Source: Pandoraea oxalativorans
GTDB taxonomy: Bacteria > Pseudomonadota > Gammaproteobacteria > Burkholderiales > Burkholderiaceae
DNA: 64,000 nucleotides
Direction of reading: 5' to 3'
NCBI RefSeq assembly: GCF_000972785.3
Contig: NZ_CP011253.3
Coordinates: forward strand, 5,332,001 to 5,396,000
Shown here piece after piece: positions 1 through 64,000 of this stretch. A program made the translations under genes and the position numbers. Position 1 is the stretch's first letter. The number at the start of each line of letters is the position of its first letter. The notes beneath the pieces are model-generated. The model was not told the origin of the DNA and did no database searches. It worked only from the letters and a program-made list of their open reading frames with translations.

Positions 1-174
1 AGGCAGCGTAAAGCCTGCCGTCTTGCCGGTTCCGGTCTGTGCGCCGGCGAGAAGATCGCCGCCTTGCAGAACGGCCGGAATCGCTTGCAGCTGAATCGGG
101 GTCGGCTGCGTGTAACCGAGATCGGCTACCGCGCGCAAGATGTCGGCCGACAGGCCGAGCTTTACAAAAGACAT
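1..174 (-). CDS. rhlE: DEAD-box ATP-dependent RNA helicase, RhlE-type (N-terminus only, cut by window edge)
   Basis: The first 58 codons of a DEAD-box RNA helicase, reading leftwards out of the window from an ATG at 172-174. The translation begins [16 protein letters not shown] and shows the Q motif (GYTQPTPIQ, residues 20-28) followed by the Walker A motif I (AQTGTGKT, residues 45-52). These are the ATP-binding signatures of the family, which unwinds RNA during ribosome assembly and mRNA decay. The short N-terminus before the Q motif suits RhlE-like proteins rather than DeaD or SrmB. The exact subfamily is inferred, because the RecA2 domain and C-tail lie outside the window. Confidence 0.85.
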
Positions 175-514
175 ATAAAGACCAATGCGCGGACTCCACG
201 ATGTGTGTCCCCGCGCGTATCGATGTTGTTTGTTCTGGATGGAATGCCCGCGTGGGCGTGCGACACGCATCGCGCTCATTGGGGCGACGCGTCTGAAGAC
301 GCCTGCAAGACGACCCGCCGGCGAATGAAACTCTGCGGCTTGGCGGGGGAGACCGTCGCGGGTACGGCCGTGTCTTGAAAGCGCGTAGTTTACCATGCGC
401 CCTTGCCCAAGTCAGTCGACATCGCGCCCGGACGAACCGGTACACTGACGGCACCCCGTGACGGCACCCTGTTCCTCACCCGTGCCCAGCGCCCGTCCAT
501 CCCGTGCCCATCTC
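175..514. other. Intergenic region between divergent rhlE and LysR gene
   Basis: About 340 bases between the divergent helicase and LysR genes. It must contain the rhlE promoter and 5' leader. I see no convincing sigma-70 pair, no strong ribosome binding site for either gene and no recognisable RNA. Short open frames here are typical of high-GC noise. Confidence 0.5.
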
Positions 515-1438
515 ATGCGATTCGACCTGACCGATCTGCGTCTTTGCCTGCTGGTGGCCGAAGCTGGCAGCATCACCGGCGGCGCCGAGCGCGCGCATCT
601 CACACTGGCCTCTGCCAGCGCCCGAATTCGCGGCCTTGAGGAGACGCTGGGCGTAGCCCTCTTCATGCGCCATCCTCAGGGCGTCGTGCCCACCCCCGCC
701 GGACGCGCGCTGCTTGCGCACGCGCGTCGTGTGCTGCTCCAGATCGAGCAGATGCGCGGCGAACTCGGCGAGTACGCCGCTGGCCTCAAGGGCAATGTGC
801 GCGTCGCGTCCAACACGGTCGCCATGTCCGAATTCCTGCCCGATCTGCTGGGCGCGTTCCTCACCGAGCATCCCAATGTGGAAATCGCACTGCGCGAGCA
901 GACGAGCCCCGCCGTCGTGCAGGCCGTGCTCGAAGGCGCGGCAGACATCGGTGTGGTATCCGACTGGATTGAGTTGACAGGGCTGGAGACGGTACCGTTC
1001 CGGCAGGACCGTCTGGTCATCGTGACGCCGCCGGCACACGCCCTGGCGGCGCGCGATGGCGCGGCGTTTGCCGACGTGCTCGACGCGGAGTTCATCGGTC
1101 TGCCCGCACAAAGCGCGCTGGCCGAACACATCGACGGTCATGCGAGACGTGCGGGACGCGCCCTGCACTACCGGCTGCGCCTGCGCGACTTCGACAGCCT
1201 GTGCCGCGCGGTGGCGACGGGCGCTGCACTGGGCATCGTTCCGTTGAGCGCCGCCCATCGCTCGGCCGCTACGCTCGACATCGGCATCGTGCCGCTGGTC
1301 GACCCGTGGGCGCTGCGTACGCTGGTGTTGTGCGTGCGCGAACGCGACGCCCTGCCGGTCTATGCACGCCAGTTGCTCGAACACCTGCAAGCGCCGCCCG
1401 TCGACATCACCCGCGCCAACGAAAACGGCACGACGTAA
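515..1438 (+). CDS. LysR-family transcriptional regulator
   Basis: A 307-residue LysR-type regulator. The N-terminal winged helix-turn-helix (about residues 1-60) has the usual pattern DLRLCLLVAEAGSITGGAE...ASARIRGLEETLGVALF, and the rest is the periplasmic-binding-like effector domain (LKGNVRVASN onward). The frame is open upstream to 458, but the ATG at 515 places the helix-turn-helix at the normal distance from the N-terminus, so I use it. It does not face an obvious target: the helicase is divergent 340 bases away and the permease gene is convergent. The effector is unknown. The stop codon lies inside the loop of a terminator hairpin. Confidence 0.85.
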   Translation: MRFDLTDLRLCLLVAEAGSITGGAERAHLTLASASARIRGLEETLGVALFMRHPQGVVPTPAGRALLAHARRVLLQIEQMRGELGEYAAGLKGNVRVASNTVAMSEFLPDLLGAFLTEHPNVEIALREQTSPAVVQAVLEGAADIGVVSDWIELTGLETVPFRQDRLVIVTPPAHALAARDGAAFADVLDAEFIGLPAQSALAEHIDGHARRAGRALHYRLRLRDFDSLCRAVATGAALGIVPLSAAHRSAATLDIGIVPLVDPWALRTLVLCVRERDALPVYARQLLEHLQAPPVDITRANENGTT

Positions 1439-1458
1439 TGGTCGTGCCGTTCGTTTTT
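1425..1458 (+). terminator. Rho-independent terminator after LysR gene
   Basis: Arms ACGGCACGAC (1425-1434) and GTCGTGCCGT (1441-1450) form a perfect 10-bp stem around a 6-base loop, followed by TCGTTTTT. The LysR stop codon is in the loop. Because uraA ends convergently at 1497, the stem may also help terminate the opposite transcript, though that side has a poorer T tract. Confidence 0.8.
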
Positions 1459-1496
1459 GCCTGACGCCCCTTTGCTACCGAGCGTCCCTGGCAACG

Positions 1497-2804
1497 TTAC
1501 ATCGCCGCCGGGCGCGATGCGCCGCGTCCGCGCAGCAATGCGTACAGAATGATCGCGCCGAACGTCGCGCAACCGATACCGCCCAGCGAGAAGCTGCCGA
1601 ACTTCAGCGTGAAGTCGCCTGCGCCCAGCACCAGCGTCACGGCCGCGACGATCAGGTTGCGGTTGTCCGAGAAGTCGACCTTGTTCTGCACCCAGATGCG
1701 CGCACCGGCCACCGTAATCAGACCGAACACCACAATCGATACGCCACCCAGCACCGGCCCCGGAATCGTCTGGATCACGGCGCCGAACTTCGGCGAGAAG
1801 CCCAGCACCAGCGCCAGCACGGCCGCGACCGCGAACACCAGCGTCGAGTAGATCTTCGTCACGGCCATCACGCCGATGTTCTCGGCATACGTCGTCACCC
1901 CCGTGCCGCCAACGCTGCCCGACACGATGGTCGCCAGCCCGTCACCGAGGAACGCGCGCCCCATGTAACGGTCGAGGTTCTGCCCCGTCATGGCGCTCAC
2001 GGCCTTGATGTGTCCCAGATTCTCAGCCACCAGAATGATGGCGATGGGCGCGAGCAGCACCATCGCTTCCGGCTTGAACACCGGCGCGGCAAAGTGCGGC
2101 AGACCGAACCACGCGGCGTTGGCCACGACTGCGAAGTCGATCGGCTTGCCCATGCCCATGCCGTTCGTCAGCACGGCGTAGAGCACGTAGGCGAGCAGCA
2201 GGCCGACCAGAATCAGCAACCGCTGCACCATGCCGCGTGCGAACACGGCCACAAGGCCCACGCACAGCACCGTCGCCAGCGCCATCCACGTGTCGAACGG
2301 GGTCGCCGAGACGCCCTTGACCGCGACCGGCGCCAGGTTCAGGCCGATCACCGCAACGACCGCGCCCGTCACGACCGGCGGCATGAGCGCTTCGATCCAG
2401 CGCGTGCCGACGACCATCACGATCAGGCCGATGATCGCGTAAAGCACCCCGCACGCAATGATCCCGCCGAGCGCCACGGGAATGTTCAGGTTCGGACCGC
2501 TGCCCGCATAGCCCGTCACCGAAATGACCAGTCCGATGAACGCGAAGCTGGAGCCGAGATAGCTGGGAACGCGGCCGCCGACGAGCACGAAGAACAGCAA
2601 CGTGCCGATGCCCGACATGAAGATCGCGAGATTCGGATCGAAGCCCATGAGCAACGGGGCCAGCACGGTCGAGCCGAACATGGCGACCACGTGCTGCACG
2701 CCCATCGCGATGGTCTGCGGCCACGGCAACCGCTCGTCGGGGGCGATCACGCGCCCGGCGGCGGTGTCCTGCGGTTGCCACTTCGGAAAGTAACCCTCGG
2801 CCAT
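1497..2804 (-). CDS. uraA: Nucleobase:cation symporter-2 family permease (uracil/xanthine)
   Basis: A 435-residue inner-membrane protein of the NCS2/NAT family, which imports uracil, xanthine or uric acid with protons. Many hydrophobic segments span the protein. The family signature region GQNLDRYMGRAFLGDGLATIVSGSVGGTGVTTYAENIG is visible (given here as description of consecutive short motifs: GDGLA, SGSVGG, TTYAENIG). The N-terminal FPKWQP and LPWPQTIAMGVQHVVAMFG segments are characteristic of UraA-type uracil permeases. The start is the ATG at 2804, preceded by AGGAGA eight bases upstream. A palindrome lies about 60 bases upstream of the start. Uracil is the likeliest substrate, but xanthine cannot be excluded from sequence alone. 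Confidence 0.85.
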   Translation of the reverse strand: MAEGYFPKWQPQDTAAGRVIAPDERLPWPQTIAMGVQHVVAMFGSTVLAPLLMGFDPNLAIFMSGIGTLLFFVLVGGRVPSYLGSSFAFIGLVISVTGYAGSGPNLNIPVALGGIIACGVLYAIIGLIVMVVGTRWIEALMPPVVTGAVVAVIGLNLAPVAVKGVSATPFDTWMALATVLCVGLVAVFARGMVQRLLILVGLLLAYVLYAVLTNGMGMGKPIDFAVVANAAWFGLPHFAAPVFKPEAMVLLAPIAIILVAENLGHIKAVSAMTGQNLDRYMGRAFLGDGLATIVSGSVGGTGVTTYAENIGVMAVTKIYSTLVFAVAAVLALVLGFSPKFGAVIQTIPGPVLGGVSIVVFGLITVAGARIWVQNKVDFSDNRNLIVAAVTLVLGAGDFTLKFGSFSLGGIGCATFGAIILYALLRGRGASRPAAM

Positions 2805-2866
2805 ATCGATCTTCTCCTGTCTGTCGTGCCGTATCGTGTGGTCCCTATCGTATTCGTCGCACGCTA

Positions 2867-2890
2867 ACGCACTTAGCACGCTAAGTGCGT
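2867..2890. promoter_or_regulatory. Perfect 11-bp inverted repeat upstream of uraA
   Basis: ACGCACTTAGC (2867-2877) and GCTAAGTGCGT (2880-2890) are perfect inverted copies with a 2-base spacer. They sit 63 bases upstream of the uraA start in the expected promoter region. A second, outer pair CCCTATCG (2843-2850) and CGATAGGG (2895-2902) flanks them. The tight symmetric geometry suits a dimeric regulator's operator better than a terminator, as there is no T tract. Confidence 0.5.
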
Positions 2891-3040
2891 GAGGCGATAG
2901 GGAAAAACTGGCCGCAGTGTACGGAGCGCCCGCCGGGAAGGCAAGGCGAGAAAGCGCGGATACCCCGTGCTTGCCCGATGCGTTGGAACGGCACGACAGA
3001 CGGCGGGCCCGCGCGTCCGGCCGGACGAGCGTCAACGTCG

Positions 3041-4813
3041 TCAGCGCTTCGCGAGTCCCTGCAAGATGACGTCTGCCAGCGCGGTGTAGTTGCCGTCGAA
3101 ATGGTGCCCGCCGGGCATCTTCACGATCTGCACCCGTTTGGGGTCCAGTCCCGGACAGTTGCTGTCGTCCTCGTCCGCCCCGTAGATGCACATGGCCATG
3201 CCGTCGGGCAGACGCTCCACCTCGGGCCGGATCGGCAGCCCGTTCTGGCTCGACATCACCCAATTGGTCATGCGGAACTCGAAATCGGCCTTCTGACCGA
3301 GGCCCATGAGCACCAGCAGGCCCACGCGCTCACGCGCCAGCGGCGGCATCCGGTTGACCATGAACGGCAGCACGTCGGCGCCCTGCGAGTAGCCGATCAG
3401 GATCGCGCGCTTCTTGTTCCAGCGGGTCTGATAGAAGCGCATGAGACGGTCGATGTCGAGGGCACCGGACGCCGGCGTGCGCGCCGACCAGAAGTACCGC
3501 AGCGAATCGACGCCCACGACGGGAATGCCATGCGCGGAAAGCGCCCCGGCGACATCGCGATCGAGTCCGGCCCAGCCGCCGTCGCCCGACATCAGAATGG
3601 CGAAGGTATCCGCCAGATTCGCGGCAGGCTTGCCCGTCGCCGGCACCTCGATCACGGGCAAATCGGCGACGGCCGCAGGCGGTCGCGCCGTGCCTGCCAC
3701 GTGATGCGCATTCAGACGCCGGAACGCATTCTTGTACTGCGTCACCCAATCCGCCAGCACCGGTGTGGACGACGCGCCGGTCGCCGAGGCGGACGTCGTA
3801 CCGCTCGTATCCATCGCCCCGAGACTGCCCGCCAGCCCGCCCACGAGCCAGTTGGAATTCGGCGTACGCGCGGCGAACTCCTGCGCGACGTGGTTCGAGC
3901 AGCGCGGTGCGCGCGCCGGACCGGCAGGACCGCCCGAGGGGCCGCCCATCGCCAGCCACGGGGCGCTCATCACCGGCGCAGGCAGCAAGCGCATCGGTGC
4001 GCCGCCCGGCGTATGGGTGATGCCGCGTCCGAAATGCACGCCTTCGCCCTGACACAGCGGACGGGACATCGGCAGCACCGGACAGAAGTCGACGGACAAC
4101 GCGCCGGAGAACGTATCGCTACCGGCCTGCGCCAACATGGCGTACGCGAACGTGCCGCCCACCCCGTCGCCCACGAGAATCGGCGGGGTGTAGCCCGGCA
4201 GTTTGACGGCGGCCTCGACCCATCGGCCGAAGTTGTCGAGATCGCCCGCCGCGTAGACGCACGCGATATCGTCCTTGGTGTAGTTCGCCATCAATCGCGC
4301 GGTGTCGATGCCCGCGACCAGCGCGCCGGTGTCGGCCAGCGCGCGGGCCATGCGCTCGGCGCGCGGCGTCCAGCCGTCGTCGTCGGAGAAAAACAGCACC
4401 GTCGCGTTGGGTTCGCCTTCCGGCCGGAAGATGGGAACGCTCTCGAAGCGGCCGTGCGTCATGATCTCCGGGGCAGCGCCGCCCGTGCCTGCACTGCGGA
4501 AGGCGGCAGCGCCGGCCGCCGCAGCCGCCGCCTGTGGCATGACCGGTGCGGCGACGCTCGACGCCGCGGCGGGCGATTGCGCCACCGGTCCGGCCTTCGG
4601 CGCGGGCTTGAGAACGTTCAACGGATTACCACGTTGCTCTGCGGTCTTCGACGTCTGCGCTATCGCGGAGAAAGCGCACAGGGTCAACGTCAGCGCCAGC
4701 GCCGCTGCATAGCAAGCGGCACGCATGGGCTGCCCTTGCTTCACGCTGTGGATCACCGATTCCGCACGCCTGCCGTCGCTCTTGCCATCCATCGCCATCG
4801 CGCTCCCTGTCAT
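3041..4813 (-). CDS. acvB: AcvB/VirJ-family periplasmic hydrolase
   Basis: A 590-residue AcvB/VirJ protein. In Agrobacterium and Rhizobium, AcvB acts with LpiA/MprF and removes lysine from lysyl-phosphatidylglycerol in the periplasm. Two alpha/beta-hydrolase-like halves are visible; the C-terminal VirJ domain (about residues 380-590) carries the nucleophile elbow GYSQG (Ser about 476) and a late histidine in GGHHFD (about 570). The gene overlaps the mprF stop as ATGA at 4810-4813, so the pair is translationally coupled. A hydrophobic signal segment follows the second in-frame ATG at 4726 (MRAACYAAALALTL), so translation from 4726 is a real alternative that gives a normal-length signal peptide. 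Family assignment is firm; substrate is inferred from the mprF pairing. Confidence 0.85.
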   Translation of the reverse strand: MTGSAMAMDGKSDGRRAESVIHSVKQGQPMRAACYAAALALTLTLCAFSAIAQTSKTAEQRGNPLNVLKPAPKAGPVAQSPAAASSVAAPVMPQAAAAAAGAAAFRSAGTGGAAPEIMTHGRFESVPIFRPEGEPNATVLFFSDDDGWTPRAERMARALADTGALVAGIDTARLMANYTKDDIACVYAAGDLDNFGRWVEAAVKLPGYTPPILVGDGVGGTFAYAMLAQAGSDTFSGALSVDFCPVLPMSRPLCQGEGVHFGRGITHTPGGAPMRLLPAPVMSAPWLAMGGPSGGPAGPARAPRCSNHVAQEFAARTPNSNWLVGGLAGSLGAMDTSGTTSASATGASSTPVLADWVTQYKNAFRRLNAHHVAGTARPPAAVADLPVIEVPATGKPAANLADTFAILMSGDGGWAGLDRDVAGALSAHGIPVVGVDSLRYFWSARTPASGALDIDRLMRFYQTRWNKKRAILIGYSQGADVLPFMVNRMPPLARERVGLLVLMGLGQKADFEFRMTNWVMSSQNGLPIRPEVERLPDGMAMCIYGADEDDSNCPGLDPKRVQIVKMPGGHHFDGNYTALADVILQGLAKR

Positions 4814-7560
4814 TTCGTAATCATCCCTTTCCAGCCACCGCCCACGAGCGCGGCAACGTCGGCCAACGTCAGCATGGGGGCAATGCCGCCCGGTGTCATC
4901 AGATAGCGCGCCTCCCATTGCGGATCGAACTTGTCCTTGAAGCTGCGCAGTCCCCGGAAGTTGTAGAAGCGCGCACCGTGCGCGAACATCATCCGCCCGA
5001 AGCGGTGCCAGCGCGGCGCAAGCTGATGCGTCTCCATGCCCGACATCGGCGCCATACCCAGACCGAAGCGTTGATAGCCCTGCGCCTTGAAATGCAGCAT
5101 CAGCTTCGCGAAGAGGAAGTCCATCGTGCCCGGCGGCGAATCGGGCACCTGACGCATCAGATCGATGCTCGCTTCGATGCGCTGCACGTCGGGACACATC
5201 AGCGTGGCGAACGCGACGAGCCGGTCTTCGCGACGCACGAGCGCCACCGGCTGGCGCGCGACGTACGCATCGTCGAACGCCCCCAGCGAAAAGCCCTTCT
5301 CGCGCGTGTGCTGACGCGCAAGCCACGCGTTCGACACAAGCCGCATCTCCGCCAGATGGGACGCAACGTCTTCCGGCGGCACGATCTCCAACGTCAGTCC
5401 CTCACGCTCGCCGCGTGTCACGCCATGACGCAGATTCGCGCGACGCGCGCCCTGCAGGCCGAACTCCGGCAGCGAGACGAACGCCTCCTCACCCAGCTTG
5501 TAGGCGCGCAGTCCTGCGTCGATGTAGAGCGGCAACGCTTGCGGACGCGTCTTGTAGAACGCCGCGCGACCGCCGTGCGCATCGGCCAGTTCGATGAACC
5601 GCCAGATCAGCTCCGGCCACTCCTTCTGATCGCCCACCGGGTCGGAGAGCGACACCCACGAGCGGCGATGCTTCGCGTACATGATGAACGCGTTGCCCGA
5701 CGGCGAGAACAGAAAGCTCTTGTCACCCATGAGCGCGAGACACGCGTCGGCGGCGGGTTGTTTGCGGATGATGGCCTTCGCGCGCGCCAGTTCGTCTTCC
5801 GTCGCGGGCACCATCGCGCCCGGCGATTGGCGCAGCAGTTGCCACAGCGACAACCCCAGTCCGATCACGGCGACGACCATCAGCGCGCGCATCGAGCGTG
5901 GCGCGTCGCCGTCGAACGTGAATTGCCACCAGAGTTGATTCGCGTAGCCAACGCGCCGGTACGACATGAACATCAGCCACGTACACGCGCCGAGCACCGA
6001 CAGCACGGCGATGATCCAGCCCGGTTCGAACGATTGCGTGAACAGCGACGAGCGCCGGTCGAACTGCTTGCGCGAGACGAGCAGCAGGGTCGCGAGCACG
6101 GCCAGCACGAAGAATTCCGACAACGCGATGCCCTTCGGAATCGCCAGCACGGCAGCGATGACGGTCAGGCCCAGCGAGCCCCACCACGCCGCGTCGAGCC
6201 GGTGCAGCAGACCGCGTGCAAGGAACAGCATCGACAGCCCCGCCACACTGCCCAGCAGGTGCGACACCTCCACGAGGAACAGCGGCACATGGCGTCGCAG
6301 GAAGTCTTCGGCATCGCGCGTTGCAGGCGTCACCCCCGAGATCAGCAGCATCACACCGGCCACGAGCGTGAGTGCCGCGAGCAAGCCGGGGAAGAGACGT
6401 ACGGCGGCGCGTCCGATCGGGGCGGCCGGCCCCTGCCGCAATTCGAACGCCGCGAGCAGGCACGCCGCGAAGATCAGCGGCAGCAGATAGTAGATGCCGC
6501 GATACAGCACCAGTGCCCCTGCGACCTGACTGATCGGTGCGTGGCCGTTCGTCGCCAGCAGAATCACCGCTTCGAACACCCCGACGCCGCCCGGCACGTG
6601 GCTAAGCACGCCCAGCGCCATGGCGATGGCATAGAAGACGACGAACGTCGGCAGATCCACCACACCGGCGGGCAGCAGGCACCAGAGTGCGGCGGCGGCC
6701 ATGCTGAGGTCGGCGGCGGAAATCACCAACTGACGCAACGCAAGGCGCAGCGGCGGCAACGGCATCGACCAGCGCCCGAAGATCGCGACCGAGCGTTTGC
6801 GCGCGCACAGCACGAGGAACGCGGCGGCGCCCGCCAGTAGCAGCACGGCGAACGCTTGCAACATCCACGCAGGAATCGGCACCAGCGCCGACACGCGCGA
6901 CGCGCCCCACAACATCCCCAGCGAGCCGAACACCGTCATCCCGAGCCCGAACGCCCCGGCGTTGAAGGCGACGGCCTGTGCGACCTTCGATGCATCGACG
7001 CCCGCCGCCGCGTACATCCGCATGCGCACCGTGCCGCCCGTCAGCACACCGAGACCGACGGAGTTGCCCAGCGCATAGGCGATGAACGACGTCAGCACGA
7101 CGGTCGAGCGCTTCACCTTCGCCCCGGCGAACGCCAGGCCCGAGACATCGTAGCCGGTGAGCGCGGCGTAACTCGCCAACGTTGCCAACATGGCAAGCAC
7201 GAGGCGCGTCACCGGCGTGGCGTGAATGGCGGCGATCACGTTGTCGTAATGCACGTGTCGCAACATGTGATGCAGCGCGTCGAAGACGAACAGGCCGAGC
7301 AGCAACACCCCCGCGACGATCAGCCACGGGCGGGCAGCGCTCCACGGAAACCGTCTGATCAGGCGGATCGGCGCGGGCAAGGCCTGCCAAGCGGCCTCGA
7401 CGGGCGAAGCAGAGGAGGAACTGGGGGATTCTGGCGGGTCGCCGTCACGCCCGCCAGCGGCAGAGGCCGCAGCGCTGGGTCCGGCAGTGGCCGGGGAAAG
7501 CGCCACAGGAGAAGCTGGATCGGCGGGCCGGCTCGGGCGCGCACGGGACGGTTCAGTCAT
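4810..7560 (-). CDS. mprF: Bifunctional lysylphosphatidylglycerol synthetase/flippase
   Basis: A 916-residue MprF/LpiA protein. The first ~560 residues are a multi-helix membrane domain that flips the lipid. The C-terminal ~330 residues form the cytoplasmic DUF2156 aminoacyl transferase, with family features such as VSLSDPVGD, FYKTRPQALPLY and GLGMAPMSGME. It transfers lysine from Lys-tRNA to phosphatidylglycerol, lowering surface charge and giving resistance to cationic peptides and acid. The N-terminus has an unusually long Pro/Ala/Ser-rich cytoplasmic tail (about 75 residues). The ATG at 7560 has AAGGAACG upstream. acvB follows with an ATGA overlap, the same order as lpiA-acvB in rhizobia. 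Amino-acid specificity (Lys versus Ala) cannot be read from the sequence. Confidence 0.92.
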   Translation of the reverse strand: MTEPSRARPSRPADPASPVALSPATAGPSAAASAAGGRDGDPPESPSSSSASPVEAAWQALPAPIRLIRRFPWSAARPWLIVAGVLLLGLFVFDALHHMLRHVHYDNVIAAIHATPVTRLVLAMLATLASYAALTGYDVSGLAFAGAKVKRSTVVLTSFIAYALGNSVGLGVLTGGTVRMRMYAAAGVDASKVAQAVAFNAGAFGLGMTVFGSLGMLWGASRVSALVPIPAWMLQAFAVLLLAGAAAFLVLCARKRSVAIFGRWSMPLPPLRLALRQLVISAADLSMAAAALWCLLPAGVVDLPTFVVFYAIAMALGVLSHVPGGVGVFEAVILLATNGHAPISQVAGALVLYRGIYYLLPLIFAACLLAAFELRQGPAAPIGRAAVRLFPGLLAALTLVAGVMLLISGVTPATRDAEDFLRRHVPLFLVEVSHLLGSVAGLSMLFLARGLLHRLDAAWWGSLGLTVIAAVLAIPKGIALSEFFVLAVLATLLLVSRKQFDRRSSLFTQSFEPGWIIAVLSVLGACTWLMFMSYRRVGYANQLWWQFTFDGDAPRSMRALMVVAVIGLGLSLWQLLRQSPGAMVPATEDELARAKAIIRKQPAADACLALMGDKSFLFSPSGNAFIMYAKHRRSWVSLSDPVGDQKEWPELIWRFIELADAHGGRAAFYKTRPQALPLYIDAGLRAYKLGEEAFVSLPEFGLQGARRANLRHGVTRGEREGLTLEIVPPEDVASHLAEMRLVSNAWLARQHTREKGFSLGAFDDAYVARQPVALVRREDRLVAFATLMCPDVQRIEASIDLMRQVPDSPPGTMDFLFAKLMLHFKAQGYQRFGLGMAPMSGMETHQLAPRWHRFGRMMFAHGARFYNFRGLRSFKDKFDPQWEARYLMTPGGIAPMLTLADVAALVGGGWKGMITK

Positions 7561-8049
7561 GTTTCGGTCGTTCCTTCGGCCGGCACGACGTCATCGGGAC
7601 GCCGCCCTCACGGCCTGTGGGCGAGTCGGAGCCTGTCAGTCTTAAGAGATAGCTTACACCGCGATACGTAACAGGTCTTGTCGGTGCCGCACTGACAAAG
7701 CACGCATTTACCGTGCCGAAATGCCCACGATGCACCGTCAGACGGGCGTCTGCCGCCGATGCTTTGCGTTATGAGGGAGTTTTGGCAGCGCAATATCGGT
7801 GACGTTCGCTGTGCAGCGCCCGTCGCGCGGGGCTGCACCCGGCCGATTGCATTCCTCTATCGCAAGAAATGCGCGATATCTGCAACTTAATGTAAAATGC
7901 GCAGGTTTTGCTGGGTATTTACCCGAAGTTTTTCCTACACTTCGATTTCGAACATCGCCGCAAAGCGGCACGTGCGCACTCCGAACCATTCCGACTCCGA
8001 AGAGAGTCGATTCGCGGTTCGAAGTTTTGTGCGCGGGGGGAGTTAAGTA
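7561..8049. other. Divergent intergenic region mprF / serine hydrolase
   Basis: About 490 bases holding the promoters of the divergent mprF and serine hydrolase genes. A short hairpin CGAAGT...ACTTCG lies near 7924-7943 and a TGTCAGT/ACTGACA pair lies at 7634-7640 and 7691-7697. A possible -10 (TAAAAT) lies near 7890 for the plus-strand gene, without a good -35. I see no gene or recognisable RNA. Confidence 0.4.
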
Positions 8050-9354
8050 ATGAACGTCGAACGGCATAGCCGTCCGGCAGGGGCACGCAATACCGCGCAA
8101 TCGGTCATGCCGGGCGACTGGCATGCCGTGGCGCACGCCATGGGGCGCACCGGCGCATCTGCACGCCGGGTTGTCCTGACCATCCTGCTGGGCACTGCCA
8201 CGTTGATGACGGCGGGCCATACGCTCGCCCAAACACCGTCGAATGCGCCATCGAATGCGGCGGCCTCATCGGCCACCGCAATCACCAACACCACCGGCGC
8301 GGTCGTCGCCTTGCCGTCATCGGGCGCGGTCACGCCGATCAAGCCCGCCGTGCCGATCGGTCAGACGACCATCGCGCAGGGTATCGCGCAGCTCAAAGAG
8401 CGCTACAACCTCTCGCACGTCTGGCTGCGCACCGAGTCGGACGGTGGCGTCGCGCTCGAAGCCGCCACGCCGGGCGACGAAGTCCAGCAGTTGCTGCCCG
8501 TCGCGAGCCTGTCGAAGTCGGTGACGGCGATCGGCATCGCCTTGCTGGTGCAGCAAGGCAAGTTGTCGCTCGACGCCAGACTCAGCGACCTGCTCACCGA
8601 ATACGCCAAGGCCCACGGCAAGCCGCTCGACCCGTCATTGCGCGAGCTGACGGTACGACGCCTGCTCGCCCATCGCGCAGGCCTGGCGACGAACGGCTTC
8701 AACGATCCGGTCAATGGCCTGTTCAGCGGGCTGGCGATTCGTCGTGTGGGCGGCAGCGCCGACTTCTTCAACTATCTGGATGCGGGTGAAGCCAGCCATT
8801 CGACGGGCCGCTCCGACTTCGTCTATTCGAACGTCTCGTACCTGTTGCTCGGGATGGTGATCGAGGCGGTGTCCGGCGAGGATTACAAGGACTTCTGCGA
8901 GAAGCACATCTTCGCGCCGCTGGGCGTAGCGGATGCGAAGCTGCCCGAAAGCTGGCGCCTGCTTGCGCCGTTCGCGGGCTGGCAGATGTCGACGGGCGCG
9001 TTGCTCAAGGTGTGGCGCGTGTTCGACGTGCGCCACCCGAGTCTGCTCACGGAGAAGACGCTGCGCGCTTTGTTGCTTGATAAGCAGTCGGGGCCGGTGA
9101 ACTCGGATCGCGATGTCTATTACACGCTTGGTGTGTTCCTGCTGCCGGGGGCCGGGGATCGAAGCTATCGCGTCAGTCACGACGGTATTGCCGACTTCTT
9201 CCGCACGCAGTCGACCTATTACACCGTGGTGGAGAAGACCGTGCCGGGCGACAGTTGGGCGCTGGTGGTCTCGCCGATTCCGCCGCGCGGCCAGTTCGGC
9301 GCGCTGCAGCGCGACGCGCGGCGCATCATTCGACAGGCGCGTCTGGTGCCTTGA
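8050..9354 (+). CDS. Secreted serine hydrolase, class C beta-lactamase-like fold
   Basis: A 434-residue protein of the beta-lactamase/transpeptidase-like family (Pfam Beta-lactamase, AmpC/EstB type). The SxxK motif is SLSK (about residues 156-159, in PVASLSKSVTAIG) and the YxN motif is YSN (in FVYSNVSYLLLGM). A HDG in YRVSHDGIADFF stands where the KTG triad is usually found. An export signal is likely within residues 38-62 (VVLTILLGTATLMTAGHTLAQ) after a long N-region, followed by an Ala/Thr/Ser-rich linker. The ATG has a strong GGGGGGAG seven bases upstream. The substrate may be an ester, peptide or peptidoglycan; HDG instead of KTG argues against a true beta-lactamase. Its 3' end overlaps the convergent GIY-YIG gene by 29 bases. 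Confidence 0.8.
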   Translation: MNVERHSRPAGARNTAQSVMPGDWHAVAHAMGRTGASARRVVLTILLGTATLMTAGHTLAQTPSNAPSNAAASSATAITNTTGAVVALPSSGAVTPIKPAVPIGQTTIAQGIAQLKERYNLSHVWLRTESDGGVALEAATPGDEVQQLLPVASLSKSVTAIGIALLVQQGKLSLDARLSDLLTEYAKAHGKPLDPSLRELTVRRLLAHRAGLATNGFNDPVNGLFSGLAIRRVGGSADFFNYLDAGEASHSTGRSDFVYSNVSYLLLGMVIEAVSGEDYKDFCEKHIFAPLGVADAKLPESWRLLAPFAGWQMSTGALLKVWRVFDVRHPSLLTEKTLRALLLDKQSGPVNSDRDVYYTLGVFLLPGAGDRSYRVSHDGIADFFRTQSTYYTVVEKTVPGDSWALVVSPIPPRGQFGALQRDARRIIRQARLVP

Positions 9355-9703
9355 GGGAGGGCTCGGCGACGGCGGCGTGGCCGAGATCCGCGCGATCTGC
9401 AATATCTGCGCGCGTGGCGAGATCGGAGAAGTCGCACGCATACGTCCCCGCAATCAGGCCGCGTTTCTGCGATGCGCTCAGTTGCTTGATGCGGTACTCG
9501 GCACGCGAGGCCGTCGACCGGTCGGAAAACGACAGTGAGAGCAACACACGCGACGGCGGATAGGCCCGCGTGAAGCGCGCCCCCTTGCCTGCCACATGCG
9601 CCGCGTAACGCGCCTCCACGTCGACCGTGATCCCCGTGTAAATGCGTCCACCGGCACACTCCAGCAAATAGAGATACCAGGGCTTCGGTGCGGCGACGGT
9701 CAT
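9326..9703 (-). CDS. GIY-YIG nuclease superfamily protein (UPF0213/YhbQ-like)
   Basis: A 125-residue single-domain GIY-YIG protein. The N-terminus WYLYLLECAGGRIYTGITVD carries the YLL...IYTGIT form of the GIY-YIG core, followed by the conserved Arg in VEARYAAHVAGKGARFTR and a Glu in SRAEYRIKQLS. These small proteins are thought to act on DNA ends or branched DNA, but their cellular role is unsettled. A C-terminal tail of about 35 residues goes beyond the usual ~90-residue domain. The start at 9703 leaves the first beta strand intact; an upstream extension in frame would add a non-conserved leader. Confidence 0.8.
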   Translation of the reverse strand: MTVAAPKPWYLYLLECAGGRIYTGITVDVEARYAAHVAGKGARFTRAYPPSRVLLSLSFSDRSTASRAEYRIKQLSASQKRGLIAGTYACDFSDLATRADIADRADLGHAAVAEPSLKAPDAPVE

Positions 9704-9826
9704 GACTTCGTTTGATTCCAACGTCTGAGTTTGCTTCTGAAGGATGCGCGTATTGTAGTCGCACCATTCCAAAGACCGAACCATGTAAGATCGCTGTTCT
9801 GGCCCATCATCAAAACGACAAGCGCC

Positions 9827-11281
9827 ATGAACGAAACGGTTTCGTCGGAGACATTGCACGCCTCGAATCTCTTGCGTCGCGAACGATTGCGCGCCCGGTT
9901 GCGGGCGCTCGGCGGTTACGCCGCCTTCGTGCTTCTCGCGCTGGCGCTATGGGCTGCAAGTCATGGAAGCACCACGCTCGGGCTATCGCCCACGGCAGCG
10001 CAAGCGGCAGTCCTCGTGCTCTTTACCATCGGCGCGTGGGCGTTCGGTCTGTTCCCCGAACCCGTCACTACGCTGACCTTCTTCCTGCTCGCAACGCTCC
10101 TACATGTCGCGAAGCCGGAAGTCATCTTTGCCGGTTTCCACTCCGCCGCATGGTGGCTCGTCTTCGGCGGCGCAGTCACCGGGCTTGCCGTGCGCACGAC
10201 CGGGCTCGGTTCACGGCTCGCGTCCACGGTGTTCGCGCTCAAGCGTCCGACATACCCGCGCTATGTCGCGTCCGTCATGGTGGCCGCCGTCGGTCTCGCT
10301 TTCGTGATGCCCTCGACCACCGGGCGCATTCTGCTGCTCATCCCCATCGTGCTCGCGCTCGCGGATCGCATCGGTCTCACTGAAGGACGACGCGGACGCA
10401 CCGGTCTCGTGATGATGGTCGCCGCCGCGAGCTACATGCCGCCGACCACGATCCTCCCTGCGAACATTCCGAACAGCGTGCTGATGGGCGCAGCCGACTC
10501 CTTCTATGGCGTGAAGCTGCACTACGCGCCGTACCTGCTGCTCCACTTCCCCGTGCTCGGCGCCCTCAAGGCAGTCATTCTCGTATGGGTCGTCTGTCGT
10601 CTGTTCCCGGACGACGGTCCGCTGACGAACACGTCCACCACCACCGCGCCACCACTCACCGCCGACGCGCGCCATCTGTCCATTCTGCTGGCACTCGCGC
10701 TGGCAGGCTTTGCGACGGACGCATGGCACAGCATCTCGCCCGCGTGGATCTCCGTGGCCGCCGCGATCATTTGTCTGTTGCCCGCGATTCATATCGTGAC
10801 GCCGAAGACCTTCACCGACCAGATGCAGATCACGCCGCTCATCTACGTCGCGGGGTTCCTCGGCGTGGGCGCCGTCGTTGCGGATAGCGGACTGGGAGAG
10901 AAAGTTGCGCGATTGTGTCTGGATGCCGTGGGCATGGTGCCCGGCACGCCAGTCACCAATGCGGCGTGGCTCATCGCCATCGGCGCGGCCATCGGGCTTG
11001 TGGCGACCCTGCCCGGCCTGCCCGCCGTACTCACACCGCTCGCGGGCCAGCTCTCCACGGCGAGCGGGCTGCCGCTCTACACCGTCCTGATGCTTCAGGT
11101 GCCGGTGTTCTCCACCGTGTTGTTGCCGTATCAAAGCCCGCCGATGATGATCGCGATGCACCTCGGCGGCGTGGGCATGCGAGACGGCACACGGCTGACC
11201 GTCGTGATGACAGTCATCTCACTGGTGCTGCTCTTCCCGTTGGATTACGTGTGGTGGCGTGTGCTCGGCATGTTGCCGTAA
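9827..11281 (+). CDS. SLC13/DASS-family anion (dicarboxylate-type) transporter
   Basis: A 484-residue inner-membrane protein with about 12 hydrophobic segments and the divalent anion:sodium symporter family layout. Recognisable parts are GLFPEPVTTLTFFLLATLLH, the ANIPNSVLMG segment resembling the first SNT-like substrate loop, and the C-terminal LPYQSPPMMIAMHLGGV segment. The family moves C4-dicarboxylates, citrate or sulfate. The frame is open upstream from a TTG at 9731, but the ATG at 9827 fits the family N-terminus. No operon partners are on this strand. The 3' end overlaps the convergent sseE-like gene by 37 bases. Substrate is unknown. Confidence 0.75.
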   Translation: MNETVSSETLHASNLLRRERLRARLRALGGYAAFVLLALALWAASHGSTTLGLSPTAAQAAVLVLFTIGAWAFGLFPEPVTTLTFFLLATLLHVAKPEVIFAGFHSAAWWLVFGGAVTGLAVRTTGLGSRLASTVFALKRPTYPRYVASVMVAAVGLAFVMPSTTGRILLLIPIVLALADRIGLTEGRRGRTGLVMMVAAASYMPPTTILPANIPNSVLMGAADSFYGVKLHYAPYLLLHFPVLGALKAVILVWVVCRLFPDDGPLTNTSTTTAPPLTADARHLSILLALALAGFATDAWHSISPAWISVAAAIICLLPAIHIVTPKTFTDQMQITPLIYVAGFLGVGAVVADSGLGEKVARLCLDAVGMVPGTPVTNAAWLIAIGAAIGLVATLPGLPAVLTPLAGQLSTASGLPLYTVLMLQVPVFSTVLLPYQSPPMMIAMHLGGVGMRDGTRLTVVMTVISLVLLFPLDYVWWRVLGMLP

Positions 11282-11769
11282 GCCGCCGGAGACGAGGAGG
11301 AAGAAGAAGAGGACGCGTTGCGAGCCGCCATGTGACGCGTCGGAAGCCCCTGATGATCGCGGCAGAACACCAGCCAGCGATCGCCGTCTTCGTCGCGCCA
11401 GAACGCGCCCTCCCGCTCCAGAATCACACCCAGCCGAAGCCGCATGTCGCGCAGATGCGCGTCGCTCACGCCGGGCAGAATCATTCCGCGCACGTAGCTC
11501 AGATGCGGCACCGTTCGCAACAACGTGCGGATCAACTGACAGAATCGCCTCACCGCCTGATCGCTCGAGCGCGCGTCGGCATCGAGCCGGAAATCGACGA
11601 TGGTCAGCACGTAGCCCGCAGCGACTTTGTCCAGACGATGACAAAGCGACAACTCGCCGTTCTCGACGCGTTGCCCCAGGGTGATGTGCATGCGTTCGCA
11701 GACTTCCGCGCGCGCCGTGAAACGGTGAGTTCTGAAAAATGCCGCAACGGCGCGCTCGCAGACTGTCAT
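11245..11769 (-). CDS. SseE-like protein of type III secretion translocon operon
   Basis: A 174-residue cytoplasmic-looking protein, last gene of the translocon operon. It resembles Salmonella SPI-2 SseE in length, position and pattern: both have an N-terminal helix with a HxFT start, a GQ motif (ITLGQRVENG), a central VPHLSYVRGMILP segment, a DxLRDMRLRLGVILEREGA helix and a closing D-GDRWLVF strand. I recognise this from memory of SseE rather than from an alignment. SseE's role is poorly defined, probably a chaperone or accessory factor. The C-terminus carries a run of eight serines and an extra ~25 residues that overlap the convergent transporter gene. The ATG at 11769 gives a start 20 bases after the SseD-like stop. 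Confidence 0.6.
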   Translation of the reverse strand: MTVCERAVAAFFRTHRFTARAEVCERMHITLGQRVENGELSLCHRLDKVAAGYVLTIVDFRLDADARSSDQAVRRFCQLIRTLLRTVPHLSYVRGMILPGVSDAHLRDMRLRLGVILEREGAFWRDEDGDRWLVFCRDHQGLPTRHMAARNASSSSSSSSPAAYGNMPSTRHHT

Positions 11770-11788
11770 GGATGGGTCACTGGATGCG

Positions 11789-12427
11789 TTAGCGGATGGC
11801 TTCGTAAAGTTTGGTGAGATGTTGCCCCGCCAGGCCGTACAACTGACGCGTGACGTCGCGCAATTCAGCGCTCGCCGCATCGATACGCTGACGCAAACGA
11901 TCGTTGCTCTTGCGCGTCTCGTCGGTCAGGCCGGTCGCGAATTCGCCGACCACCTCGTTGTCACGCCCCCGGTTCGACAGATCGGCGGCCGCGAACTCGA
12001 ACGCCGGTTTGCCGAACTGCCCGACGCCGCTCACCACACCCCCGAACATCTGACCGATCTCCATCTTGTCGCGCATGCCGTAGCGTGCGCCGATCACACT
12101 GCCGCCGAGCGACATGACGCCCGTGAAGAGCGATCCGCCGGCGGAGGTCATCGCCGCGTCGTAGTGCTTCTTGTTGGCCCGGTATTTCTCGTCGCGCGCC
12201 GCCACACCCCTTGCGAACAGCATCACGTCGTGCCGCGTGCGGTACGACTGATCGGTGTTGCGCTCGCCCACGCGAATTTCCATCATCAGCTTTACCAGTT
12301 GCATGAGCGTCACCAGTCCGTCGACGGCACGTCCGCCGCGATCCGGCATCTGCCTATCCGACACCCACGCCCCGCGCTCACTCTGCGCCGTGGTTTGCCA
12401 CGGCTTCGTCGTTGCAATGCCCGTCAT
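11789..12427 (-). CDS. sctB: Type III secretion translocator, SctB type (SseD/EspB/BopD-like)
   Basis: A 212-residue protein in the position of the minor pore-forming translocator. A central weakly hydrophobic Gly-rich stretch (AAMTSAGGSLFTGVMSLGG, then MFGGVVSGVGQFG) could insert in host membrane, flanked by charged amphipathic helices; the C-terminal third (TDETRKSNDRLRQRIDAAS) is coiled-coil-like. This matches the SctB/SseD/EspB architecture. It follows the SctE gene, as in SPI-2, LEE and Bordetella. The frame is open to 12451, but the ATG at 12427 has AAAGGGAAAC upstream and gives an MTGI start like the operon's MTVI and MTSI neighbours. The protein would be secreted without a cleavable signal. 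Confidence 0.7.
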   Translation of the reverse strand: MTGIATTKPWQTTAQSERGAWVSDRQMPDRGGRAVDGLVTLMQLVKLMMEIRVGERNTDQSYRTRHDVMLFARGVAARDEKYRANKKHYDAAMTSAGGSLFTGVMSLGGSVIGARYGMRDKMEIGQMFGGVVSGVGQFGKPAFEFAAADLSNRGRDNEVVGEFATGLTDETRKSNDRLRQRIDAASAELRDVTRQLYGLAGQHLTKLYEAIR

Positions 12428-12503
12428 TTGCGTTTCCCTTTGCATGTCCATTTTCGGAAGACGCGGCCAAAGCCGCGTCGAATATCGATAACGCGCACGC
12501 CGC

Positions 12504-13997
12504 TCACGCCATCGAGGCGGCGATGCGAATGCGCACAGCGCCCGTCTTCGTCACGGCGTCGCTGGCAGACGCGGCGATCTCGCCCTGCTGCGCCGACAAC
12601 GTCTCCATGCGCTTGGCGACACGCTTCTTGTCGTCGCCGTTGAGTTCCATCAGAAACTGCAACCACATCATTTCCGTGCCCATATCGCGCGCCTGGCGCT
12701 GAAGCTTCGCGCGCTGGATGCCGATCGCGCCCGCCGTGATCTCCCGCGCACCGACCACGCCACCGCGTATCACGCCCGAGAGCGACCACATGCCGCGCAC
12801 AATGGCACGACGTCCCTGGGCCCCGATCTGCCGACTAAACGACTTCGTGACATCGGCCGCCGTCACGCGTGCGCCCTTGGCGACTTGCTTGCCCGTCGAC
12901 TTCACCACGCTGTCGAACGACCGGGACACCATGCGCTCGACCATCTGCTGCGTGAATTGCTCGGCCATGCGGTTGAAGCCGCGTTTGGCGAGATTGCGCG
13001 CGGTGCGCGTGCCGTTCTGCGCGAGCGACTTGCCGACGCGTTTGCCGACTTCCGTACCGACCTGATACGAGACCTCCGAGACCACGCGCTGTTTGATCGC
13101 GCCGATCGCAGCGTCGTCACCGGCCTTCACGGCCTTCGTGAGCGCTTCGCCCGCCCCGCCCTTCATCACGCGCGTAGCGGCCTTCGTCACCGAGCGCGAA
13201 ACCATGAATCCGCGCACCGACGTACCGAAGCCGACAACCATCCCAAGCGCCTGAAACGCCATCTGCGCGTAGCCCCACTTCGTGGCTTCCGCCTCGTACT
13301 TCTCGGCATTCTTCGGATCGACGAGCGCCATCGTCTTGTAGACCGCAGCACCGATGCCGGCGACGCCCGCGCCAACGTCCGCGATGCCACCCGCAATCAT
13401 CAGCGGGTTCATCGTCAGCACACCGGTCACGACCTTGACGGCGCCGACAACGACATCGACGGCCGCCACGATCCAGTCGAAGATCACCCCGAAGATGCCT
13501 CCCTTGCGCGCCTTGTCGGCGTCTTTCGTAGCGGCGTCCATCTGCTCGCGGAATTTTTGCAGGTCTTCCTGCCGCAGCTTGTCCTGACGCTCAGCGAGCA
13601 GTTCCAATGCCTTCTGCGTCGACTTCGCCGTGTCGCCCATCGCCTGCATCGAGATCATCGACGCGACCATCACGAGCGTGGACGGATCGAGTTTTTCGAG
13701 ACTCGCAAGATCGGTCACGCCGAACGACGACGGGGGATTCATACCGTCCGCCGCCATCGCACCGCCCAGCGAATACAGGCGCTGCAGCAAGCGGGCGAAC
13801 GCACTTTCCGCCTCTTGCCACGCCCCTGTGTCGACGTCGTCGGGAAGAAAGTCTTCCGACGCGAGCCAATCGTCCGACCGCTTGTCGTTTCGCACGGTCT
13901 GCGGTGCGCACGAGTGCAGCCGCTGCCTCGTGGGTTCATGAACATCACCCAGGGATGACGGACGGTATGCCGCGCCGATTGCGCCAATCACAGTCAT
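12504..13997 (-). CDS. sctE: Type III secretion translocator, SctE type (SseC/EspD/BopB-like)
   Basis: A 497-residue major translocator. Near the middle are two hydrophobic segments, IFGVIFDWIVAAVDVVVGAVKVVTG-like (read as GVIFDWIVAAVDVVV) and LMIAGGIADVGAGVAGIGAAVY, which is the hallmark of the IpaB/SseC/EspD/YopB family that forms the pore in the host membrane with SctB. Before them is a coiled coil rich in Lys/Glu/Asp (KALELLAERQDKLRQEDLQ). The ATG at 13997 overlaps the chaperone stop as ATGA and has AAAGGA upstream; the GTG at 14036 is less likely. The class II chaperone encoded immediately upstream should bind it before secretion. Confidence 0.85.
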   Translation of the reverse strand: MTVIGAIGAAYRPSSLGDVHEPTRQRLHSCAPQTVRNDKRSDDWLASEDFLPDDVDTGAWQEAESAFARLLQRLYSLGGAMAADGMNPPSSFGVTDLASLEKLDPSTLVMVASMISMQAMGDTAKSTQKALELLAERQDKLRQEDLQKFREQMDAATKDADKARKGGIFGVIFDWIVAAVDVVVGAVKVVTGVLTMNPLMIAGGIADVGAGVAGIGAAVYKTMALVDPKNAEKYEAEATKWGYAQMAFQALGMVVGFGTSVRGFMVSRSVTKAATRVMKGGAGEALTKAVKAGDDAAIGAIKQRVVSEVSYQVGTEVGKRVGKSLAQNGTRTARNLAKRGFNRMAEQFTQQMVERMVSRSFDSVVKSTGKQVAKGARVTAADVTKSFSRQIGAQGRRAIVRGMWSLSGVIRGGVVGAREITAGAIGIQRAKLQRQARDMGTEMMWLQFLMELNGDDKKRVAKRMETLSAQQGEIAASASDAVTKTGAVRIRIAASMA

Positions 13998-14521
13998 AGG
14001 TTTCCTTTCCATGAAGAAGTTGACAGGGCGTCGCACCGGGCGCGCGCCGAATGTGCGAGCTTGCGATGTTGCGTGCTCTCGCCGCAGAGCCGTAGCGTCG
14101 CGCGGTACGCCTTCGTTGCAAAAGGCGCATTACCCACGCTCTCGTAACTCATGCCCGCCAGATACGAGGGGCGAGGGTCCGCCGCGCGAATCACACCGGC
14201 CTTGGCGAAGCACGGCAGCGCGTCGTCATGCTGACCGAGCCGCTGGTAGCACAGCCCAAGACCGAACCAGTCGTCGAACGACCATGGGTCGAGCGTGGCG
14301 AGCATGAAGTAGACGCGCTGCGCGGCCGCGATCTCGCCCTCCTTGAAGCGTTGGAGCGCATACGCACGAACGCATGCCAGATCGCTTTCGTCGAGATCCG
14401 CCAGCATGCGCAGCGCGCCACCTCGCTCGAAGAAGCGCGAGAAGATCGCCGCCGTGTCGGCGGCTGACGCGTCGTGCGCCTCACTCGCCAGCGACGAGGA
14501 TGTCGATGAAGATGAATTCAC
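13994..14521 (-). CDS. Class II type III secretion chaperone (SycD/LcrH/SscA family)
   Basis: A 175-residue TPR protein of the SycD/LcrH/SscA family, which keeps the two hydrophobic translocators soluble and blocks premature insertion. Three tandem TPR-like units are readable in LACVRAYALQRFKEGEIAAAQRVYFMLATLDPWSFDDWFGLGLCYQRLGQHDDALPCFAKAGVIRAADPRPSYLAG (key motifs: FKEGEIAAAQ, LGLCYQRLGQHDDAL, YLAGMSYESVGN). The start is a GTG overlapping the stop of the preceding tip-like gene (14518-14521), and the stop overlaps the SctE start. The Ser-rich N-terminus (about 12 residues) and a Ser/Lys-rich C-tail are non-conserved extras. Confidence 0.85.
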   Translation of the reverse strand: MNSSSSTSSSLASEAHDASAADTAAIFSRFFERGGALRMLADLDESDLACVRAYALQRFKEGEIAAAQRVYFMLATLDPWSFDDWFGLGLCYQRLGQHDDALPCFAKAGVIRAADPRPSYLAGMSYESVGNAPFATKAYRATLRLCGESTQHRKLAHSARARCDALSTSSWKGNL

Positions 14522-15144
14522 GAGCGCATCGAACCGTTGATCTGATTGAGCTGCTGCCCGCGCGAACTGATGATCGTGTTGGCGAGCGTCGAGACGCCGT
14601 TGTATTCCTGAAGGAACTTGTTGATTTCGATGTTCTCGATGGTGCGGCTGTCGGTCGCCTCTTCACCCCGGCTGTCGGCCGCCGCCTTGAGCGCACGCAG
14701 ATGGTCCGCGCGGTAGTCGCCCAACGACCCCGACGGTCCCGCATAACCGTCCTCGCCGACCTTCTTGCTGCGCGACTCCCAGTCCTTCAGCGTCTTCTTC
14801 GCGCCGCTGTCGTCGATGGTGATCCTGAGGTCGTGCTTGTCGAAGAATTCGCGGATACCGTCGCCGACTTTGGTCGTCGCCGTCGTGCTGGTGCCGAGCT
14901 TGTTGATGAGCGTTTCGATCTGGTTCGCCACATCGCGCGCTTCGCGGCCGTGCGCCTGACGCGCACGCATCGAGTCGATCTTTCGCTTGGCGTCGCCGCC
15001 GCTGGCTTGCATGAGCATGGCGGCGTGCGCAAGCAGGAGCGAATGAATGTCGACGGTGCGCGCGGACGTCAGCGTGACGTCCGGCGAGACCTGCTGCGAG
15101 GCCGACGCGGCGTAGCGATAGGCGTTCGATTGGATGGAAGTCAT
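14518..15144 (-). CDS. Type III secretion needle-tip/filament protein, SseB/EspA-like (copy 2)
   Basis: A 208-residue SseB/EspA/Bsp22-type protein. The helical C-terminus (IENIEINKFLQEYNGVSTLANTII) is the conserved polymerisation coiled coil of EspA/SseB filaments, and the N-terminal half has a matching helix (VDIHSLLLAHAAMLMQ). These proteins form the sheath or tip on the needle that carries the translocators. The ATG at 15144 has AGGAACG upstream; the open frame to 15192 is probably leader. Its C-terminus is clearly related to the preceding gene's (both ...IE-I-E-FL-Y...-TLSNA/ANTI pattern), so two tip-like genes stand in tandem. Confidence 0.7.
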   Translation of the reverse strand: MTSIQSNAYRYAASASQQVSPDVTLTSARTVDIHSLLLAHAAMLMQASGGDAKRKIDSMRARQAHGREARDVANQIETLINKLGTSTTATTKVGDGIREFFDKHDLRITIDDSGAKKTLKDWESRSKKVGEDGYAGPSGSLGDYRADHLRALKAAADSRGEEATDSRTIENIEINKFLQEYNGVSTLANTIISSRGQQLNQINGSMRS

Positions 15145-15206
15145 GGGGTCGTTCCTGAATTCGATATGAAGGGGGCAGAGATGAGACGTCAAGTGAAAGA
15201 CGGTCG

Positions 15207-15743
15207 TCAGAGGCTGGCGGTGATCTTGCTCATGATGTCGCGCAACTTGGCGGTGACCGCGTTGCTCAACGTCAGCGCGTTCTCGTAGCGCGACAGAAAC
15301 TGCTTGAGTTCGATCTGCTCGACGGTGGCCGACTCGCTCGCGCCCGACGCCATCGACTGCACACCGGCGCTGAGGCTGTCCAGGGCAGCGGCGCCGAGCG
15401 CGCCCGACGCCTGCGATGTCGACATCAGCGAGTGGCGCACCGCGAAGTCGCGCAATCCGTCCGGCAGCGACACCGTGGTCTCACTGGCGCGCAAGCGCCG
15501 CTGCATCTCGTCAATCGACGTCAGCCAGCCGCGCGCATCGCGAGCGTTCGCCGAACGGGCGCGCGCATTGCCTAGCCATTCGTCGACGCTCGCCCGCAAG
15601 CCGTCCATCTGCTCGCTTGCGCGTTGCATCGCGCTCAACAACGGGTTGTCGCCTGCGCGGCTTTGCGACGCGGAACGCGCACCCTGCACAAACACGCCGC
15701 CCAATCGCGGCGCGTCGTTAGTTTCGAGGGTTCGGTAGATCAT
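15207..15743 (-). CDS. Type III secretion needle-tip/filament protein, SseB/EspA-like (copy 1)
   Basis: A 178-residue secreted-helical protein without signal peptide. The C-terminal helix VEQIELKQFLSRYENALTLSN followed by VTAKLRDIMSKIT parallels the next gene's IENIEINKFLQEYNGVSTLAN, and both have the EspA/SseB C-terminal layout. The middle contains LRDFAVRHSLMS, matching IREFFDKHDLRI in the paralogue. The ATG at 15743 is preceded by a G-rich tract; longer open frame to 15833 lacks support and would overlap the upstream chaperone gene. One copy might be the tip and the other the filament or an effector, but the sequence does not decide. Confidence 0.65.
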   Translation of the reverse strand: MIYRTLETNDAPRLGGVFVQGARSASQSRAGDNPLLSAMQRASEQMDGLRASVDEWLGNARARSANARDARGWLTSIDEMQRRLRASETTVSLPDGLRDFAVRHSLMSTSQASGALGAAALDSLSAGVQSMASGASESATVEQIELKQFLSRYENALTLSNAVTAKLRDIMSKITASL

Positions 15744-15753
15744 GTCGCCCCCG

Positions 15754-16176
15754 TCACGCGCAGGTCCGATGCATCGCGCGACCACGCGCCGGGGCTCGCG
15801 CTGCTTCGTCATCCGTCGCAGGCACCTCGGCATTCAGCCGTTCGATCACACCGGCCAGAGCGACAGCCATGCGTTCGATCTCGCGCGCTTCCCGCTGAAA
15901 CGCTTCGCTGTCGAGCAGGGCGTCGAGCCGGGCGAGCTTGTCCGCCGCCTGCGGTGTACCTGCCTTTTCCATCCGCTCGATCTCGTCGAGTACCGTCTGA
16001 TAGTCGAGCGTCTGACGCGCCAGCTTGCGACCGGCCATCTGGATCTCGCCACACGCCCGCTCGTACTGTGCGAGCAGCGCGTCAGGGTCATGCGTGCCGG
16101 GGGGTGGGGAAGAGGACGCTGCCTCGGTGGCGTTCTGAGCGTTCGGCTCTTGGGGTGTTGCGGACATCTGGGACAT
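15754..16176 (-). CDS. SseA/CesAB-like chaperone for EspA/SseB-type protein
   Basis: A 140-residue small helical protein, first gene of the operon. The body (ALLAQYERACGEIQMAGRKL, ERMEKAGTPQAADKL, AREIERMAVALAGVIERLN) is coiled-coil and ends in RLNAEVPA, close to the RLKQLNAQAPVE end I remember for SPI-2 SseA, the chaperone of SseB and SseD. Its place immediately before the sseB-like gene also matches sseA. A Pro/Ser-rich N-terminus of about 30 residues is additional. GGAGG lies nine bases before the ATG at 16176. Family assignment is by pattern and context. Confidence 0.6.
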   Translation of the reverse strand: MSQMSATPQEPNAQNATEAASSSPPPGTHDPDALLAQYERACGEIQMAGRKLARQTLDYQTVLDEIERMEKAGTPQAADKLARLDALLDSEAFQREAREIERMAVALAGVIERLNAEVPATDDEAARAPARGRAMHRTCA

Positions 16177-16186
16177 TTCAGGGCAC

Positions 16187-16237
16187 CTCCGTACGTTTCG
16201 TAGCCGTTGTCATTTACGACATCGGCATCGTACGGAG
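16187..16237 (-). promoter_or_regulatory. Inverted repeat covering the ribosome binding site of the translocon operon
   Basis: CTCCGTACG and CGTACGGAG are perfect 9-base inverted copies at 16187-16195 and 16229-16237, separated by 33 bases, just upstream of the first translocon gene. In the mRNA the downstream arm contains the GGAG of the ribosome binding site used at 16176. Pairing of the arms would hide it. The same DNA could instead be a spaced operator for a dimeric regulator. Confidence 0.5.
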
Positions 16238-16323
16238 AGCCTCATGGTGCGCCTTTGCAAAGCCCGCCATCTCTTCCGGGAACCGGTCTCACTTCAGTCA
16301 TTTCCCAGTGACGAAGCGGTTAC

Positions 16324-16346
16324 GCGCATCGCGTTGCACGATGCGC
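16324..16346 (-). terminator. Hairpin downstream of 5-oxoprolinase gene
   Basis: GCGCATCG (16324-16331) and CGATGCGC (16339-16346) form an 8-bp GC-rich stem with a 7-base loop, 57 bases after the 5-oxoprolinase stop. There is no clear T tract, so it may be a weak terminator or a processing stem separating that unit from the translocon operon. Confidence 0.35.
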
Positions 16347-16402
16347 GGCCCCTTATCCGGCGGGGCATTCCGGCCATACGACATTAGATCGAGCCTTCGG
16401 CT

Positions 16403-19400
16403 TCACATCTTCCCGAAGCCGCCGCCTCCCGGCGTCTCCACGACAAAGATGTCGCCCGGCTGCATCTGCGTGCGTCCGATGTGTGCCAATTCCTCGCGCG
16501 ATCCGTCTACGCGCTCAACGTAGTTGGCACCCAACGCGCCGGTCCCGCCGCCTTGCGCCCCGAACGGTGCGTGCACACGATTGTTGGACAGAATCGACGC
16601 GGTCATCGGTGTGAGGAAGCGAATGCGTCGCACCGCGCCGTTACCGCCTTGCCAGCGTCCGCTGCCGCCCGACCCCACGCGAATGCGATGGCTCTCAAGA
16701 CGCACCGGATAGCGCCACTCCAGCACTTCCGGATCGGTCAGACGGGAGTTCGTCATGTGCGTCTGCACAGCATCCGAACCGTTGAAGCCATTGCCCGCCC
16801 CGCTGCCGCCCGAGATGGTTTCGTAGTACTGGTAGGTCTCGTTGCCGAAGGTGAAGTTGTTCATCGTGCCCTGACTTGAGGCCACGCTGCCGAGTGCGCC
16901 GTAAAGCGCGTTGGTGATCGCCGACGACGTCTCCACGTTGCCCGACACCACCGCCGCCGGATACACGGGGTTGAGCATCGACCCCTGCGGCACGATCACC
17001 GTAAGCGGTTTCAGACAGCCCGCGTTGAGCGGGATGTCGTCGTCCACAAGCGTGCGGAAGACATACAGCACCGCCGCCATGCACACCGCACGCGGCGCGT
17101 TGAAGTTGTTCGGCAACTGCGCCGACGTGCCGGTGAAATCGATGGTGGCGCTTCGCGACGCCCGATCGACACGAATCGTCACGTCGATGACCGCACCGTT
17201 GTCGAGCGGATAACGGTAGTGCCCGTCGCCCAGCGCCCCGATCACGCGACGCACCGCCGCTTCGGCGTTGTCCTGCACGTGCCCCATGTACGCGAGCACG
17301 ACGTCGCGCCCGAAGTCGTTCACCATGCGACGCAGTTCGTCCACGCCCTTCTGGTTCGCCGCGACCTGCGCGCGCAGATCGGCCATGTTCTGGTCGACGT
17401 TGCGCGCCGAGTAGCGAGCCCCGCCGAGCAGCTCGCGTGTCTCACGGTCGCGCAGTTCGCCTGCGGCCACGAGCTGCCAGTTGTCGATCAGGACCCCCTC
17501 CTCTTCGACGTGCGTCGAATCCGGCGGCATCGAACCCGGCGTGATCCCGCCGATATCCGCGTGATGGCCGCGCGAGCCGACGTAGAACAGCGGCTCCGCC
17601 GCACGCGCACCGGATGCACCGTCGTCATCTTTCACGAACACCGGCGTGATCACCGTGACGTCCGGCAGATGCGTACCTCCGTGATACGGGTCGTTGAGCA
17701 TGAAGACGTCGCCCTCGCGCATCCGTCCGCGATTGCGCTCGATCACCGTCTTGATGCTCTCGCCCATCGATCCCAGATGCACCGGCATGTGCGGTGCGTT
17801 GGCGATGAGGTTGCCGTCACGGTCGAACAGCGCGCAGGAGAAGTCCAGACGCTCCTTGATGTTGACCGAGTACGCAGTGTTTTGCAGACGCAGCCCCATC
17901 TGCTCGGCAATCGACATGAAGAGGTTGTTGAAGATTTCGAGGCGCACGGGATCCGCTTGCGTGCCCAGCCCGCGCTGCGTCTCGCGGGGCACCACGCGCG
18001 TGAGCACGAGATTGCCCTGCCCCGTCATCTGGGCCTGCCAGCCCGGCTCGACGACCGTCGTGCCGCTCTTCTCCGCAACGATGGCGGGACCGTCGAGGGT
18101 GTCGCCCGCGAGCAAGGTGTCGCGCTCGAACAGCGCCGCATCGTGCCACGTACCGGCGGCGTACAGCTTCACCCGATCGATGGCTTGCGGCGCGCCGGAC
18201 GTGCGTGCTTCGAGCGGTGCGATGTCGACCGGCGCGTCCGACAGTCCGATGGCCTCGACCGAGGCCACTTCGACGATCAGCGCCGCCCCGTCCATCAGGA
18301 ACGAGTAGCGCTGACGGTACGCGGCTTCGAACGCGTCGCGCATTTGCGCCACGCTGCCGAACGGCACGGCGATGGCCGAGTCCGTGCCCGCATAACGCAC
18401 GTGCACGCGACGCACCGTCTCGATACGCGATGGCGGTACGCCCTGCGACAGGAGTGCGTTCACGGCGTCGTCGGCCAGCGCACCGAGGGCGTCTTCGAGG
18501 GCCACAAGACCGTCGTCGGCCAGCGGCGCTTCGATCATGCGTTCGCGCATCGCCGTCTGATCGGCCAGACCCATGCCGTAGGCCGACAGCACGCCCGCGA
18601 GCGGATGGGCGAAGACCTTGGTCATACCGAGCGCATCGGCCACGCCGCACGCATGCTGACCGCCCGCGCCGCCGAACGTCGTCAGCACATAGCGACTCAC
18701 GTCGTGGCCGCGCTGCACGGAGATTTTCTTGATGGCGTTGGCCATCGCGCCGATGGCGATGTCGAGGAAACCCTCGGCGAGCGCTTCGGGGGTCTGACGG
18801 CGTCCCGTCGCCTTCTCGATCTCGTCGGCCAGTGCCGTGAACTTCGCGACCACGACGTCGCGATCGAGCGGTTCGTTGGCGTGCGGACCGAAGACCTTCG
18901 GGAAGTGCGCGGGCTGGATCTTGCCGAGCATGACGTTGCAGTCCGTGACCGCGAGCGGGCCACCGCGACGATATGCGGCCGGACCGGGGTTCGCACCCGC
19001 CGACTCCGGGCCTACGCGCAGACGCGTGCCGTCGAACGACAACACCGAGCCGCCCCCCGCCGCCACCGTGTGAATGCTCATCATCGGTGCGCGCATGCGC
19101 ACCCCGGCGACCTGCGTCTCGAACACGCGCTCGAACTCGCCGTTGTAGTGGGAGACGTCCGTCGACGTGCCGCCCATGTCGAAACCGATCACCCGCTCAA
19201 AGCCCGCAGCGCTCGACGCACGCACCATGCCGACGATGCCGCCAGCCGGACCGGAGAGAATCGCGTCCTTGCCCTGGAAGTTGTCGGCGCGCGTGAGGCC
19301 ACCGCTGCTCTGCATGAATTGCAGATTCACACCCGGCATTTCCTTCGCCACCTGCTCGACGTAACGCCGCAGGATCGGCGACAGATACGCGTCCACCACG

Positions 19401-20077
19401 GTGGTATCGCCGCGCGAGACCAGCTTCATCAGCGGCGAAACTTCATGTGAGACGGACACTTGTGTGAAGCCGATGTCGCGCGCCATCGCGGCGAGCGTCT
19501 TCTCGTGTGTCTGATAGCGATAGCCATGCATCAGCACGATGGCGATTGCGCGAATGCCCTTCGCGTACAGCGCTTCGAGCGCGCTACGCGCAGCGACGAC
19601 ATCCAGCTCGCGAACGACATCGCCGTGCGCACCGACACGCTCGTCGATTTCCACGACGTCGGCGTACAGCGCTTCAGGCAGCGCGATGTCGAGATCGAAC
19701 AGTCGCGGACGATTCTGATACGCGATGCGCAGCGCGTCGCGAAAGCCGTGCGTGGTCACGAGCGCCAGCGGTTCGCCCTTGCGTTCGAGCAAGGCGTTGG
19801 TTGCCACTGTCGTGCCCATCTTCACCATATCCACGAGATCGGGCGTGATCGGCTCGCCAGCGCTCAGCCCCAGCAGGTGACGGATGCCCGCGACGGCGGC
19901 GTCGCGGTACTGCTCGGGGTTCTCCGAGAGCAACTTGCGTGTGACGAGCGTGCCGTCCGGGCGACGCGCCACGATGTCGGTAAAGGTGCCGCCACGGTCG
20001 ATCCAGAACTGCCAGCGCGATGCGGTCTGATGCGCAGGCGCGCGGTTTTGGGCAGAAGGCGTGAGAGCGTTCGTCAT
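16403..20077 (-). CDS. ATP-dependent 5-oxoprolinase (HyuA-HyuB fused hydantoinase family)
   Basis: A 1224-residue single-chain enzyme. Residues 1 to about 690 are the HyuA half, with the actin-like nucleotide-binding start ([12 protein letters not shown]), [14 protein letters not shown] and the second loop [12 protein letters not shown]. Residues about 700-1224 are the HyuB half ([42 protein letters not shown] end read as [11 protein letters not shown]). This full-length fused layout is typical of 5-oxo-L-prolinase, which hydrolyses 5-oxoproline to glutamate with ATP, rather than of split hydantoinases. The ATG at 20077 is used; a TTG at 20107 would add 10 residues. The D-glutamate-cyclase-like gene in the same divergon supports an oxoproline role. 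Confidence 0.85.
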
Positions 20078-20186
20078 GATGTCATTCGCAAAACAGAGGG
20101 GTGTCAATCGGGGGAGAGCCAGCGAGAGGCAAGCGCGTGGCGAGGGCGGGCGGCGCAGCGTGCACCACCCGCCCTCCGTCAGTCGA

Positions 20187-21506
20187 TTAGTGCGAGGTGG
20201 TTTCGAGCGATTCGAGTTCGCGACCGCGTGTCTCAGGCAGCGTGAGGGCTGCGATGATCAGCACGCCGTAGGCCACACCGGCGAAGATGCCGATGGTCGT
20301 GCCCAGACCGTATTCCTTCGAGAGCATGCCGATCAGGAACGGGAACAGTGCGCCGACGGCACGGCCGACGTTGTAGCAGAAGCCTTGTCCGGAGCCGCGA
20401 ACCCGCGTGGGGAACAACTCGGTCAGGAACGCGCCCATGCCGCTGAAGATGCCCGACGCGAAGAAACCGAGCGGGAAGCCGAGCCAGAACATCGCGCTGT
20501 CGGTCAGCGGCAGCGAGGTGTACGAGAACGCGATCACCATCGAGCCCACAGCGAACAGAATGAAGTTCGGCTTACGGCCCAGACGATCCGTCAGATACGA
20601 GCTCGCGAGATAGCCGACCCACGAACCGAAGATGATCATCGCGAGATAGCCGCCGGTGCCCATCACGGTGAGGTGGCGCTCCGTCTTCAGGAACGTCGGC
20701 AGCCAGGTCGTGATGGCGTAGTAGCCGCCTTGTGCGCCGGTCGTCAGCAATGCGGCGCGGATCGTCGTGGAGAGCAGCGCCGGGCTGAAGATGGCGGTCA
20801 GACCGGGCGCGTCTTCCGACTTTTCCTGCTTGGCCTTCTCCTTCTCGTACACCTCCGGCTCCTGCACATAGCGACGGATGAACAGCACGAGCAGTGCAGG
20901 CAGCAGCCCGATCAGGAACAGCGCACGCCACGCCAGCTCGCCCGGCATCAACGAGAAGAGCACCGAGTAGAGGATAGCCGTCAGTCCCCAGCCAATGGCC
21001 CAGCCCGATTGCACGAGGCCAACGGCTTTGCCGCGATCGCGGGCGCGGATGACTTCACCGATGAGCACGGCGCCCGCCGTCCATTCGCCACCGAAGCCGA
21101 AGCCCATGAGCGCACGCGCGGCGAGCAGTTGATGGTAGTTCTGCGCGAGTCCGCACAGCCCGGTGAACACGGCGAACCACAGCACGGTGAGTTGTAGCGT
21201 GCGTACGCGGCCGATGCGATCCGAGAGAACGCCTGCGACCCAGCCGCCAAGGGCCGAGGCGAGCAGCGTGAGCGTGCCGATGAAGCCCGCGTCGGCGAGG
21301 CTGATGCCCCACGTGGCGATCAGCGTCGGGATGACGAAGCTCAGCATCTGGGTGTCCATGCCGTCGAGCATGTAGCCGACCTTGCAGCTCCAGAACGCGC
21401 GCTTTTCGCGCGGTGTGGCGTCGCCGTACCAGCCGAACAGGCTTCCGCCGGCTTCGGTGGAGGAATCTGTCCCGACGGGGGGCGCGAGAGGGGTTTTGCT
21501 TTCCAT
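20187..21506 (-). CDS. Major facilitator superfamily transporter
   Basis: A 439-residue MFS permease with 12 predicted helices and the loop 2-3 signature [13 protein letters not shown], and a second copy-like [11 protein letters not shown] in loop 8-9. The opening ([22 protein letters not shown]) and [17 protein letters not shown] resemble the metabolite:H+ and aromatic-acid symporter groups. It lies between the oxoprolinase and the cyclase-like gene on the same strand, so it probably imports a related substrate such as 5-oxoproline or an amino-acid derivative. The ATG at 21506 starts [10 protein letters not shown]; the longer open frame to 21596 adds an unlikely His-rich leader. Confidence 0.85.
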
Positions 21507-21703
21507 GAGAAAAAGGCTCCGGTGATGTCCTGACTTGCCGTGTGATGCACTCGGGCCGCGCTCATCCGACAGGCGTAAGTCGTCACCGGCGGGCAATACC
21601 TCTCCCGCCGCAGCCCTTTATGGCGCGGTTCTTCTGCTGATTCGGTGGTGCTGGGTGGTGCGAGTGGTGCGGGTAATGCGGGTCTTGCAGGTCCTGAACG
21701 AGA

Positions 21704-22525
21704 TCAGAAGACGGCCAGCGACGCGTTCGTGATGTCCGTCATCAGCATGTAGCCCGGGCGATGCCCGATGGCCAGCGGCAGCTTCGCGCCCATGAGCGCG
21801 GTCTGCGGCGTGACGCCACAGGCCCAGTACACGGGCAGCTCACCGTCGCGAATGGTCACGGCGTCGCCGAAATCCGGTTTCGACAAGTCGGCAATGCCCA
21901 GCGCCGACGGATCGCCGATATGGATCGGTGCGCCGTGCACGCCGGGAAAACGGCTCGTGATCTGCACGGCGCGAATGGCGTCGGCGCCCTTCATCGGCCG
22001 CATCGACACGACCAGTTCGCCACCGAACTTACCGGCGCGCTGATTCGCGATGTTGGTGCGGTACATCGGCACATTGCGTCCCTCTTCCACGTGGCGCAGC
22101 GCAATGCCTGCCTTGGCCAGCATGTCCTCGAACGAGAACGAGCAACCGATGGCGAACACCACGAAGTCGCTCTGCCAGAACTCCGCGAGGTTATCGACCT
22201 GGGCGTCGAGCTTGCCGTCGCGGTAGACGTTGTAGCCCGGCACATCGGTGCGGATATCCACTTCGCGCCCAAGCGAGGGCACGTGCCACTGCCCCGGCTC
22301 GCCAACGCCCAGCAGGGGGCATGCCTTCGGATTGCTCTGGCAGAAGCGCAGGAAGTCGTGCGCATGCGCTACCGGCACGATAGCGAGATTCGCCTGCGCG
22401 TAGTCGCCGCAGTATCCGGCGGTCGGCCCACGGAACTGTGCCGAACGCACGGCCTGACGAAATTCGTAAGGCGTGATGGTGTCGCGTTGCGAAGTGAAGT
22501 CGTGCGGGGTGGCTCGGTGGTTCAT
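21704..22525 (-). CDS. DUF1445 / D-glutamate cyclase-like putative hydro-lyase
   Basis: A 273-residue YcsI/DUF1445 family protein, the family of the mammalian D-glutamate cyclase that converts D-glutamate to 5-oxo-D-proline. Conserved stretches are [52 protein letters not shown] and [12 protein letters not shown]. It is full-length for the family. The ATG at 22525 fits the usual N-terminus ([14 protein letters not shown] follows). As first gene of the minus-strand group, it is divergent from the LysR gene at 22763. Its pairing with 5-oxoprolinase makes the cyclase activity more plausible than the older putative hydro-lyase label. Confidence 0.85.
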
Positions 22526-22642
22526 GGCAGATCCGGCTTGAGTGGGAGACGCCAATGCGGCATCGGATGGCAGAAGCATAGGAAGAAAAAAAAGTTGCCG
22601 CTAACGAGTTTTTGTTCGCCTCCATGTATAGAATTTCTTAAC

Positions 22643-22666
22643 AACCTCAGGGGTTTTCCCGAGGTT
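22643..22666. promoter_or_regulatory. Dyad in LysR divergent promoter (candidate operator)
   Basis: AACCTC (22643-22648) and GAGGTT (22661-22666) with inner GGG/CCC form a near-perfect dyad between the divergent LysR and DUF1445 genes. Its placement is that expected of a LysR-type regulator autoregulating and controlling the divergent unit. A TATACA-like -10 for the minus-strand group lies about 20 bases from the dyad. Confidence 0.45.
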
Positions 22667-22762
22667 CGTTGCATTTATTTTCACTGCACCGTTCACCACA
22701 GCGCACACCATGCGTCGCAGACTTTGGGCGACTTCCCTGCCCCACGACGCTCACTGAGCCTC

Positions 22763-23695
22763 ATGAACACGCGCTTTCTCGAAACTTTCGTCACGCTCGC
22801 CAAGCTGCGCAACTTTCGCGCGACGGCCACCGCGCTGCATGCGACGCCGGCGGCCATCTCGCAGCGACTCAAAGTGCTGGAAGAGGAACTGAAGACCGAG
22901 CTTGTCGACCGTGACAGCCGCGAGTTTCGACTCACGCCGAACGGGGAATACCTGCTTGGCTATGCGAAGGCGGTGGTGGAGGCGGCGCGTCGTCTGCAAG
23001 CGGCCGCATCGGGAGAAAGCACGTTGCGCGGACGGCTGCGTCTGGGGGTCATCGAGACGGTCGTGCACAGCTGGCTGCCGAACTATCTGCGACGGCTCGC
23101 CGCCGACTATCCGACGCTCGAAGTCGAGCTGACGGTCGACGTCTCCGTGCAGCTGCAACGGCGTCTCATGGCCGACGAACTCGACCTCATCATTCGCGTG
23201 GAAGGCAGCGACGACAGCAGCGTAGTGTGCAACGCGCTCGCCAACTATCCGGTGCACTGGATTGCGCGCAAGGGCATGTTTCCGAACACGCGCAGCGGGC
23301 TTGCGAAGCAGGTGCTGCAGCACCCGATCCTGACCTACGGACGCGGGACTGCGCCGCACCGCGCGCTTGAAGACATCGTGGCCAAGCTGGCCGGTGCGCA
23401 CGGCGTGCCGCTCTCCGAGACGCGCATTACCGGCTCGCCGTCGATTGCCGTGATCGTGCAGTTGGTACGTGACGGATTCGGCGTCGCCGCGATTCCGCGC
23501 CTGTTCGTCGACGCGTTGATCGCCAACGGCGAAGTCGTCGAGTTGCCCTTGCAGCCAGCGCCGCCGTCCATCGTGGTGTCGATGTCGCGCCGTGCCGATG
23601 CACCGCTGTTCGTGCATGGCGCGGGAACTGCCGCGCGCGCCGCGTGTGCGGAGTACTGTCAGAAGAGCGACCGGCGGCTGGTGGAATTGCTGTGA
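22763..23695 (+). CDS. LysR-family regulator of the adjacent D-glutamate/5-oxoproline unit
   Basis: A 310-residue LysR-type regulator. The N-terminal helix-turn-helix (NTRFLETFVTLAKLRNFRATATALHATPAAISQRLKVLEEEL, key motif ATALHATPAAISQRL) is followed by an effector domain starting LRGRLRLGVIETV. It is transcribed divergently from the DUF1445-MFS-oxoprolinase group with 237 bases between, the classical arrangement for direct regulation. The frame is open far upstream, but the ATG at 22763 gives the standard domain start. The inducer is probably D-glutamate, 5-oxoproline or a relative, by inference. Confidence 0.88.
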   Translation: MNTRFLETFVTLAKLRNFRATATALHATPAAISQRLKVLEEELKTELVDRDSREFRLTPNGEYLLGYAKAVVEAARRLQAAASGESTLRGRLRLGVIETVVHSWLPNYLRRLAADYPTLEVELTVDVSVQLQRRLMADELDLIIRVEGSDDSSVVCNALANYPVHWIARKGMFPNTRSGLAKQVLQHPILTYGRGTAPHRALEDIVAKLAGAHGVPLSETRITGSPSIAVIVQLVRDGFGVAAIPRLFVDALIANGEVVELPLQPAPPSIVVSMSRRADAPLFVHGAGTAARAACAEYCQKSDRRLVELL

Positions 23696-23746
23696 GGCGC
23701 TGATCTTGCTGACTTTGCCGACGTTGTTTAGGAATCGCCCAGCAAC

Positions 23747-24088
23747 TCAGTGAAAGTGCGCCAGCCGCGTGACGAACGTAAAGTCCGCTTCCGACGCCAT
23801 CAGGGACATCAGCACGAGTAGCGCCAACGGTGGAATCAGAATGGCGTAGACGAGCGCGAGCCGCTCCCATCGCATGTGCATGAACACTGCGACGATGAGG
23901 CCCGCTTTGGCGATCATCAGCGCGAGAATCAGCCCCCATCGCAGATAGCCTTGCAGATTCGCGTAGTCGACGAGATACGAGAACGTCGAGAGCACGAACA
24001 GCAGCCCCCACACTTTCAGGTAGAGGCCGACCGCGTGTTGTTGTCCGGTGTGACCGGCACTGTGCGTCGCTGTCGCAGAGGATTCCAT
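23747..24088 (-). CDS. Cytochrome c oxidase subunit IV (CyoD/CoxF-type)
   Basis: A 113-residue membrane protein with three hydrophobic helices (YLKVWGLLFVLSTFSYLVDY, WGLILALMIAKAGLIVAVFMHM, ALVYAILIPPLALLVLMSL). The FMHMRWER turn between helices 2 and 3 is the signature of the bacterial COX4 family, a small stabilising subunit of haem-copper oxidases. AGGAGG lies just upstream of the ATG at 24088, eight bases from the stop of the subunit III gene, so it is the last gene of the oxidase operon. Confidence 0.85.
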   Translation of the reverse strand: MESSATATHSAGHTGQQHAVGLYLKVWGLLFVLSTFSYLVDYANLQGYLRWGLILALMIAKAGLIVAVFMHMRWERLALVYAILIPPLALLVLMSLMASEADFTFVTRLAHFH

Positions 24089-24096
24089 CGTGCCTC

Positions 24097-24798
24097 CTAC
24101 CAGAGATAGAACAGCGCAAAGATGAACACCCACACGAGATCGACGAAGTGCCAGTACAGGCCCGCGATCTCCACCAGTTCGTAATTACCGCGTCGCTCCA
24201 GCGTGCCGTTGAGCACCTTGCGCATGACGATCAGCAAATAGATCACTCCCGCGCTGACATGCAGCCCGTGAAACCCGGTGATCATGAAGAAGCAGGCGCC
24301 GAACTGCGCCGCCCCCATCGAATTGCCCCACGGTCGAATGCCTTCGTGCACGATCAGGTTCGTCCATTCGAACGCTTGCATGCCGACGAACGCGATGCCG
24401 AAATACGCCGTCGCGAGAATGCACGCCGCGGTCTTGTCACGGTCGCGCCGGTACGCGTAATTCACCGCCATCGCCATCGTGCCGCTACTCGTGATGAGCA
24501 CGAACGTCATGATCGCAATGAGCAGCAGCGGCACCGGGTGACCGCCCACATTGAGCGCGAAGATCTCCGCCGGATTCGGCCACGTCGCCGTCGTCGACAT
24601 GCGCACCGTCATGTAGCCGATCAGGAAGCTGCTGAACACGAACGTGTCCGAGAGCAGGAAGATCCACATCATCGCCTTGCCCCACGGCACGCGGAATGTC
24701 GCGCGGTCGCCGGACCAGTCGGTGACGACACCGCGCCAGCCGTCAGGCGGCGTGATCGCGGGCACAGCGGAGGATGGGGTGGGCGATGGCGTATTCAC
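24097..24798 (-). CDS. coxC: Cytochrome c oxidase subunit III
   Basis: A 233-residue haem-copper oxidase subunit III with seven expected helices. Diagnostic parts are WIFLLSDTFVFSSFLIGYM near the start, VGMQAFEWTNLI in the middle, and the conserved FHGLHVSAGVIYLL and YWHFVDLVWVFIFALFYLW end. The start is a GTG at 24798 with AGGAGA six bases upstream; upstream open frame lacks conservation. It follows the second subunit III-type gene in the same operon. Confidence 0.88.
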   Translation of the reverse strand: MNTPSPTPSSAVPAITPPDGWRGVVTDWSGDRATFRVPWGKAMMWIFLLSDTFVFSSFLIGYMTVRMSTTATWPNPAEIFALNVGGHPVPLLLIAIMTFVLITSSGTMAMAVNYAYRRDRDKTAACILATAYFGIAFVGMQAFEWTNLIVHEGIRPWGNSMGAAQFGACFFMITGFHGLHVSAGVIYLLIVMRKVLNGTLERRGNYELVEIAGLYWHFVDLVWVFIFALFYLW

Positions 24799-24830
24799 GA
24801 GGCGTCTCCTGGCCGGGCCGAAGCATGGGC

Positions 24831-25475
24831 TTACGGCGCAACGCCGGTGCCGCACAGGCGCTGCGCGATCTCCGGCGTGAGATTGACGATGGCCGCGAAC
24901 AGCACCACCCACAATACGAACAGGAAGTGCCAGTACTGCGCGGTGAGCGAGAGACGTCTGGCCCGCGTGGCGTGCGTCACGCGACGTGGAATCAGCAGCG
25001 CCCACGCCACCACGCCGCCGAGCAGATGCAGCGCGTGCAGGCCTGTGAGCAGGAAGAAGAAGCTGTTGGCCGGGTTGCCCGAGACGCCGTAGCGACGCAG
25101 CGCGAGATCGCGCCAGACCCAGAGTTGTCCGGCAATGAACGCCAGTGCCAGCGCACCTGCGAGTGTCCAGTCGCGTCGCGAGCGTCGTAGTTCACCTCGC
25201 TTTGCCTGCGACGCGGCCGACTGCATCACGATGCACGCCGCCGCCAGCATGCCCGTGTTGACCCACAGCGCATTGACGGGCGGCAACGCGCGCCAGTCGC
25301 CGAGGCTCATGCGCATGACGTACGCCACGAGCATCAGCGCGAACAACATGCCGATCACGCCCATGAGCCACCAGAGCGCCACCTGAGACGCCGTACGTCG
25401 ACGCGGCAGCATCACGGGAACGCCGCCAGGAATGCCATCGGGTGGCATCGGCGGCCACGACGGAACGGGCCTCAT
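24831..25475 (-). CDS. Second subunit III-type protein of the oxidase (COX3 family)
   Basis: A 214-residue membrane protein with the COX3 end pattern: FLLTGLHALHLLGGVVAWALL and QYWHFLFVLWVVLFAAI correspond to the HGLHV and YWHFVD segments of the true subunit III. The N-terminal part diverges and is preceded by a Pro/Gly-rich cytoplasmic tail. Genes like this accompany caa3-type operons. The ATG at 25475 overlaps the coxA stop (ATGA at 25472) and has AAGGAG upstream, so it is translationally coupled to coxA. Whether both III-type proteins sit in one complex is unknown. Confidence 0.78.
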   Translation of the reverse strand: MRPVPSWPPMPPDGIPGGVPVMLPRRRTASQVALWWLMGVIGMLFALMLVAYVMRMSLGDWRALPPVNALWVNTGMLAAACIVMQSAASQAKRGELRRSRRDWTLAGALALAFIAGQLWVWRDLALRRYGVSGNPANSFFFLLTGLHALHLLGGVVAWALLIPRRVTHATRARRLSLTAQYWHFLFVLWVVLFAAIVNLTPEIAQRLCGTGVAP

Positions 25476-27328
25476 GGTGTCGCTCCTTTCGGGGAATCGG
25501 GCGAAGGCGGTGCTTTGCTACCGCCGCCATGCAGCGCCGCCGAGTCACCATCCACCAGCGTGGCGGGACGTCGCGGATCGGGGGCGAGATTCTGCGGCAC
25601 GAAGTCGTCGATGTCGCCCGGCACGCTGTACTCATAGGGCCAGCGATACGTCGTCGGCAACACCGCGCCCCAGTTGCCATGCCCGGGCGGTGCGTGCGGT
25701 GTCTGCCATTCGAGCGACGCCGCACGCCACGGATTCAGACCGGCCGGTTTGCCGTGTCGCACACTCCACGCGAGGTTGAAGAGGAACAGCAACTGCCCGA
25801 GCGCCACGACGAACGCGGCCACCGAGATGTAGGTGTTCATCGTGTGCGCGGACTCGGGGATGAAGCTGTAGTTCTGAAACTCGTAGTAGCGTCGCGGCAT
25901 GCCGAGAATGCCGAGGTAATGCATTGGGAAGAAGATCGCGTAGGTGCCGAGGAACGTGATCCAGAAGTGCCACTGACCGAGGCGGTCGTCCAGCCGTCTG
26001 CCGGTGACCAGCGGATACCAGTGGTAGATGCCGCCGAAGACCACCAGCAGCGGTGCCACGCCCATCACCATATGAAAGTGCGCGACGACGAAATAGGTGT
26101 TCGACAGCGGCATGTCCACGCTCACATTGCCGAGGAAAAGCCCCGTCAGTCCGCCGATCACGAACGTGCTGATGAAGCCGATGGCGAACAGCATCGGCAC
26201 CGTCAGATGGATGTCGCCACGCCAGAGGGTGAGCACCCAGTTGTAGACCTTGATCGCGGTCGGAATCGCGATGATGAGCGTGGTCGTCGCAAACAGAAAT
26301 CCGAAGTACGGATTCATGCCGCTGATGAACATGTGGTGCGCCCACACGACGAACGACAGCACGCCGATGGCGAGAATTGCCCAGACCATCATGCGATAGC
26401 CGAAGATGTTCTTGCGCGCGTGAACGCTGATGAGATCGGACACGATGCCGAACGCAGGCAATGCGACGATGTAGACCTCGGGGTGCCCGAAGAACCAGAA
26501 GAGATGCTGAAACAGCAGCGGGCTGCCGCCGCGATAGTCGAGCGGCTGTCCCATCGACACCACGGCAGGCATGAAGAAGCTCGTGTGCAGCGTTTTGTCG
26601 AGCAGCATCATCACGCCGGAGACGAACAGCGCCGGGAAGGCGAGCAGCGCCAGCACCGTCGCCATCACGATGCCCCACACGGTAAGCGGCATGCGCAGCA
26701 ACGTCATGCCTTCGGTGCGCGCCTGTAATGCGGTAGTGACGTAGTTCAGGCCGCCCATCGTCGCCGCCACGATGAAGATCAGCAGCGAGACGAGCATGAG
26801 CACGATGCCCCACTCGGTGCCTGGTGTGCCGGGCAGGATCGCCTGTGGCGGATAGAGCGTCCAGCCCGCACCGGTCGGGCCACCGGGCACGAAGAAGCTC
26901 ACCATCAACACGATAACGGCCAGCAGATATACCCAGTAACTGAGCATGTTCAGGAACGGGAAGACCATGTCGCGCGCGCCGACCATCAGCGGAATCAGGT
27001 AGTTGCCGAAGCCGCCGAGAAAGAGCGCAGTGAGCAGATAGATCACCATGATCATGCCGTGCATGGTGACGTACTCGTAGTAGTGACTGGCGTCGATGAA
27101 GGAGAACTTGCCGGGGAAGCCCAGTTGCAGGCGCATGAGATTGGACAGCACCAGCCCGACCAGTCCGACGGCAATGGCCGTGCACGCGTACTGCACCGCG
27201 ATCACCTTGTGGTCCTGACTCCAGACGTACTTCGTCCAGAAACTCTGCGGGCCGCCGTCATGCCCACCGTATCCACGATGGGCGCCGGCATGGGCAGAAC
27301 CGTCGGCATTCTCGGCATTGCCAGTCAT
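25472..27328 (-). CDS. coxA: Cytochrome c oxidase subunit I
   Basis: A 618-residue haem-copper oxidase catalytic subunit. Haem a ligand His is in TMHGMIMV (His90). The CuB/active-site elements are WFFGHPEVYIVALP (His with the cross-linked Tyr) and VWAHHMFISG (His-His), and the haem a3/a ligands are in VAHFHMVMG. This is the standard A-type layout. The N-terminus is a 30-residue Gly/His-rich tail before FWTKYVWSQDHKV. The C-terminal extension is Pro-rich. It follows coxB and precedes two III-type genes and IV on the same strand, forming a caa3-type operon. Confidence 0.95.
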   Translation of the reverse strand: MTGNAENADGSAHAGAHRGYGGHDGGPQSFWTKYVWSQDHKVIAVQYACTAIAVGLVGLVLSNLMRLQLGFPGKFSFIDASHYYEYVTMHGMIMVIYLLTALFLGGFGNYLIPLMVGARDMVFPFLNMLSYWVYLLAVIVLMVSFFVPGGPTGAGWTLYPPQAILPGTPGTEWGIVLMLVSLLIFIVAATMGGLNYVTTALQARTEGMTLLRMPLTVWGIVMATVLALLAFPALFVSGVMMLLDKTLHTSFFMPAVVSMGQPLDYRGGSPLLFQHLFWFFGHPEVYIVALPAFGIVSDLISVHARKNIFGYRMMVWAILAIGVLSFVVWAHHMFISGMNPYFGFLFATTTLIIAIPTAIKVYNWVLTLWRGDIHLTVPMLFAIGFISTFVIGGLTGLFLGNVSVDMPLSNTYFVVAHFHMVMGVAPLLVVFGGIYHWYPLVTGRRLDDRLGQWHFWITFLGTYAIFFPMHYLGILGMPRRYYEFQNYSFIPESAHTMNTYISVAAFVVALGQLLFLFNLAWSVRHGKPAGLNPWRAASLEWQTPHAPPGHGNWGAVLPTTYRWPYEYSVPGDIDDFVPQNLAPDPRRPATLVDGDSAALHGGGSKAPPSPDSPKGATP

Positions 27329-27389
27329 GACGTTGTCTCCCTGTGTTGCCGGTGCGGTCCGCGCGCGTCTGTGTGCGACGCGCGTCGGG

Positions 27390-28946
27390 CTACGGCGCCG
27401 GTCTGATCATCGGCACACTCGGTTGCGCCGGTCCCGGCGGTTGCGGACCGGTGGATTGTCGCGGCGGGATTGCCAGCGGCGGGGCGTACGTGTTCGGATC
27501 GTTCTGTAACGGCAGGCCCGGCGTGCCCCCCTGGCGGCGCGCAGGCTGGGACGGCGGCTGTGTTCCCTGATTCGCCTGATTGCCCGGCGCGGATGGCGTC
27601 AGTGGTCCGTATTGCACCGGCGGGCGCGGCGACTGAAGCGTGTTCTGCGCGAGTTGCATCGCGGGCGCTTCAGTCTGGGGCGACGACTGTGCAGGGGCGG
27701 CGGTGGCCGCCAGGGTCACGGCAGTGAGCGCAATGGCGAGATGTCGGACAGGTTTGAGCATGGCGGACGAATGAGGTGTGTCGGATGAAGCGGACTGAGC
27801 GGACGGTGGTGTCGGCGCGGGCGCCCCGGGCTGCGCTGCCGGTTTGGCGCCCAGCGTGCGGATGTAGGCGATGAGCGCCTTCAGATCGTCGTCGCTGAGT
27901 TCCAGTTTAGGCATGATCGGGGCGAAGCCCTTGGGCACGCGCGCCGTCGGGTTGCGGATGAATTCGGTGAGGTAGGCGTCGTCGACGTGTGCGGAACTGC
28001 CATCCTGAAACGTCTCGGTCTTTCCGTAAAGCCCGTGCCAGGTCGGCCCGACGCCTGCCGAACCATCCACCGAATGGCAACCGGCGCATCCTTTGGCCTG
28101 CGCCAGCAACTTGCCCTTCGCGGCGAGCGGATCGAGCGCGCCCGCCCCGGCGTGTTGCGTTTGCAGTGCAGCAAAGGTGGGGAGTTTGGCCACCCAGGCG
28201 TCATAGGCGGGCTTGTCGTCCACGACGACCACGCCGCGCATGTTGGCGTGCCCCACCCCGCATAGCTGGGCGCAGAGGATGTCGAAGCGGCCGGTGCGGG
28301 TCGGTGTGAGCCACATCTGCGTCACCATGCCCGGCACCATGTTCATGCGCGTGCGAAACGGTGGGACGTAGAAGTCGTGAAGCACGTCTTTGGCGCGCAG
28401 CAGCAATTTCACGGGCTGGCCGACGAGCAGGTGCAGTTCGGGGGCGTCGACGATGCGATTGTCCTGATTCGCCGGATCCTTGGGGTTCAGGCCCAGCGGA
28501 TTGTCGGCGGTGACGTAGCTTGCGTCCGACGTGCCGAGCCGTCCGTCCGGTCCCGGCAGACGGAAGCGCCACTGCCATTGCTGGCCGACGACTTCGACGA
28601 CATGGGCGTCCTTGGGCGCGTCGATCAGCTTCGCGTAGACGAACAGTCCCGGCGCGAGCATGGCGACGATGCCGACCGTCGTAATGGCGATCAGCCAGAA
28701 TTCGAGACGCCGGTGATGAGGTTGATACGCCGCACGGTGCCCGTCGCGATGACGGTAGCGAAAAATCGCCCAGGCAACGAAAAGATTGATGACGACGAAG
28801 GCTACGCCGGTGATCACCAGCGTAAGGGTGAGCGTGTCGTCCATCTGGTGCCAGTTCGACGCCAGCGGGGTCTGCCACCACGGACTCCAGAAATGAAAGG
28901 CGAGCGCGGCAGCGACTACGACGATCAGGAGGATGGGCAGGGCCAT
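27390..28946 (-). CDS. coxB: Cytochrome c oxidase subunit II with fused cytochrome c and unusual C-terminal extension
   Basis: A 518-residue subunit II. After two N-terminal helices comes the cupredoxin domain with the CuA site: first ligand in LHDFYVPPFR, then CAQLCGVGHANM (Cys-x3-Cys-x3-His-x2-Met; the usual Glu between the cysteines is Gln). A cytochrome c domain follows with CAGCH and a Met ligand region (PIMPKLELSDDD), ending about residue 375 at LIAYIRTLGA. The frame then runs on for about 140 residues: at residue 396 (27761) begins MLKPVRHLAIALTAVTLA, which looks like a signal peptide or helix, followed by a Pro/Gln-rich tail. That segment could be a separate small gene fused in frame. 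The start ATG at 28946 leads directly into the first helix. Confidence 0.88.
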   Translation of the reverse strand: MALPILLIVVVAAALAFHFWSPWWQTPLASNWHQMDDTLTLTLVITGVAFVVINLFVAWAIFRYRHRDGHRAAYQPHHRRLEFWLIAITTVGIVAMLAPGLFVYAKLIDAPKDAHVVEVVGQQWQWRFRLPGPDGRLGTSDASYVTADNPLGLNPKDPANQDNRIVDAPELHLLVGQPVKLLLRAKDVLHDFYVPPFRTRMNMVPGMVTQMWLTPTRTGRFDILCAQLCGVGHANMRGVVVVDDKPAYDAWVAKLPTFAALQTQHAGAGALDPLAAKGKLLAQAKGCAGCHSVDGSAGVGPTWHGLYGKTETFQDGSSAHVDDAYLTEFIRNPTARVPKGFAPIMPKLELSDDDLKALIAYIRTLGAKPAAQPGAPAPTPPSAQSASSDTPHSSAMLKPVRHLAIALTAVTLAATAAPAQSSPQTEAPAMQLAQNTLQSPRPPVQYGPLTPSAPGNQANQGTQPPSQPARRQGGTPGLPLQNDPNTYAPPLAIPPRQSTGPQPPGPAQPSVPMIRPAP

Positions 28947-29409
28947 GGTCTCGTTGACAGGTCTGCCTAGAAGACTAGCTCGCGTGGCGACCGTGTCAAG
29001 GTTTCCAAGCTGATCCGCACCGTCAGGGCATTAAGCAGTCGTTTATAATAGCGGCAAAATATCCAGCGTTTTGGGCAGCCGGAATCTTCATGACCAAAGG
29101 CTGTCACATTCTGTATTGACATCGAACAAGGACTGTTTCGTTTTTCCGCTTGTTCGATCCTCGCTTGAGGTCGGTACGAGCGAATCCGGAAACATTCATG
29201 CACAATGCATCGTTTAGTGGCATTGGCCAATCGACGTGCAATTTTGTCGCTATGTATGCAATTTTTTGCGGCATACTGCGCAGCGTCCAAAAACCGGTGC
29301 CGCAGTCTTTCGAACCGTATTCTGAGCATTTTGGCCGCTTTTCGGCCGTTTTTAGTTTACGCAAATTTGCAGCTAAGGCGGATATCAACGTCCGACTGAC
29401 CACGAAGAG
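28947..29409. other. Low-GC intergenic region between coxB and the glycan region
   Basis: About 460 bases that mark a shift to lower GC. It must hold the coxB promoter (leftward) and the promoter of the KASIII operon (rightward). A TATAAT occurs at 29044-29049 without a good -35, and a TTGACA at 29116-29121 without a good -10. An inverted repeat is listed separately. I see no gene. Confidence 0.4.
29121..29158. repeat. 10-bp inverted repeat upstream of KASIII operon
   Basis: ATCGAACAAG (29121-29130) and CTTGTTCGAT (29149-29158) are perfect inverted copies around an 18-base T-rich spacer. It could be an operator, or a weak transcript-ending hairpin isolating the glycan region from the oxidase promoter. 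No T tract follows either arm. Confidence 0.4.
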
Positions 29410-30420
29410 ATGACGAAAGCTAAAGTTGCCGCCATTGCCACCCATTTCCCTGCCGATATCGTAAGTAACGAGGATTTGGCGGCGGTGTTTCCCGAGTGGA
29501 CGGCTGACAAGATCCTCGCAAAAACTGGCATTGCCGAACGCCGCATTTCTGCACCGGGAGAGACGGCCTCGGACCTCGCAGCCCTGGCGGCCGAAAAGCT
29601 CTTCGAATCGCATCATATCGATCGGGAGTCGATCGACTTTTTGCTGCTCTGCACGCAATCGCCAGATTTCATATTGCCGACAACCGCGTGTGTACTTCAG
29701 GAGCGTCTCGGGTTGCGGCAGGATGTCGGTGCACTGGACTTCAATTTGGGATGCTCAGGCTTCGTCTACGGACTGTCGCTGGCAAAAGGTTTGATTGAGA
29801 CGGGCAGCGCGCGACGGGTTCTGTTGCTGACTGCCGATACGTACACTAAGCTCATCCATCCAAAAGATAAAAGCGTCCGTACGATTTTCGGCGATGGCGC
29901 GGCAGCAACGCTTGTCGAAGCCGACCGTGGCGACGCCAGCGCTATTGGCCCTTTCATTTTCGGCACTAACGGCAAAGGCGCAAAGGATCTCATCGTCAAG
30001 ACCGGCGGCGCGCGCTCGGAACGCACCGAGGCAAGTGCCACGGAGTACAGCGACGAATCGGGCAATACGCGCACCGACGACAATCTCTTTATGGATGGCG
30101 GGGCCGTTATGGCCTTTACGCTGCGTGCCGTACCGGACGCCGTACGCCGATTGCTCGAAAAGGCCGAGTTGACGATTGACGACATCGATCATGTCGTTTT
30201 TCATCAGGCGAACACCTTCATCCTGGAGACTCTGCGCAAGAAGTGCCAGATTCCGGAAGACAAATTTGTCGTGCACATGAGCCATTGCGGCAATACCGTA
30301 TCATCGACGATCCCGATTGCACTGACCTCGCTGCCGCAGCCCGCGGATCGCCCGCGCCGGGTCATGGTCGTCGGTTTCGGCGTAGGGCTCTCTTGGGCCG
30401 GCACGATTATTGATTATTGA
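29410..30420 (+). CDS. 3-oxoacyl-ACP synthase III-type enzyme (FabH-like), first copy
   Basis: A 336-residue thiolase-fold ketosynthase III. The catalytic triad is intact: Cys115 in LGCSGFVYGL, His in VVFHQANTF and Asn in HCGNTVSST. Such enzymes condense an acyl-CoA with malonyl-ACP. The sequence is not the housekeeping FabH by context: it starts an operon with its own ACP (overlapping), a second KASIII, an SDR and sugar-modifying genes. The ATG at 29410 gives the usual N-terminus (KVAAIATHFPADIVSN). Lower GC and different codon use from the flanking oxidase and Sox genes suggest horizontal origin along with the glycan region. Confidence 0.88.
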   Translation: MTKAKVAAIATHFPADIVSNEDLAAVFPEWTADKILAKTGIAERRISAPGETASDLAALAAEKLFESHHIDRESIDFLLLCTQSPDFILPTTACVLQERLGLRQDVGALDFNLGCSGFVYGLSLAKGLIETGSARRVLLLTADTYTKLIHPKDKSVRTIFGDGAAATLVEADRGDASAIGPFIFGTNGKGAKDLIVKTGGARSERTEASATEYSDESGNTRTDDNLFMDGGAVMAFTLRAVPDAVRRLLEKAELTIDDIDHVVFHQANTFILETLRKKCQIPEDKFVVHMSHCGNTVSSTIPIALTSLPQPADRPRRVMVVGFGVGLSWAGTIIDY

Positions 30421-30439
30421 TTTACAGGGAGAGCAACAA

Positions 30440-30661
30440 GTGGAAAATTTTTACGCCGAACTCGCAGAAGTACTGGAAATCGACCCGGCAACCGTCGGCC
30501 CGGACATGGCGCTGGCAGAGCACAACTGGGACTCGCTTGCAATCGTCTCGACCATTGCCATCGTCGATGAAATCTTCAACGTGACCCTCGATGGCTCGGC
30601 CCTCGGCAAGTGCGAAAAGGTTTCGGACATCGAGGCTTTGATCGAGAAGGCCAAAGCATGA
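30440..30661 (+). CDS. Dedicated acyl carrier protein
   Basis: A 73-residue acidic four-helix carrier. The phosphopantetheine attachment serine is Ser32 in HNWDSLAIVS, the standard DSL motif. The start is a GTG at 30440 with GGGAGA eight bases upstream; an upstream TTG at 30410 would overlap the KASIII stop and add ten non-conserved residues. The stop overlaps the start of the next KASIII gene (ATGA at 30658). A separate ACP inside a glycan cluster implies a specialised acyl chain is made and held for local use rather than for membrane lipid synthesis. Confidence 0.88.
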   Translation: MENFYAELAEVLEIDPATVGPDMALAEHNWDSLAIVSTIAIVDEIFNVTLDGSALGKCEKVSDIEALIEKAKA

Positions 30662-31716
30662 ACAGTCGCTTGACGTTCGGTCGCGCAAGTCGCATCGACA
30701 ACATCGCCATTCGCGGTGTCGTGTCTGTGCTGCCGCGCAATGAAATCGACAACAAGGGGTTCGAAGCGCGCTTCGGCGCCGACGCTGTGCGCGATGTCGT
30801 CAAGATGATTGGGGTCCAGCGCCGCTACTGGGTTGATGACAAGACCACCGCGGCGGACCTCTGTTTGTACGCGGCACGTCGATTGCTGTCGAGCCTGGCA
30901 TGGGAGCTCGACACGATCGACGCCCTGGTTTTCGTTTCCCAGACACCTGATTACCGTCTTCCCGCTACGGCCTGCGCGCTTCACGGCCAACTGGGACTCG
31001 ACAAGGCTTGTGCAGCGTTCGACGTCAATCTGGGCTGTTCTGGCTACACCTACGGGCTGTGGCTGGCATCGACGATGATTGCCGGCGGTGCGCGCCGTGT
31101 CCTCTTGCTCGCAGGCGACACGATCACCCGAACGGTGTCGCCCGACGATCGGGCCACCGCAATGCTTTTCGGCGACGCAGGCACTGCGACGGCCATCGAG
31201 TTCGATGAACAGGCGCCGACCAGCACGTTCGTGATTGGCACCGACGGTGCCGGTGCAAAGAACCTGATTATTCCGCAAGGCGGATTCCGCACGACACTGC
31301 CGGAAGACCCCCGCCTGGAAGGCCGCGATCCCGCGTGCCTTTATATGGACGGCGGCGAGATTTTCAACTTCACGCTCAAGTCCGTACCGGGGCTGGTTGC
31401 CGACACGCTCCAATATGCTGGCCAAATGACTGACGATGTCGATGGATTCCTTTATCACCAGGCCAATGAGTTCATGCTCAAGCATCTGGCGAGAAAGTCG
31501 AAGATTCCAGCGGAAAAATTTCCGATCAATATCGGCGAGTATGGCAATACCAGTTGTGCGTCGATCCCACTATTGCTCAGCACGCGCTTACGCGACGCAC
31601 TGCGTGAACCCAAGCAACTCCTGATGGCCGGCTTCGGCGTCGGATATTCGTGGGGCTCCGCCCTCATGCGTGTGGGCCCTCTGGCATGTAACGAAACGGT
31701 GTTCCATGATCTTTGA
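30658..31716 (+). CDS. 3-oxoacyl-ACP synthase III-type enzyme (FabH-like), second copy
   Basis: A 352-residue KASIII, distinct from the first copy. The triad is Cys127 in LGCSGYTYGL, His in FLYHQANEF and Asn in EYGNTSCAS. Both copies keep all catalytic residues, so this is not an obvious degenerate duplicate. One may condense and the other might prime or transfer the acyl chain, since KASIII relatives also act as acyltransferases. The ATG at 30658 overlaps the ACP stop, and the 3' end overlaps the SDR start by 11 bases, indicating tight coupling. Confidence 0.87.
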   Translation: MNSRLTFGRASRIDNIAIRGVVSVLPRNEIDNKGFEARFGADAVRDVVKMIGVQRRYWVDDKTTAADLCLYAARRLLSSLAWELDTIDALVFVSQTPDYRLPATACALHGQLGLDKACAAFDVNLGCSGYTYGLWLASTMIAGGARRVLLLAGDTITRTVSPDDRATAMLFGDAGTATAIEFDEQAPTSTFVIGTDGAGAKNLIIPQGGFRTTLPEDPRLEGRDPACLYMDGGEIFNFTLKSVPGLVADTLQYAGQMTDDVDGFLYHQANEFMLKHLARKSKIPAEKFPINIGEYGNTSCASIPLLLSTRLRDALREPKQLLMAGFGVGYSWGSALMRVGPLACNETVFHDL

Positions 31717-32470
31717 TTCCAAGGCGCTGTCTGGTCAAACCTTCCTAGTCACCGGAGCGTCGTCGGGCATTGGGCGTGCGACGGCACAGCTGTTAGCGGC
31801 TTGCGGCGCAAGAATCCTCGCGATGGGGCGCGACGAAGCTCGCACCTCGGAGAGCGTGGGTTCGCTCGGCACGAACGCCGACCACGTCGCGATCATCACA
31901 GCATTCGAGGATGCAGATTCGGCTGCACAGCAGGTGAAAGAAGCCGCCGTCACCGCAGGTGGCGTTGACGGCATTTTTCATGCCGCTGGCCTAGAGCTGA
32001 TCCTGCCGGTCAAAATGACCAAGCAATCGAGTCTGGACAAGTTGTTTGCCGCGAGCGTGAACACGGCGTTCGGTATCGCTCGCGCAATGGCGATGAAGGA
32101 CGTGATTCGTGATGGTGGCTCGCTGGTCCTGATGTCGTCGGCGGCCGGTTTGCGCGGCCAGGCCGGCATGACAGCCTATTCGGCGTCGAAAGCGGCAATC
32201 GATGGTCTCTCGCGCTCGCTGGCTGTCGAACTCGCTCCCCGCAAAATTCGCGTGAACAGCGTCGCCAGTGGCGCGGTTGAAACTGCCATGCACGGACGTC
32301 TGGCGTCGAGCCTCCCGCCCGCTGCCATGCAAGCCTACGAGGAAAAGCATCTGCTCGGTTTCGGCAGGACGGAAGATATCGCTAACGCAGTGACCTTCCT
32401 TCTCTCCCCCGCTTCACGTTGGATCACCGGCACGACGATGGTTGTGGACGGTGGCTTTACGGTGCGCTGA
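31706..32470 (+). CDS. Short-chain dehydrogenase/reductase (FabG-like)
   Basis: A 254-residue classical SDR. The cofactor motif is TGASSGIG (residues 16-23), the active-site elements are SSAAG and YSASK (Tyr and Lys of the triad), and the C-terminal WITGTTMVVDGG is FabG-like. Next to KASIII and ACP, it most likely reduces a 3-ketoacyl-ACP to the 3-hydroxyacyl form; oxidation of a sugar carbon is the alternative. The start is the ATG at 31706, inside the end of the previous gene. Confidence 0.85.
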   Translation: MIFDSKALSGQTFLVTGASSGIGRATAQLLAACGARILAMGRDEARTSESVGSLGTNADHVAIITAFEDADSAAQQVKEAAVTAGGVDGIFHAAGLELILPVKMTKQSSLDKLFAASVNTAFGIARAMAMKDVIRDGGSLVLMSSAAGLRGQAGMTAYSASKAAIDGLSRSLAVELAPRKIRVNSVASGAVETAMHGRLASSLPPAAMQAYEEKHLLGFGRTEDIANAVTFLLSPASRWITGTTMVVDGGFTVR

Positions 32471-33105
32471 TGAAGCAATACGTCATCGTGGGCGGCGGTG
32501 GTTTTTGCCGTGAACTGATTTCCTGGATCCGGCAGATCAACGCCGGCGCGACGAAGGGAGAAGTCGTCGGAGTGCTTGACGACAATCCCGACTGCCTCAA
32601 CGGTTATGACTACGGCGTAGCCTACCTGGGCAAGCCAGCCGATTACCTGGCGCCAGCGGACGTCGAACTCGTCATGGCAATCGGCTCCCCGAAGGTGCGC
32701 GAACGGCTGGTTGGCATGCTCCGCGAACGCAACCCGGAAACCCGTTTTGGCACGATCGTCCACCCCAGCGCGGTCATTGCCGAATCGGCCCGCCTGGGCG
32801 AAGGCCTGATCGTCTGCCCACAATCTTTGATTTCTGCAGATGCGCAAGTCGGCCACTTCGTGACGGTCAACGCTTGTTCGTCAATCGGACACGATGCGAG
32901 CGTTGGCGACTTCTGCACGCTGAGCGCGCACGTCGACCTCATGGGGTTTTCGACGCTTGGCACCCGAACTTTCGTTGGCTCGGGTGCGCGGGTCATGCCC
33001 AGCGTCACCATCGGTGCGGATTGCACGCTCGGTGCCGGCACCACTGCGATGCGCCGACTGGCCGACGGCATGACGCTGTACGCGCCGCCGTCCAAAAAGA
33101 TGTGA
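32470..33105 (+). CDS. NeuD/PglD-like left-handed beta-helix acyltransferase
   Basis: A 211-residue sugar O/N-acyltransferase of the NeuD/PglD family. The N-terminal Rossmann-like part (KQYVIVGGGGFCRELISWI) binds the UDP sugar; the C-terminal part shows hexapeptide repeats (VIAESARLGEGLIVCPQSLISADAQVG, key units VIAES, LIVCP, AQVGH). The conserved catalytic His of PglD is in SIGHDAS. PglD acetylates the 4-amino group of UDP-4-amino-FucNAc-type sugars to give UDP-diNAc-bacillosamine. Here it sits directly behind the acyl-building genes, so it may use a longer acyl group. The ATG at 32470 overlaps the SDR stop (TGATG). Confidence 0.85.
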   Translation: MKQYVIVGGGGFCRELISWIRQINAGATKGEVVGVLDDNPDCLNGYDYGVAYLGKPADYLAPADVELVMAIGSPKVRERLVGMLRERNPETRFGTIVHPSAVIAESARLGEGLIVCPQSLISADAQVGHFVTVNACSSIGHDASVGDFCTLSAHVDLMGFSTLGTRTFVGSGARVMPSVTIGADCTLGAGTTAMRRLADGMTLYAPPSKKM

Positions 33106-33131
33106 CCCACAAAATTTTCGCGGAGCCATTC

Positions 33132-34133
33132 GTGTTAGAGCAACGCTTGTCTCGCCGGTATTGGCATCTGATCGGTCACCGTACCGAACTGCTGGCCGAC
33201 AATGACTTCCTTCGGCTGAACTGGGCTGATGGAGAGATTGTCCTGTTCAACGACCACGGCAATATCGTGGCGTTTGACAATCTCTGCCCGCACCGAGGGA
33301 CCCGCTTTTTCGTCGATGCACATGGCAATCACCCTGCGCATTGCGCCTATCATGGCTGGCGCTTCGAACACGGCACGGTCCATATACCCCAACCGCAGCG
33401 ATTCGCCCCGTGCGATCTCGCAAAGGCGAAACTCAACGAGTTTCGCGTTGAATGGTGCGCGGACTTCATGTTCATCGGCGTTGAACCGATCATGAGTCTC
33501 AGCGAACAACTGGGCGAAACGGAACAAGTGCTTGAGGAAATTTCGTTCAATATCGCGGGACGACACGATTTCAATCAATACGAATTCGAATGCAACTGGC
33601 GCATCGCATTGGAGAATGCGCTGGAGCCATATCACATCGACATGGTGCATCCGAATTCACTCGGCACGTTACGCCTTGAAGACGGCGAGAATGAATTTCA
33701 TGGCGTCAATTCGATTTGGCGAGCGCCGGTGGGGAATAGTCGCGTTGACAAGCAATTACGGGCCATGAACCGCTTGTTCAACATCGATTATCGCTACGAA
33801 GGGTATCAGAGCCTGTACATCTTTCCGTTCGCGATGCTCTCGTCGACGTACGGCTATTCGTACTCGCTGCAAAACTTCTTCCCGTCGACCAATCCCGAGC
33901 GAACGCATTTCACCAGTCGCTTGTTGACGGCACCGGTCATACCCGAGCGGCTGGCGACTGCGCAATCGTTTTTTGATTCCACAGCGCAGGTCAATCGGAA
34001 GGTATTCGACGAAGATCACCAGATTTGCAAACGCATTCCGACACGCGCGCTCGAGACGCATCTCACCCTCGCCGATAACGAAGCGAAAGTGCGACATTTC
34101 AGAGAGAGTTTGGCCGCGATCTCGGGCCGATAA
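33132..34133 (+). CDS. Rieske non-haem iron oxygenase (large-subunit type)
   Basis: A 333-residue oxygenase. The Rieske [2Fe-2S] site is CPHRG (Cys52, His54) and CAYHGW (Cys71, His74). The mononuclear iron site is in LEPYHIDMVHP (His-x4-His) with a distal acid. No reductase or ferredoxin gene accompanies it. The start is taken as a GTG at 33132 with GGAG seven bases upstream; a GTG at 33102 overlapping the previous stop (GTGA) is the alternative. As last gene of the KASIII-ACP operon it could hydroxylate or desaturate the acyl chain or the sugar. Such an enzyme is uncommon in polysaccharide clusters. Confidence 0.85.
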   Translation: MLEQRLSRRYWHLIGHRTELLADNDFLRLNWADGEIVLFNDHGNIVAFDNLCPHRGTRFFVDAHGNHPAHCAYHGWRFEHGTVHIPQPQRFAPCDLAKAKLNEFRVEWCADFMFIGVEPIMSLSEQLGETEQVLEEISFNIAGRHDFNQYEFECNWRIALENALEPYHIDMVHPNSLGTLRLEDGENEFHGVNSIWRAPVGNSRVDKQLRAMNRLFNIDYRYEGYQSLYIFPFAMLSSTYGYSYSLQNFFPSTNPERTHFTSRLLTAPVIPERLATAQSFFDSTAQVNRKVFDEDHQICKRIPTRALETHLTLADNEAKVRHFRESLAAISGR

Positions 34134-34146
34134 GAAGATTGGCGCT

Positions 34147-34171
34147 GTACGAGGTCTTCATGACCTCGTAC
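34147..34171. terminator. Hairpin between converging glycan operons
   Basis: GTACGAGGTC (34147-34156) and GACCTCGTAC (34162-34171) form a perfect 10-bp stem with a 5-base loop. It lies between the Rieske gene (ends 34133) and the WbpM gene (ends 34225 on the other strand). T tracts are weak on both sides, but position and stem strength fit a bidirectional terminator. Confidence 0.6.
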
Positions 34172-34224
34172 CCAATTTCACCGGCAGCCCTTCGTTGACA
34201 AACAAGCTGCTGGCGAGTTTGCGC

Positions 34225-36141
34225 TTAAGACACGGAGTGCACCGCACGTTGGTTGACCGTGTACAGATGGTCGCGAATTTCCGACTCCGGACGGAAACCC
34301 GACACGCAATTACGTAGCGTGTTGATGATGACGTCGTGTTTGTTGTTCCGGCACGCGTCGGCAAGAATCTCCAGCACTCCTTCCAGCTCTTTACGGCCAA
34401 TGAAGTGTTCGTTGGCCATCATGATCTTTGCGTGCGGCGTCCCGGTCACGTCATCGCCGATCAGCAATTCCTCGTAAAGCTTCTCACCAGGACGCAACCC
34501 GCTGAATTCGATGGCGATATCACCGTTATTGCGCCCCTCTTCCGCAACGGAAAATCCAGAAAGGTGGATCATGCGACGCGCCAGATCTACGATTCGCACG
34601 GGCTCCCCCATATCAAGCACGAAGACTTCCCCTGATGCCCCCATCGCACCGGCCTGAATCACCAACTGCGCAGCTTCAGGGATTGTCATGAAATACCGGT
34701 TGATTTCAGGATGCGTGACCGTCACGGGCCCGCCCGCGAGAATCTGCTTACGGAAAAGCGGCACCACAGAACCCGACGATCCCAGGACGTTGCCGAACCT
34801 CACCATACAGAACCGGGTCTTGACGCTCGGATCGTTGGCAAACGCCTGAAGCACCAGTTCGGCGAAGCGTTTTGTAGCGCCCATGACGTTGGTTGGGCGC
34901 ACGGCCTTGTCCGTGGATATGAGCACAAACGTGTCCACTCCCGCCGCGATCGCCGCTTCTGCGGCGGCTTTCGTGCCAAATGTGTTATTGAGCACGCCTT
35001 CAGTCATGTTGAACTCAACTAAAGGCACGTGCTTGTAGGCTGCGGCGTGATACACGGTCTGCACGCCATAGCGACGCATGATGTCCGTGACACGATCGCG
35101 ATTCTGTACCGAACCAAGTACCGGCACGATCTCGATGTCGCTGAATTCACGCTGACCGACGACCAGTTCCAATTCCTGCGCGATGGAATACAGCGCGTAC
35201 TCCGAAAGCTCATACAGAACCAAGCGGCGAGGACGCAGCAATACGATCTGTCGGCAAAGTTCCGAGCCGATCGATCCGCCAGCACCGGTGACCAAAACGT
35301 TCTTGTTTCGAACATTGGCCTCCAGTAGTCTCTGATCGGGCGGTACCGTTTCTCGTCCTAACAGGTCGTCGATCTCGATTTCTCGCACATCGGTCGCTCG
35401 TACCGTCCCGCCGACCAGATCGGCCATCCCCGGAATCGCCCGCACTTCCACCCGCAACGCTTCGAGCTTATTGATGATTTCAATGCGGCGGCTACGTCCG
35501 GCCGACGGAATTGCCAGCAGAATCTGCTCAACCTGGAAGCGGTTGACCAACTTCGGCAAATCCTTGGGATCGCGCACGCGCAGGCCCATGATTTCCAGAC
35601 TGTGCAGCGCGGGATTGTCATCCACAAACATGATCGGCTGATATTCCTTGCCTGCACGTAACGCCACGGCCAACTGACAGCCAGCACTCCCCGATCCGTA
35701 AATGATGACAGCGCGACCACGCTCGGAAGGGCGCCAGTTCAACAGCGCCGCGCGTGCAAGAAGGCGGCTTCCCACGATGTAGACGACGGAAATCACCCAG
35801 TAAATGAGCAACGCGCCTCGTGGAACCGGCGGCAGAATCAGCAACGTCAACGTGCCCGCGAACGCCCACACGGAAAGCGTCACGGCAAGCACAATCATGA
35901 GCATCGCGCGCGTACCCATAAACCGCACGACTGCGCGATACAAGCCAAGGCACATGAATATCGGGATCGCCAGTGCGGATGTCAGAACGTACACCCACCA
36001 GGCGTGGATTTGCGGGAACTGCCAAAGTTCGAGACGCAGTCCGATGGCGGTCCACAATGATAACGGCAGCAGAATGGCATCCGCTGCGGCCATCACGGTG
36101 ATCTTTGCACTACGCGGCAGATTCACGATCATACTGAGCAT
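34225..36141 (-). CDS. wbpM: Membrane UDP-GlcNAc 4,6-dehydratase (WbpM/PglF/CapD type)
   Basis: A 638-residue inner-membrane protein. The first ~135 residues hold four hydrophobic helices; then a CoA-binding-like domain (GSGSAGCQLAVAL) and the SDR dehydratase domain with NAD motif GAGGSIGSELCRQ and active-site STDKAVRPTNVMGATKR, where Met replaces the usual Tyr as in WbpM/PglF. It makes UDP-4-keto-6-deoxy-GlcNAc, the substrate for the adjacent aminotransferase. It is the last gene of the ten-gene minus-strand operon, starting 5 bases after the aminotransferase stop. Confidence 0.92.
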   Translation of the reverse strand: MLSMIVNLPRSAKITVMAAADAILLPLSLWTAIGLRLELWQFPQIHAWWVYVLTSALAIPIFMCLGLYRAVVRFMGTRAMLMIVLAVTLSVWAFAGTLTLLILPPVPRGALLIYWVISVVYIVGSRLLARAALLNWRPSERGRAVIIYGSGSAGCQLAVALRAGKEYQPIMFVDDNPALHSLEIMGLRVRDPKDLPKLVNRFQVEQILLAIPSAGRSRRIEIINKLEALRVEVRAIPGMADLVGGTVRATDVREIEIDDLLGRETVPPDQRLLEANVRNKNVLVTGAGGSIGSELCRQIVLLRPRRLVLYELSEYALYSIAQELELVVGQREFSDIEIVPVLGSVQNRDRVTDIMRRYGVQTVYHAAAYKHVPLVEFNMTEGVLNNTFGTKAAAEAAIAAGVDTFVLISTDKAVRPTNVMGATKRFAELVLQAFANDPSVKTRFCMVRFGNVLGSSGSVVPLFRKQILAGGPVTVTHPEINRYFMTIPEAAQLVIQAGAMGASGEVFVLDMGEPVRIVDLARRMIHLSGFSVAEEGRNNGDIAIEFSGLRPGEKLYEELLIGDDVTGTPHAKIMMANEHFIGRKELEGVLEILADACRNNKHDVIINTLRNCVSGFRPESEIRDHLYTVNQRAVHSVS

Positions 36142-36146
36142 ATTGT

Positions 36147-37322
36147 TTAGCGCGCGGCCGCCGTCAATACCTCTTCCAGTTCGCGGCAGACAAACGCCAT
36201 CTCGTCGTCGGTCAACGTGGGATGCACCAGGAACATCAGGCTCGTGTCGCCCAATTCTCGTGCAACTGGCAGACGCTCTTCAGGCCGCCAGCCAGTGTTG
36301 TCGAACGCTTTCTCCAGATAAACCTCCGAACACGATCCCTGATAAGCAGGCACGCCCCTCGACGTCAGCGCCTCGATGATCTTGTCCCGGGTCCAACCGT
36401 CGCGCAAACGCTCAGGGCGAACAAAGACATAGTGCTTGTATTCGGCATGCTCAATATCAGCCGGAATGGCAGGCACACGAACCACATCGTGTTTGCGCAG
36501 TACCTCGTCTAGCCGTGCCGCGAGCGCCTGGCGCCGCGCCTTCCACGTATCGAGTCGGCGCAATTGAATGCGGCCAATCGCCGACTGCATTTCGGTGATT
36601 CGCCAATTGGTGCCGAACGATTCGTGCAGCCAGCGGAACCCCGGCGGGTGTTGCTTCTCGTAGACTGCGTCGTACGACTTGCCGTGGTCTTTGAATGCCC
36701 AGGCAGCCTTCCACCAATCGGTGTTGTCCATCGTGAGCATGCCGCCCTCACCACCAGTCGTCATGATCTTGTCCTGACAAAACGACCATGCACCCATGTG
36801 CCCGATAGTGCCGACGTGGCGCCCCTTGTACTTGGCGCCATGCGCCTGCGCACAATCCTCGATCACATACAGATTATGCGCTTCGGCGAGCGCCATGATC
36901 GGGTCCATGTCGCAGGGCCAGCCGGCCAGGTGAACACAGAGAATTGCCTTGGTCCGCGACGTGATAGCGGGCGCAATGGTTTGCGCCGTAATGTTCTGCG
37001 AGTCCCGATCGACATCGACAAAGACGGGAATCGCTCCCGCATTGATCACCGAGCTGGCGGAGGCAAGGAAAGTACGCGACGTCACGATGACCTCGTCACC
37101 CGCGCCGATGCCCAGAACATGGAGCGCAAGATCTAGCGCAAGTGTGCCATTCGCCAACGCGATGGCGTGCCGAGACCCAATGTATGCGGCGAATTCCTTT
37201 TCGAATTCGCGGCTTTCCGAGCCCGTCCAGTAATTAACCTTATTCGAGCGGAGGACAGCGGCAACGGCCTCTACTTCGTCTTCCGAATAGCTGGGCCAGG
37301 GAGAGAGTCGAGTATTGAGCAT
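36147..37322 (-). CDS. DegT/DnrJ/EryC1 PLP-dependent sugar aminotransferase (PglE/WbpE-like)
   Basis: A 391-residue sugar aminotransferase. The Schiff-base lysine is in WSFCQDKIMTTGGEGGML, aspartate for the PLP ring is in IEDCAQAHG, and the N-terminus starts LSPWPSYSEDEVEAV. With the WbpM-type dehydratase following and the PglC-like transferase preceding, it should aminate C4 of UDP-4-keto-6-deoxy-GlcNAc to give a bacillosamine-type precursor. The open frame extends to 37460, but the ATG at 37322 matches the family N-terminus and avoids overlapping the upstream gene. The product stereochemistry (bacillosamine versus 4-amino-FucNAc type) is not readable. Confidence 0.88.
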   Translation of the reverse strand: MLNTRLSPWPSYSEDEVEAVAAVLRSNKVNYWTGSESREFEKEFAAYIGSRHAIALANGTLALDLALHVLGIGAGDEVIVTSRTFLASASSVINAGAIPVFVDVDRDSQNITAQTIAPAITSRTKAILCVHLAGWPCDMDPIMALAEAHNLYVIEDCAQAHGAKYKGRHVGTIGHMGAWSFCQDKIMTTGGEGGMLTMDNTDWWKAAWAFKDHGKSYDAVYEKQHPPGFRWLHESFGTNWRITEMQSAIGRIQLRRLDTWKARRQALAARLDEVLRKHDVVRVPAIPADIEHAEYKHYVFVRPERLRDGWTRDKIIEALTSRGVPAYQGSCSEVYLEKAFDNTGWRPEERLPVARELGDTSLMFLVHPTLTDDEMAFVCRELEEVLTAAAR

Positions 37323-37377
37323 CTGACGGTTCTGGGAGAGTCTGTCGATTAATGTAATGTTCTTGTCGCGATCGGCG

Positions 37378-37986
37378 TCAGGGCCGCTTCGTCTCGGCCT
37401 GACTGCCTTTGAACGCGGGCATTGTGGCCTCACCGGCAGCGGAGATGCCATCACGGGCAAACACTTTCTTAACGGTGAGCAACAGGATCTTGATATCCAG
37501 CGCGAATGACTGGTTGTCTACGTACCAGACATCCAGACGGAACTTGTCGTCCCACGAAATCGCGTTACGACCATTGACTTGCGCCCATCCTGTAATGCCC
37601 GGACGTACTTCGTGACGCCGCGCTTGCTCGGGACTGTAGAGCGGCAGGTAGGCCGTGAGGAGCGGACGTGGCCCGACAAGGCTCATGTCACCTTTGAGCA
37701 CATTCCAAAGCCCAGGCAATTCATCCAGACTGCTGCTGCGCAAGAACTTGCCAAAACGCGTCAAGCGCTCGCTATCCGGCAGGAGGTTACCGTCCTTGTC
37801 TCGCGCATCCGACATACTACGGAACTTGCACATCCGAAACGGTTGGCCATCCTTGCCCGGACGGACTTGCCGGAACAATACGGGGCGACCCAATGCAATC
37901 GCGACCCAGACCGAAACAACCAACAGTATCGGACTCAGTGCAATCAACGCGCACAGGGCGACAAGAAAATCAAAAGTCCGCTTCAT
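37378..37986 (-). CDS. Undecaprenyl-phosphate sugar phosphotransferase, PglC-like initiating transferase
   Basis: A 202-residue small monotopic phosphoglycosyl transferase that loads the first sugar-1-phosphate onto undecaprenyl phosphate. It has a single N-terminal re-entrant hydrophobic helix (FLVALCALIALSPILLVVSVWVAI), PFRMCKFRSM, the catalytic Asp-Glu pair in SLDELPGLWNVL, MSLVGPRPLL and RPGITGWAQVNGRN. Small size without extra helices is PglC-like, which prefers bacillosamine-type sugars and fits the neighbouring dehydratase and aminotransferase. Its ATG overlaps the stop of the preceding glycosyltransferase (ATGA at 37983-37986). Confidence 0.9.
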   Translation of the reverse strand: MKRTFDFLVALCALIALSPILLVVSVWVAIALGRPVLFRQVRPGKDGQPFRMCKFRSMSDARDKDGNLLPDSERLTRFGKFLRSSSLDELPGLWNVLKGDMSLVGPRPLLTAYLPLYSPEQARRHEVRPGITGWAQVNGRNAISWDDKFRLDVWYVDNQSFALDIKILLLTVKKVFARDGISAAGEATMPAFKGSQAETKRP

Positions 37987-39218
37987 GCCTGCCTCCGCTC
38001 CGCGACGACCCGCTCAAAGACTTCACCAAACTTTGACACGTTGACAGCAACCGATAGGTGGTCCCGATAAAATGCCGCGCCTCGTGAGCCCATGGCGACG
38101 AGCTCTTCACGCGACAACGCGGCGAAACGACAAGCGGCCTCCGCTATTGCTACAGGATCTTGCGGCGTCGCAACAAATCCTGCGCCCGCTTGTTCGACGA
38201 GTGCCGCGGCATCGCCACGCACCGCCATCAGGATGGGCTTTCCGACCGCCATATAGGCCTGCGTCTTGGACGGAATCGTGATCGCGAACAACGGATCGTC
38301 CTTTAAATGGACGAGCAAAACATCTGCCGCATTGAGTAGCGCACCAACTTCCGACATCGGCATGCGAGGTATAAAGCGGACGTTCTCCAATTGCTGCGAC
38401 GCAGCGGACGCCTTGAGTCGTTCGACTTCGATACCACCGCCAACAAATACGAACTGAATCTCCGGGCGCTTCGGTGCCACAAGCTTCGCGGCGTCGAGCA
38501 CAGCGTCGAGCGCCTGTGCCTTACCCATGGTTCCCGCAAAGACAATATTGAACTTGCCGGCGAAGCCGTAGGGATCGCCCTCGGCCGGACGCGCGGCCGC
38601 TTGCGTCAAACCGGTCTCATCGCACCAATTATAGATAACGTCGAGCTTCCCGGCCGGGACACCGCGTTCTTGCAACAGGCGTTGGAAGCCCGGCGAAAGC
38701 ACCACTACCCTTGCCGCACGACGATAGACCCAATCGCAGAATTTGCTCACGACGTTCAGCGCGCGCTCGCTATTAAGCATGCCCGTCGCGCGCAACGTGT
38801 CAGGCCACATGTCCTGAATGTCACACACCACCGGCGTACGACGGAACATCCCGATAAGCGAAGCGGCCATACCAACGGTAAGTGGCGGATGATATGCGTA
38901 GATCACATCCGCACGACCTGCGCCAAAAATGCCGTACAGCGTCGCTGATGCGGCATAACTCGCATAGTTCGCGACTCGGCGCATCGCCGAACCGTCATGG
39001 CTCGGATACAACGGAACACGCGTGATGCGCACGCCGTCCATGACTTCTCGCTGAAGCAAACGCACCTTGTAGCCGTCGTAGACCTTGCCGCCGGGGTAGT
39101 TCGGAAACCCGGTTATGACATCCACCTCATGCCCAGCCGCGACTAGCGCCTTGGCAAACATTAGTCCCTTGAATGTCGGCTCCGGATCGAACCATTGCGA
39201 AACGATAAGTACTTTCAC
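37983..39218 (-). CDS. wbuB: Family 4 glycosyltransferase, WbuB-like (probable L-FucNAc transferase)
   Basis: A 411-residue GT-B fold transferase. The start MKVLIVSQWFDPEPTFKG, DVITGFPNYPGGKVYDGY and IQDMWPDTLRATGM are typical of WbuB, which follows fnlABC in E. coli O26 and moves L-FucNAc. The C-terminal domain has the IVFAGTMGKAQALDAVLDAA donor-site start and the IPSKTQAYMAVGKPIL nucleotide-binding region. Its place right after the fnlC gene (63-base gap) supports the donor sugar assignment. Acceptor and linkage are unknown. Confidence 0.85.
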   Translation of the reverse strand: MKVLIVSQWFDPEPTFKGLMFAKALVAAGHEVDVITGFPNYPGGKVYDGYKVRLLQREVMDGVRITRVPLYPSHDGSAMRRVANYASYAASATLYGIFGAGRADVIYAYHPPLTVGMAASLIGMFRRTPVVCDIQDMWPDTLRATGMLNSERALNVVSKFCDWVYRRAARVVVLSPGFQRLLQERGVPAGKLDVIYNWCDETGLTQAAARPAEGDPYGFAGKFNIVFAGTMGKAQALDAVLDAAKLVAPKRPEIQFVFVGGGIEVERLKASAASQQLENVRFIPRMPMSEVGALLNAADVLLVHLKDDPLFAITIPSKTQAYMAVGKPILMAVRGDAAALVEQAGAGFVATPQDPVAIAEAACRFAALSREELVAMGSRGAAFYRDHLSVAVNVSKFGEVFERVVAERRQA

Positions 39219-39281
39219 TTCATTGCCATCCTGTAACCGGCCGTGCTGCTCAGGTTATGCTTTGCTTGTTGACGACACGGC

Positions 39282-40415
39282 TCAGACAGTCTGGCGCCAA
39301 ACAGTGCGCCGGACATAGTCGGTGTAGCTGAGGATAATGCGCAGAACTTTGTCGGAAACGTTGGGCATGCTGTAATCGGCCACTTGTCGGAGCAGACGAT
39401 TCTCGCCGCGCGGCTGGTCCGCAAGGATCGCCAGCGCCTGCAACACTCGGTCAGCATCAACGCCCGTCATCATGACGGAGGCCTCTTCCATGCCTTCCGG
39501 GCGCTCGTGCGCTTCGCGGATATTGACGGCCGGGAAGTTCAGAATCGACGATTCTTCCGTAATCGTCCCGCTGTCCGAAAGCACCGCTCTTGCGTCGCGC
39601 TGAAGCCGGATGTAATCCAGGAAACCTAGAGGCTTGAGTAACCGGACGTTGGGCGCAAATGTCAGCCCGGCCGCTTCGATGCGCTTCTTCGTACGCGGGT
39701 GCGTCGACACGATCACTGGTTCGCCATAGGCATTCGCAACCGCGTTGAGCGTTTCGCCAAGCTTGGCGAGATTCACGGGCGAATCGACGTTTTCCTCGCG
39801 GTGCGCACTGACCACGAAATACTTGCCGGCCTCGAGACCCAGCTCGCCCAGTACGTTGGAGCTGTCGACCTTCGGCGCGTAATGCGTCAGCACCTCAAAC
39901 ATCGGGCTCCCGGTCTTGATAACGCGATCCGGTGGCAATCCTTCGCGCAGCAAATACTCCCGCGCGATATCGCTGTACGTCAGGTTGATGTCCGAGGTAT
40001 GGTCAACGATACGACGGTTGGTTTCTTCCGGCACGCGCTGGTCGAAGCAACGATTCCCCGCTTCCATGTGGAAAATCGGGATTTTGCGGCGCTTTGCGGG
40101 GATGGCGGCGAGGCAACTGTTCGTATCGCCCAGCACCAGCACGGCATCCGGGCAAACCGATTCCATCACCCGATCCGCCGCAATGATGACTTTACCAATC
40201 GTTTCCGCGGCATTCGCACCCGCAGCGTTCAGGAAATGGTCCGGCCGACGCGCCTCGAGATCGCGAAAGAAGATTTCGTTGAGTTCGTAATCGTAATTCT
40301 GGCCCGTATGAACAATGACATGATCGCAATACTGGTCCAGACGCGCCATCACACGCGAGAGTCGAATGATCTCAGGACGTGTCCCGAGAACGGTCATCAC
40401 TTTCATTTTGCGCAT
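39282..40415 (-). CDS. fnlC: UDP-N-acetyl-L-fucosamine synthase, 2-epimerase (FnlC/WbjD type)
   Basis: A 377-residue WecB-fold epimerase. Motifs are [61 protein letters not shown] and VSAHREENV. It performs the last step to UDP-L-FucNAc (2-epimerisation of UDP-PneNAc). FnlC/WbjD is distinguished from WecB mainly by context, and here fnlA and fnlB lie just upstream on the same strand. The ATG at 40415 comes 4 bases after the fnlB stop, with AAGGTG upstream. Confidence 0.88.
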
Positions 40416-40418
40416 GAC

Positions 40419-41525
40419 TTACACCTTGTGCGCTACCGTATCGGGTCGCGAACGATCAAAAATTTCATTTGCCCACAGCATCACGACCATTTCATCTTCA
40501 CCGATGTTGGTGATGTCATGCGCCCAACCCGGCACCGTTTCCACGATTTGAGCCTTCTCGCCACTCACTTCAATTTCGAGGCGCTGACCTGACACGATGT
40601 GGCGAAACCCGAAGCGGGCGCGCCCCTTGATGACGAGGAATTTTTCGGTTTTGGAATGGTGATAGTGACCACCGCGCGTCACCCCGGGATGGGCTGTGAA
40701 ATACGAAAACTGCCCTGCATCGGGTGTCTTGAGCATTTCCACGAAAACGCCACGTGCATCGCCGTACATCGGAACATCGTAAGCGAAATCATCGTCCGGC
40801 AAAAAGCTCACGTAAGTCGAATACAGCGCACGCACGAGGCCTGTACCGACACGTTCGCTCACCAGCGAATCTCGGCTCTGTCGGAATGCGCGAATCTGAT
40901 CCGCGAGTTCACCGACCGTCGTCTCGTAAACCGGGCTGACATCGACGAATCCGGGCGCGGGCGCATTGTCGGCGAGCAGCGCCAAAAATGCCGCACAAAC
41001 GTCATCGACATAGACCATACGCACCTTGGCGTCCGGCGCGTGAATCTCGATCGGCAAGCCGCGTGCAATGTTGTGACAAAAAGTGGCGACCGCCGAGTTG
41101 TAGTTCGGGCGACTCCATTTACCGAAAATATTCGGCAACCGGTACAGATACACTGCGGCGCCGGTGCGCTGCGCGTACGCCTGCAAGGCCAGTTCAGCGC
41201 CGACCTTGCTTTGCCCGTAAGGATTCTCCGCTGTGGCCTGAGTCGACGAGGTGTAGGCAACGGGCACCTTGCGGCCAGTCGCTACCAACTTCTCAACTAA
41301 CGTTTGCGTGAAATCGACGTTGCCCGAGACAAATTCGTCGGGTGACTTCGGACGATTGACGCCCGCAAGATGGAACACGAAGTCCGCATCGCGCAGGCCA
41401 GCGTCGAGCGCTTCGTCCGACGTGTCGCGACCAACACGCACCAATTCATGCCCGCCCATCTCCTCGAGATGGACCAACAAATTCCTGCCGACAAAACCGT
41501 TCGCACCGGTCACAACGATCTTCAT
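40419..41525 (-). CDS. fnlB: Bifunctional C3-epimerase/C4-reductase for UDP-L-FucNAc (FnlB/WbjC/CapF type)
   Basis: A 368-residue two-domain enzyme. The N-terminal SDR domain begins VTGANGFVGRNLL with NPYGQSKVGAELAL as active-site Tyr/Lys; the C-terminal ~110 residues are a cupin with the metal-binding HYHHSKTEKFLVIKG segment. This pairing is diagnostic of CapF/WbjC. It works between FnlA and FnlC. The ATG at 41525 follows the fnlA stop by 4 bases; an upstream start at 41570 would overlap fnlA and is not conserved. Confidence 0.9.
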   Translation of the reverse strand: MKIVVTGANGFVGRNLLVHLEEMGGHELVRVGRDTSDEALDAGLRDADFVFHLAGVNRPKSPDEFVSGNVDFTQTLVEKLVATGRKVPVAYTSSTQATAENPYGQSKVGAELALQAYAQRTGAAVYLYRLPNIFGKWSRPNYNSAVATFCHNIARGLPIEIHAPDAKVRMVYVDDVCAAFLALLADNAPAPGFVDVSPVYETTVGELADQIRAFRQSRDSLVSERVGTGLVRALYSTYVSFLPDDDFAYDVPMYGDARGVFVEMLKTPDAGQFSYFTAHPGVTRGGHYHHSKTEKFLVIKGRARFGFRHIVSGQRLEIEVSGEKAQIVETVPGWAHDITNIGEDEMVVMLWANEIFDRSRPDTVAHKV

Positions 41526-41529
41526 CGGA

Positions 41530-42576
41530 TCACTCCTCCGGCTGAGCGTCTTGCCCTGCTTGCAAAGCACGCATAAATGCGAGCTTCTGCAACAGCACCT
41601 TCATGCCAGCGATGTCCAGGCGCTCGGTGTTGTGGGAGTTGTAGTCCTCTGCAGTCGAAATACTCGTCTCGCCTTGTTCGACATACTTGCCGTAGTTGAG
41701 ATCACGCAGGTCAGGCGGAACACGATAGTAGTCGCCACGATCTTCCGCGGCCGCAAGCTCTTCTCTGCTAAGCAACGTTTCATACAACTTTTCGCCGTGA
41801 CGCGTACCGATCACGTTGATCGGATGCTCGGGCTTGCCAAGCATTTCTCGAAGCGCGCGCGCGAGCGTCTCTACCGTCGCCGCCGGCGCCTTCTGAACAA
41901 AGATGTCGCCGTTACGACCATGCTGGAAAGCGTAAAGCACCAGTTCCACCGCGTCATCGAGCGTCATCATGAAACGGGTCATCAGCAGATCAGTCACCGT
42001 GATCGGCTTACCGTCGCGCATCTGCTGCACGAACAACGGGATTACCGAACCACGCGATGCCATGACGTTGCCGTAGCGCGTGCCGCAAATCACCGTCTTG
42101 TTGTCGTCCGCCGAGCGCGACTTCGCGACCATGACCTTTTCCATCATGGCTTTCGAAATGCCCATCGCGTTAATGGGATAGACAGCCTTATCGGTACTCA
42201 GGCAGACAACGCGCGACACGCCGCTTTGGATCGCCGCTTCGAGCACATTTTCCGTACCCATCACGTTGGTCTTAACCGCTTCCATCGGATGAAACTCACA
42301 CGACGGAACCTGCTTCAGTGCAGCCGCATGAAACACGAAGTCCACGCCGCGAATCGCATTGATCACCGAAGCCGGATCGCGGACGTCGCCAATGTAGAAC
42401 TTGAGCTTGTCGCTGTTATAGCGCTTGCGCATGTCGTCCTGCTTCTTTTCATCGCGACTGAAAATACGGATTTCACCGATATCAGTATCGAGAAAGCGGC
42501 GCAGTACCGCATTGCCAAACGAACCCGTGCCGCCGGTAATCAACAGCACTTTGTTTTTGAACGAACTGATACTCAT
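41530..42576 (-). CDS. fnlA: UDP-GlcNAc 4,6-dehydratase/5-epimerase (FnlA/WbjB/CapE type)
   Basis: A 348-residue soluble SDR dehydratase. The NAD motif is TGGTGSFGNAVL and the active site is STDKAVYPINAMGISK, with Met in place of Tyr. The C-terminal GTRHGEKLYETLLSREE segment is typical of CapE/FnlA. It starts the three-step conversion of UDP-GlcNAc to UDP-L-FucNAc. Its start overlaps the polymerase gene by four bases (42573-42576), so the genes are translationally coupled. It differs from the WbpM paralogue at 34225 by lacking the membrane domain. Confidence 0.92.
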   Translation of the reverse strand: MSISSFKNKVLLITGGTGSFGNAVLRRFLDTDIGEIRIFSRDEKKQDDMRKRYNSDKLKFYIGDVRDPASVINAIRGVDFVFHAAALKQVPSCEFHPMEAVKTNVMGTENVLEAAIQSGVSRVVCLSTDKAVYPINAMGISKAMMEKVMVAKSRSADDNKTVICGTRYGNVMASRGSVIPLFVQQMRDGKPITVTDLLMTRFMMTLDDAVELVLYAFQHGRNGDIFVQKAPAATVETLARALREMLGKPEHPINVIGTRHGEKLYETLLSREELAAAEDRGDYYRVPPDLRDLNYGKYVEQGETSISTAEDYNSHNTERLDIAGMKVLLQKLAFMRALQAGQDAQPEE

Positions 42577-43727
42577 TGTAAATGGGCCTCAAATCTTCGG
42601 TAATACTCAAGCGTTCTGCCGAGCCCGTCCCCAATATCTCCCGTGAATTTGTATTCGAGATATGAGTAGTACGGTATGTAAGGCTCGATCAGAGGGTTTA
42701 CTAGTTGATAAACAAGCGCCGAGACAACAAATGCCAACGACGTCGACGCTACAACCGTTCGCACAACGATCGGCTGCATCGAAACAGCCTGATATAGCAG
42801 AATCGCCTGCGGAAGCACTGCGAGATACTGCGCGCGGTTCCAGAAAATCGGAAAATCGAACAAGAGACCTTGAAATGCGATCTGAAGAATTATCGCACCG
42901 AAAAGTAGCTCCTGAAACCGACTGCGCTCCGGGAGCCGTTTATTGACCCACAGGAAGATCCCACAGTTTACCAGCAGGTAGGCGATGGCCCCGGGAGAGC
43001 GTTCGAACGCCCCCGTCGACGCGTAGATGGCGGCCTTCTCCGAGATGAACGACAAACTTAGCTTGGACAACGCCTCGAGTGCGAGGGATGCGACACCAAT
43101 GCCGAGTGCGTAAAACAGAAGTACGACGCCGACGAACAAAACGGGACGCCTCATCACGAAGCGAACGCCCTTACGCCAATATACGAAAAAATAGATAACG
43201 CTGGAATATTGAAATCCAACGCCTATAACACTACAGAACATCGCCATATTGTTGCGGCCACGGGACGCATACATCATTCCGATCATGAACATTGAAACGG
43301 CCAATGACTGACGGAACACGCCCATTTGCAACGGCAGATACACAAGGCAAAAATAAAAAGCGCAACAGAAAACGAGATCGGCTCGGGCGAGCTTTACAAA
43401 TCGATACAAAACCCAAATATTGAACGTGGCGATCACAACCAAAAGGACCTGAAAACTCCCAGTCATCTTTGCCACAACAATATTCAGCAACACATACAGT
43501 GGCTCCATCGGCACCATTCCGGAACCGTCACCTATGTAATCCGGAGCGTACTGATCAAAGAATGCTTGATAGACGAGCCAATCGTAGCCCGTGCGGTATC
43601 GCAACGCGGCCAGCGCCCATAGCGCGAGAACAGCAAGCGCCCCGAGCGAGAGGATTCGCTTTCGCCATACAACCTGCACCAGCGCAGCAATGCTGAGGAC
43701 GAATGCGATAACGAGATAAAAACTCAT
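42573..43727 (-). CDS. EpsG-family membrane protein, probable O-antigen/capsule polymerase (Wzy)
   Basis: A 384-residue polytopic protein with about ten hydrophobic segments. It has the EpsG-family features RYRTGYDWLVYQAFFDQY near the N-terminus (periplasmic loop after helix 2) and YLPLQMGVFRQSLAVSMFM (the FRQ motif). This family contains Wzy-type polymerases. Wzy proteins vary strongly, so function is drawn from topology, the GYDW...RQ pattern and its place between glycosyltransferase and sugar genes. It is lower in GC than its neighbours. Confidence 0.78.
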   Translation of the reverse strand: MSFYLVIAFVLSIAALVQVVWRKRILSLGALAVLALWALAALRYRTGYDWLVYQAFFDQYAPDYIGDGSGMVPMEPLYVLLNIVVAKMTGSFQVLLVVIATFNIWVLYRFVKLARADLVFCCAFYFCLVYLPLQMGVFRQSLAVSMFMIGMMYASRGRNNMAMFCSVIGVGFQYSSVIYFFVYWRKGVRFVMRRPVLFVGVVLLFYALGIGVASLALEALSKLSLSFISEKAAIYASTGAFERSPGAIAYLLVNCGIFLWVNKRLPERSRFQELLFGAIILQIAFQGLLFDFPIFWNRAQYLAVLPQAILLYQAVSMQPIVVRTVVASTSLAFVVSALVYQLVNPLIEPYIPYYSYLEYKFTGDIGDGLGRTLEYYRRFEAHLQ

Positions 43728-43739
43728 AGACGCTCGGAC

Positions 43740-44939
43740 TCAGTGAATCTGAGCGACGATTTGTGGGGCCGTCATTTTCGCTTGAAAATACTTGCGCCCA
43801 TTCTCGCCCAACTCCCGACGGTGACTTTCCGACGCACACAATTTGGCAAGGTTTTCCTGAATACGCTCGAATTGTGTCGTGACCGAAGAATACCCCCCAT
43901 GGATATCGTTTTCGAGAATTTCAGAGTAGTCAGTTGCAGCCTCCACTGCACCGAGAATAGGAAGCCCCGCGCGGAAGTAGTCAATTGACTTTGAAGGAAA
44001 GGTCGGCACGCTGACGGTTCCGGAGTTGAAAACAACGCCGATGTCGCACGCCGTTAAGAACGTGAGATATTCGTCGCGCGGAATTTTTCCCAGATACCGC
44101 ACATTCGATAGTGCAGGTTCAGTCAAACGCGCCTTAAGATAGCCCTCCAGCGGCCCGCTTCCAGCGATCGCGAAGATCACTCCCGGGCAGCTTTCGGAAG
44201 ATGCTTCCGCCAGCCTGAGTAAAAGTTCGATGCCCCGACCGGGAATCAGCTGACCGCCAAAAATCGCGACAACGGCGTCCTGAGGCAAGCCATAACGCCC
44301 GCGAATTTCCTTTCGATCACCCTCGCTAGCCAGTGCCTGCGGCCCCCACAGAGGAAGCACCTCCACCTGTCCTGCAAACGTGGGAGTCTCTTTCCAAAAG
44401 TAGGGAATGTTGGCCGGCGACATCACGCCGACCGTGTCGAACTGCTTGATCGCAAGCGTTTCCATGCACTTGGCGATCCTGAAGATTGGTCCAGCAGGAA
44501 TGAGGCCGAGTTCATGGTGATACCTGGGAAAGAAATCCCACAGGACCATGTACTTCCGTTTCGGCTTGAGGCGTTTGAGCAAATGGCGTTGAACCCAGAA
44601 TGCCGTTGACGCAGGAGAAAACCCCACAAAAAGATCGTAAGGCTCCACAGCCAGATGCTGATCGACATACGGAATCGCCGCGCGCGATGCCCAAAACCAC
44701 TTATACATCTTCTGCAAACTCGCCGGCAATCTGCGCACCGCCGACAAGTCAATGGGAGTGTTAATCACGCGCACGTTTCCGTACATCGCAAGTACTTGCG
44801 AATGCGATTGCCCAGACCAGTCAACGCATACCACCGTAACATCGTGTTTGGCGCTCGCATAAGCTGCCGCCAAATCGTTGGTCAGCCACCCGTCTGACTC
44901 AACGGTGGAAAACTTGGTGCAGAGAATCAATACTCTCAT
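43740..44939 (-). CDS. Family 4-like glycosyltransferase
   Basis: A 399-residue GT-B glycosyltransferase. The N-terminus MRVLILCTKFSTVESDGWLTND is a typical acceptor-domain start; the donor domain begins VVAIFGGQLIPGRGIELLLRLAEAS and includes LRYLGKIPRDEYLTFLTACDIGVVF-like segments (LGKIPRDEYL) and SKSIDYFRAGLPILG. Sugar and linkage are unknown. The ATG at 44939 has GAGGGAAC upstream; the TTG at 44951 is weaker. Confidence 0.82.
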   Translation of the reverse strand: MRVLILCTKFSTVESDGWLTNDLAAAYASAKHDVTVVCVDWSGQSHSQVLAMYGNVRVINTPIDLSAVRRLPASLQKMYKWFWASRAAIPYVDQHLAVEPYDLFVGFSPASTAFWVQRHLLKRLKPKRKYMVLWDFFPRYHHELGLIPAGPIFRIAKCMETLAIKQFDTVGVMSPANIPYFWKETPTFAGQVEVLPLWGPQALASEGDRKEIRGRYGLPQDAVVAIFGGQLIPGRGIELLLRLAEASSESCPGVIFAIAGSGPLEGYLKARLTEPALSNVRYLGKIPRDEYLTFLTACDIGVVFNSGTVSVPTFPSKSIDYFRAGLPILGAVEAATDYSEILENDIHGGYSSVTTQFERIQENLAKLCASESHRRELGENGRKYFQAKMTAPQIVAQIH

Positions 44940-45018
44940 CCGTTCCCTCAATCTTTCGCCAACCGGGAAAATCGGCGATTACATATATCGTTCGACTTGA
45001 AAACACATTGCCCCGGTG

Positions 45019-46305
45019 TCAACCGATAGAGCTGGCCTGCACATCTTCACCTATCACCGCCATCTTTAGCCTGAGACGGCTATACGTCCAGAGCATCAAC
45101 ACCAGCGTTAGCGTGGCGCTCACGCAATAGGCATAAATTGGCGCCATGATTCCGACGCGACCGACAAGTAGCCAGGTACCGACAAGCAGAACAATTGCCT
45201 GCAACAATTCCGAAGCGATCGCAATACGTCGCCAACCGCGCGCAAGGAATATGTAGGCAATGATTGAACCACATATCCGGATGAAGTCCCCCAAAACCTG
45301 CGGTAGGAACAGATCCGTCATTGGAAAAAACGATCGGCTGAAGAGCAGCTCGATGATGATATTGCGCAGCAGGTAAACGGAGATCAACATGACGACCGCT
45401 AGAGGGAGCAACGTCGAGAAAATCGAGCGAAGGATGCCATCGATCTGCTTGATCGATCGCGCAGCAGCGAACTTCGGCAGAATGAAACTCGTCAACACAA
45501 CGCCCACGAACTGAAAGTACACATCGGATATCTTCAGCACGCCCTGCCAGTAGCCCACTTGGTCCCAGCCGAGTCTTTCCCCCAGCATATTTCGCATCGC
45601 CAACTGCGCCATAGGTACCGCCGCTGCCGACACAAGCATCACGCCTCCGTATGCGAGAAGCTCGCGCGCGCTTTCCCAATTCGGATTCCACTGAAGCTTG
45701 AGCCAGGGCACCGGCAGACGAATCCGTGCAAACAGCAGCGCCGACAGCCCGTTGATCGCCGGCATGGCAACCAATCCAAACGCTGCGCCGATAAAGCCGA
45801 ACCCATAGAGCAGTGTCAGGAACACGGCTGCGCCGGCCAAGGCCCCCACGATATTCAGGGCGACCAAGGAGCGCACGTCCTGCCTGCTGCTAAATATCGA
45901 TTGAACGACACTATAGATGCCAACAAGCCAATAACCGACAGCTAAAGCCCATATGACGACCATACTGCCAGCGTCGTCGAGCAAACTTCTGGCAAACGCG
46001 CGACTGCCGAACACGAGCACTATCGTCACGATGGACGAAACGGCCACGTAAATAACCATCGCGGATCCGAGCCGCTGCAGTTTAATGGCTTCGCTAACTG
46101 GTTCAGAGAGTTGTTTAGTGAGACCCAGCGCGGTGCCGCCACCAGCGAACATGCTGGCGATGGCGACCACTGTCATCATTTGCCCGAGCATGCCGAACGC
46201 TTGCGGGCCGAGATGCCACGCCATGCTTTTGACGATCAGCAACCCGACCAATATCCGCACCGCCGTGGAAATGGCAAAACCGGCACTTGATCTAAGAAGG
46301 GACAA
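45019..46305 (-). CDS. wzx: Polysaccharide flippase, MOP superfamily (Wzx-like)
   Basis: A 428-residue membrane protein with about 12 hydrophobic helices and the polysaccharide-synthase family start (LLRSSAGFAISTAVRILVGLLIVKSMAWHLGPQAFGMLG, key motif HLGPQAFGMLGQ). It moves undecaprenyl-linked oligosaccharide across the inner membrane for Wzy polymerisation. The apparent start is a TTG at 46305 with only a weak AGAG upstream. It is the first recognisable gene of the minus-strand glycan operon. Confidence 0.82.
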   Translation of the reverse strand: MSLLRSSAGFAISTAVRILVGLLIVKSMAWHLGPQAFGMLGQMMTVVAIASMFAGGGTALGLTKQLSEPVSEAIKLQRLGSAMVIYVAVSSIVTIVLVFGSRAFARSLLDDAGSMVVIWALAVGYWLVGIYSVVQSIFSSRQDVRSLVALNIVGALAGAAVFLTLLYGFGFIGAAFGLVAMPAINGLSALLFARIRLPVPWLKLQWNPNWESARELLAYGGVMLVSAAAVPMAQLAMRNMLGERLGWDQVGYWQGVLKISDVYFQFVGVVLTSFILPKFAAARSIKQIDGILRSIFSTLLPLAVVMLISVYLLRNIIIELLFSRSFFPMTDLFLPQVLGDFIRICGSIIAYIFLARGWRRIAIASELLQAIVLLVGTWLLVGRVGIMAPIYAYCVSATLTLVLMLWTYSRLRLKMAVIGEDVQASSIG

Positions 46306-46843
46306 TTCGTGGCTCTATGGTCTGAAAATGCAAGAATGACATCGGACTTGCTGATTCCTTGGCGGCCCCCGATGCGAATATGTCCGCACTCGTCATTGTT
46401 TTTGAATGGCAGACCAGGAACGGCATGGGAGATGTCAGGTGAACTGAGCGACCTCGGCTCGCCTTCTCATTTGTGGGTTCAAATTTCTCATGTCATATCT
46501 TCGACACAACCGAGGAATCGCCATGCCTCAGCGCCGTGCAAAGAGAGTCGAATTATATTCGAACGGCCACGACGAATCGCGACCCGTGTGTAACAAATTG
46601 GAAGAGTGAAGCAAGCACCGCCTCGGTGACACGCCGATCAGAACGTGCCAACCGTCCCGGGCATCACGGACAACCGCCAACACTAAGCGGTGACGCACGA
46701 AGTTCAGCGAGCGTTAATCTCGGCAGACGGTCAGGTACGGGGTTTGAGTGATGAAACGCGCACGGTGGGCATGCGCCACCTCAATTCAGTTCAGCACTAT
46801 CGACGGCCAGAAAGGAGATCCCATCCTCGCCGAAAAGATGTTT
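46306..46843. other. Leader/intergenic region of the glycan operon
   Basis: About 540 bases of mixed GC between wzx and the tRNA-Ala gene. A TATAAT on the minus strand (46552-46557) could be the operon's -10, giving a leader of roughly 240 bases, but the -35 is weak. I see no conserved gene. The leader may have a regulatory role; no JUMPstart copy is recognisable. Confidence 0.4.
46552..46557 (-). promoter_or_regulatory. Possible -10 box of the glycan operon
   Basis: Consensus TATAAT on the minus strand in the only long gap upstream of wzx. No convincing -35 hexamer is found 16-18 bases before it, so this is tentative. Confidence 0.3.
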
Positions 46844-46919
<76 letters not shown>

Positions 46920-46932
46920 ACACGAAGCTCCG

Positions 46933-46938
46933 ATTATA
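46933..46938 (-). promoter_or_regulatory. -10 box of the tRNA-Ala gene
   Basis: TATAAT on the minus strand, 13 bases upstream of the tRNA 5' end at 46919, the normal distance for a short tRNA leader. The -35 is not clear. Confidence 0.55.
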
Positions 46939-46980
46939 GCGATTTTTCTCAGCGCGGCGAGCAGCCGACAAAATTGCTCG

Positions 46981-47005
46981 GGATTGCTCGTCTGACGAGC
47001 AATCC
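46981..47005 (-). terminator. Terminator hairpin after soxB
   Basis: GGATTGCTCGT (46981-46991) and ACGAGCAATCC (46995-47005) form a perfect 11-bp stem with a 3-base loop, 19 bases after the soxB stop. In the minus direction it is followed by CGAGCAATTTTG, a modest T tract. Confidence 0.65.
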
Positions 47006-47023
47006 CTGTGATTTCAAGGCGCT

Positions 47024-48733
47024 TCAGGCCGCGCCCAGATTGCCCTTCATCCCCTTGATGACGGGGTCTTTCGGAGATTTCGCAACAATCGTCTTCTGCG
47101 CCTTGAGATGACGGGCCACGACATCCCAGACCGGTTCCCCCTGCGCGCCTTCCGCGACCGGCGCCCAGCTGGCCACCTTGTAGGTCTTGCCCGCCTCGAT
47201 GAGCTTGCCGTTCAGTCGCATTTCCGAAATCCGCTGCCCCATCGGTGCCATCGGATCGATGGTGTAGTCCATACCGCCCACGCGCACCATATCGCCGCCC
47301 TGCTGGTAATACGGGTCCGGATTGAACAGATTGTCCGCCACGTCTTCGAGCACCGTCTTGATCGTCTCGCCGGTCATGGGCGTAACGGTCGTGTACGGAT
47401 AGGTAATCGCCGTCTGGTCGAGCAGTTGCTCCATGGTGATCGCCTGGCCCGGCAGCAGAGACGTCCCCCAGCGAAAGCCCGGCGAAAAGCCGATCTCGGC
47501 GTCCTTCTCGGCCATCACGGCGTCGAGCAGCAACTGGTCGAAGGTGCCGTTGAAGTTGCCCCGGCGGTACAGCGTGCCTTCGGTGATCGCCAGCGGCTCG
47601 GCCAGCTTCGCCGCGAACGGCGCGCGCACGCGCTCGATGAGCGCCTGCATCTGCGCGTCCGCCGGCAGCAGGTTCGCGAACACCGGCAGGAGCTTGTAAC
47701 GGAAATCCACCGGCTTGCCGCCCTTCACGTCGAAGTCCAGCACCGCAAGGAATTTGCCGTTCGAGCCCGCATTGGTAACGAGTGTCTTGCCCCCGGCGTT
47801 GGCCACCACCACCGGCTTGGGCATGCCGTCATGCGTGTGGCCGCCGAGAATCGCGTCGATACCGCGCACGCGCGACGCCAGCTTCAGATCGACGTCCATG
47901 CCGTTGTGCGAGAGCACCACGACCACCTGCGCGCCCTTGCCGCGCACTTCGTCGACCATCGCCTGCAGACGCTCTTCCTGAATACCGAACGTCCAGTCCG
48001 GTACGAAGTAGCGCGGATTCGCGATCGGGGTGTACGGGAACGCCTGACCGATGATCGCCACCGGCACGCCGTTCATCGTCTTGATGGTGTACGGCGCGAA
48101 CACCGGATCGCCGAAATCGTTCGTCTGCACATTCTGCGCGACAAAGTCGATCTTGCCCTTGAGCTGTTCTTCGACGACGGACTTCACGCGCTCCGCGCCG
48201 TAGGTGAATTCCCAATGCGCCGTCATGACGTCGACGCCGAGGGCCAGCGTGGCGTCGACCATGTCCTGGCCCTTCGTCCACATGGCGGTGCCCGAGCCTT
48301 GCCACGTATCGCCGCCGTCGAGCAGCAGGGCGCCGGGGCGCGACGCCTTCATGCGCTTGACCAGCGTCGCCAGATGCGCAAAGCCCCCGACCTTGCCGTA
48401 CGTGCGCGCAGCGGCTGCGAAGTCCAGATAGGTGAAGGCGTAGGCGTCCTGCGTGCCGGGACGCAATCCGTAGGCCTTCAGGAAAGCGTCGCCCACGAGG
48501 TGCGGTGCCTTGTTGGCCTGCTCGCCAAGGCCCAGATTGACGCTCGGCTCACGGAAGTAAATCGGCAGCAACTGCGCGTGGCAGTCGGTGAAGTGCAGCA
48601 GATGCACGTTGCCGAACTTCGGCAGATCGTAGAACGCTGCGGCCGCCTTGGCGGCAGCGGTCTCGTGATGCGACAGCGCCATCCCGCCTGCGGCCGCCAC
48701 TGCCAGTACTTGCATGAACTCGCGTCGATTCAT
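47024..48733 (-). CDS. soxB: Thiosulfohydrolase SoxB
   Basis: A 569-residue periplasmic dimanganese enzyme of the 5'-nucleotidase fold that releases sulfate from SoxY-bound sulfonate. Metal-binding motifs are LLHFTDCHAQLLP, GGDTWQGSG, LSHNGMDVD and GGHTHDG. The N-terminus MNRREFMQVLAVAAAGG is a Tat-type signal with the Arg pair. It is the last gene of the sox cluster here, 126 bases after the thioredoxin-like gene. Confidence 0.95.
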   Translation of the reverse strand: MNRREFMQVLAVAAAGGMALSHHETAAAKAAAAFYDLPKFGNVHLLHFTDCHAQLLPIYFREPSVNLGLGEQANKAPHLVGDAFLKAYGLRPGTQDAYAFTYLDFAAAARTYGKVGGFAHLATLVKRMKASRPGALLLDGGDTWQGSGTAMWTKGQDMVDATLALGVDVMTAHWEFTYGAERVKSVVEEQLKGKIDFVAQNVQTNDFGDPVFAPYTIKTMNGVPVAIIGQAFPYTPIANPRYFVPDWTFGIQEERLQAMVDEVRGKGAQVVVVLSHNGMDVDLKLASRVRGIDAILGGHTHDGMPKPVVVANAGGKTLVTNAGSNGKFLAVLDFDVKGGKPVDFRYKLLPVFANLLPADAQMQALIERVRAPFAAKLAEPLAITEGTLYRRGNFNGTFDQLLLDAVMAEKDAEIGFSPGFRWGTSLLPGQAITMEQLLDQTAITYPYTTVTPMTGETIKTVLEDVADNLFNPDPYYQQGGDMVRVGGMDYTIDPMAPMGQRISEMRLNGKLIEAGKTYKVASWAPVAEGAQGEPVWDVVARHLKAQKTIVAKSPKDPVIKGMKGNLGAA

Positions 48734-48859
48734 CTCGTCTCCGTTGCATCTGCGGGGCGCGCGCGTCTCACCATGCGTCGCCGCCGTTGTTATTTCTGCG
48801 CGTTGTTTTTTGCGTTGGTCTTTTGTTGGTTGTGGCGTCGAATCGTTCGTCGGATCAGT

Positions 48860-49414
48860 TCACTTGCCAGCGTAATCCGCGAGCGCCGCCACGTCCTCGC
48901 CGAACATCTCGCCGACTTCCTTGCGCAAAACCTTGCCGTTGCGTCCGATCACATACAACTCCGGCAACCCCCGACGCTTGCCCAGCGCCGCCTGCCAGGC
49001 GGGCGTCTCCATCCCGGCGGGGAAGGTGTAGCCGTGCGCTTTGAGGTAGTCGACGGCATCTGCGGGCTTCTTGTCGATGGACAGCGTGACAATCTGAATC
49101 GGCTTGCCGCGCGTCGCCTCGTAGAGCTTCTGTAGGTGCGGATTCTGCTGCGCACAGAACGGACACCACGACGCCCAGTACTCGACGATGACCGTACGGT
49201 CCTTGAAGGCGCTGGCGGGCAGTGTCTTGCCGTCGAGCAACGTGAGCGACGGCAGCGTTACCGTGTCGCCGACTTCGACCGCTTGCGCAGGCGCACTTGC
49301 GAGCATCGCCACCATACTCAACACGATGGCCATTCCATTAGCGGCGCGTGCCACGCGTGCGCGCGCACGACCAGGCCTTTCAGACCGGGCGAAAGCGTCA
49401 GATTGGGAAGTCAT
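48860..49414 (-). CDS. Periplasmic thioredoxin-like protein (TlpA/SoxW type)
   Basis: A 184-residue thioredoxin-fold protein with active site WCPFC in VEYWASWCPFCAQQNPHL. The signal region MAIVLSMVAMLASAPAQA follows a charged 27-residue leader. In sox clusters such proteins (SoxW/SoxS) keep the SoxY cysteine or cytochrome cysteines reduced. The ATG at 49414 is used; the open frame to 49465 adds an Arg-rich stretch. It lies between soxX and soxB on the same strand. Confidence 0.85.
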   Translation of the reverse strand: MTSQSDAFARSERPGRARARVARAANGMAIVLSMVAMLASAPAQAVEVGDTVTLPSLTLLDGKTLPASAFKDRTVIVEYWASWCPFCAQQNPHLQKLYEATRGKPIQIVTLSIDKKPADAVDYLKAHGYTFPAGMETPAWQAALGKRRGLPELYVIGRNGKVLRKEVGEMFGEDVAALADYAGK

Positions 49415-49477
49415 GCGGCACTCCGGAAGCCGTCGGCGGAGGTTACCCCTCCGCCCGAACGGCAAAGGACAATCGCC

Positions 49478-50128
49478 TTATTGATTGACCGGCGAGGCCG
49501 GGTCGAGCAGCAGTGCCATCACATCCTTCAACTGCTTTTCCGTCAGGATGCCTGCCGCCCCGAAGCGCGGCATATTGGAGCAGGCCATGTAGCTGTGCGA
49601 GTCGTAGACCTTCGCCCACGTGTACTTGACCACTTCGGGCGAATCGCCGCGCAGCTTGCCGTAGTTGTAGAGCGACGGACCGATGTTGCCGAACGAGATC
49701 TCGCTCTTGGTCAGTTGATGGCAGGCGTAACAGTTGCCGCCATTGACGGTGTCGGCCTTGTCGGTGAACTGCATGCCGCGTCCGTTCTGGGCGACCTTCT
49801 CGCCTTCCTTCCAGTCGCCGAGGTACTTACCGTCCGCCGGCGCCTTGACGCTCGCCAGTTCGGCCTTTTGCAGACGTTCGGCGATCTTCGCGGGCATCGG
49901 CTTGGTCGCGTACAGCGTGCACAGCTTCTGCAATTCGCTCTGATCGATGCGATCGAGCTGCGCGATACCCGAGCCACGGAACGAGTCACGCAGTTCCTGT
50001 ACGACGGCCGCGTCGGTGGTGCCCGTGACGCGCTTCACGCCCTCGTCCTGAGCGAAGGCCGCGCCGACGACGAGAGCCCCGGCCGCTGCCAGCGCGACAC
50101 ACGTCGCGCGCAATGCGAATGATTTCAT
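49478..50128 (-). CDS. soxX: Sulfur oxidation c-type cytochrome SoxX
   Basis: A 216-residue secreted monohaem cytochrome c. The haem motif is CYACH (Cys133, Cys136, His137) in NGGNCYACHQL, and a later Met ligand is in MACSNMPRFG. Residues 1-26 form a signal peptide ending GAAFA. A segment of about 100 residues before the haem is longer than in the shortest SoxX proteins, as seen in some Burkholderiales. With SoxA it attaches thiosulfate to SoxY. The ATG at 50128 follows soxA after 19 bases. Confidence 0.92.
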   Translation of the reverse strand: MKSFALRATCVALAAAGALVVGAAFAQDEGVKRVTGTTDAAVVQELRDSFRGSGIAQLDRIDQSELQKLCTLYATKPMPAKIAERLQKAELASVKAPADGKYLGDWKEGEKVAQNGRGMQFTDKADTVNGGNCYACHQLTKSEISFGNIGPSLYNYGKLRGDSPEVVKYTWAKVYDSHSYMACSNMPRFGAAGILTEKQLKDVMALLLDPASPVNQ

Positions 50129-50147
50129 GGGTGTGCCTCGCAATCGG

Positions 50148-51029
50148 TCAGCGCTTCAGGCCGGGGGCGTCCATCTTGCCGCCGTTGGCCATCACACCGA
50201 GGAAAGTAATCAGATCGATCGACGCCTGCGAACCGTAGTTCAGCTCGGGCATGCGCTGCTGTCGGAAGCAGTCGTACATGCGCCACTGAATCGTGCGCAG
50301 CGCGCCCTGCGAGACACGGTAACCCGGCCACGTCGCGAAGGCCTGACGTGCGGCCGCCGGTTTGGTCAGGTTCGGCAGATCCTGCAACCGGATGCGCTTG
50401 TCGTCTGCCCCGTGGCACGACGCGCACGAGAAGTCGTACGGACCGGCACGGTAATAGAAAATCTTCTGGCCGCGCGCGTAGGCTTCCTTCTCTTCCTTGT
50501 GCGACTGCGGCACGCGAATGAGTGCACCACGCGACTGTCCCGCCACGTAAGCGGTCAGCGCTTCGAGATCGGTCGGGTCCTGGCCTTCTTTGGAGAACGG
50601 TTGCTTGATGACGTCCGCACGCTTGAAACCTTGCAGATTCACCATGCATTCGACGATGCGCGACTCGCCGTCGAGTACGCGTTTCGCATCCGGGAAGTAG
50701 CGCGGCAGTTGCGCATAGGCGTCCTTCAGGACACCCGGGCCGAGCCCGAGGTCGCACTGTGCGAGCGACACGTTGTTCGGGCCGCGCGGCGTCTTCCAGA
50801 GTTCTTCCCCGCGCATTTCGATGAGTTCCGCCGGATTGCCGTCGGCGAGCATTTCGCGATATTGCGCGATGGCGTCGGCCGTCGAGTTGTCGGCGGCGAA
50901 TACCGTGGCAACGGGCGCGCCGACGCCCGCGATGGCGAGCATGCCCCCCAGGACGGCACGGCGCAGCCATGCCGCCGATGTTGCGTCGCGTGGGGTGCTC
51001 ACCCGTGCGCTATGTTGCGCCTCTAGCAT
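50148..51029 (-). CDS. soxA: L-cysteine S-thiosulfotransferase subunit SoxA (monohaem)
   Basis: A 293-residue periplasmic cytochrome. The single haem motif is CASCH (about residues 202-206), and the catalytic, persulfide-bearing cysteine is Cys254 in RMYDCFRQQRMPEL. The N-terminal haem of dihaem SoxA proteins is missing; only two isolated cysteines (AQCDLG, VECMVN) remain, probably as a disulfide. GAGGAGA precedes the ATG at 51029. A signal segment lies at about residues 24-47. It works as SoxAX. Confidence 0.93.
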   Translation of the reverse strand: MLEAQHSARVSTPRDATSAAWLRRAVLGGMLAIAGVGAPVATVFAADNSTADAIAQYREMLADGNPAELIEMRGEELWKTPRGPNNVSLAQCDLGLGPGVLKDAYAQLPRYFPDAKRVLDGESRIVECMVNLQGFKRADVIKQPFSKEGQDPTDLEALTAYVAGQSRGALIRVPQSHKEEKEAYARGQKIFYYRAGPYDFSCASCHGADDKRIRLQDLPNLTKPAAARQAFATWPGYRVSQGALRTIQWRMYDCFRQQRMPELNYGSQASIDLITFLGVMANGGKMDAPGLKR

Positions 51030-51125
51030 CTGACTCTCCTCTTGTTGTGGGTTGTTCGGCGCACCACGGGCAGACACGAACCGCCTTCCCGCGAGCGCCA
51101 CCGCACAGCTTCCCGGCATCGCCGC

Positions 51126-51437
51126 TCAGGCGACGGTCGCCTCGTCGGTACGCGAGTCGCCCTTGTTGTCGGTCCACGTCACCGCGACCTTGTCGCCCTT
51201 CTTGCCGCCCTTGAACTTGAACGACATGAACGGATCCTTCGACACGGCCGGACCCCATTCGGCCGTCAGCACCGTCTTGCCGTTGCAGGTGACCGTGACC
51301 GTCTGGATGAAGTGTGCGGGGACGATGTTACCGGAAGCGTCCTTGCGCTGGCCGGTTTCCATGATGTGGCTCATCAGCGCCTTCACTTCGACGACACCGC
51401 CGGCCTCGGTTGCGCGAATGCGCATCGGATTACCCAT
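51126..51437 (-). CDS. soxZ: Sulfur carrier complex subunit SoxZ
   Basis: A 103-residue cytoplasm-like immunoglobulin-fold protein without signal peptide, exported with SoxY. Recognisable motifs are MRIRATEAGGVVEVKALMSHIMETGQRKD (key: HIMETGQRKD), PAHFIQTV and WGPAVSKDPFMSFKFKG. It forms the SoxYZ carrier for thiosulfate oxidation. AGAGGAG lies upstream of the ATG at 51437, and soxY precedes with a 33-base gap. Confidence 0.95.
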   Translation of the reverse strand: MGNPMRIRATEAGGVVEVKALMSHIMETGQRKDASGNIVPAHFIQTVTVTCNGKTVLTAEWGPAVSKDPFMSFKFKGGKKGDKVAVTWTDNKGDSRTDEATVA

Positions 51438-51470
51438 GTTGTGCTCCTCTAGCCTTATACGATGCGTCGC

Positions 51471-51938
51471 TCAACCGCCGCAGCCACCCAGCGTGACCTT
51501 GATTTCCTTCTCGGCCACGAGGTACTTGTTGTCTGCTTTGACCAGCGCGTAGACCTTCGACGTCTGGCCCATCTTCACGCGCGTAGTCACCGACGGCTCG
51601 GTGCCGTCGGGAATATCGAACGACGCGGCGAGCGTGTTCGGATTCTTCTCGATCAGGATGGCGATCGATTGCGTATTCGGGGCCTTGCTCGTGACTGCCA
51701 CCGGCACGACGGCGCCGTTTTCGGCGATGTCGGGAGCCGTCAGCACGACAAGGTCGCTGGGGCTCGCGCTCGTGCCGCCGAGCGCCTTGACCGTATCGGC
51801 CACGCTCTTGGTGGCAAACGCCGCCTTGTTCCATTCCACCTGTGCCGCGCGGGCCTCCTCGGGCTTGATCAGCCCGGCGGCCACCGCCAGTCCCATTACC
51901 GCGGAAAACCGCAGCATGTCGCGTCGCTGTTGGTTCAT
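51471..51938 (-). CDS. soxY: Sulfur carrier protein SoxY
   Basis: A 155-residue carrier subunit. The swinging-arm C-terminus is GGCGG (residues 151-155), whose cysteine carries the sulfur intermediates. The N-terminus NQQRRDMLRFSAVMGLAVAAGL is a Tat-type signal that also exports SoxZ. The open frame extends upstream to 52160, but the ATG at 51938 puts the Tat motif at the start. It follows the small cytochrome gene. Confidence 0.95.
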   Translation of the reverse strand: MNQQRRDMLRFSAVMGLAVAAGLIKPEEARAAQVEWNKAAFATKSVADTVKALGGTSASPSDLVVLTAPDIAENGAVVPVAVTSKAPNTQSIAILIEKNPNTLAASFDIPDGTEPSVTTRVKMGQTSKVYALVKADNKYLVAEKEIKVTLGGCGG

Positions 51939-52047
51939 CTCTGTGTGTTTCCTCTTTGAAGGCCGCCGGCGCACGTCTGAACGCTTCCTACGTGACGCCG
52001 GCCGCCGTTCGCTCGTCCGATGTTCCGGCGAGCCCCCTGCCCCTGAC

Positions 52048-52377
52048 TTACTTCGCCGGGGCGCCGGCCAGAACCCAATCCACCAGGATCTTGGCGTCAG
52101 CATCCGACATGTTCGGGTGGGCCGGCATCGGGATCGGACCCCAGACACCCGAACCACCACTCTTCACCTTCTTGACCAGCTTGGCCACCGCATCCTTGTC
52201 GCCCTTGTACTTGGCAGCGACTTCCTGATACGACGGGCCCACGAGCTTCTTGTCGACCGCGTGGCAACCCATACAGGCGTTGGCTTGCGCGAGCTTGGTC
52301 GCAGCGGCGACGTCGACGCCTGCGTGAGCCAGCGTGGTACCGGCGAGCATGGCCGCAGCGATGAGCATCTTCTTCAT
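52048..52377 (-). CDS. Small periplasmic cytochrome c (c551-like) in sox cluster
   Basis: A 109-residue monohaem cytochrome with an 19-residue signal (MKKMLIAAAMLAGTTLAHA), haem motif CMGCH and Met ligand region PIPMPAHPNMSD. It closely parallels the second haem domain of the SoxD protein encoded just upstream (both have GPxxxEVxAKY, KxxGxGxWGxxPMP and DWxLxGA). It probably accepts electrons from SoxAX/SoxCD and passes them to the oxidase. AAGGAG is just before the ATG at 52377. Confidence 0.9.
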   Translation of the reverse strand: MKKMLIAAAMLAGTTLAHAGVDVAAATKLAQANACMGCHAVDKKLVGPSYQEVAAKYKGDKDAVAKLVKKVKSGGSGVWGPIPMPAHPNMSDADAKILVDWVLAGAPAK

Positions 52378-52468
52378 TCTTACTCCTTCGGTTTGTGTTG
52401 GGGACGGGGTCCTGCGGCGACCTGAAGCTGCGAGGAGCGTCGGCGCATCCGTCGGACACCCTGCCCGC

Positions 52469-53716
52469 TCAATGTGCACCACGAAGAATCCAGTCGACCA
52501 TCGTACGGATATCGGTCTCTGCAACCTGTGATTGCGGCGGCATAGGCATGCTGCCCCAATTACCGGCACCTCCGGCACGTATCTTCGCCACCAGTACTTC
52601 AGTCGCATTCGACTGCCCATGGTACTTGGCGACGACCTCCGAGAAGGCGGGCCCGATCTTCTTGTCGGTAACGCCGTGACAGGCCAGACAACCGTTCTTA
52701 TCCGCAAGCGTTGCTGCCGGTGACGTCGCAGCGGCGGTTTGGGCCGGCGCGTCCGGACTCGCCATGCCGAGCGTGGCGAGAGCCGCGGTCCTGCGCACCG
52801 ACGCATTTTGCGCGGCGGTGCCCGACAGCGGCGGCAGCTTCGTATCGACACCACGCACCGGGCCGATGACCCGGTTCTGCGCGGCCAGATCTCCATGTGC
52901 GTCGCGGGCGTACGCAGGGAGTGCGGACGTCACGATACCAGCCTCAGGGCAATCCTGCATACACGCCTTGTTATGGGTATCCGGTTTGTCGCCCACGCGC
53001 CACATGCCGTGCGCACGCGTCATGCCGAGGCGGTTGGGCATCAGTTTCTGCACGTCGCCGATGTTCTTGTCCGACAGCACGAAGTCCGTCGGCACGATCT
53101 CGCCGAGGTTCAGGATGTAGGCCGTCACCGCGTACACCTCGTCGGGCGTGAGCGAGCGCGGCGCGTTCCACGGCATGGCGCGACGGATGTAATCCCAAAG
53201 GGTGGAGACGGTATCGACCTTCATCAGCGTGGTGCGCACCGGCTGATTGTTCGCACGCAGCGAGGCGACGTGGCCTGTCCTGATGTCGTCGGCGGTCGTG
53301 CCGCCCACCAGTGGATTGAAGACCTCGTTGCTCTCACCGAACGTGCCGTGGCACGACGCGCAGCGCGCATCGAACAGCTTTTGCCCGTCGGCGACCGAAC
53401 CTTGCCCCTTGGGGAGTCCCTTGAAATCGGGACGCACGTCGATGTCCCACGCACCGAGTTCGGCGGGTGTGGCGTCACGTCCGATGCCGCCCGGGGCCTT
53501 GGTAGGGGTTGTGGGGGAGGCGGGCGTTGCAGACGCCGACTGCGACACCTGCGTTGCCTTCGCGGCTTGCGCGGGCGTTGCGAACCACGTGGCAACGGTC
53601 AATCCCGCGACGGCCAGCGCACCGGCCCAGAGCGCGGCCACTGCGGTGGATTGCGCGCGACGGCGTAGCGCTCTCATGGACGCGCGCTTCGGCATGCGCT
53701 CAGTCGACGTGAACAT
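52469..53716 (-). CDS. soxD: Dihaem cytochrome c subunit SoxD of sulfane dehydrogenase
   Basis: A 415-residue periplasmic dihaem cytochrome. Haem motifs are CASCH (about residue 118) in the N-terminal domain and CLACH (about 346) in the C-terminal domain. Between them is a region with PNRLGMTRAHGMW and KACMQDCPE. A signal helix lies at about residues 25-52. It pairs with SoxC to oxidise sulfane sulfur on SoxY. The ATG at 53716 has GGAGGTG five bases upstream and overlaps the end of soxC by 17 bases, so it is preferred over ATG at 53695. Confidence 0.92.
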   Translation of the reverse strand: MFTSTERMPKRASMRALRRRAQSTAVAALWAGALAVAGLTVATWFATPAQAAKATQVSQSASATPASPTTPTKAPGGIGRDATPAELGAWDIDVRPDFKGLPKGQGSVADGQKLFDARCASCHGTFGESNEVFNPLVGGTTADDIRTGHVASLRANNQPVRTTLMKVDTVSTLWDYIRRAMPWNAPRSLTPDEVYAVTAYILNLGEIVPTDFVLSDKNIGDVQKLMPNRLGMTRAHGMWRVGDKPDTHNKACMQDCPEAGIVTSALPAYARDAHGDLAAQNRVIGPVRGVDTKLPPLSGTAAQNASVRRTAALATLGMASPDAPAQTAAATSPAATLADKNGCLACHGVTDKKIGPAFSEVVAKYHGQSNATEVLVAKIRAGGAGNWGSMPMPPQSQVAETDIRTMVDWILRGAH

Positions 53717-55076
53717 TGGTCACCTCCCCGTTCGCTGCCACTTGCCACGTCTGGATCGCATTGTTGTGATAGATCGATTTGGTGCCGCGCACTTCGCGCA
53801 GTTGTCGGTAGCGCGGCTGCACGAAGCCGGTCTCGTCGACGGCACGGCTTTGGAGCAAGGCGGGCGAGCCGTCCCACTGCCAGTCGAAGTTAAAACGTGT
53901 GAGGCATTTCGGAAGCACCGGCGATTCGAGCCGCGCGGCGCGCCAGGACTTGCCGCCATCGGTGGAGACGTCCACGCGCTTGATCCGTCCTCTGCCCGAC
54001 CATGCGAGGCCCGTCACATTGAAGTAGCCCCGGTCGAGCAGCGCCTGTCCGCCCGAGGGCGACGTGATGACGGATTTGCACTCCTGAATCGACGTGTATT
54101 GACGGTGCTGGCCGTCCGGCATCAGATCGACGTAGTGGCTCGTTTCATCCTTGGTATTCCACGGCGCGTCGCCGACCTTGATGCGACGCAGCCATTTCAC
54201 CCACGACACGCCCTGCACGCCCGGTACCACCAGACGCAGCGGATAGCCGTTCTCCGGGCGCAGCATCTCGCCGTTCATCCCCCAGGCGACGAGCACATCC
54301 GAGAGCGCCGCCTCCATGGAGATCGTACGGGTCATACCGGAGCCGTCGCCGCCTTCGGCGAGCACAAACTGCCCCTTCTTCGTGTCGGCACCCACGTCGT
54401 CGAGCAATACGGACAGCGGCACGCCGGTGAACTCGCAGCACGACAGCATGCCGTGCGTGTACTGGACGGTCGGCACGGCGGCATTGCCCCACTCCATGCC
54501 GGTGTTCGCCCCGCATTCGATGAAGTGCATGCGCGAGACGGACGGCAGACGCATGATGTCGTCCATCGTGTACACCTTCGCTTCGCGCACGAGGCCGTGC
54601 ACCATCAGCCGGTGCTGCGTCGGATCGATCTCCTGCCAGCCCTGGTGATGACGCTCGAAATGCAGGCCGCTGGGGGTGATGATGCCGAACAGGCCCTGAA
54701 GCGGCGTGAAGGCGACCGAAGCCTGTGCCGTCTGCGTGAGCCCCGGCGACTGACGCCGTTGCAAGTTCGCCTCGAACTTCGACGGCATGCCATAGGGACG
54801 TGCCGCGACTGCCTGGCCGAGCGACGTGGCCCATGGGCGCGGTTCGAGAATCATCGGATCACCGGCCCCCGGCACGCCGTTGGCCGCGTCGGCGGCAAAC
54901 GCTGCGCCGCCCGCGAGTGCCGCGCCTGCGGCGAGGAAACTGCGTTGCAGAAAGCCGCGTCGCGAGGGGTTCAACCCGTCGCGCGTGACGTCGGCAGCGA
55001 ACGTGCCGTCGATGAAATTCTCCGGAGCCCGGCGCAAACGGCCGGCTCGCGATTTGTCATCGCTTGTTTTGCTCAC
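53700..55076 (-). CDS. soxC: Molybdenum sulfane dehydrogenase subunit SoxC
   Basis: A 458-residue member of the sulfite oxidase family. The Tat signal is NPSRRGFLQRSFLAAGAALAGG, the Mo-cofactor cysteine is in HFIECGANTGMEWG, and the dimerisation domain contains GLAWSGRGRIKRVDVSTDGG. With SoxD it forms the sulfane dehydrogenase, so the pathway can oxidise thiosulfate fully without storing sulfur globules. The start is a GTG at 55076 preceded by AGGAG; an ATG at 55112 is an upstream alternative. The regulator gene lies 68 bases upstream. Confidence 0.94.
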   Translation of the reverse strand: MSKTSDDKSRAGRLRRAPENFIDGTFAADVTRDGLNPSRRGFLQRSFLAAGAALAGGAAFAADAANGVPGAGDPMILEPRPWATSLGQAVAARPYGMPSKFEANLQRRQSPGLTQTAQASVAFTPLQGLFGIITPSGLHFERHHQGWQEIDPTQHRLMVHGLVREAKVYTMDDIMRLPSVSRMHFIECGANTGMEWGNAAVPTVQYTHGMLSCCEFTGVPLSVLLDDVGADTKKGQFVLAEGGDGSGMTRTISMEAALSDVLVAWGMNGEMLRPENGYPLRLVVPGVQGVSWVKWLRRIKVGDAPWNTKDETSHYVDLMPDGQHRQYTSIQECKSVITSPSGGQALLDRGYFNVTGLAWSGRGRIKRVDVSTDGGKSWRAARLESPVLPKCLTRFNFDWQWDGSPALLQSRAVDETGFVQPRYRQLREVRGTKSIYHNNAIQTWQVAANGEVTNVHVD

Positions 55077-55144
55077 CCCTGTCTCCTCGCGTTTTGTGGC
55101 GTCCGCCAGCATCGCGAGGACACTGACGGGTTACAGCTTATGTA

Positions 55145-55492
55145 TTAGTTCGCGCGTGGCATGAAACCATCGACGGCACGCTCCGGCAGCGCTTCCTCCT
55201 CGATTCGGCCGGCCACCTGCACGCACACGGCGCGACAGATCTCGACCACCCCGGTATCCGCAATCGTGTAGTACACCTGGTTCCCGTCGCGACGCCGCGA
55301 GAGCACCCCCGCCTGATACATCGCACCGAGATGCCGGGACACGTTGGTCTGCGACGACCCCACTTCCGTCACCACCTCGTTTACCGAGCGCTCGCCTCCG
55401 CACAGCGCGTGCAGAATCTTCAGCCGCGTCGGCTCGGACAGCAGGCTGAAGTAGTGCGACACCTTTTCGAATACGCGATCGAGTTCTTCCAT
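55145..55492 (-). CDS. soxR: ArsR-family regulator of sox genes (SoxR/SqrR-like)
   Basis: A 115-residue ArsR/SmtB winged-helix repressor. The DNA-binding helices are in SVNEVVTEVGSSQTNVSRHLGAMYQAGVLSRRRDGNQVYY (key: SQTNVSRHLGAMY). Two regions with cysteine, ALCGGERSV and EICRAVCVQV, could form the sulfane-sulfur switch of SqrR/BigR/SoxR-type sensors. It precedes soxC with a 68-base gap, so likely represses the cluster until sulfur compounds appear. A palindrome lies 40-70 bases upstream. The name follows sox usage, not the MerR-family SoxR. Confidence 0.85.
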   Translation of the reverse strand: MEELDRVFEKVSHYFSLLSEPTRLKILHALCGGERSVNEVVTEVGSSQTNVSRHLGAMYQAGVLSRRRDGNQVYYTIADTGVVEICRAVCVQVAGRIEEEALPERAVDGFMPRAN

Positions 55493-55533
55493 GACGGTCA
55501 GTCTTCAAGTTCGTGCGAAGGCACATAGAATTT

Positions 55534-55559
55534 CGTATATGCCTACATACGCATATACG
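55534..55559. promoter_or_regulatory. Palindrome upstream of soxR-like regulator (candidate operator)
   Basis: CGTATATGC (55534-55542) and GCATATACG (55551-55559) are perfect 9-base inverted copies with an 8-base spacer. The AT-rich symmetric site 42-67 bases upstream of the ArsR-type gene suits an ArsR dimer operator. Confidence 0.6.
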
Positions 55560-55823
55560 GATAATCAAAATAACGGGCAAAGGAAGCAAGCTGCACTGCA
55601 ACATGTCGCACGCCGATCTATTGGCGGTGCGACGATCGGCGGCGTCCGAAAATGCGAAGTTTCCGTGTATACCGCTGGATATAGCGCACGGCGCTGCAAT
55701 CGACTGCGAGACGCACGTCGTCAGCGGCGTCGGTAGACGCGTCGGAACACACGGAGTCGAAGGGAGCGTCGGCATCAGGGAAAAACCTGATAAGAAAATG
55801 AATGAGGGACGGCACAAACAACC

Positions 55824-55862
55824 GGGGCGACGCACATGCAGCTATCGCACGAGCGTCGCCCC
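55824..55862 (-). terminator. Terminator after TpsB gene
   Basis: GGGGCGACGC (55824-55833) and GCGTCGCCCC (55853-55862) form a 10-bp GC stem with a 19-base loop, 33 bases after the TpsB stop. In the minus direction GGTTGTTTGT follows. Confidence 0.6.
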
Positions 55863-55894
55863 GCAGCATGCTACCGGACCCGGCGGTCCCCCGC

Positions 55895-57697
55895 TTACTC
55901 GAACTGATACGACCAGTTGGCGTTGAAGCGCAGCGGACGGTTCGGTGAGTTGGTCGGCGCGTCCGCCATCGGCTTGGCGACCGACAGGTCGAGCGTGTAG
56001 TACTTGCTGTCGGAAACACGCACGCCGAGGCCCACGGACGCCAGTTGGTTGTGGAACAGCTGACCGGCGTTCAGATAGACGCGGGCGGTGTCGAGCAACA
56101 GATACGGCTGAATCGTCTTCAGATACCGGAAATCGGTGCGGAACATGCGGTTCAGCTCGATCGATGCGCCCCAGCCCTTGTCCGCCGCGATTTCGCCCGC
56201 CGGATAGCCCAGACCGTAGCGCTGACCGCCGAAGGTGGCCTGCTCGGACGTCGGCAGCGTGTTGCTGCTGTACTGCGCGCCTGCCGAGACGACCACGCCG
56301 AACTCCCACGGCAACACCACCCCTTGCTTGGCGTCGAGGTTGAAACGCCAGAAGGCGAGATCGTACGGCCCGAGAATCTGCTGGATGCCTGCGGGCTGTG
56401 TCGTGTACGACTGGCTCGCGCCCATCCCATTGAAGCCCTTGAACACGCCCAGCGTGGCGCTGCGCGTTTGCTTCTCGGTCACTTCGTTGTACGCCAGTTG
56501 CACCTGACCGGCGCGAACGTTCGTCTGCGAGTTGATGTTGTTCGGCGAGTTCGGCACTTCGTAACGGTCGCGCGAGTTCACGCCGTACATGCCTCCGCTG
56601 ACCGTCAGGCTGCGCTGGTTATTGAGCAGGATCGGGTACGACAGGCTCACCGCAACGCGCTTGGTGTCGAGGTGCCGTGTGAGACCGGCGAGCGCCTGAT
56701 CGTCCGGCTGGCCGCGATAGTGCGACGCGTCGAGGCGCGCCTGAAGCCCGTTCGAGCCCAGCGGCTGCACGTACGACGCCGCGTAAAACTCTTCGTCGTT
56801 GTGTCCCTTCGGGGCGATGGCCGTCAACTGGATCTGTTCGCCCAGCGGCGTGAGCGCGTTGCTCGTGACGGTGAAAACGCCGCGAATGCCCGGGTTGTTA
56901 TACGAGAGCGATGTGCCCAGCGCGACGGGCTGACGCTGCACGTCCAGCGACAGCTCGGTCGCGCCATCGGTCTGCGTGGGCGGCTGCACGTCGGCCTTGA
57001 TCTTCATGCCGGGCACGAGTGTGAGCAGATTCAGGTACCGCTCGAACGTCGCGCGCTTGAGCGGGCGCTCCGCCTCGATGTGCGCGGCGATGTCGCGCAG
57101 CCGCTGCTCCGACGGCCCCGGCGTGCCGCTGATCTTCGTGCTGGAGATATACCCTTCGACGATGGTCACGCGCACGAATCCGTCGTTGAAATCCTGCGCG
57201 GGGACGAAGGCGAACGACAGCAGGTAGCCCGCGTCCTGATACATCTTCGTGACCTGATTGGCCTTTTCGACGAGATCGCCGATGGTGACTTCCTTCCCGG
57301 CCATCGGTGAAAACAACGCCGCGATCTGGTCGAACGGCAACGACTTCACGCCTTCGATACCGAAACGCTGAGGGGTGATCTTGCGCGCGAGCAACGACTT
57401 GAGCGCGTCTTCCTGCGACGGTGGCTGAATGTGGATCGTCGCCGGGGCCGCCTTGGGCGCTTCGATCTTCGGCAGACTCTGCATCGGATCGCCGCGCACC
57501 GGACTGGCGTCGGCCCAGGCGTATTGAGTGCCGAGCAGACTCAGGACGCAAAGCGATAGGGCGACGAACTGGGCAATGCGTGCGGCACTTCGGTGTGCGG
57601 AATTGCGGTGTACGACATGACGATTGCGAACAGACGTGACCGAGCCCCCACGCGCGACGCGTGACGCAAGACGGGACTCTCCCTGGCGATACGCCAT
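55895..57697 (-). CDS. Two-partner secretion outer-membrane transporter (ShlB/FhaC/HecB family)
   Basis: A 600-residue TpsB protein. After an extended signal (RIAQFVALSLCVLSLLGTQYAWA, about residues 40-62), two POTRA domains follow (QRFGIEGVKSLPFDQIAALF; DGFVRVTIVEGYISSTKISG), then a 16-strand barrel ending in Phe-Glu (NANWSYQFE). The barrel contains the VGLGVRV segment and a VRL/I-tip-like FHNQLASVGLGV region. No TpsA (haemagglutinin-like) partner is in the window. The position between fccB and the soxR/sox genes on the same strand is unusual. The ATG at 57697 is used; upstream in-frame start at 57766 is possible. Confidence 0.85.
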   Translation of the reverse strand: MAYRQGESRLASRVARGGSVTSVRNRHVVHRNSAHRSAARIAQFVALSLCVLSLLGTQYAWADASPVRGDPMQSLPKIEAPKAAPATIHIQPPSQEDALKSLLARKITPQRFGIEGVKSLPFDQIAALFSPMAGKEVTIGDLVEKANQVTKMYQDAGYLLSFAFVPAQDFNDGFVRVTIVEGYISSTKISGTPGPSEQRLRDIAAHIEAERPLKRATFERYLNLLTLVPGMKIKADVQPPTQTDGATELSLDVQRQPVALGTSLSYNNPGIRGVFTVTSNALTPLGEQIQLTAIAPKGHNDEEFYAASYVQPLGSNGLQARLDASHYRGQPDDQALAGLTRHLDTKRVAVSLSYPILLNNQRSLTVSGGMYGVNSRDRYEVPNSPNNINSQTNVRAGQVQLAYNEVTEKQTRSATLGVFKGFNGMGASQSYTTQPAGIQQILGPYDLAFWRFNLDAKQGVVLPWEFGVVVSAGAQYSSNTLPTSEQATFGGQRYGLGYPAGEIAADKGWGASIELNRMFRTDFRYLKTIQPYLLLDTARVYLNAGQLFHNQLASVGLGVRVSDSKYYTLDLSVAKPMADAPTNSPNRPLRFNANWSYQFE

Positions 57698-57908
57698 CCC
57701 TATGCGCCCCAAAACGCTTATTTTTTCGTGGAGCCAGTGTAACCGCGAGGGGTAAGGCCCCGTCAACGAGGGAAACCGGGGGATTGCAGCGCGCCGACAA
57801 CACGTGCGTCGGGCGAGTCGTAGGGACGTAGGTTGCGCCGCTTAGAGACTCTCCTCCAAACGCGATACGACGGCGTCGAACGGCACCCAAACCCGCATGA
57901 ACGCGGCG

Positions 57909-59222
57909 TCAGGCCAGCATGTCCGCCCAGATGCCCTGCGCCCATGCGAGTCCCAGCGCGAATTCCTCTCGCGTGGCCCGTGGCGACGCCCCGCCCGTGC
58001 CCTGCACCGGCATCATGGTGTGCTGCACCGCGTCATAGCGATGCACGCTGGCGACGTGCATCGCTTCGGTGGACGAAACGAACGTATAGCAGGTGTTGCT
58101 GTAGAGCGGTTCGGGATTGACCGCACGGCCGGACAGCGTCGCAACGATGGCCGCCGCGCAGACCTTGCCGTGCTGGTTGGCCATGTGACCCGACTTGGGC
58201 ATTTGCGGCGCAATCTGGATGGCGTCGCCGAGGATATGGATGTCGGGCTGCGCAGTGGAAGCAAAGGTCAGAAAGTCGACGTCGCACCAGCGGCCGTTGG
58301 CCGTCGCCAGTCCGCTTTGCACAGCGATGTCGCCCGCGCGCATCGGGGGAATGACGTTCAGCACGTCGGCGCGGATTTCCTCGCCCAATTCGAAGCGCGC
58401 GAGCGGCGTCTTGCCGTCGGCGACGACCTCCGTGCAGTTGAACTGCGGGTGATACTCGACCATGCCTGCGAATTGCGTGCGCCAGACGTCGTGAAACTGC
58501 TCCGCCTCGGCCAGCACCGCGTCGTTGGCGTCGAAGATCAGGACTTTGGCGCGCGGATTGTGCTGCCTCAGCCACGCCGCCGCCTGGCACGCGCGTTCGT
58601 ACGGGGCGGGCGGGCAGCGGAACGGCGCTTCGGGAATCGTGATCGCGAACGTGCCGCCCTCGGGCATGGCGTTGAGCCGCGCGTGCAGCGTGGCGCTCTC
58701 GCGGGCGTCCGTCCAGCCGACGGGAAGCGCCTCGCGCATCGCGGCGTCGTTCAGACCGGCGATGGCGTCGCGACGCAGCGACACGCCGGGCGCGACGATC
58801 AGCTTGTCGTAGGCGAGGCTCGCGCCGTCGTCCAGCTTGACCTGCTTGCGCGCTGCGTCGATGGCGGTGGCGCGCGTGCGTCGCCAGGTCACGCCGTGCC
58901 GCGATACGAGCCGGTCGTACGGCACCGTGAGGTCACTCACGCGCAGGTTGCCACCGACGACGAGATTCGATAGCGGCGACGAAACGAAGGCGGGATTCGG
59001 TTCCACCAGCGTGACGTCGATCGTGTTGCCGGAAAGCACGCGCAGCGCCTTGGCCGCCGTAGCACCGCCAAACCCGCCGCCGACGACGACCACGCGGGCA
59101 CGGCCTTTGACAGGCGTCGGCCAAAGTGGCGCAGCGAATGCGGGGGAAGGCATGGACATGCCGACCGTCCCGGCGAACGCGGCCGTCGAACTCAGGCCGA
59201 GAAGGAATTGGCGGCGATGCAT
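57909..59222 (-). CDS. fccB: Flavocytochrome c sulfide dehydrogenase flavoprotein subunit (FccB/SoxF)
   Basis: A 437-residue FAD enzyme. The Tat signal MHRRQFLLGLSSTAAFAGTVG is followed by the FAD motif VVVVGGGFGGATAAKAL. The redox-active cysteines are in PFRCPPAPYERACQ and SNTCYTF, and DIHILGDAIQIAPQMPKSGHMAN is the second FAD region. It oxidises sulfide to sulfur/polysulfide, passing electrons to the FccA-type cytochrome encoded immediately upstream (11-base gap). Confidence 0.93.
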   Translation of the reverse strand: MHRRQFLLGLSSTAAFAGTVGMSMPSPAFAAPLWPTPVKGRARVVVVGGGFGGATAAKALRVLSGNTIDVTLVEPNPAFVSSPLSNLVVGGNLRVSDLTVPYDRLVSRHGVTWRRTRATAIDAARKQVKLDDGASLAYDKLIVAPGVSLRRDAIAGLNDAAMREALPVGWTDARESATLHARLNAMPEGGTFAITIPEAPFRCPPAPYERACQAAAWLRQHNPRAKVLIFDANDAVLAEAEQFHDVWRTQFAGMVEYHPQFNCTEVVADGKTPLARFELGEEIRADVLNVIPPMRAGDIAVQSGLATANGRWCDVDFLTFASTAQPDIHILGDAIQIAPQMPKSGHMANQHGKVCAAAIVATLSGRAVNPEPLYSNTCYTFVSSTEAMHVASVHRYDAVQHTMMPVQGTGGASPRATREEFALGLAWAQGIWADMLA

Positions 59223-59233
59223 GCGCGGGCGGC

Positions 59234-59635
59234 CTATCGAGATGATGGGGACGAGGGAGAAGGTTTGGGCTGCGCAGCGAAGTACGCAGCGATGCGCTGC
59301 AATTCGTCCTCGCGATAGCCCTTGAGCAGTTGCGGCATCAGCGTCGCGAGACGCTTTCCGTCACGCATCGATCGGAGCGAGTCCATCAACGCTGCCGCCG
59401 GACGTCCCTCCAGCACGGACAGCGTCGCCTTCCCTGCGCTGACCGGGGCCGACGCATTGTGGCAAGTCATACAAGCCATCGCCCAATCGCGCGCTTGCCA
59501 ATCGGGCGAGGCGTTGCCCGACGCGGCAAACCCGAGGCTTGCCGTCAAAACGAACGCCGCCGCCATCGTCCGACTCGCCTTGCGGCAAAGGGGACGAGGG
59601 CGGCGGCGTGTGTCCGGGCAATGCCCGGTAAGCAT
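59234..59635 (-). CDS. fccA: Monohaem cytochrome subunit of sulfide dehydrogenase (FccA/SoxE-like)
   Basis: A 133-residue cytochrome with haem motif CMTCH in WAMACMTCHNAS and a Met ligand in LATLMPQLLKGYREDELQRIAAYF, characteristic of the small c-type subunit of FCSD. Only one haem motif is present, unlike dihaem FccA of Allochromatium. The ATG at 59635 gives a long Arg-rich leader; ATG at 59566 (MAAAFVLTASLGFAASG) would give a normal signal peptide. It is just upstream of fccB and follows the lipoprotein gene after 32 bases. Confidence 0.85.
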   Translation of the reverse strand: MLTGHCPDTRRRPRPLCRKASRTMAAAFVLTASLGFAASGNASPDWQARDWAMACMTCHNASAPVSAGKATLSVLEGRPAAALMDSLRSMRDGKRLATLMPQLLKGYREDELQRIAAYFAAQPKPSPSSPSSR

Positions 59636-59667
59636 GCGCAAGGAGAAGCTCCGCAGCGCTGCGTCGA

Positions 59668-60459
59668 TCAGTTGCCGGTCTTGGTCGACGGCCCCGGCTT
59701 GACGGGTCCTTCGCTGATCGGCGCGGGCGACGAGAGCGGCTTGGCCGTCACGGTGTCGTTGCCGATGGGCGTGGTCGTGACCGTCGCCGCATTGGGGTCC
59801 TCGGCCTGCGCCGGGGCCGGGTTCTTCTCGGCTTCGGTCGACAGGCGCTGCGCCTCTTCCGGCTTCACGTACTCATACAGCTTGACGACCTTCTGCACGC
59901 CGTCGATGCGGCTCGCCACGTTCGCGCCGATGGCGCCCTCTTGCTGCGACACCAGCCCCATCAGATAGACGTCGCCACGCTCCGTCACGACCTTGAAGAC
60001 ATTCGCCGAGATTTCCTTCGTGTTGATCAGGTTCGCCTTGACCTTGCTGGTGATCCACGCGTCGTTCGAGCGCGAGCCGAACGAACTCTTCGGCCCGATG
60101 GCCAGTTCGTCGACGATGCCGCGCACGTTGCTGATCTGCTTGACGATGTTCACGGCAGCTTGCTTGGTCGCGTCGTTGGGCACTTCGCCGGTGAGCAGCA
60201 CGCGACGGTTGAAGACGGTCACGTTCACATGCACGGCGTCGTCGGTCAGCGTATTGGCGATGTTGGCTTCGGCCTTGACCTGAATCTCGCGGTCTTCCGT
60301 CTGCGCGCCGACCGAGCGACGGTCGGTGGCAACGAGTGCACCTGTCGCGGCGCCGCCGAGGATGATGGGGGCGCAACCGGCCAGGGTTGCCGTAATCAGG
60401 GCTGCCGCAATCAGCGGCTTGATCAAACTTTGAACGCTTTGGACGCGTCGGAAACTCAT
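59668..60459 (-). CDS. dolP: BON-domain outer-membrane lipoprotein (DolP/YraP-like)
   Basis: A 263-residue lipoprotein. The signal ends at the lipobox LAGC (Cys29). Two BON domains follow: VKAEANIANTL...VHVNVTVFNRRVLLTGEV and DAWITSKVKANLINTKE...VVTERGDVYLMGLV. A Pro/Thr-rich tail of about 60 residues is extra. DolP maintains outer-membrane integrity and supports the BAM complex. Its place next to diaA, yraN and rsmI matches the yraL-yraM-yraN-diaA-yraP neighbourhood. Confidence 0.9.
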   Translation of the reverse strand: MSFRRVQSVQSLIKPLIAAALITATLAGCAPIILGGAATGALVATDRRSVGAQTEDREIQVKAEANIANTLTDDAVHVNVTVFNRRVLLTGEVPNDATKQAAVNIVKQISNVRGIVDELAIGPKSSFGSRSNDAWITSKVKANLINTKEISANVFKVVTERGDVYLMGLVSQQEGAIGANVASRIDGVQKVVKLYEYVKPEEAQRLSTEAEKNPAPAQAEDPNAATVTTTPIGNDTVTAKPLSSPAPISEGPVKPGPSTKTGN

Positions 60460-60579
60460 CGGGCTTTCTCCTTCCAGGATGTTCGGACGGGACGGCCCCC
60501 GCCGCGCCCGGTCGGCACCGCTCGCCCCCGCGACCCGGTGCCCGTCACATGATCTTGACGCCTTAAGATGACAATAGGT

Positions 60580-61652
<1,073 letters not shown>

Positions 61653-61756
61653 GGTTGTTCCGATGTTTTCCGTGACCGGCCAAGCCGGCACTGTCCGAAT
61701 TCCGATGCACGTCATGCCCCGCATGCCGGTGCCCACGCGTAGCGGAGACCGATGCG

Positions 61757-62641
61757 ATGGATGAGCGTCTGATGTCGCTGGCCGAAGGTCAGCACTACCC
61801 CGCAGGCACCCTGTATGTCGTGGCCACCCCATTGGGCAACACGGCCGACATCACGGTGCGGGCGCTGCACATCCTCGGCATGGTCGACGCGATCGCCTGT
61901 GAAGATACGCGCAACAGCGCGTTGTTGTTGCAGCGTTACGGTATCGATAAGCCGCTGATTGCGGCCCATCAACACAACGAAAACGAAGCGGCGACGCGAC
62001 TCGTGGAACGCTTGCGCGGCGGCGAGCGGATTGCCTACATTTCGGACGCAGGCACACCGGGCATCTCCGATCCAGGGGCACGTCTGGTCGATGCTGTGCG
62101 CGCGGCGGGCCTCGGCGTGGTGCCGGTGCCGGGCGCGAGCGCGGTGATCACGCTGCTGTCGGCCGCGGGTGCGTGGGTGGAGACGTTCACGTTCGTGGGC
62201 TTCCTGCCGTCGAAGTCGCAGCAACGCGCTCAGGCGATTGCCGCCCTCTCCGGGTCGACGGCGGCGCAGGTGTTTTACGAAGCACCGCACCGGATCGTGG
62301 AGACCGTCGCGGCGCTGGCCGAGGGGCTGGGCGGCGAGCGTCGCCTGCTGATCGGACGCGAATTGACCAAGCGCTTCGAGGACATTCACGAGTGCGCGCT
62401 GAGCGAAGGTGTGGCGTGGCTGAAGGCGGACGCGAACCGTCAGCGCGGCGAATTCGTGCTGGCGGTCTCAGGTGCGGCGGCCAGCGAGAGCGACGATGGG
62501 GTGGATGCCGAGGCGCAGCGCGTCCTCGCGTTGCTGGTCGCGGAATTGCCGACAAAGAGCGCCGCCAAGCTCGCAGCCGCGATTACGGGCGCACCGAAGA
62601 ACGCGCTGTACGAGCGGGCGCTGGCGCTGAAAAACGGCTGA
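61757..62641 (+). CDS. rsmI: 16S rRNA 2'-O-ribose C1402 methyltransferase RsmI
   Basis: A 294-residue SAM-dependent tetrapyrrole-methylase-fold enzyme that methylates C1402 in 16S rRNA. Motifs are [35 protein letters not shown] and [18 protein letters not shown], with [11 protein letters not shown] and [12 protein letters not shown] later. It is full-length. The ATG at 61757 has GGAGA eight bases upstream; the ATG five codons later is also possible. It is divergent from yraN with about 100 bases between. Confidence 0.93.
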
Positions 62642-62821
62642 TCGCGTGGTGTCCGGTCGCCGCATTCATGTGCGCGAAAAATCGGAAATCTCTGGTGGGA
62701 TTCTCGGCCATCTCCCAAAGCCGAGCATCGACAAACGACCTATGATGGGCTCGTTCTCAGGGTCTCGGCCAATTCGCGCAAGCGGATAGGCCGCCTCCCC
62801 CCGGGCCTGATGAGACATGAC

Positions 62822-63064
62822 ATGAAAATCATCCTTGCCAGCGCATCGATCGGAATCAGCGAATTGAAATCAAACCCCAGCGCCGCCATCAACCGGGCCA
62901 CCGGCCCCGTCGCCATCCTGAATCGCAACACGCCAGTGGCGTATCTCATTCCCGCCGCGGATTGGGAAACGATTTGCGAACGCCTGGACGAAGCCGACCT
63001 CGCCGACATCATCCGTTCACGCGCCGGCGAAACGCCGGTGAGTACGAAGCTTGACGACTTATGA
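62822..63064 (+). CDS. Phd/YefM-family antitoxin
   Basis: An 80-residue antitoxin of a type II toxin-antitoxin pair. The N-terminal DNA-binding part is SIGISELKSNPSAAINRATGPVAILNRNTPVAYLIPAADWE, the standard Phd fold, with a flexible acidic C-terminus. The ATG at 62822 gives the usual MKIILASASIG start; an ATG four codons earlier is possible. Its stop overlaps an ATG at 63061 (ATGA), exactly where the toxin gene should begin, but no intact toxin follows. Confidence 0.85.
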   Translation: MKIILASASIGISELKSNPSAAINRATGPVAILNRNTPVAYLIPAADWETICERLDEADLADIIRSRAGETPVSTKLDDL

Positions 63065-63131
63065 CCTGCAATTTCTCCCCTCTGCCCTCAACCTTAAGGT
63101 CTACCGCAGCGCCAGTGAGCGATTGACATAG
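63061..63131 (+). pseudogene. Probable remnant of a RelE/ParE-type toxin gene
   Basis: Starts with an ATG overlapping the antitoxin stop, the usual toxin position. In the frame beginning at 63069 the reading QFLPSAL...KVYRSASERLT ends at a TAG at 63129. QFLPSAL resembles the N-terminus of RelE toxins and VYRSASERL resembles their C-terminus, so an internal deletion of most of the toxin plus a frameshift is likely. The ATG frame itself gives only 21 residues. Confidence 0.5.
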
Positions 63132-63133
63132 GT

Positions 63134-63170
63134 ATGCAAACGCCCTCAGCCGAAGCGAGGGCGTTTGCAT
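63134..63170. terminator. Bidirectional hairpin terminator
   Basis: ATGCAAACGCCCTC (63134-63147) and GAGGGCGTTTGCAT (63157-63170) form a perfect 14-bp stem with a 9-base loop. It sits between the antitoxin/toxin remnant and the convergent E3 ligase gene that ends at 63177. T-rich bases are inside the stem ends (GTTTGC/GCAAAC). Confidence 0.7.
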
Positions 63171-63176
63171 GCGCGG

Positions 63177-64000
63177 CTAGCCCTTGAGCAGATCTCTGAC
63201 GAGCGGGCCGTAGAACTCATGCGTCAACGCCCGCAGGACAACCGGGCCAGCTTCGCGAATCGCATCGGCGTCGTCTTCCATGCCGGTGTGCTTCAGGTGC
63301 ATCTTCACCCGCTGCTCGAATGCCTCTGCATCGGCCGTGATGTCGGTCAACGCGTCCTCTGCGTTGGCGAATGCTTCCGGATACTTGTTTTTGATGGCCT
63401 GCTGCATCGGTCCCGAGTTCGACAGGTAGGCGTCGAACTGCGTCTTCTCTTCGCTCAGCACACGCGCCTTCGCGGCCACCAGATCCGCCTCCGTCACGCC
63501 CGAGATCGCGAAATAACGCATGTCGGTCGCATCGGTCGGCAACGACAGCGGACCGCGCAATTTCACCTGATACGCCAGATATACGTCGATTTCATCGCCG
63601 CCGCCCATCGCCCTGAACTTCTCTCGCGCAACCTGTTCGAGCACCTCAAGGTCGAAAAGGCCGCGCATGGTCTCGCGCAGCAACTTCGGATCGTCGTTGT
63701 ACACGCCGTTTGCGACATCGGAAGTCAACAACACCTGCTTCATCTGGCCATAGGCGTGCGTGACGCGATCTTCACACGATGCGGTCGCGCATAAGCTGAC
63801 AGGGAACGTATCGTCGCGCAGCGCTTTGTCGGCCTCCAACCGCTCCAGCCATTTCCGCACCCGCGCACGGAACGCCGGTTCGTTGAAATTCACCGTGCGG
63901 CGCAACCGATCGAGAAATGCGGAAAAGTCCTTTGCGTTCGTCTCCTGCGCGAAAGCCTCCCAAACCTTCCGATGTGCGTCCTGCGTCAGCGCAGGGAACC
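63177..64000 (-). CDS. NEL-family E3 ubiquitin ligase, probable type III effector (C-terminal part, cut by window edge)
   Basis: The frame stays open from 63177 to the right window edge, so the N-terminus is missing. About 274 residues are visible and match the novel E3 ligase domain of IpaH/SspH effectors. The catalytic Cys is in the CED motif of TASCEDRVTHAYGQMKQVLL; the preceding FSAFLDRLRRTVN and FRARVRKWLERLEADKALRDDTF are the domain's entry helices. In the family this domain follows leucine-rich repeats, which would lie beyond 64000. It moves ubiquitin onto host proteins after type III delivery. A terminator hairpin follows the stop. An internal TTG start at 63903-63905 is not the real start. 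Confidence 0.88.
   Translation of the reverse strand, partial: FPALTQDAHRKVWEAFAQETNAKDFSAFLDRLRRTVNFNEPAFRARVRKWLERLEADKALRDDTFPVSLCATASCEDRVTHAYGQMKQVLLTSDVANGVYNDDPKLLRETMRGLFDLEVLEQVAREKFRAMGGGDEIDVYLAYQVKLRGPLSLPTDATDMRYFAISGVTEADLVAAKARVLSEEKTQFDAYLSNSGPMQQAIKNKYPEAFANAEDALTDITADAEAFEQRVKMHLKHTGMEDDADAIREAGPVVLRALTHEFYGPLVRDLLKG

What the first reader, a model, noticed from the sequence alone, without database searches (positions are those of the whole stretch)
29410..34133. KASIII-ACP-KASIII-SDR-acyltransferase-Rieske cassette: a possible dedicated acyl-sugar system
Six overlapping genes provide everything needed to build a short chain on a private ACP (two condensing enzymes with intact Cys-His-Asn, a FabG-like reductase), transfer it to a nucleotide sugar (NeuD/PglD-like), and oxidise it (Rieske oxygenase). 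It converges on an operon that makes a 4-amino sugar, the natural target of PglD-type enzymes. The likely outcome is a bacillosamine-type sugar carrying a modified acyl group such as hydroxybutyryl instead of acetyl. I recall comparable KAS/ACP/reductase sets in Pseudomonas flagellin-glycan islands, but not this full arrangement with two KASIII and a Rieske enzyme.
Basis: inference. Interest (0 to 1): 0.85.

Follow-up and report, generated by a model that had tools for sequence, protein, structure and literature searches.

The report
Acyl-sugar gene cassette with Rieske oxygenase
Six linked bacterial genes probably build a small hydroxylated acyl chain on its own carrier protein and attach it to an amino sugar of the cell surface or flagellum; the basic recipe is known from a fish pathogen, but the oxygen-using enzyme that accompanies it here appears to be an undescribed extra step.

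Summary
In detail: KASIII-A, ACP, KASIII-B, SDR, NeuD/PglD and Rieske oxygenase genes, all open, fill 29410-34133 and face an O-antigen operon for L-FucNAc and a 4-amino sugar. The acyl-sugar reading is well supported. The first five genes match the Flavobacterium psychrophilum wfpC-wfpG set, whose sugar carries 3,5-dihydroxyhexanoyl, so a six-carbon dihydroxy chain (one condensation per KAS) is likelier than hydroxybutyryl. The Rieske gene is the part I found undescribed. In 398 sampled Burkholderiaceae genomes it occurs in the same 11 as KAS-A: eight flagellin-type islands beside vioA and a GT41 transferase, two Pandoraea O-antigen loci, one Ralstonia pickettii. The two KAS form separate clades apart from FabH. 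I infer that the Rieske enzyme hydroxylates the chain, predicting residues of 291.13 Da (Qui4N) or 332.16 Da (QuiNAc4N). A 291.1 Da glycan is reported on flagellin of Burkholderia pseudomallei, which has a Rieske homologue; but other compositions share that mass, and the reported fragments do not obviously fit. No chemistry is tested. New variant of a known kind.

The parts
29410..30420 (+). KAS-A, beta-ketoacyl-ACP synthase III paralogue, Cys-His-Asn intact
   Evidence: Pfam PF08545/PF08541; clade with support 97/94 apart from FabH; PDB relative 3gwa 420 bits
30440..30661 (+). dedicated acyl carrier protein, 73 aa, DSL site
   Evidence: PF00550 28.5 bits; GTG start read
30658..31716 (+). KAS-B, second KASIII paralogue, Cys-His-Asn intact
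   Evidence: PF08545/PF08541; clade 99/98; PDB relative 4efi 431 bits, whose printed residues are 100% identical over 346 to the Paraburkholderia xenovorans KAS-B of L008
31706..32470 (+). SDR, ketoacyl-ACP reductase-like
   Evidence: PF13561; FabG models below their cut-offs
32470..33105 (+). NeuD/PglD-type N-acyltransferase, His141 conserved
   Evidence: TIGR03570 above cut-off; only such match in the genome; His141 invariant in 7 aligned
33102..34133 (+). Rieske non-haem iron oxygenase alpha subunit
34147..34171 (.). hairpin between the converging operons
   Evidence: fold z-score -3.82; not listed by the terminator scan
34225..36141 (-). WbpM/PglF-like membrane nucleotide-sugar 4,6-dehydratase
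   Evidence: PF02719 + PF13727
36147..37322 (-). DegT/PglE-like sugar aminotransferase (start by comparison with relatives; the ORF as listed runs to 37460)
   Evidence: PF01041; 64% to the Ralstonia pickettii protein
37378..37986 (-). PglC-like initiating sugar-phosphate transferase
   Evidence: PF02397
37983..39218 (-). WcaI/WbuB-like glycosyltransferase
   Evidence: NCBIfam PRK10307 183.6 bits, below cut-off 276
39282..40415 (-). FnlC-like 2-epimerase
   Evidence: TIGR00236 229.5 bits, above cut-off 210.15
40419..41525 (-). FnlB/WbcJ (start chosen by me; the ORF as listed runs to 41570)
   Evidence: NF047837 613.5 bits, above cut-off 500
41530..42576 (-). FnlA
   Evidence: TIGR04130 657.9 bits, below cut-off 730
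42573..43727 (-). EpsG-family membrane protein, likely O-antigen polymerase
   Evidence: PF14897; role inferred
43740..44951 (-). glycosyltransferase
   Evidence: PF00534
45019..46305 (-). Wzx-type flippase
   Evidence: PF01943/PF13440

Best explanation
The cassette is a portable module that makes one unusual N-acyl group for a 4-amino-4,6-dideoxy sugar. KAS-A and KAS-B each perform one condensation with malonyl units on the private ACP, and the SDR reduces each keto group, giving ACP-bound 3,5-dihydroxyhexanoyl or a close relative. The Rieske oxygenase adds a further hydroxyl (or oxidises a hydroxyl) on this aliphatic chain, on the ACP or after transfer. NeuD/PglD transfers the chain to the 4-amino group of UDP-QuiNAc4N in this genome, which then enters the FucNAc-containing O-antigen; in Burkholderia and Paraburkholderia the acceptor is dTDP-Qui4N for flagellin. 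Shown here: gene content, intact active sites, conservation, co-occurrence, context. From published chemistry of other systems: the type of acyl group. Inferred: chain length, division of labour between the two KAS, the acceptor sugars, and the Rieske reaction, its timing and its substrate.
For: Same gene kinds and, as the names wfpC-wfpG run, the same order as in F. psychrophilum, in a cluster with pglE/pglF and three genes for UDP-L-FucNAc, in strains whose O-PS has L-FucNAc and Qui2NAc4N with 3,5-dihydroxyhexanoyl (PMC6519341, passages). Only NeuD above cut-off in the genome. Rieske and KAS-A found in the same 11 of 398 sampled Burkholderiaceae genomes; six-gene order kept in these, apart from one split over contigs with the SDR unseen and one decayed copy. 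Two KAS clades apart from FabH, with members in more than one phylum. Both KAS, SDR, Rieske and NeuD also recur beside a VioA relative in other orders in L016 and L131. R. pickettii: cassette about 12.7 kb from a WbpM-aminotransferase-NeuD-PglC-GT-FnlCBA cluster. One KAS-A relative is listed with a Bac_transf domain in the same protein (P0297). Predicted Qui4N residue 291.13 Da against a reported 291.1 Da flagellin glycan in B. pseudomallei (PMC3958885, passages), a species with a Rieske homologue (P0123).
Against: No product has been measured. R. pickettii holds a second, resident NeuD in its O-antigen cluster, so there the cassette may serve another acceptor. [quoted passage not shown] the Neu5Ac residue has nearly the same mass (291.095). 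I could not compare sequences with WfpC-WfpG. One-KAS relatives exist in both KAS clades (L013, L128-L130 for B; L133, L134 for A, in the stretches read), so clade alone does not tell chain length. The Rieske fold does not point to an aliphatic substrate: CntA ranks first but naphthalene and terephthalate dioxygenases are tied. No electron-transfer partner lies in the cassette.
Confidence: 0.5

Rival explanations
1. Hydroxybutyryl system: only one condensation occurs, the second KAS is a partner subunit or a priming enzyme, and the Rieske enzyme acts on the four-carbon chain, for example giving dihydroxybutyryl.
For: One-KAS islands in Pseudomonas syringae make 3-hydroxybutyryl-viosamine. KASIII heterodimers such as PqsBC are known (recalled; PqsC appears among the PDB relatives).
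Against: Both KAS keep Cys-His-Asn and form separate clades with members in more than one phylum; the F. psychrophilum two-KAS set accompanies a C6 chain.
Confidence: 0.2
2. The Rieske enzyme modifies the sugar or another glycan part rather than the acyl chain, in the way CMP-Neu5Ac hydroxylase (recalled) acts on a nucleotide sugar.
For: Genomic linkage only; the Rieske gene overlaps neuD in the window and is the last of the six in the Burkholderiaceae copies read.
Against: It keeps company with the acyl genes on two different acceptor pathways (WbpM type and VioA type), the acyl cassette being the shared part; in L016 and L131 it lies among the acyl genes.
Confidence: 0.2
3. The cassette serves a separate lipid or natural product, not the glycan.
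For: In R. pickettii it stands about 12.7 kb from the O-antigen genes.
Against: NeuD/PglD is a sugar N-acyltransferase family; in 10 of the 11 Burkholderiaceae genomes it adjoins O-antigen or flagellin-island genes; in the two Pandoraea genomes that have it, it travels with the O-antigen cluster between coxB and soxB.
Confidence: 0.08

Closest known systems
Flavobacterium psychrophilum O-PS R-group genes wfpC-wfpG (PMC6519341, passages)
   Same: Two ketoacyl-ACP synthases, ACP, ketoacyl reductase and PglD homologue, names running in the order KAS-ACP-KAS-KR-PglD, in a cluster with pglE/pglF and genes for UDP-L-FucNAc; sugar Qui2NAc4N
   Different: No Rieske gene is mentioned in the passages I read; the supplementary gene table was not available; sequences not compared
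Pseudomonas syringae viosamine island vioA-vioM-vioT-vioS-vioB-vioR-acp (PMC3927599, passages)
   Same: ACP + KASIII + reductase + acyltransferase making a 3-hydroxyacyl group for a 4-amino-4,6-dideoxy sugar on flagellin
   Different: One KAS, a methyltransferase, no Rieske in the seven-gene list; product 3-hydroxybutyryl
Campylobacter PglF-PglE-PglD bacillosamine pathway
   Same: 4,6-dehydratase, aminotransferase and PglD-type transferase on a UDP-sugar
   Different: PglD there makes the N-acetyl sugar (stated in PMC6519341); no ACP machinery (recalled)
Carnitine monooxygenase CntA / YeaW and stachydrine demethylase
   Different: About 18% identity; aromatic oxygenases are tied in Z; the glycine betaine model NF058607 scores 62.4 against a cut-off of 670; no reductase in the cassette

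Membership tests
wfpC-G-type two-KAS acyl-sugar module | KAS-ACP-KAS-KR-PglD gene set | tested here: met
   against passages of PMC6519341; the order there is inferred from gene letters
wfpC-G-type two-KAS acyl-sugar module | located with pglE/pglF-like and UDP-L-FucNAc genes | tested here: met
wfpC-G-type two-KAS acyl-sugar module | sequence orthology to WfpC-WfpG | not tested
   sequences not available; a search with a Bacteroidetes KAS-B listed no entry named F. psychrophilum among the best 120; a Bacteroidetes locus (L014) holds one KAS of each clade
wfpC-G-type two-KAS acyl-sugar module | 3,5-dihydroxyhexanoyl product | not testable with these tools
   needs glycan chemistry
Viosamine island (one-KAS) | a single KASIII, and vioA | tested here: not met
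   two KAS in the window; VioA matches in this genome 33-34%
Housekeeping FabH (TIGR00747) | score above the curated cut-off 292.1 | tested here: not met
   232.7 and 188.5 bits
NeuD/PglD/VioB transferases (TIGR03570) | score above cut-off and the His taken as catalytic | tested here: met
   174.0 vs 160.8; His141 invariant in 7; its catalytic role is recalled
Rieske oxygenase alpha subunits | 2Cys-2His cluster, 2His-1Asp iron site | tested here: met
   invariant in 47 aligned sequences
Glycine betaine monooxygenase (NF058607) | curated model cut-off | tested here: not met
   62.4 vs 670; that it works likewise is not excluded

The most novel reading that the evidence does not exclude
A Rieske oxygenase family dedicated to surface-glycan N-acyl groups hydroxylates a 3,5-dihydroxyhexanoyl chain (on ACP or on the nucleotide sugar) to a trihydroxyhexanoyl group. 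This module decorates both O-antigens and flagellins in Burkholderiaceae and explains the unassigned 291.1 Da flagellin glycan as Qui4N-trihydroxyhexanoyl (C12H21NO7, 291.132).
Probability: 0.25. Interest if true: 0.75.

Novelty: new variant of a known kind. Interest (0 to 1): 0.6.

Why it matters
If right, gene content (number of KAS, presence of the Rieske gene) would predict the mass of an unusual sugar substituent, giving exact numbers to look for: 231.11, 275.14, 291.13 Da on Qui4N or 272.14, 316.16, 332.16 Da on QuiNAc4N. It would add aliphatic acyl hydroxylation for glycans to the Rieske enzymes, tie two crystal structures deposited as 3-oxoacyl-ACP synthases (4efi, 3gwa) to glycan biosynthesis, and offer a testable identity for an unassigned flagellin glycan.

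Tried and rejected
Paper searches in the held library (10 of 10 used). Rieske + O-antigen + acyl carrier protein + hydroxybutyr: 0. Rieske + flagellin + glycosylation island: 0. Rieske + flagellin + glycosylation: 10 listed; I searched passages of one, an aromatic dioxygenase context (PMC12322963), and saw the other nine only as listings. Dihydroxyhexanamido + O-polysaccharide: 3 listed, one used. Viosamine + acyl carrier protein + flagellin + glycosylation: 0, although PMC3927599 turned up later under other words, so such zeros are weak. Searches gave 4, 4, 16 and 2 papers. Most subscription papers are not held, so absence from print is not shown. The original flagellin paper (J Bacteriol 2011) is not held; I quote it through a review (PMC3958885) and a citing paper (PMC4365494, passages).

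KASIII acting as a CerJ-like ester transferase was put aside because Asn of the triad is kept; that CerJ has Asp there is recalled. Residues at FabH pocket positions (Phe87 of E. coli FabH is Leu in both window KAS, Trp32 is absent in both) suggest a changed starter site but do not give chain length; the positions' roles are recalled.

Rieske tree: the 18-row core clade is sound (100/99), but the deeper place of the L015, L016, L131 and Azospirillum enzymes is unresolved. Two own-genome rows in it (L137, L139) were wrong-frame longest ORFs of mine with very long branches; I dropped them. L015_R1 lacks the cluster motif in my alignment and is uncertain. The KAS tree holds 40 rows taken from a chosen part of the loci; L014, L015 and L016 A-type rows have long branches.

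The promoter/terminator scan is no better than shuffles. Wider searches find the cassette genes thinly: KAS-B in 3 of 101 relatives (E <= 1e-60) and 6 of 274 genomes of the class (E <= 1e-55), Rieske in 1 of 399 of the order, although the protein database lists relatives named Roseateles, Rubrivivax and Acidovorax. Thresholds (1e-60; 1e-90) differ, the second chosen to keep out the paralogue. Of the 77 loci, 6 carry matches to all six genes, 4 carry some, and 67 show only KAS with or without SDR. The B. glumae GT41 protein has no match in 3 genomes (window, G005, R. pickettii), without a positive control in that call. Not shown: whether B. thailandensis (300/342 Da) or B. cenocepacia (3-hydroxybutanoyl, recalled) carry the cassette; an intact copy in B. 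thailandensis would count against the mass idea.
Full report
WHAT IS THERE. Six genes on the + strand fill 29410-34133: KAS-A (29410-30420), ACP (30440-30661), KAS-B (30658-31716), SDR (31706-32470), NeuD/PglD (32470-33105) and Rieske oxygenase (33102-34133). Four of the five junctions overlap. Active-site residues are intact in both KAS, in NeuD (His141) and in the Rieske enzyme; the ACP keeps its DSL site. Base composition drops from about 0.62-0.67 to 0.52-0.61 G+C over roughly 29-47 kb, so cassette and polysaccharide operon look like one island. The facing operon on the - strand holds a WbpM/PglF-like dehydratase, a DegT aminotransferase, a PglC-like transferase, two glycosyltransferases, FnlA, FnlB and FnlC, an EpsG-family protein and a Wzx-type flippase. 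This is an O-antigen-type cluster for L-FucNAc plus, by inference, a QuiNAc4N-type sugar. A strong hairpin lies between the operons.

THE GENOME. The genus is most likely Pandoraea: the best named Rieske relative is from P. apista at 83%, and one same-genus genome has 1.2 Mb, the size I recall for Ca. Pandoraea novymonadis. In the window and five further genomes of the genus that I looked at (G005, G012, G020, G026, G027) COX2 and SoxB homologues flank a stretch of differing content with some matches to sugar genes; I did not annotate those stretches further. The cassette is in the window and G005 only. Genus-wide the Rieske gene is in 2 of 32 genomes (E <= 1e-30). G005 carries the whole cluster and cassette at 83-98% protein identity, with dN/dS 0.010-0.100 over 16 genes; dS is 0.7-1.8, near saturation.

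DISTRIBUTION. Of 398 Burkholderiaceae genomes sampled, 11 hold the Rieske gene (E <= 1e-60) and the same 11 hold KAS-A (E <= 1e-90). In these the six genes keep one order; in G772 they are split over two contigs and the SDR was not seen, and in G630 several genes are in pieces. Eight of the 11 have GT41/TPR transferase and VioA homologues before KAS-A, and seven of these eight show FliC, FliD and FliT before that; in G630 VioA and GT41 are fragments. Burkholderia glumae plasmid pBGF3 shows the same series with annotation: flagellin, fliD, FliT, tetratricopeptide protein, vioA, ketoacyl-ACP synthase, acyl carrier protein, SDR, acetyltransferase, Rieske. KAS-B there is unannotated and matches in two pieces in different frames, so it may be broken in that record; the near-identical G728 copy reads as one open frame. 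Two of the 11 are the Pandoraea O-antigen type. The last, G528, lies on a contig of the same length as the Ralstonia pickettii SSH4 record; its cassette is about 12.7 kb from a cluster with FnlA, FnlB, FnlC, glycosyltransferase, PglC, a second NeuD, aminotransferase and WbpM.

OUTSIDE THE FAMILY. A Pirellula contig (L015) has ACP, KAS-B, a Rieske-like gene, SDR and KAS-A. Two Azospirillum plasmid loci (L128, L130) have a Rieske oxygenase (annotated SRPBCC), SDR, GNAT and KASIII; L128 also flagellin and pseI, L130 neuB. A third (L129) has KASIII without a Rieske match. A Bacteroidetes locus (L014) has both KAS without a Rieske match, and a Desulfovibrio locus (L013) has one KAS without it. The KAS tree puts KAS-A (97/94, 12 rows) and KAS-B (99/98, 18 rows) in separate clades, apart from the group with E. 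coli FabH; two A-type rows (L015, L016) were not resolved. The protein database gives 528 Rieske relatives at E <= 1e-20; the 120 listed are 51-90% identical, many from metagenomes.

WHAT IT DOES. Two published systems frame it. In Pseudomonas syringae, vioA, vioS (one KASIII), vioR, vioB and acp belong to the island for 3-hydroxybutyryl-viosamine on flagellin (PMC3927599, passages; structure in PMC12915359, one passage). In F. psychrophilum, wfpC and wfpE (two KAS), wfpD (ACP), wfpF (reductase) and wfpG (PglD homologue) accompany an O-PS with L-Rha, L-FucNAc and Qui2NAc4N bearing 3,5-dihydroxyhexanoyl, and the authors propose a fatty-acid-synthesis-like route (PMC6519341, passages). The window has the gene kinds of the second set plus a Rieske gene. 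My reading is one condensation per KAS, two reductions by the SDR, and transfer by NeuD, the only such enzyme above cut-off in this genome. The reactions are inferred from family and precedent.

VERDICT. Observation confirmed. Acyl-sugar module: about 0.85. C6 dihydroxy chain: about 0.55. Rieske acting on the chain: about 0.55. The steps are not independent; all together, in the loose form stated, 0.5 at most. New variant of a known kind.

Noticed in passing
window 28947-47023: The stretch between coxB and soxB seems to be an O-antigen exchange site: in the window and five other genomes of the genus looked at, COX2 and SoxB flank stretches of mostly differing content (window and G005 alike).
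   Followed up: partly
L153:9951-10601: The Ralstonia pickettii O-antigen cluster has its own NeuD besides the cassette NeuD, so two acyl groups may compete or serve different sugars.
   Followed up: partly
L128:1-987 and L130:5167-6300: Azospirillum proteins annotated 'SRPBCC family' are Rieske oxygenases in islands with KASIII, GNAT and nonulosonate genes.
   Followed up: partly
P0297: A 557-aa metagenomic protein is listed with KASIII domains and a Bac_transf (sugar-phosphate transferase) domain; possible fusion or assembly error.
   Followed up: no
L012 and L144: A symbiont Paraburkholderia carries a decayed copy of the flagellin island and cassette.
   Followed up: no
L127:17432-18524: KAS-B on Burkholderia glumae plasmid pBGF3 is unannotated and matches in two pieces in different frames.
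   Followed up: no
L133, L134: KAS-A-clade enzymes; apart from a weak SDR match in L134, no matches to the other cassette genes in the stretches fetched.
   Followed up: no
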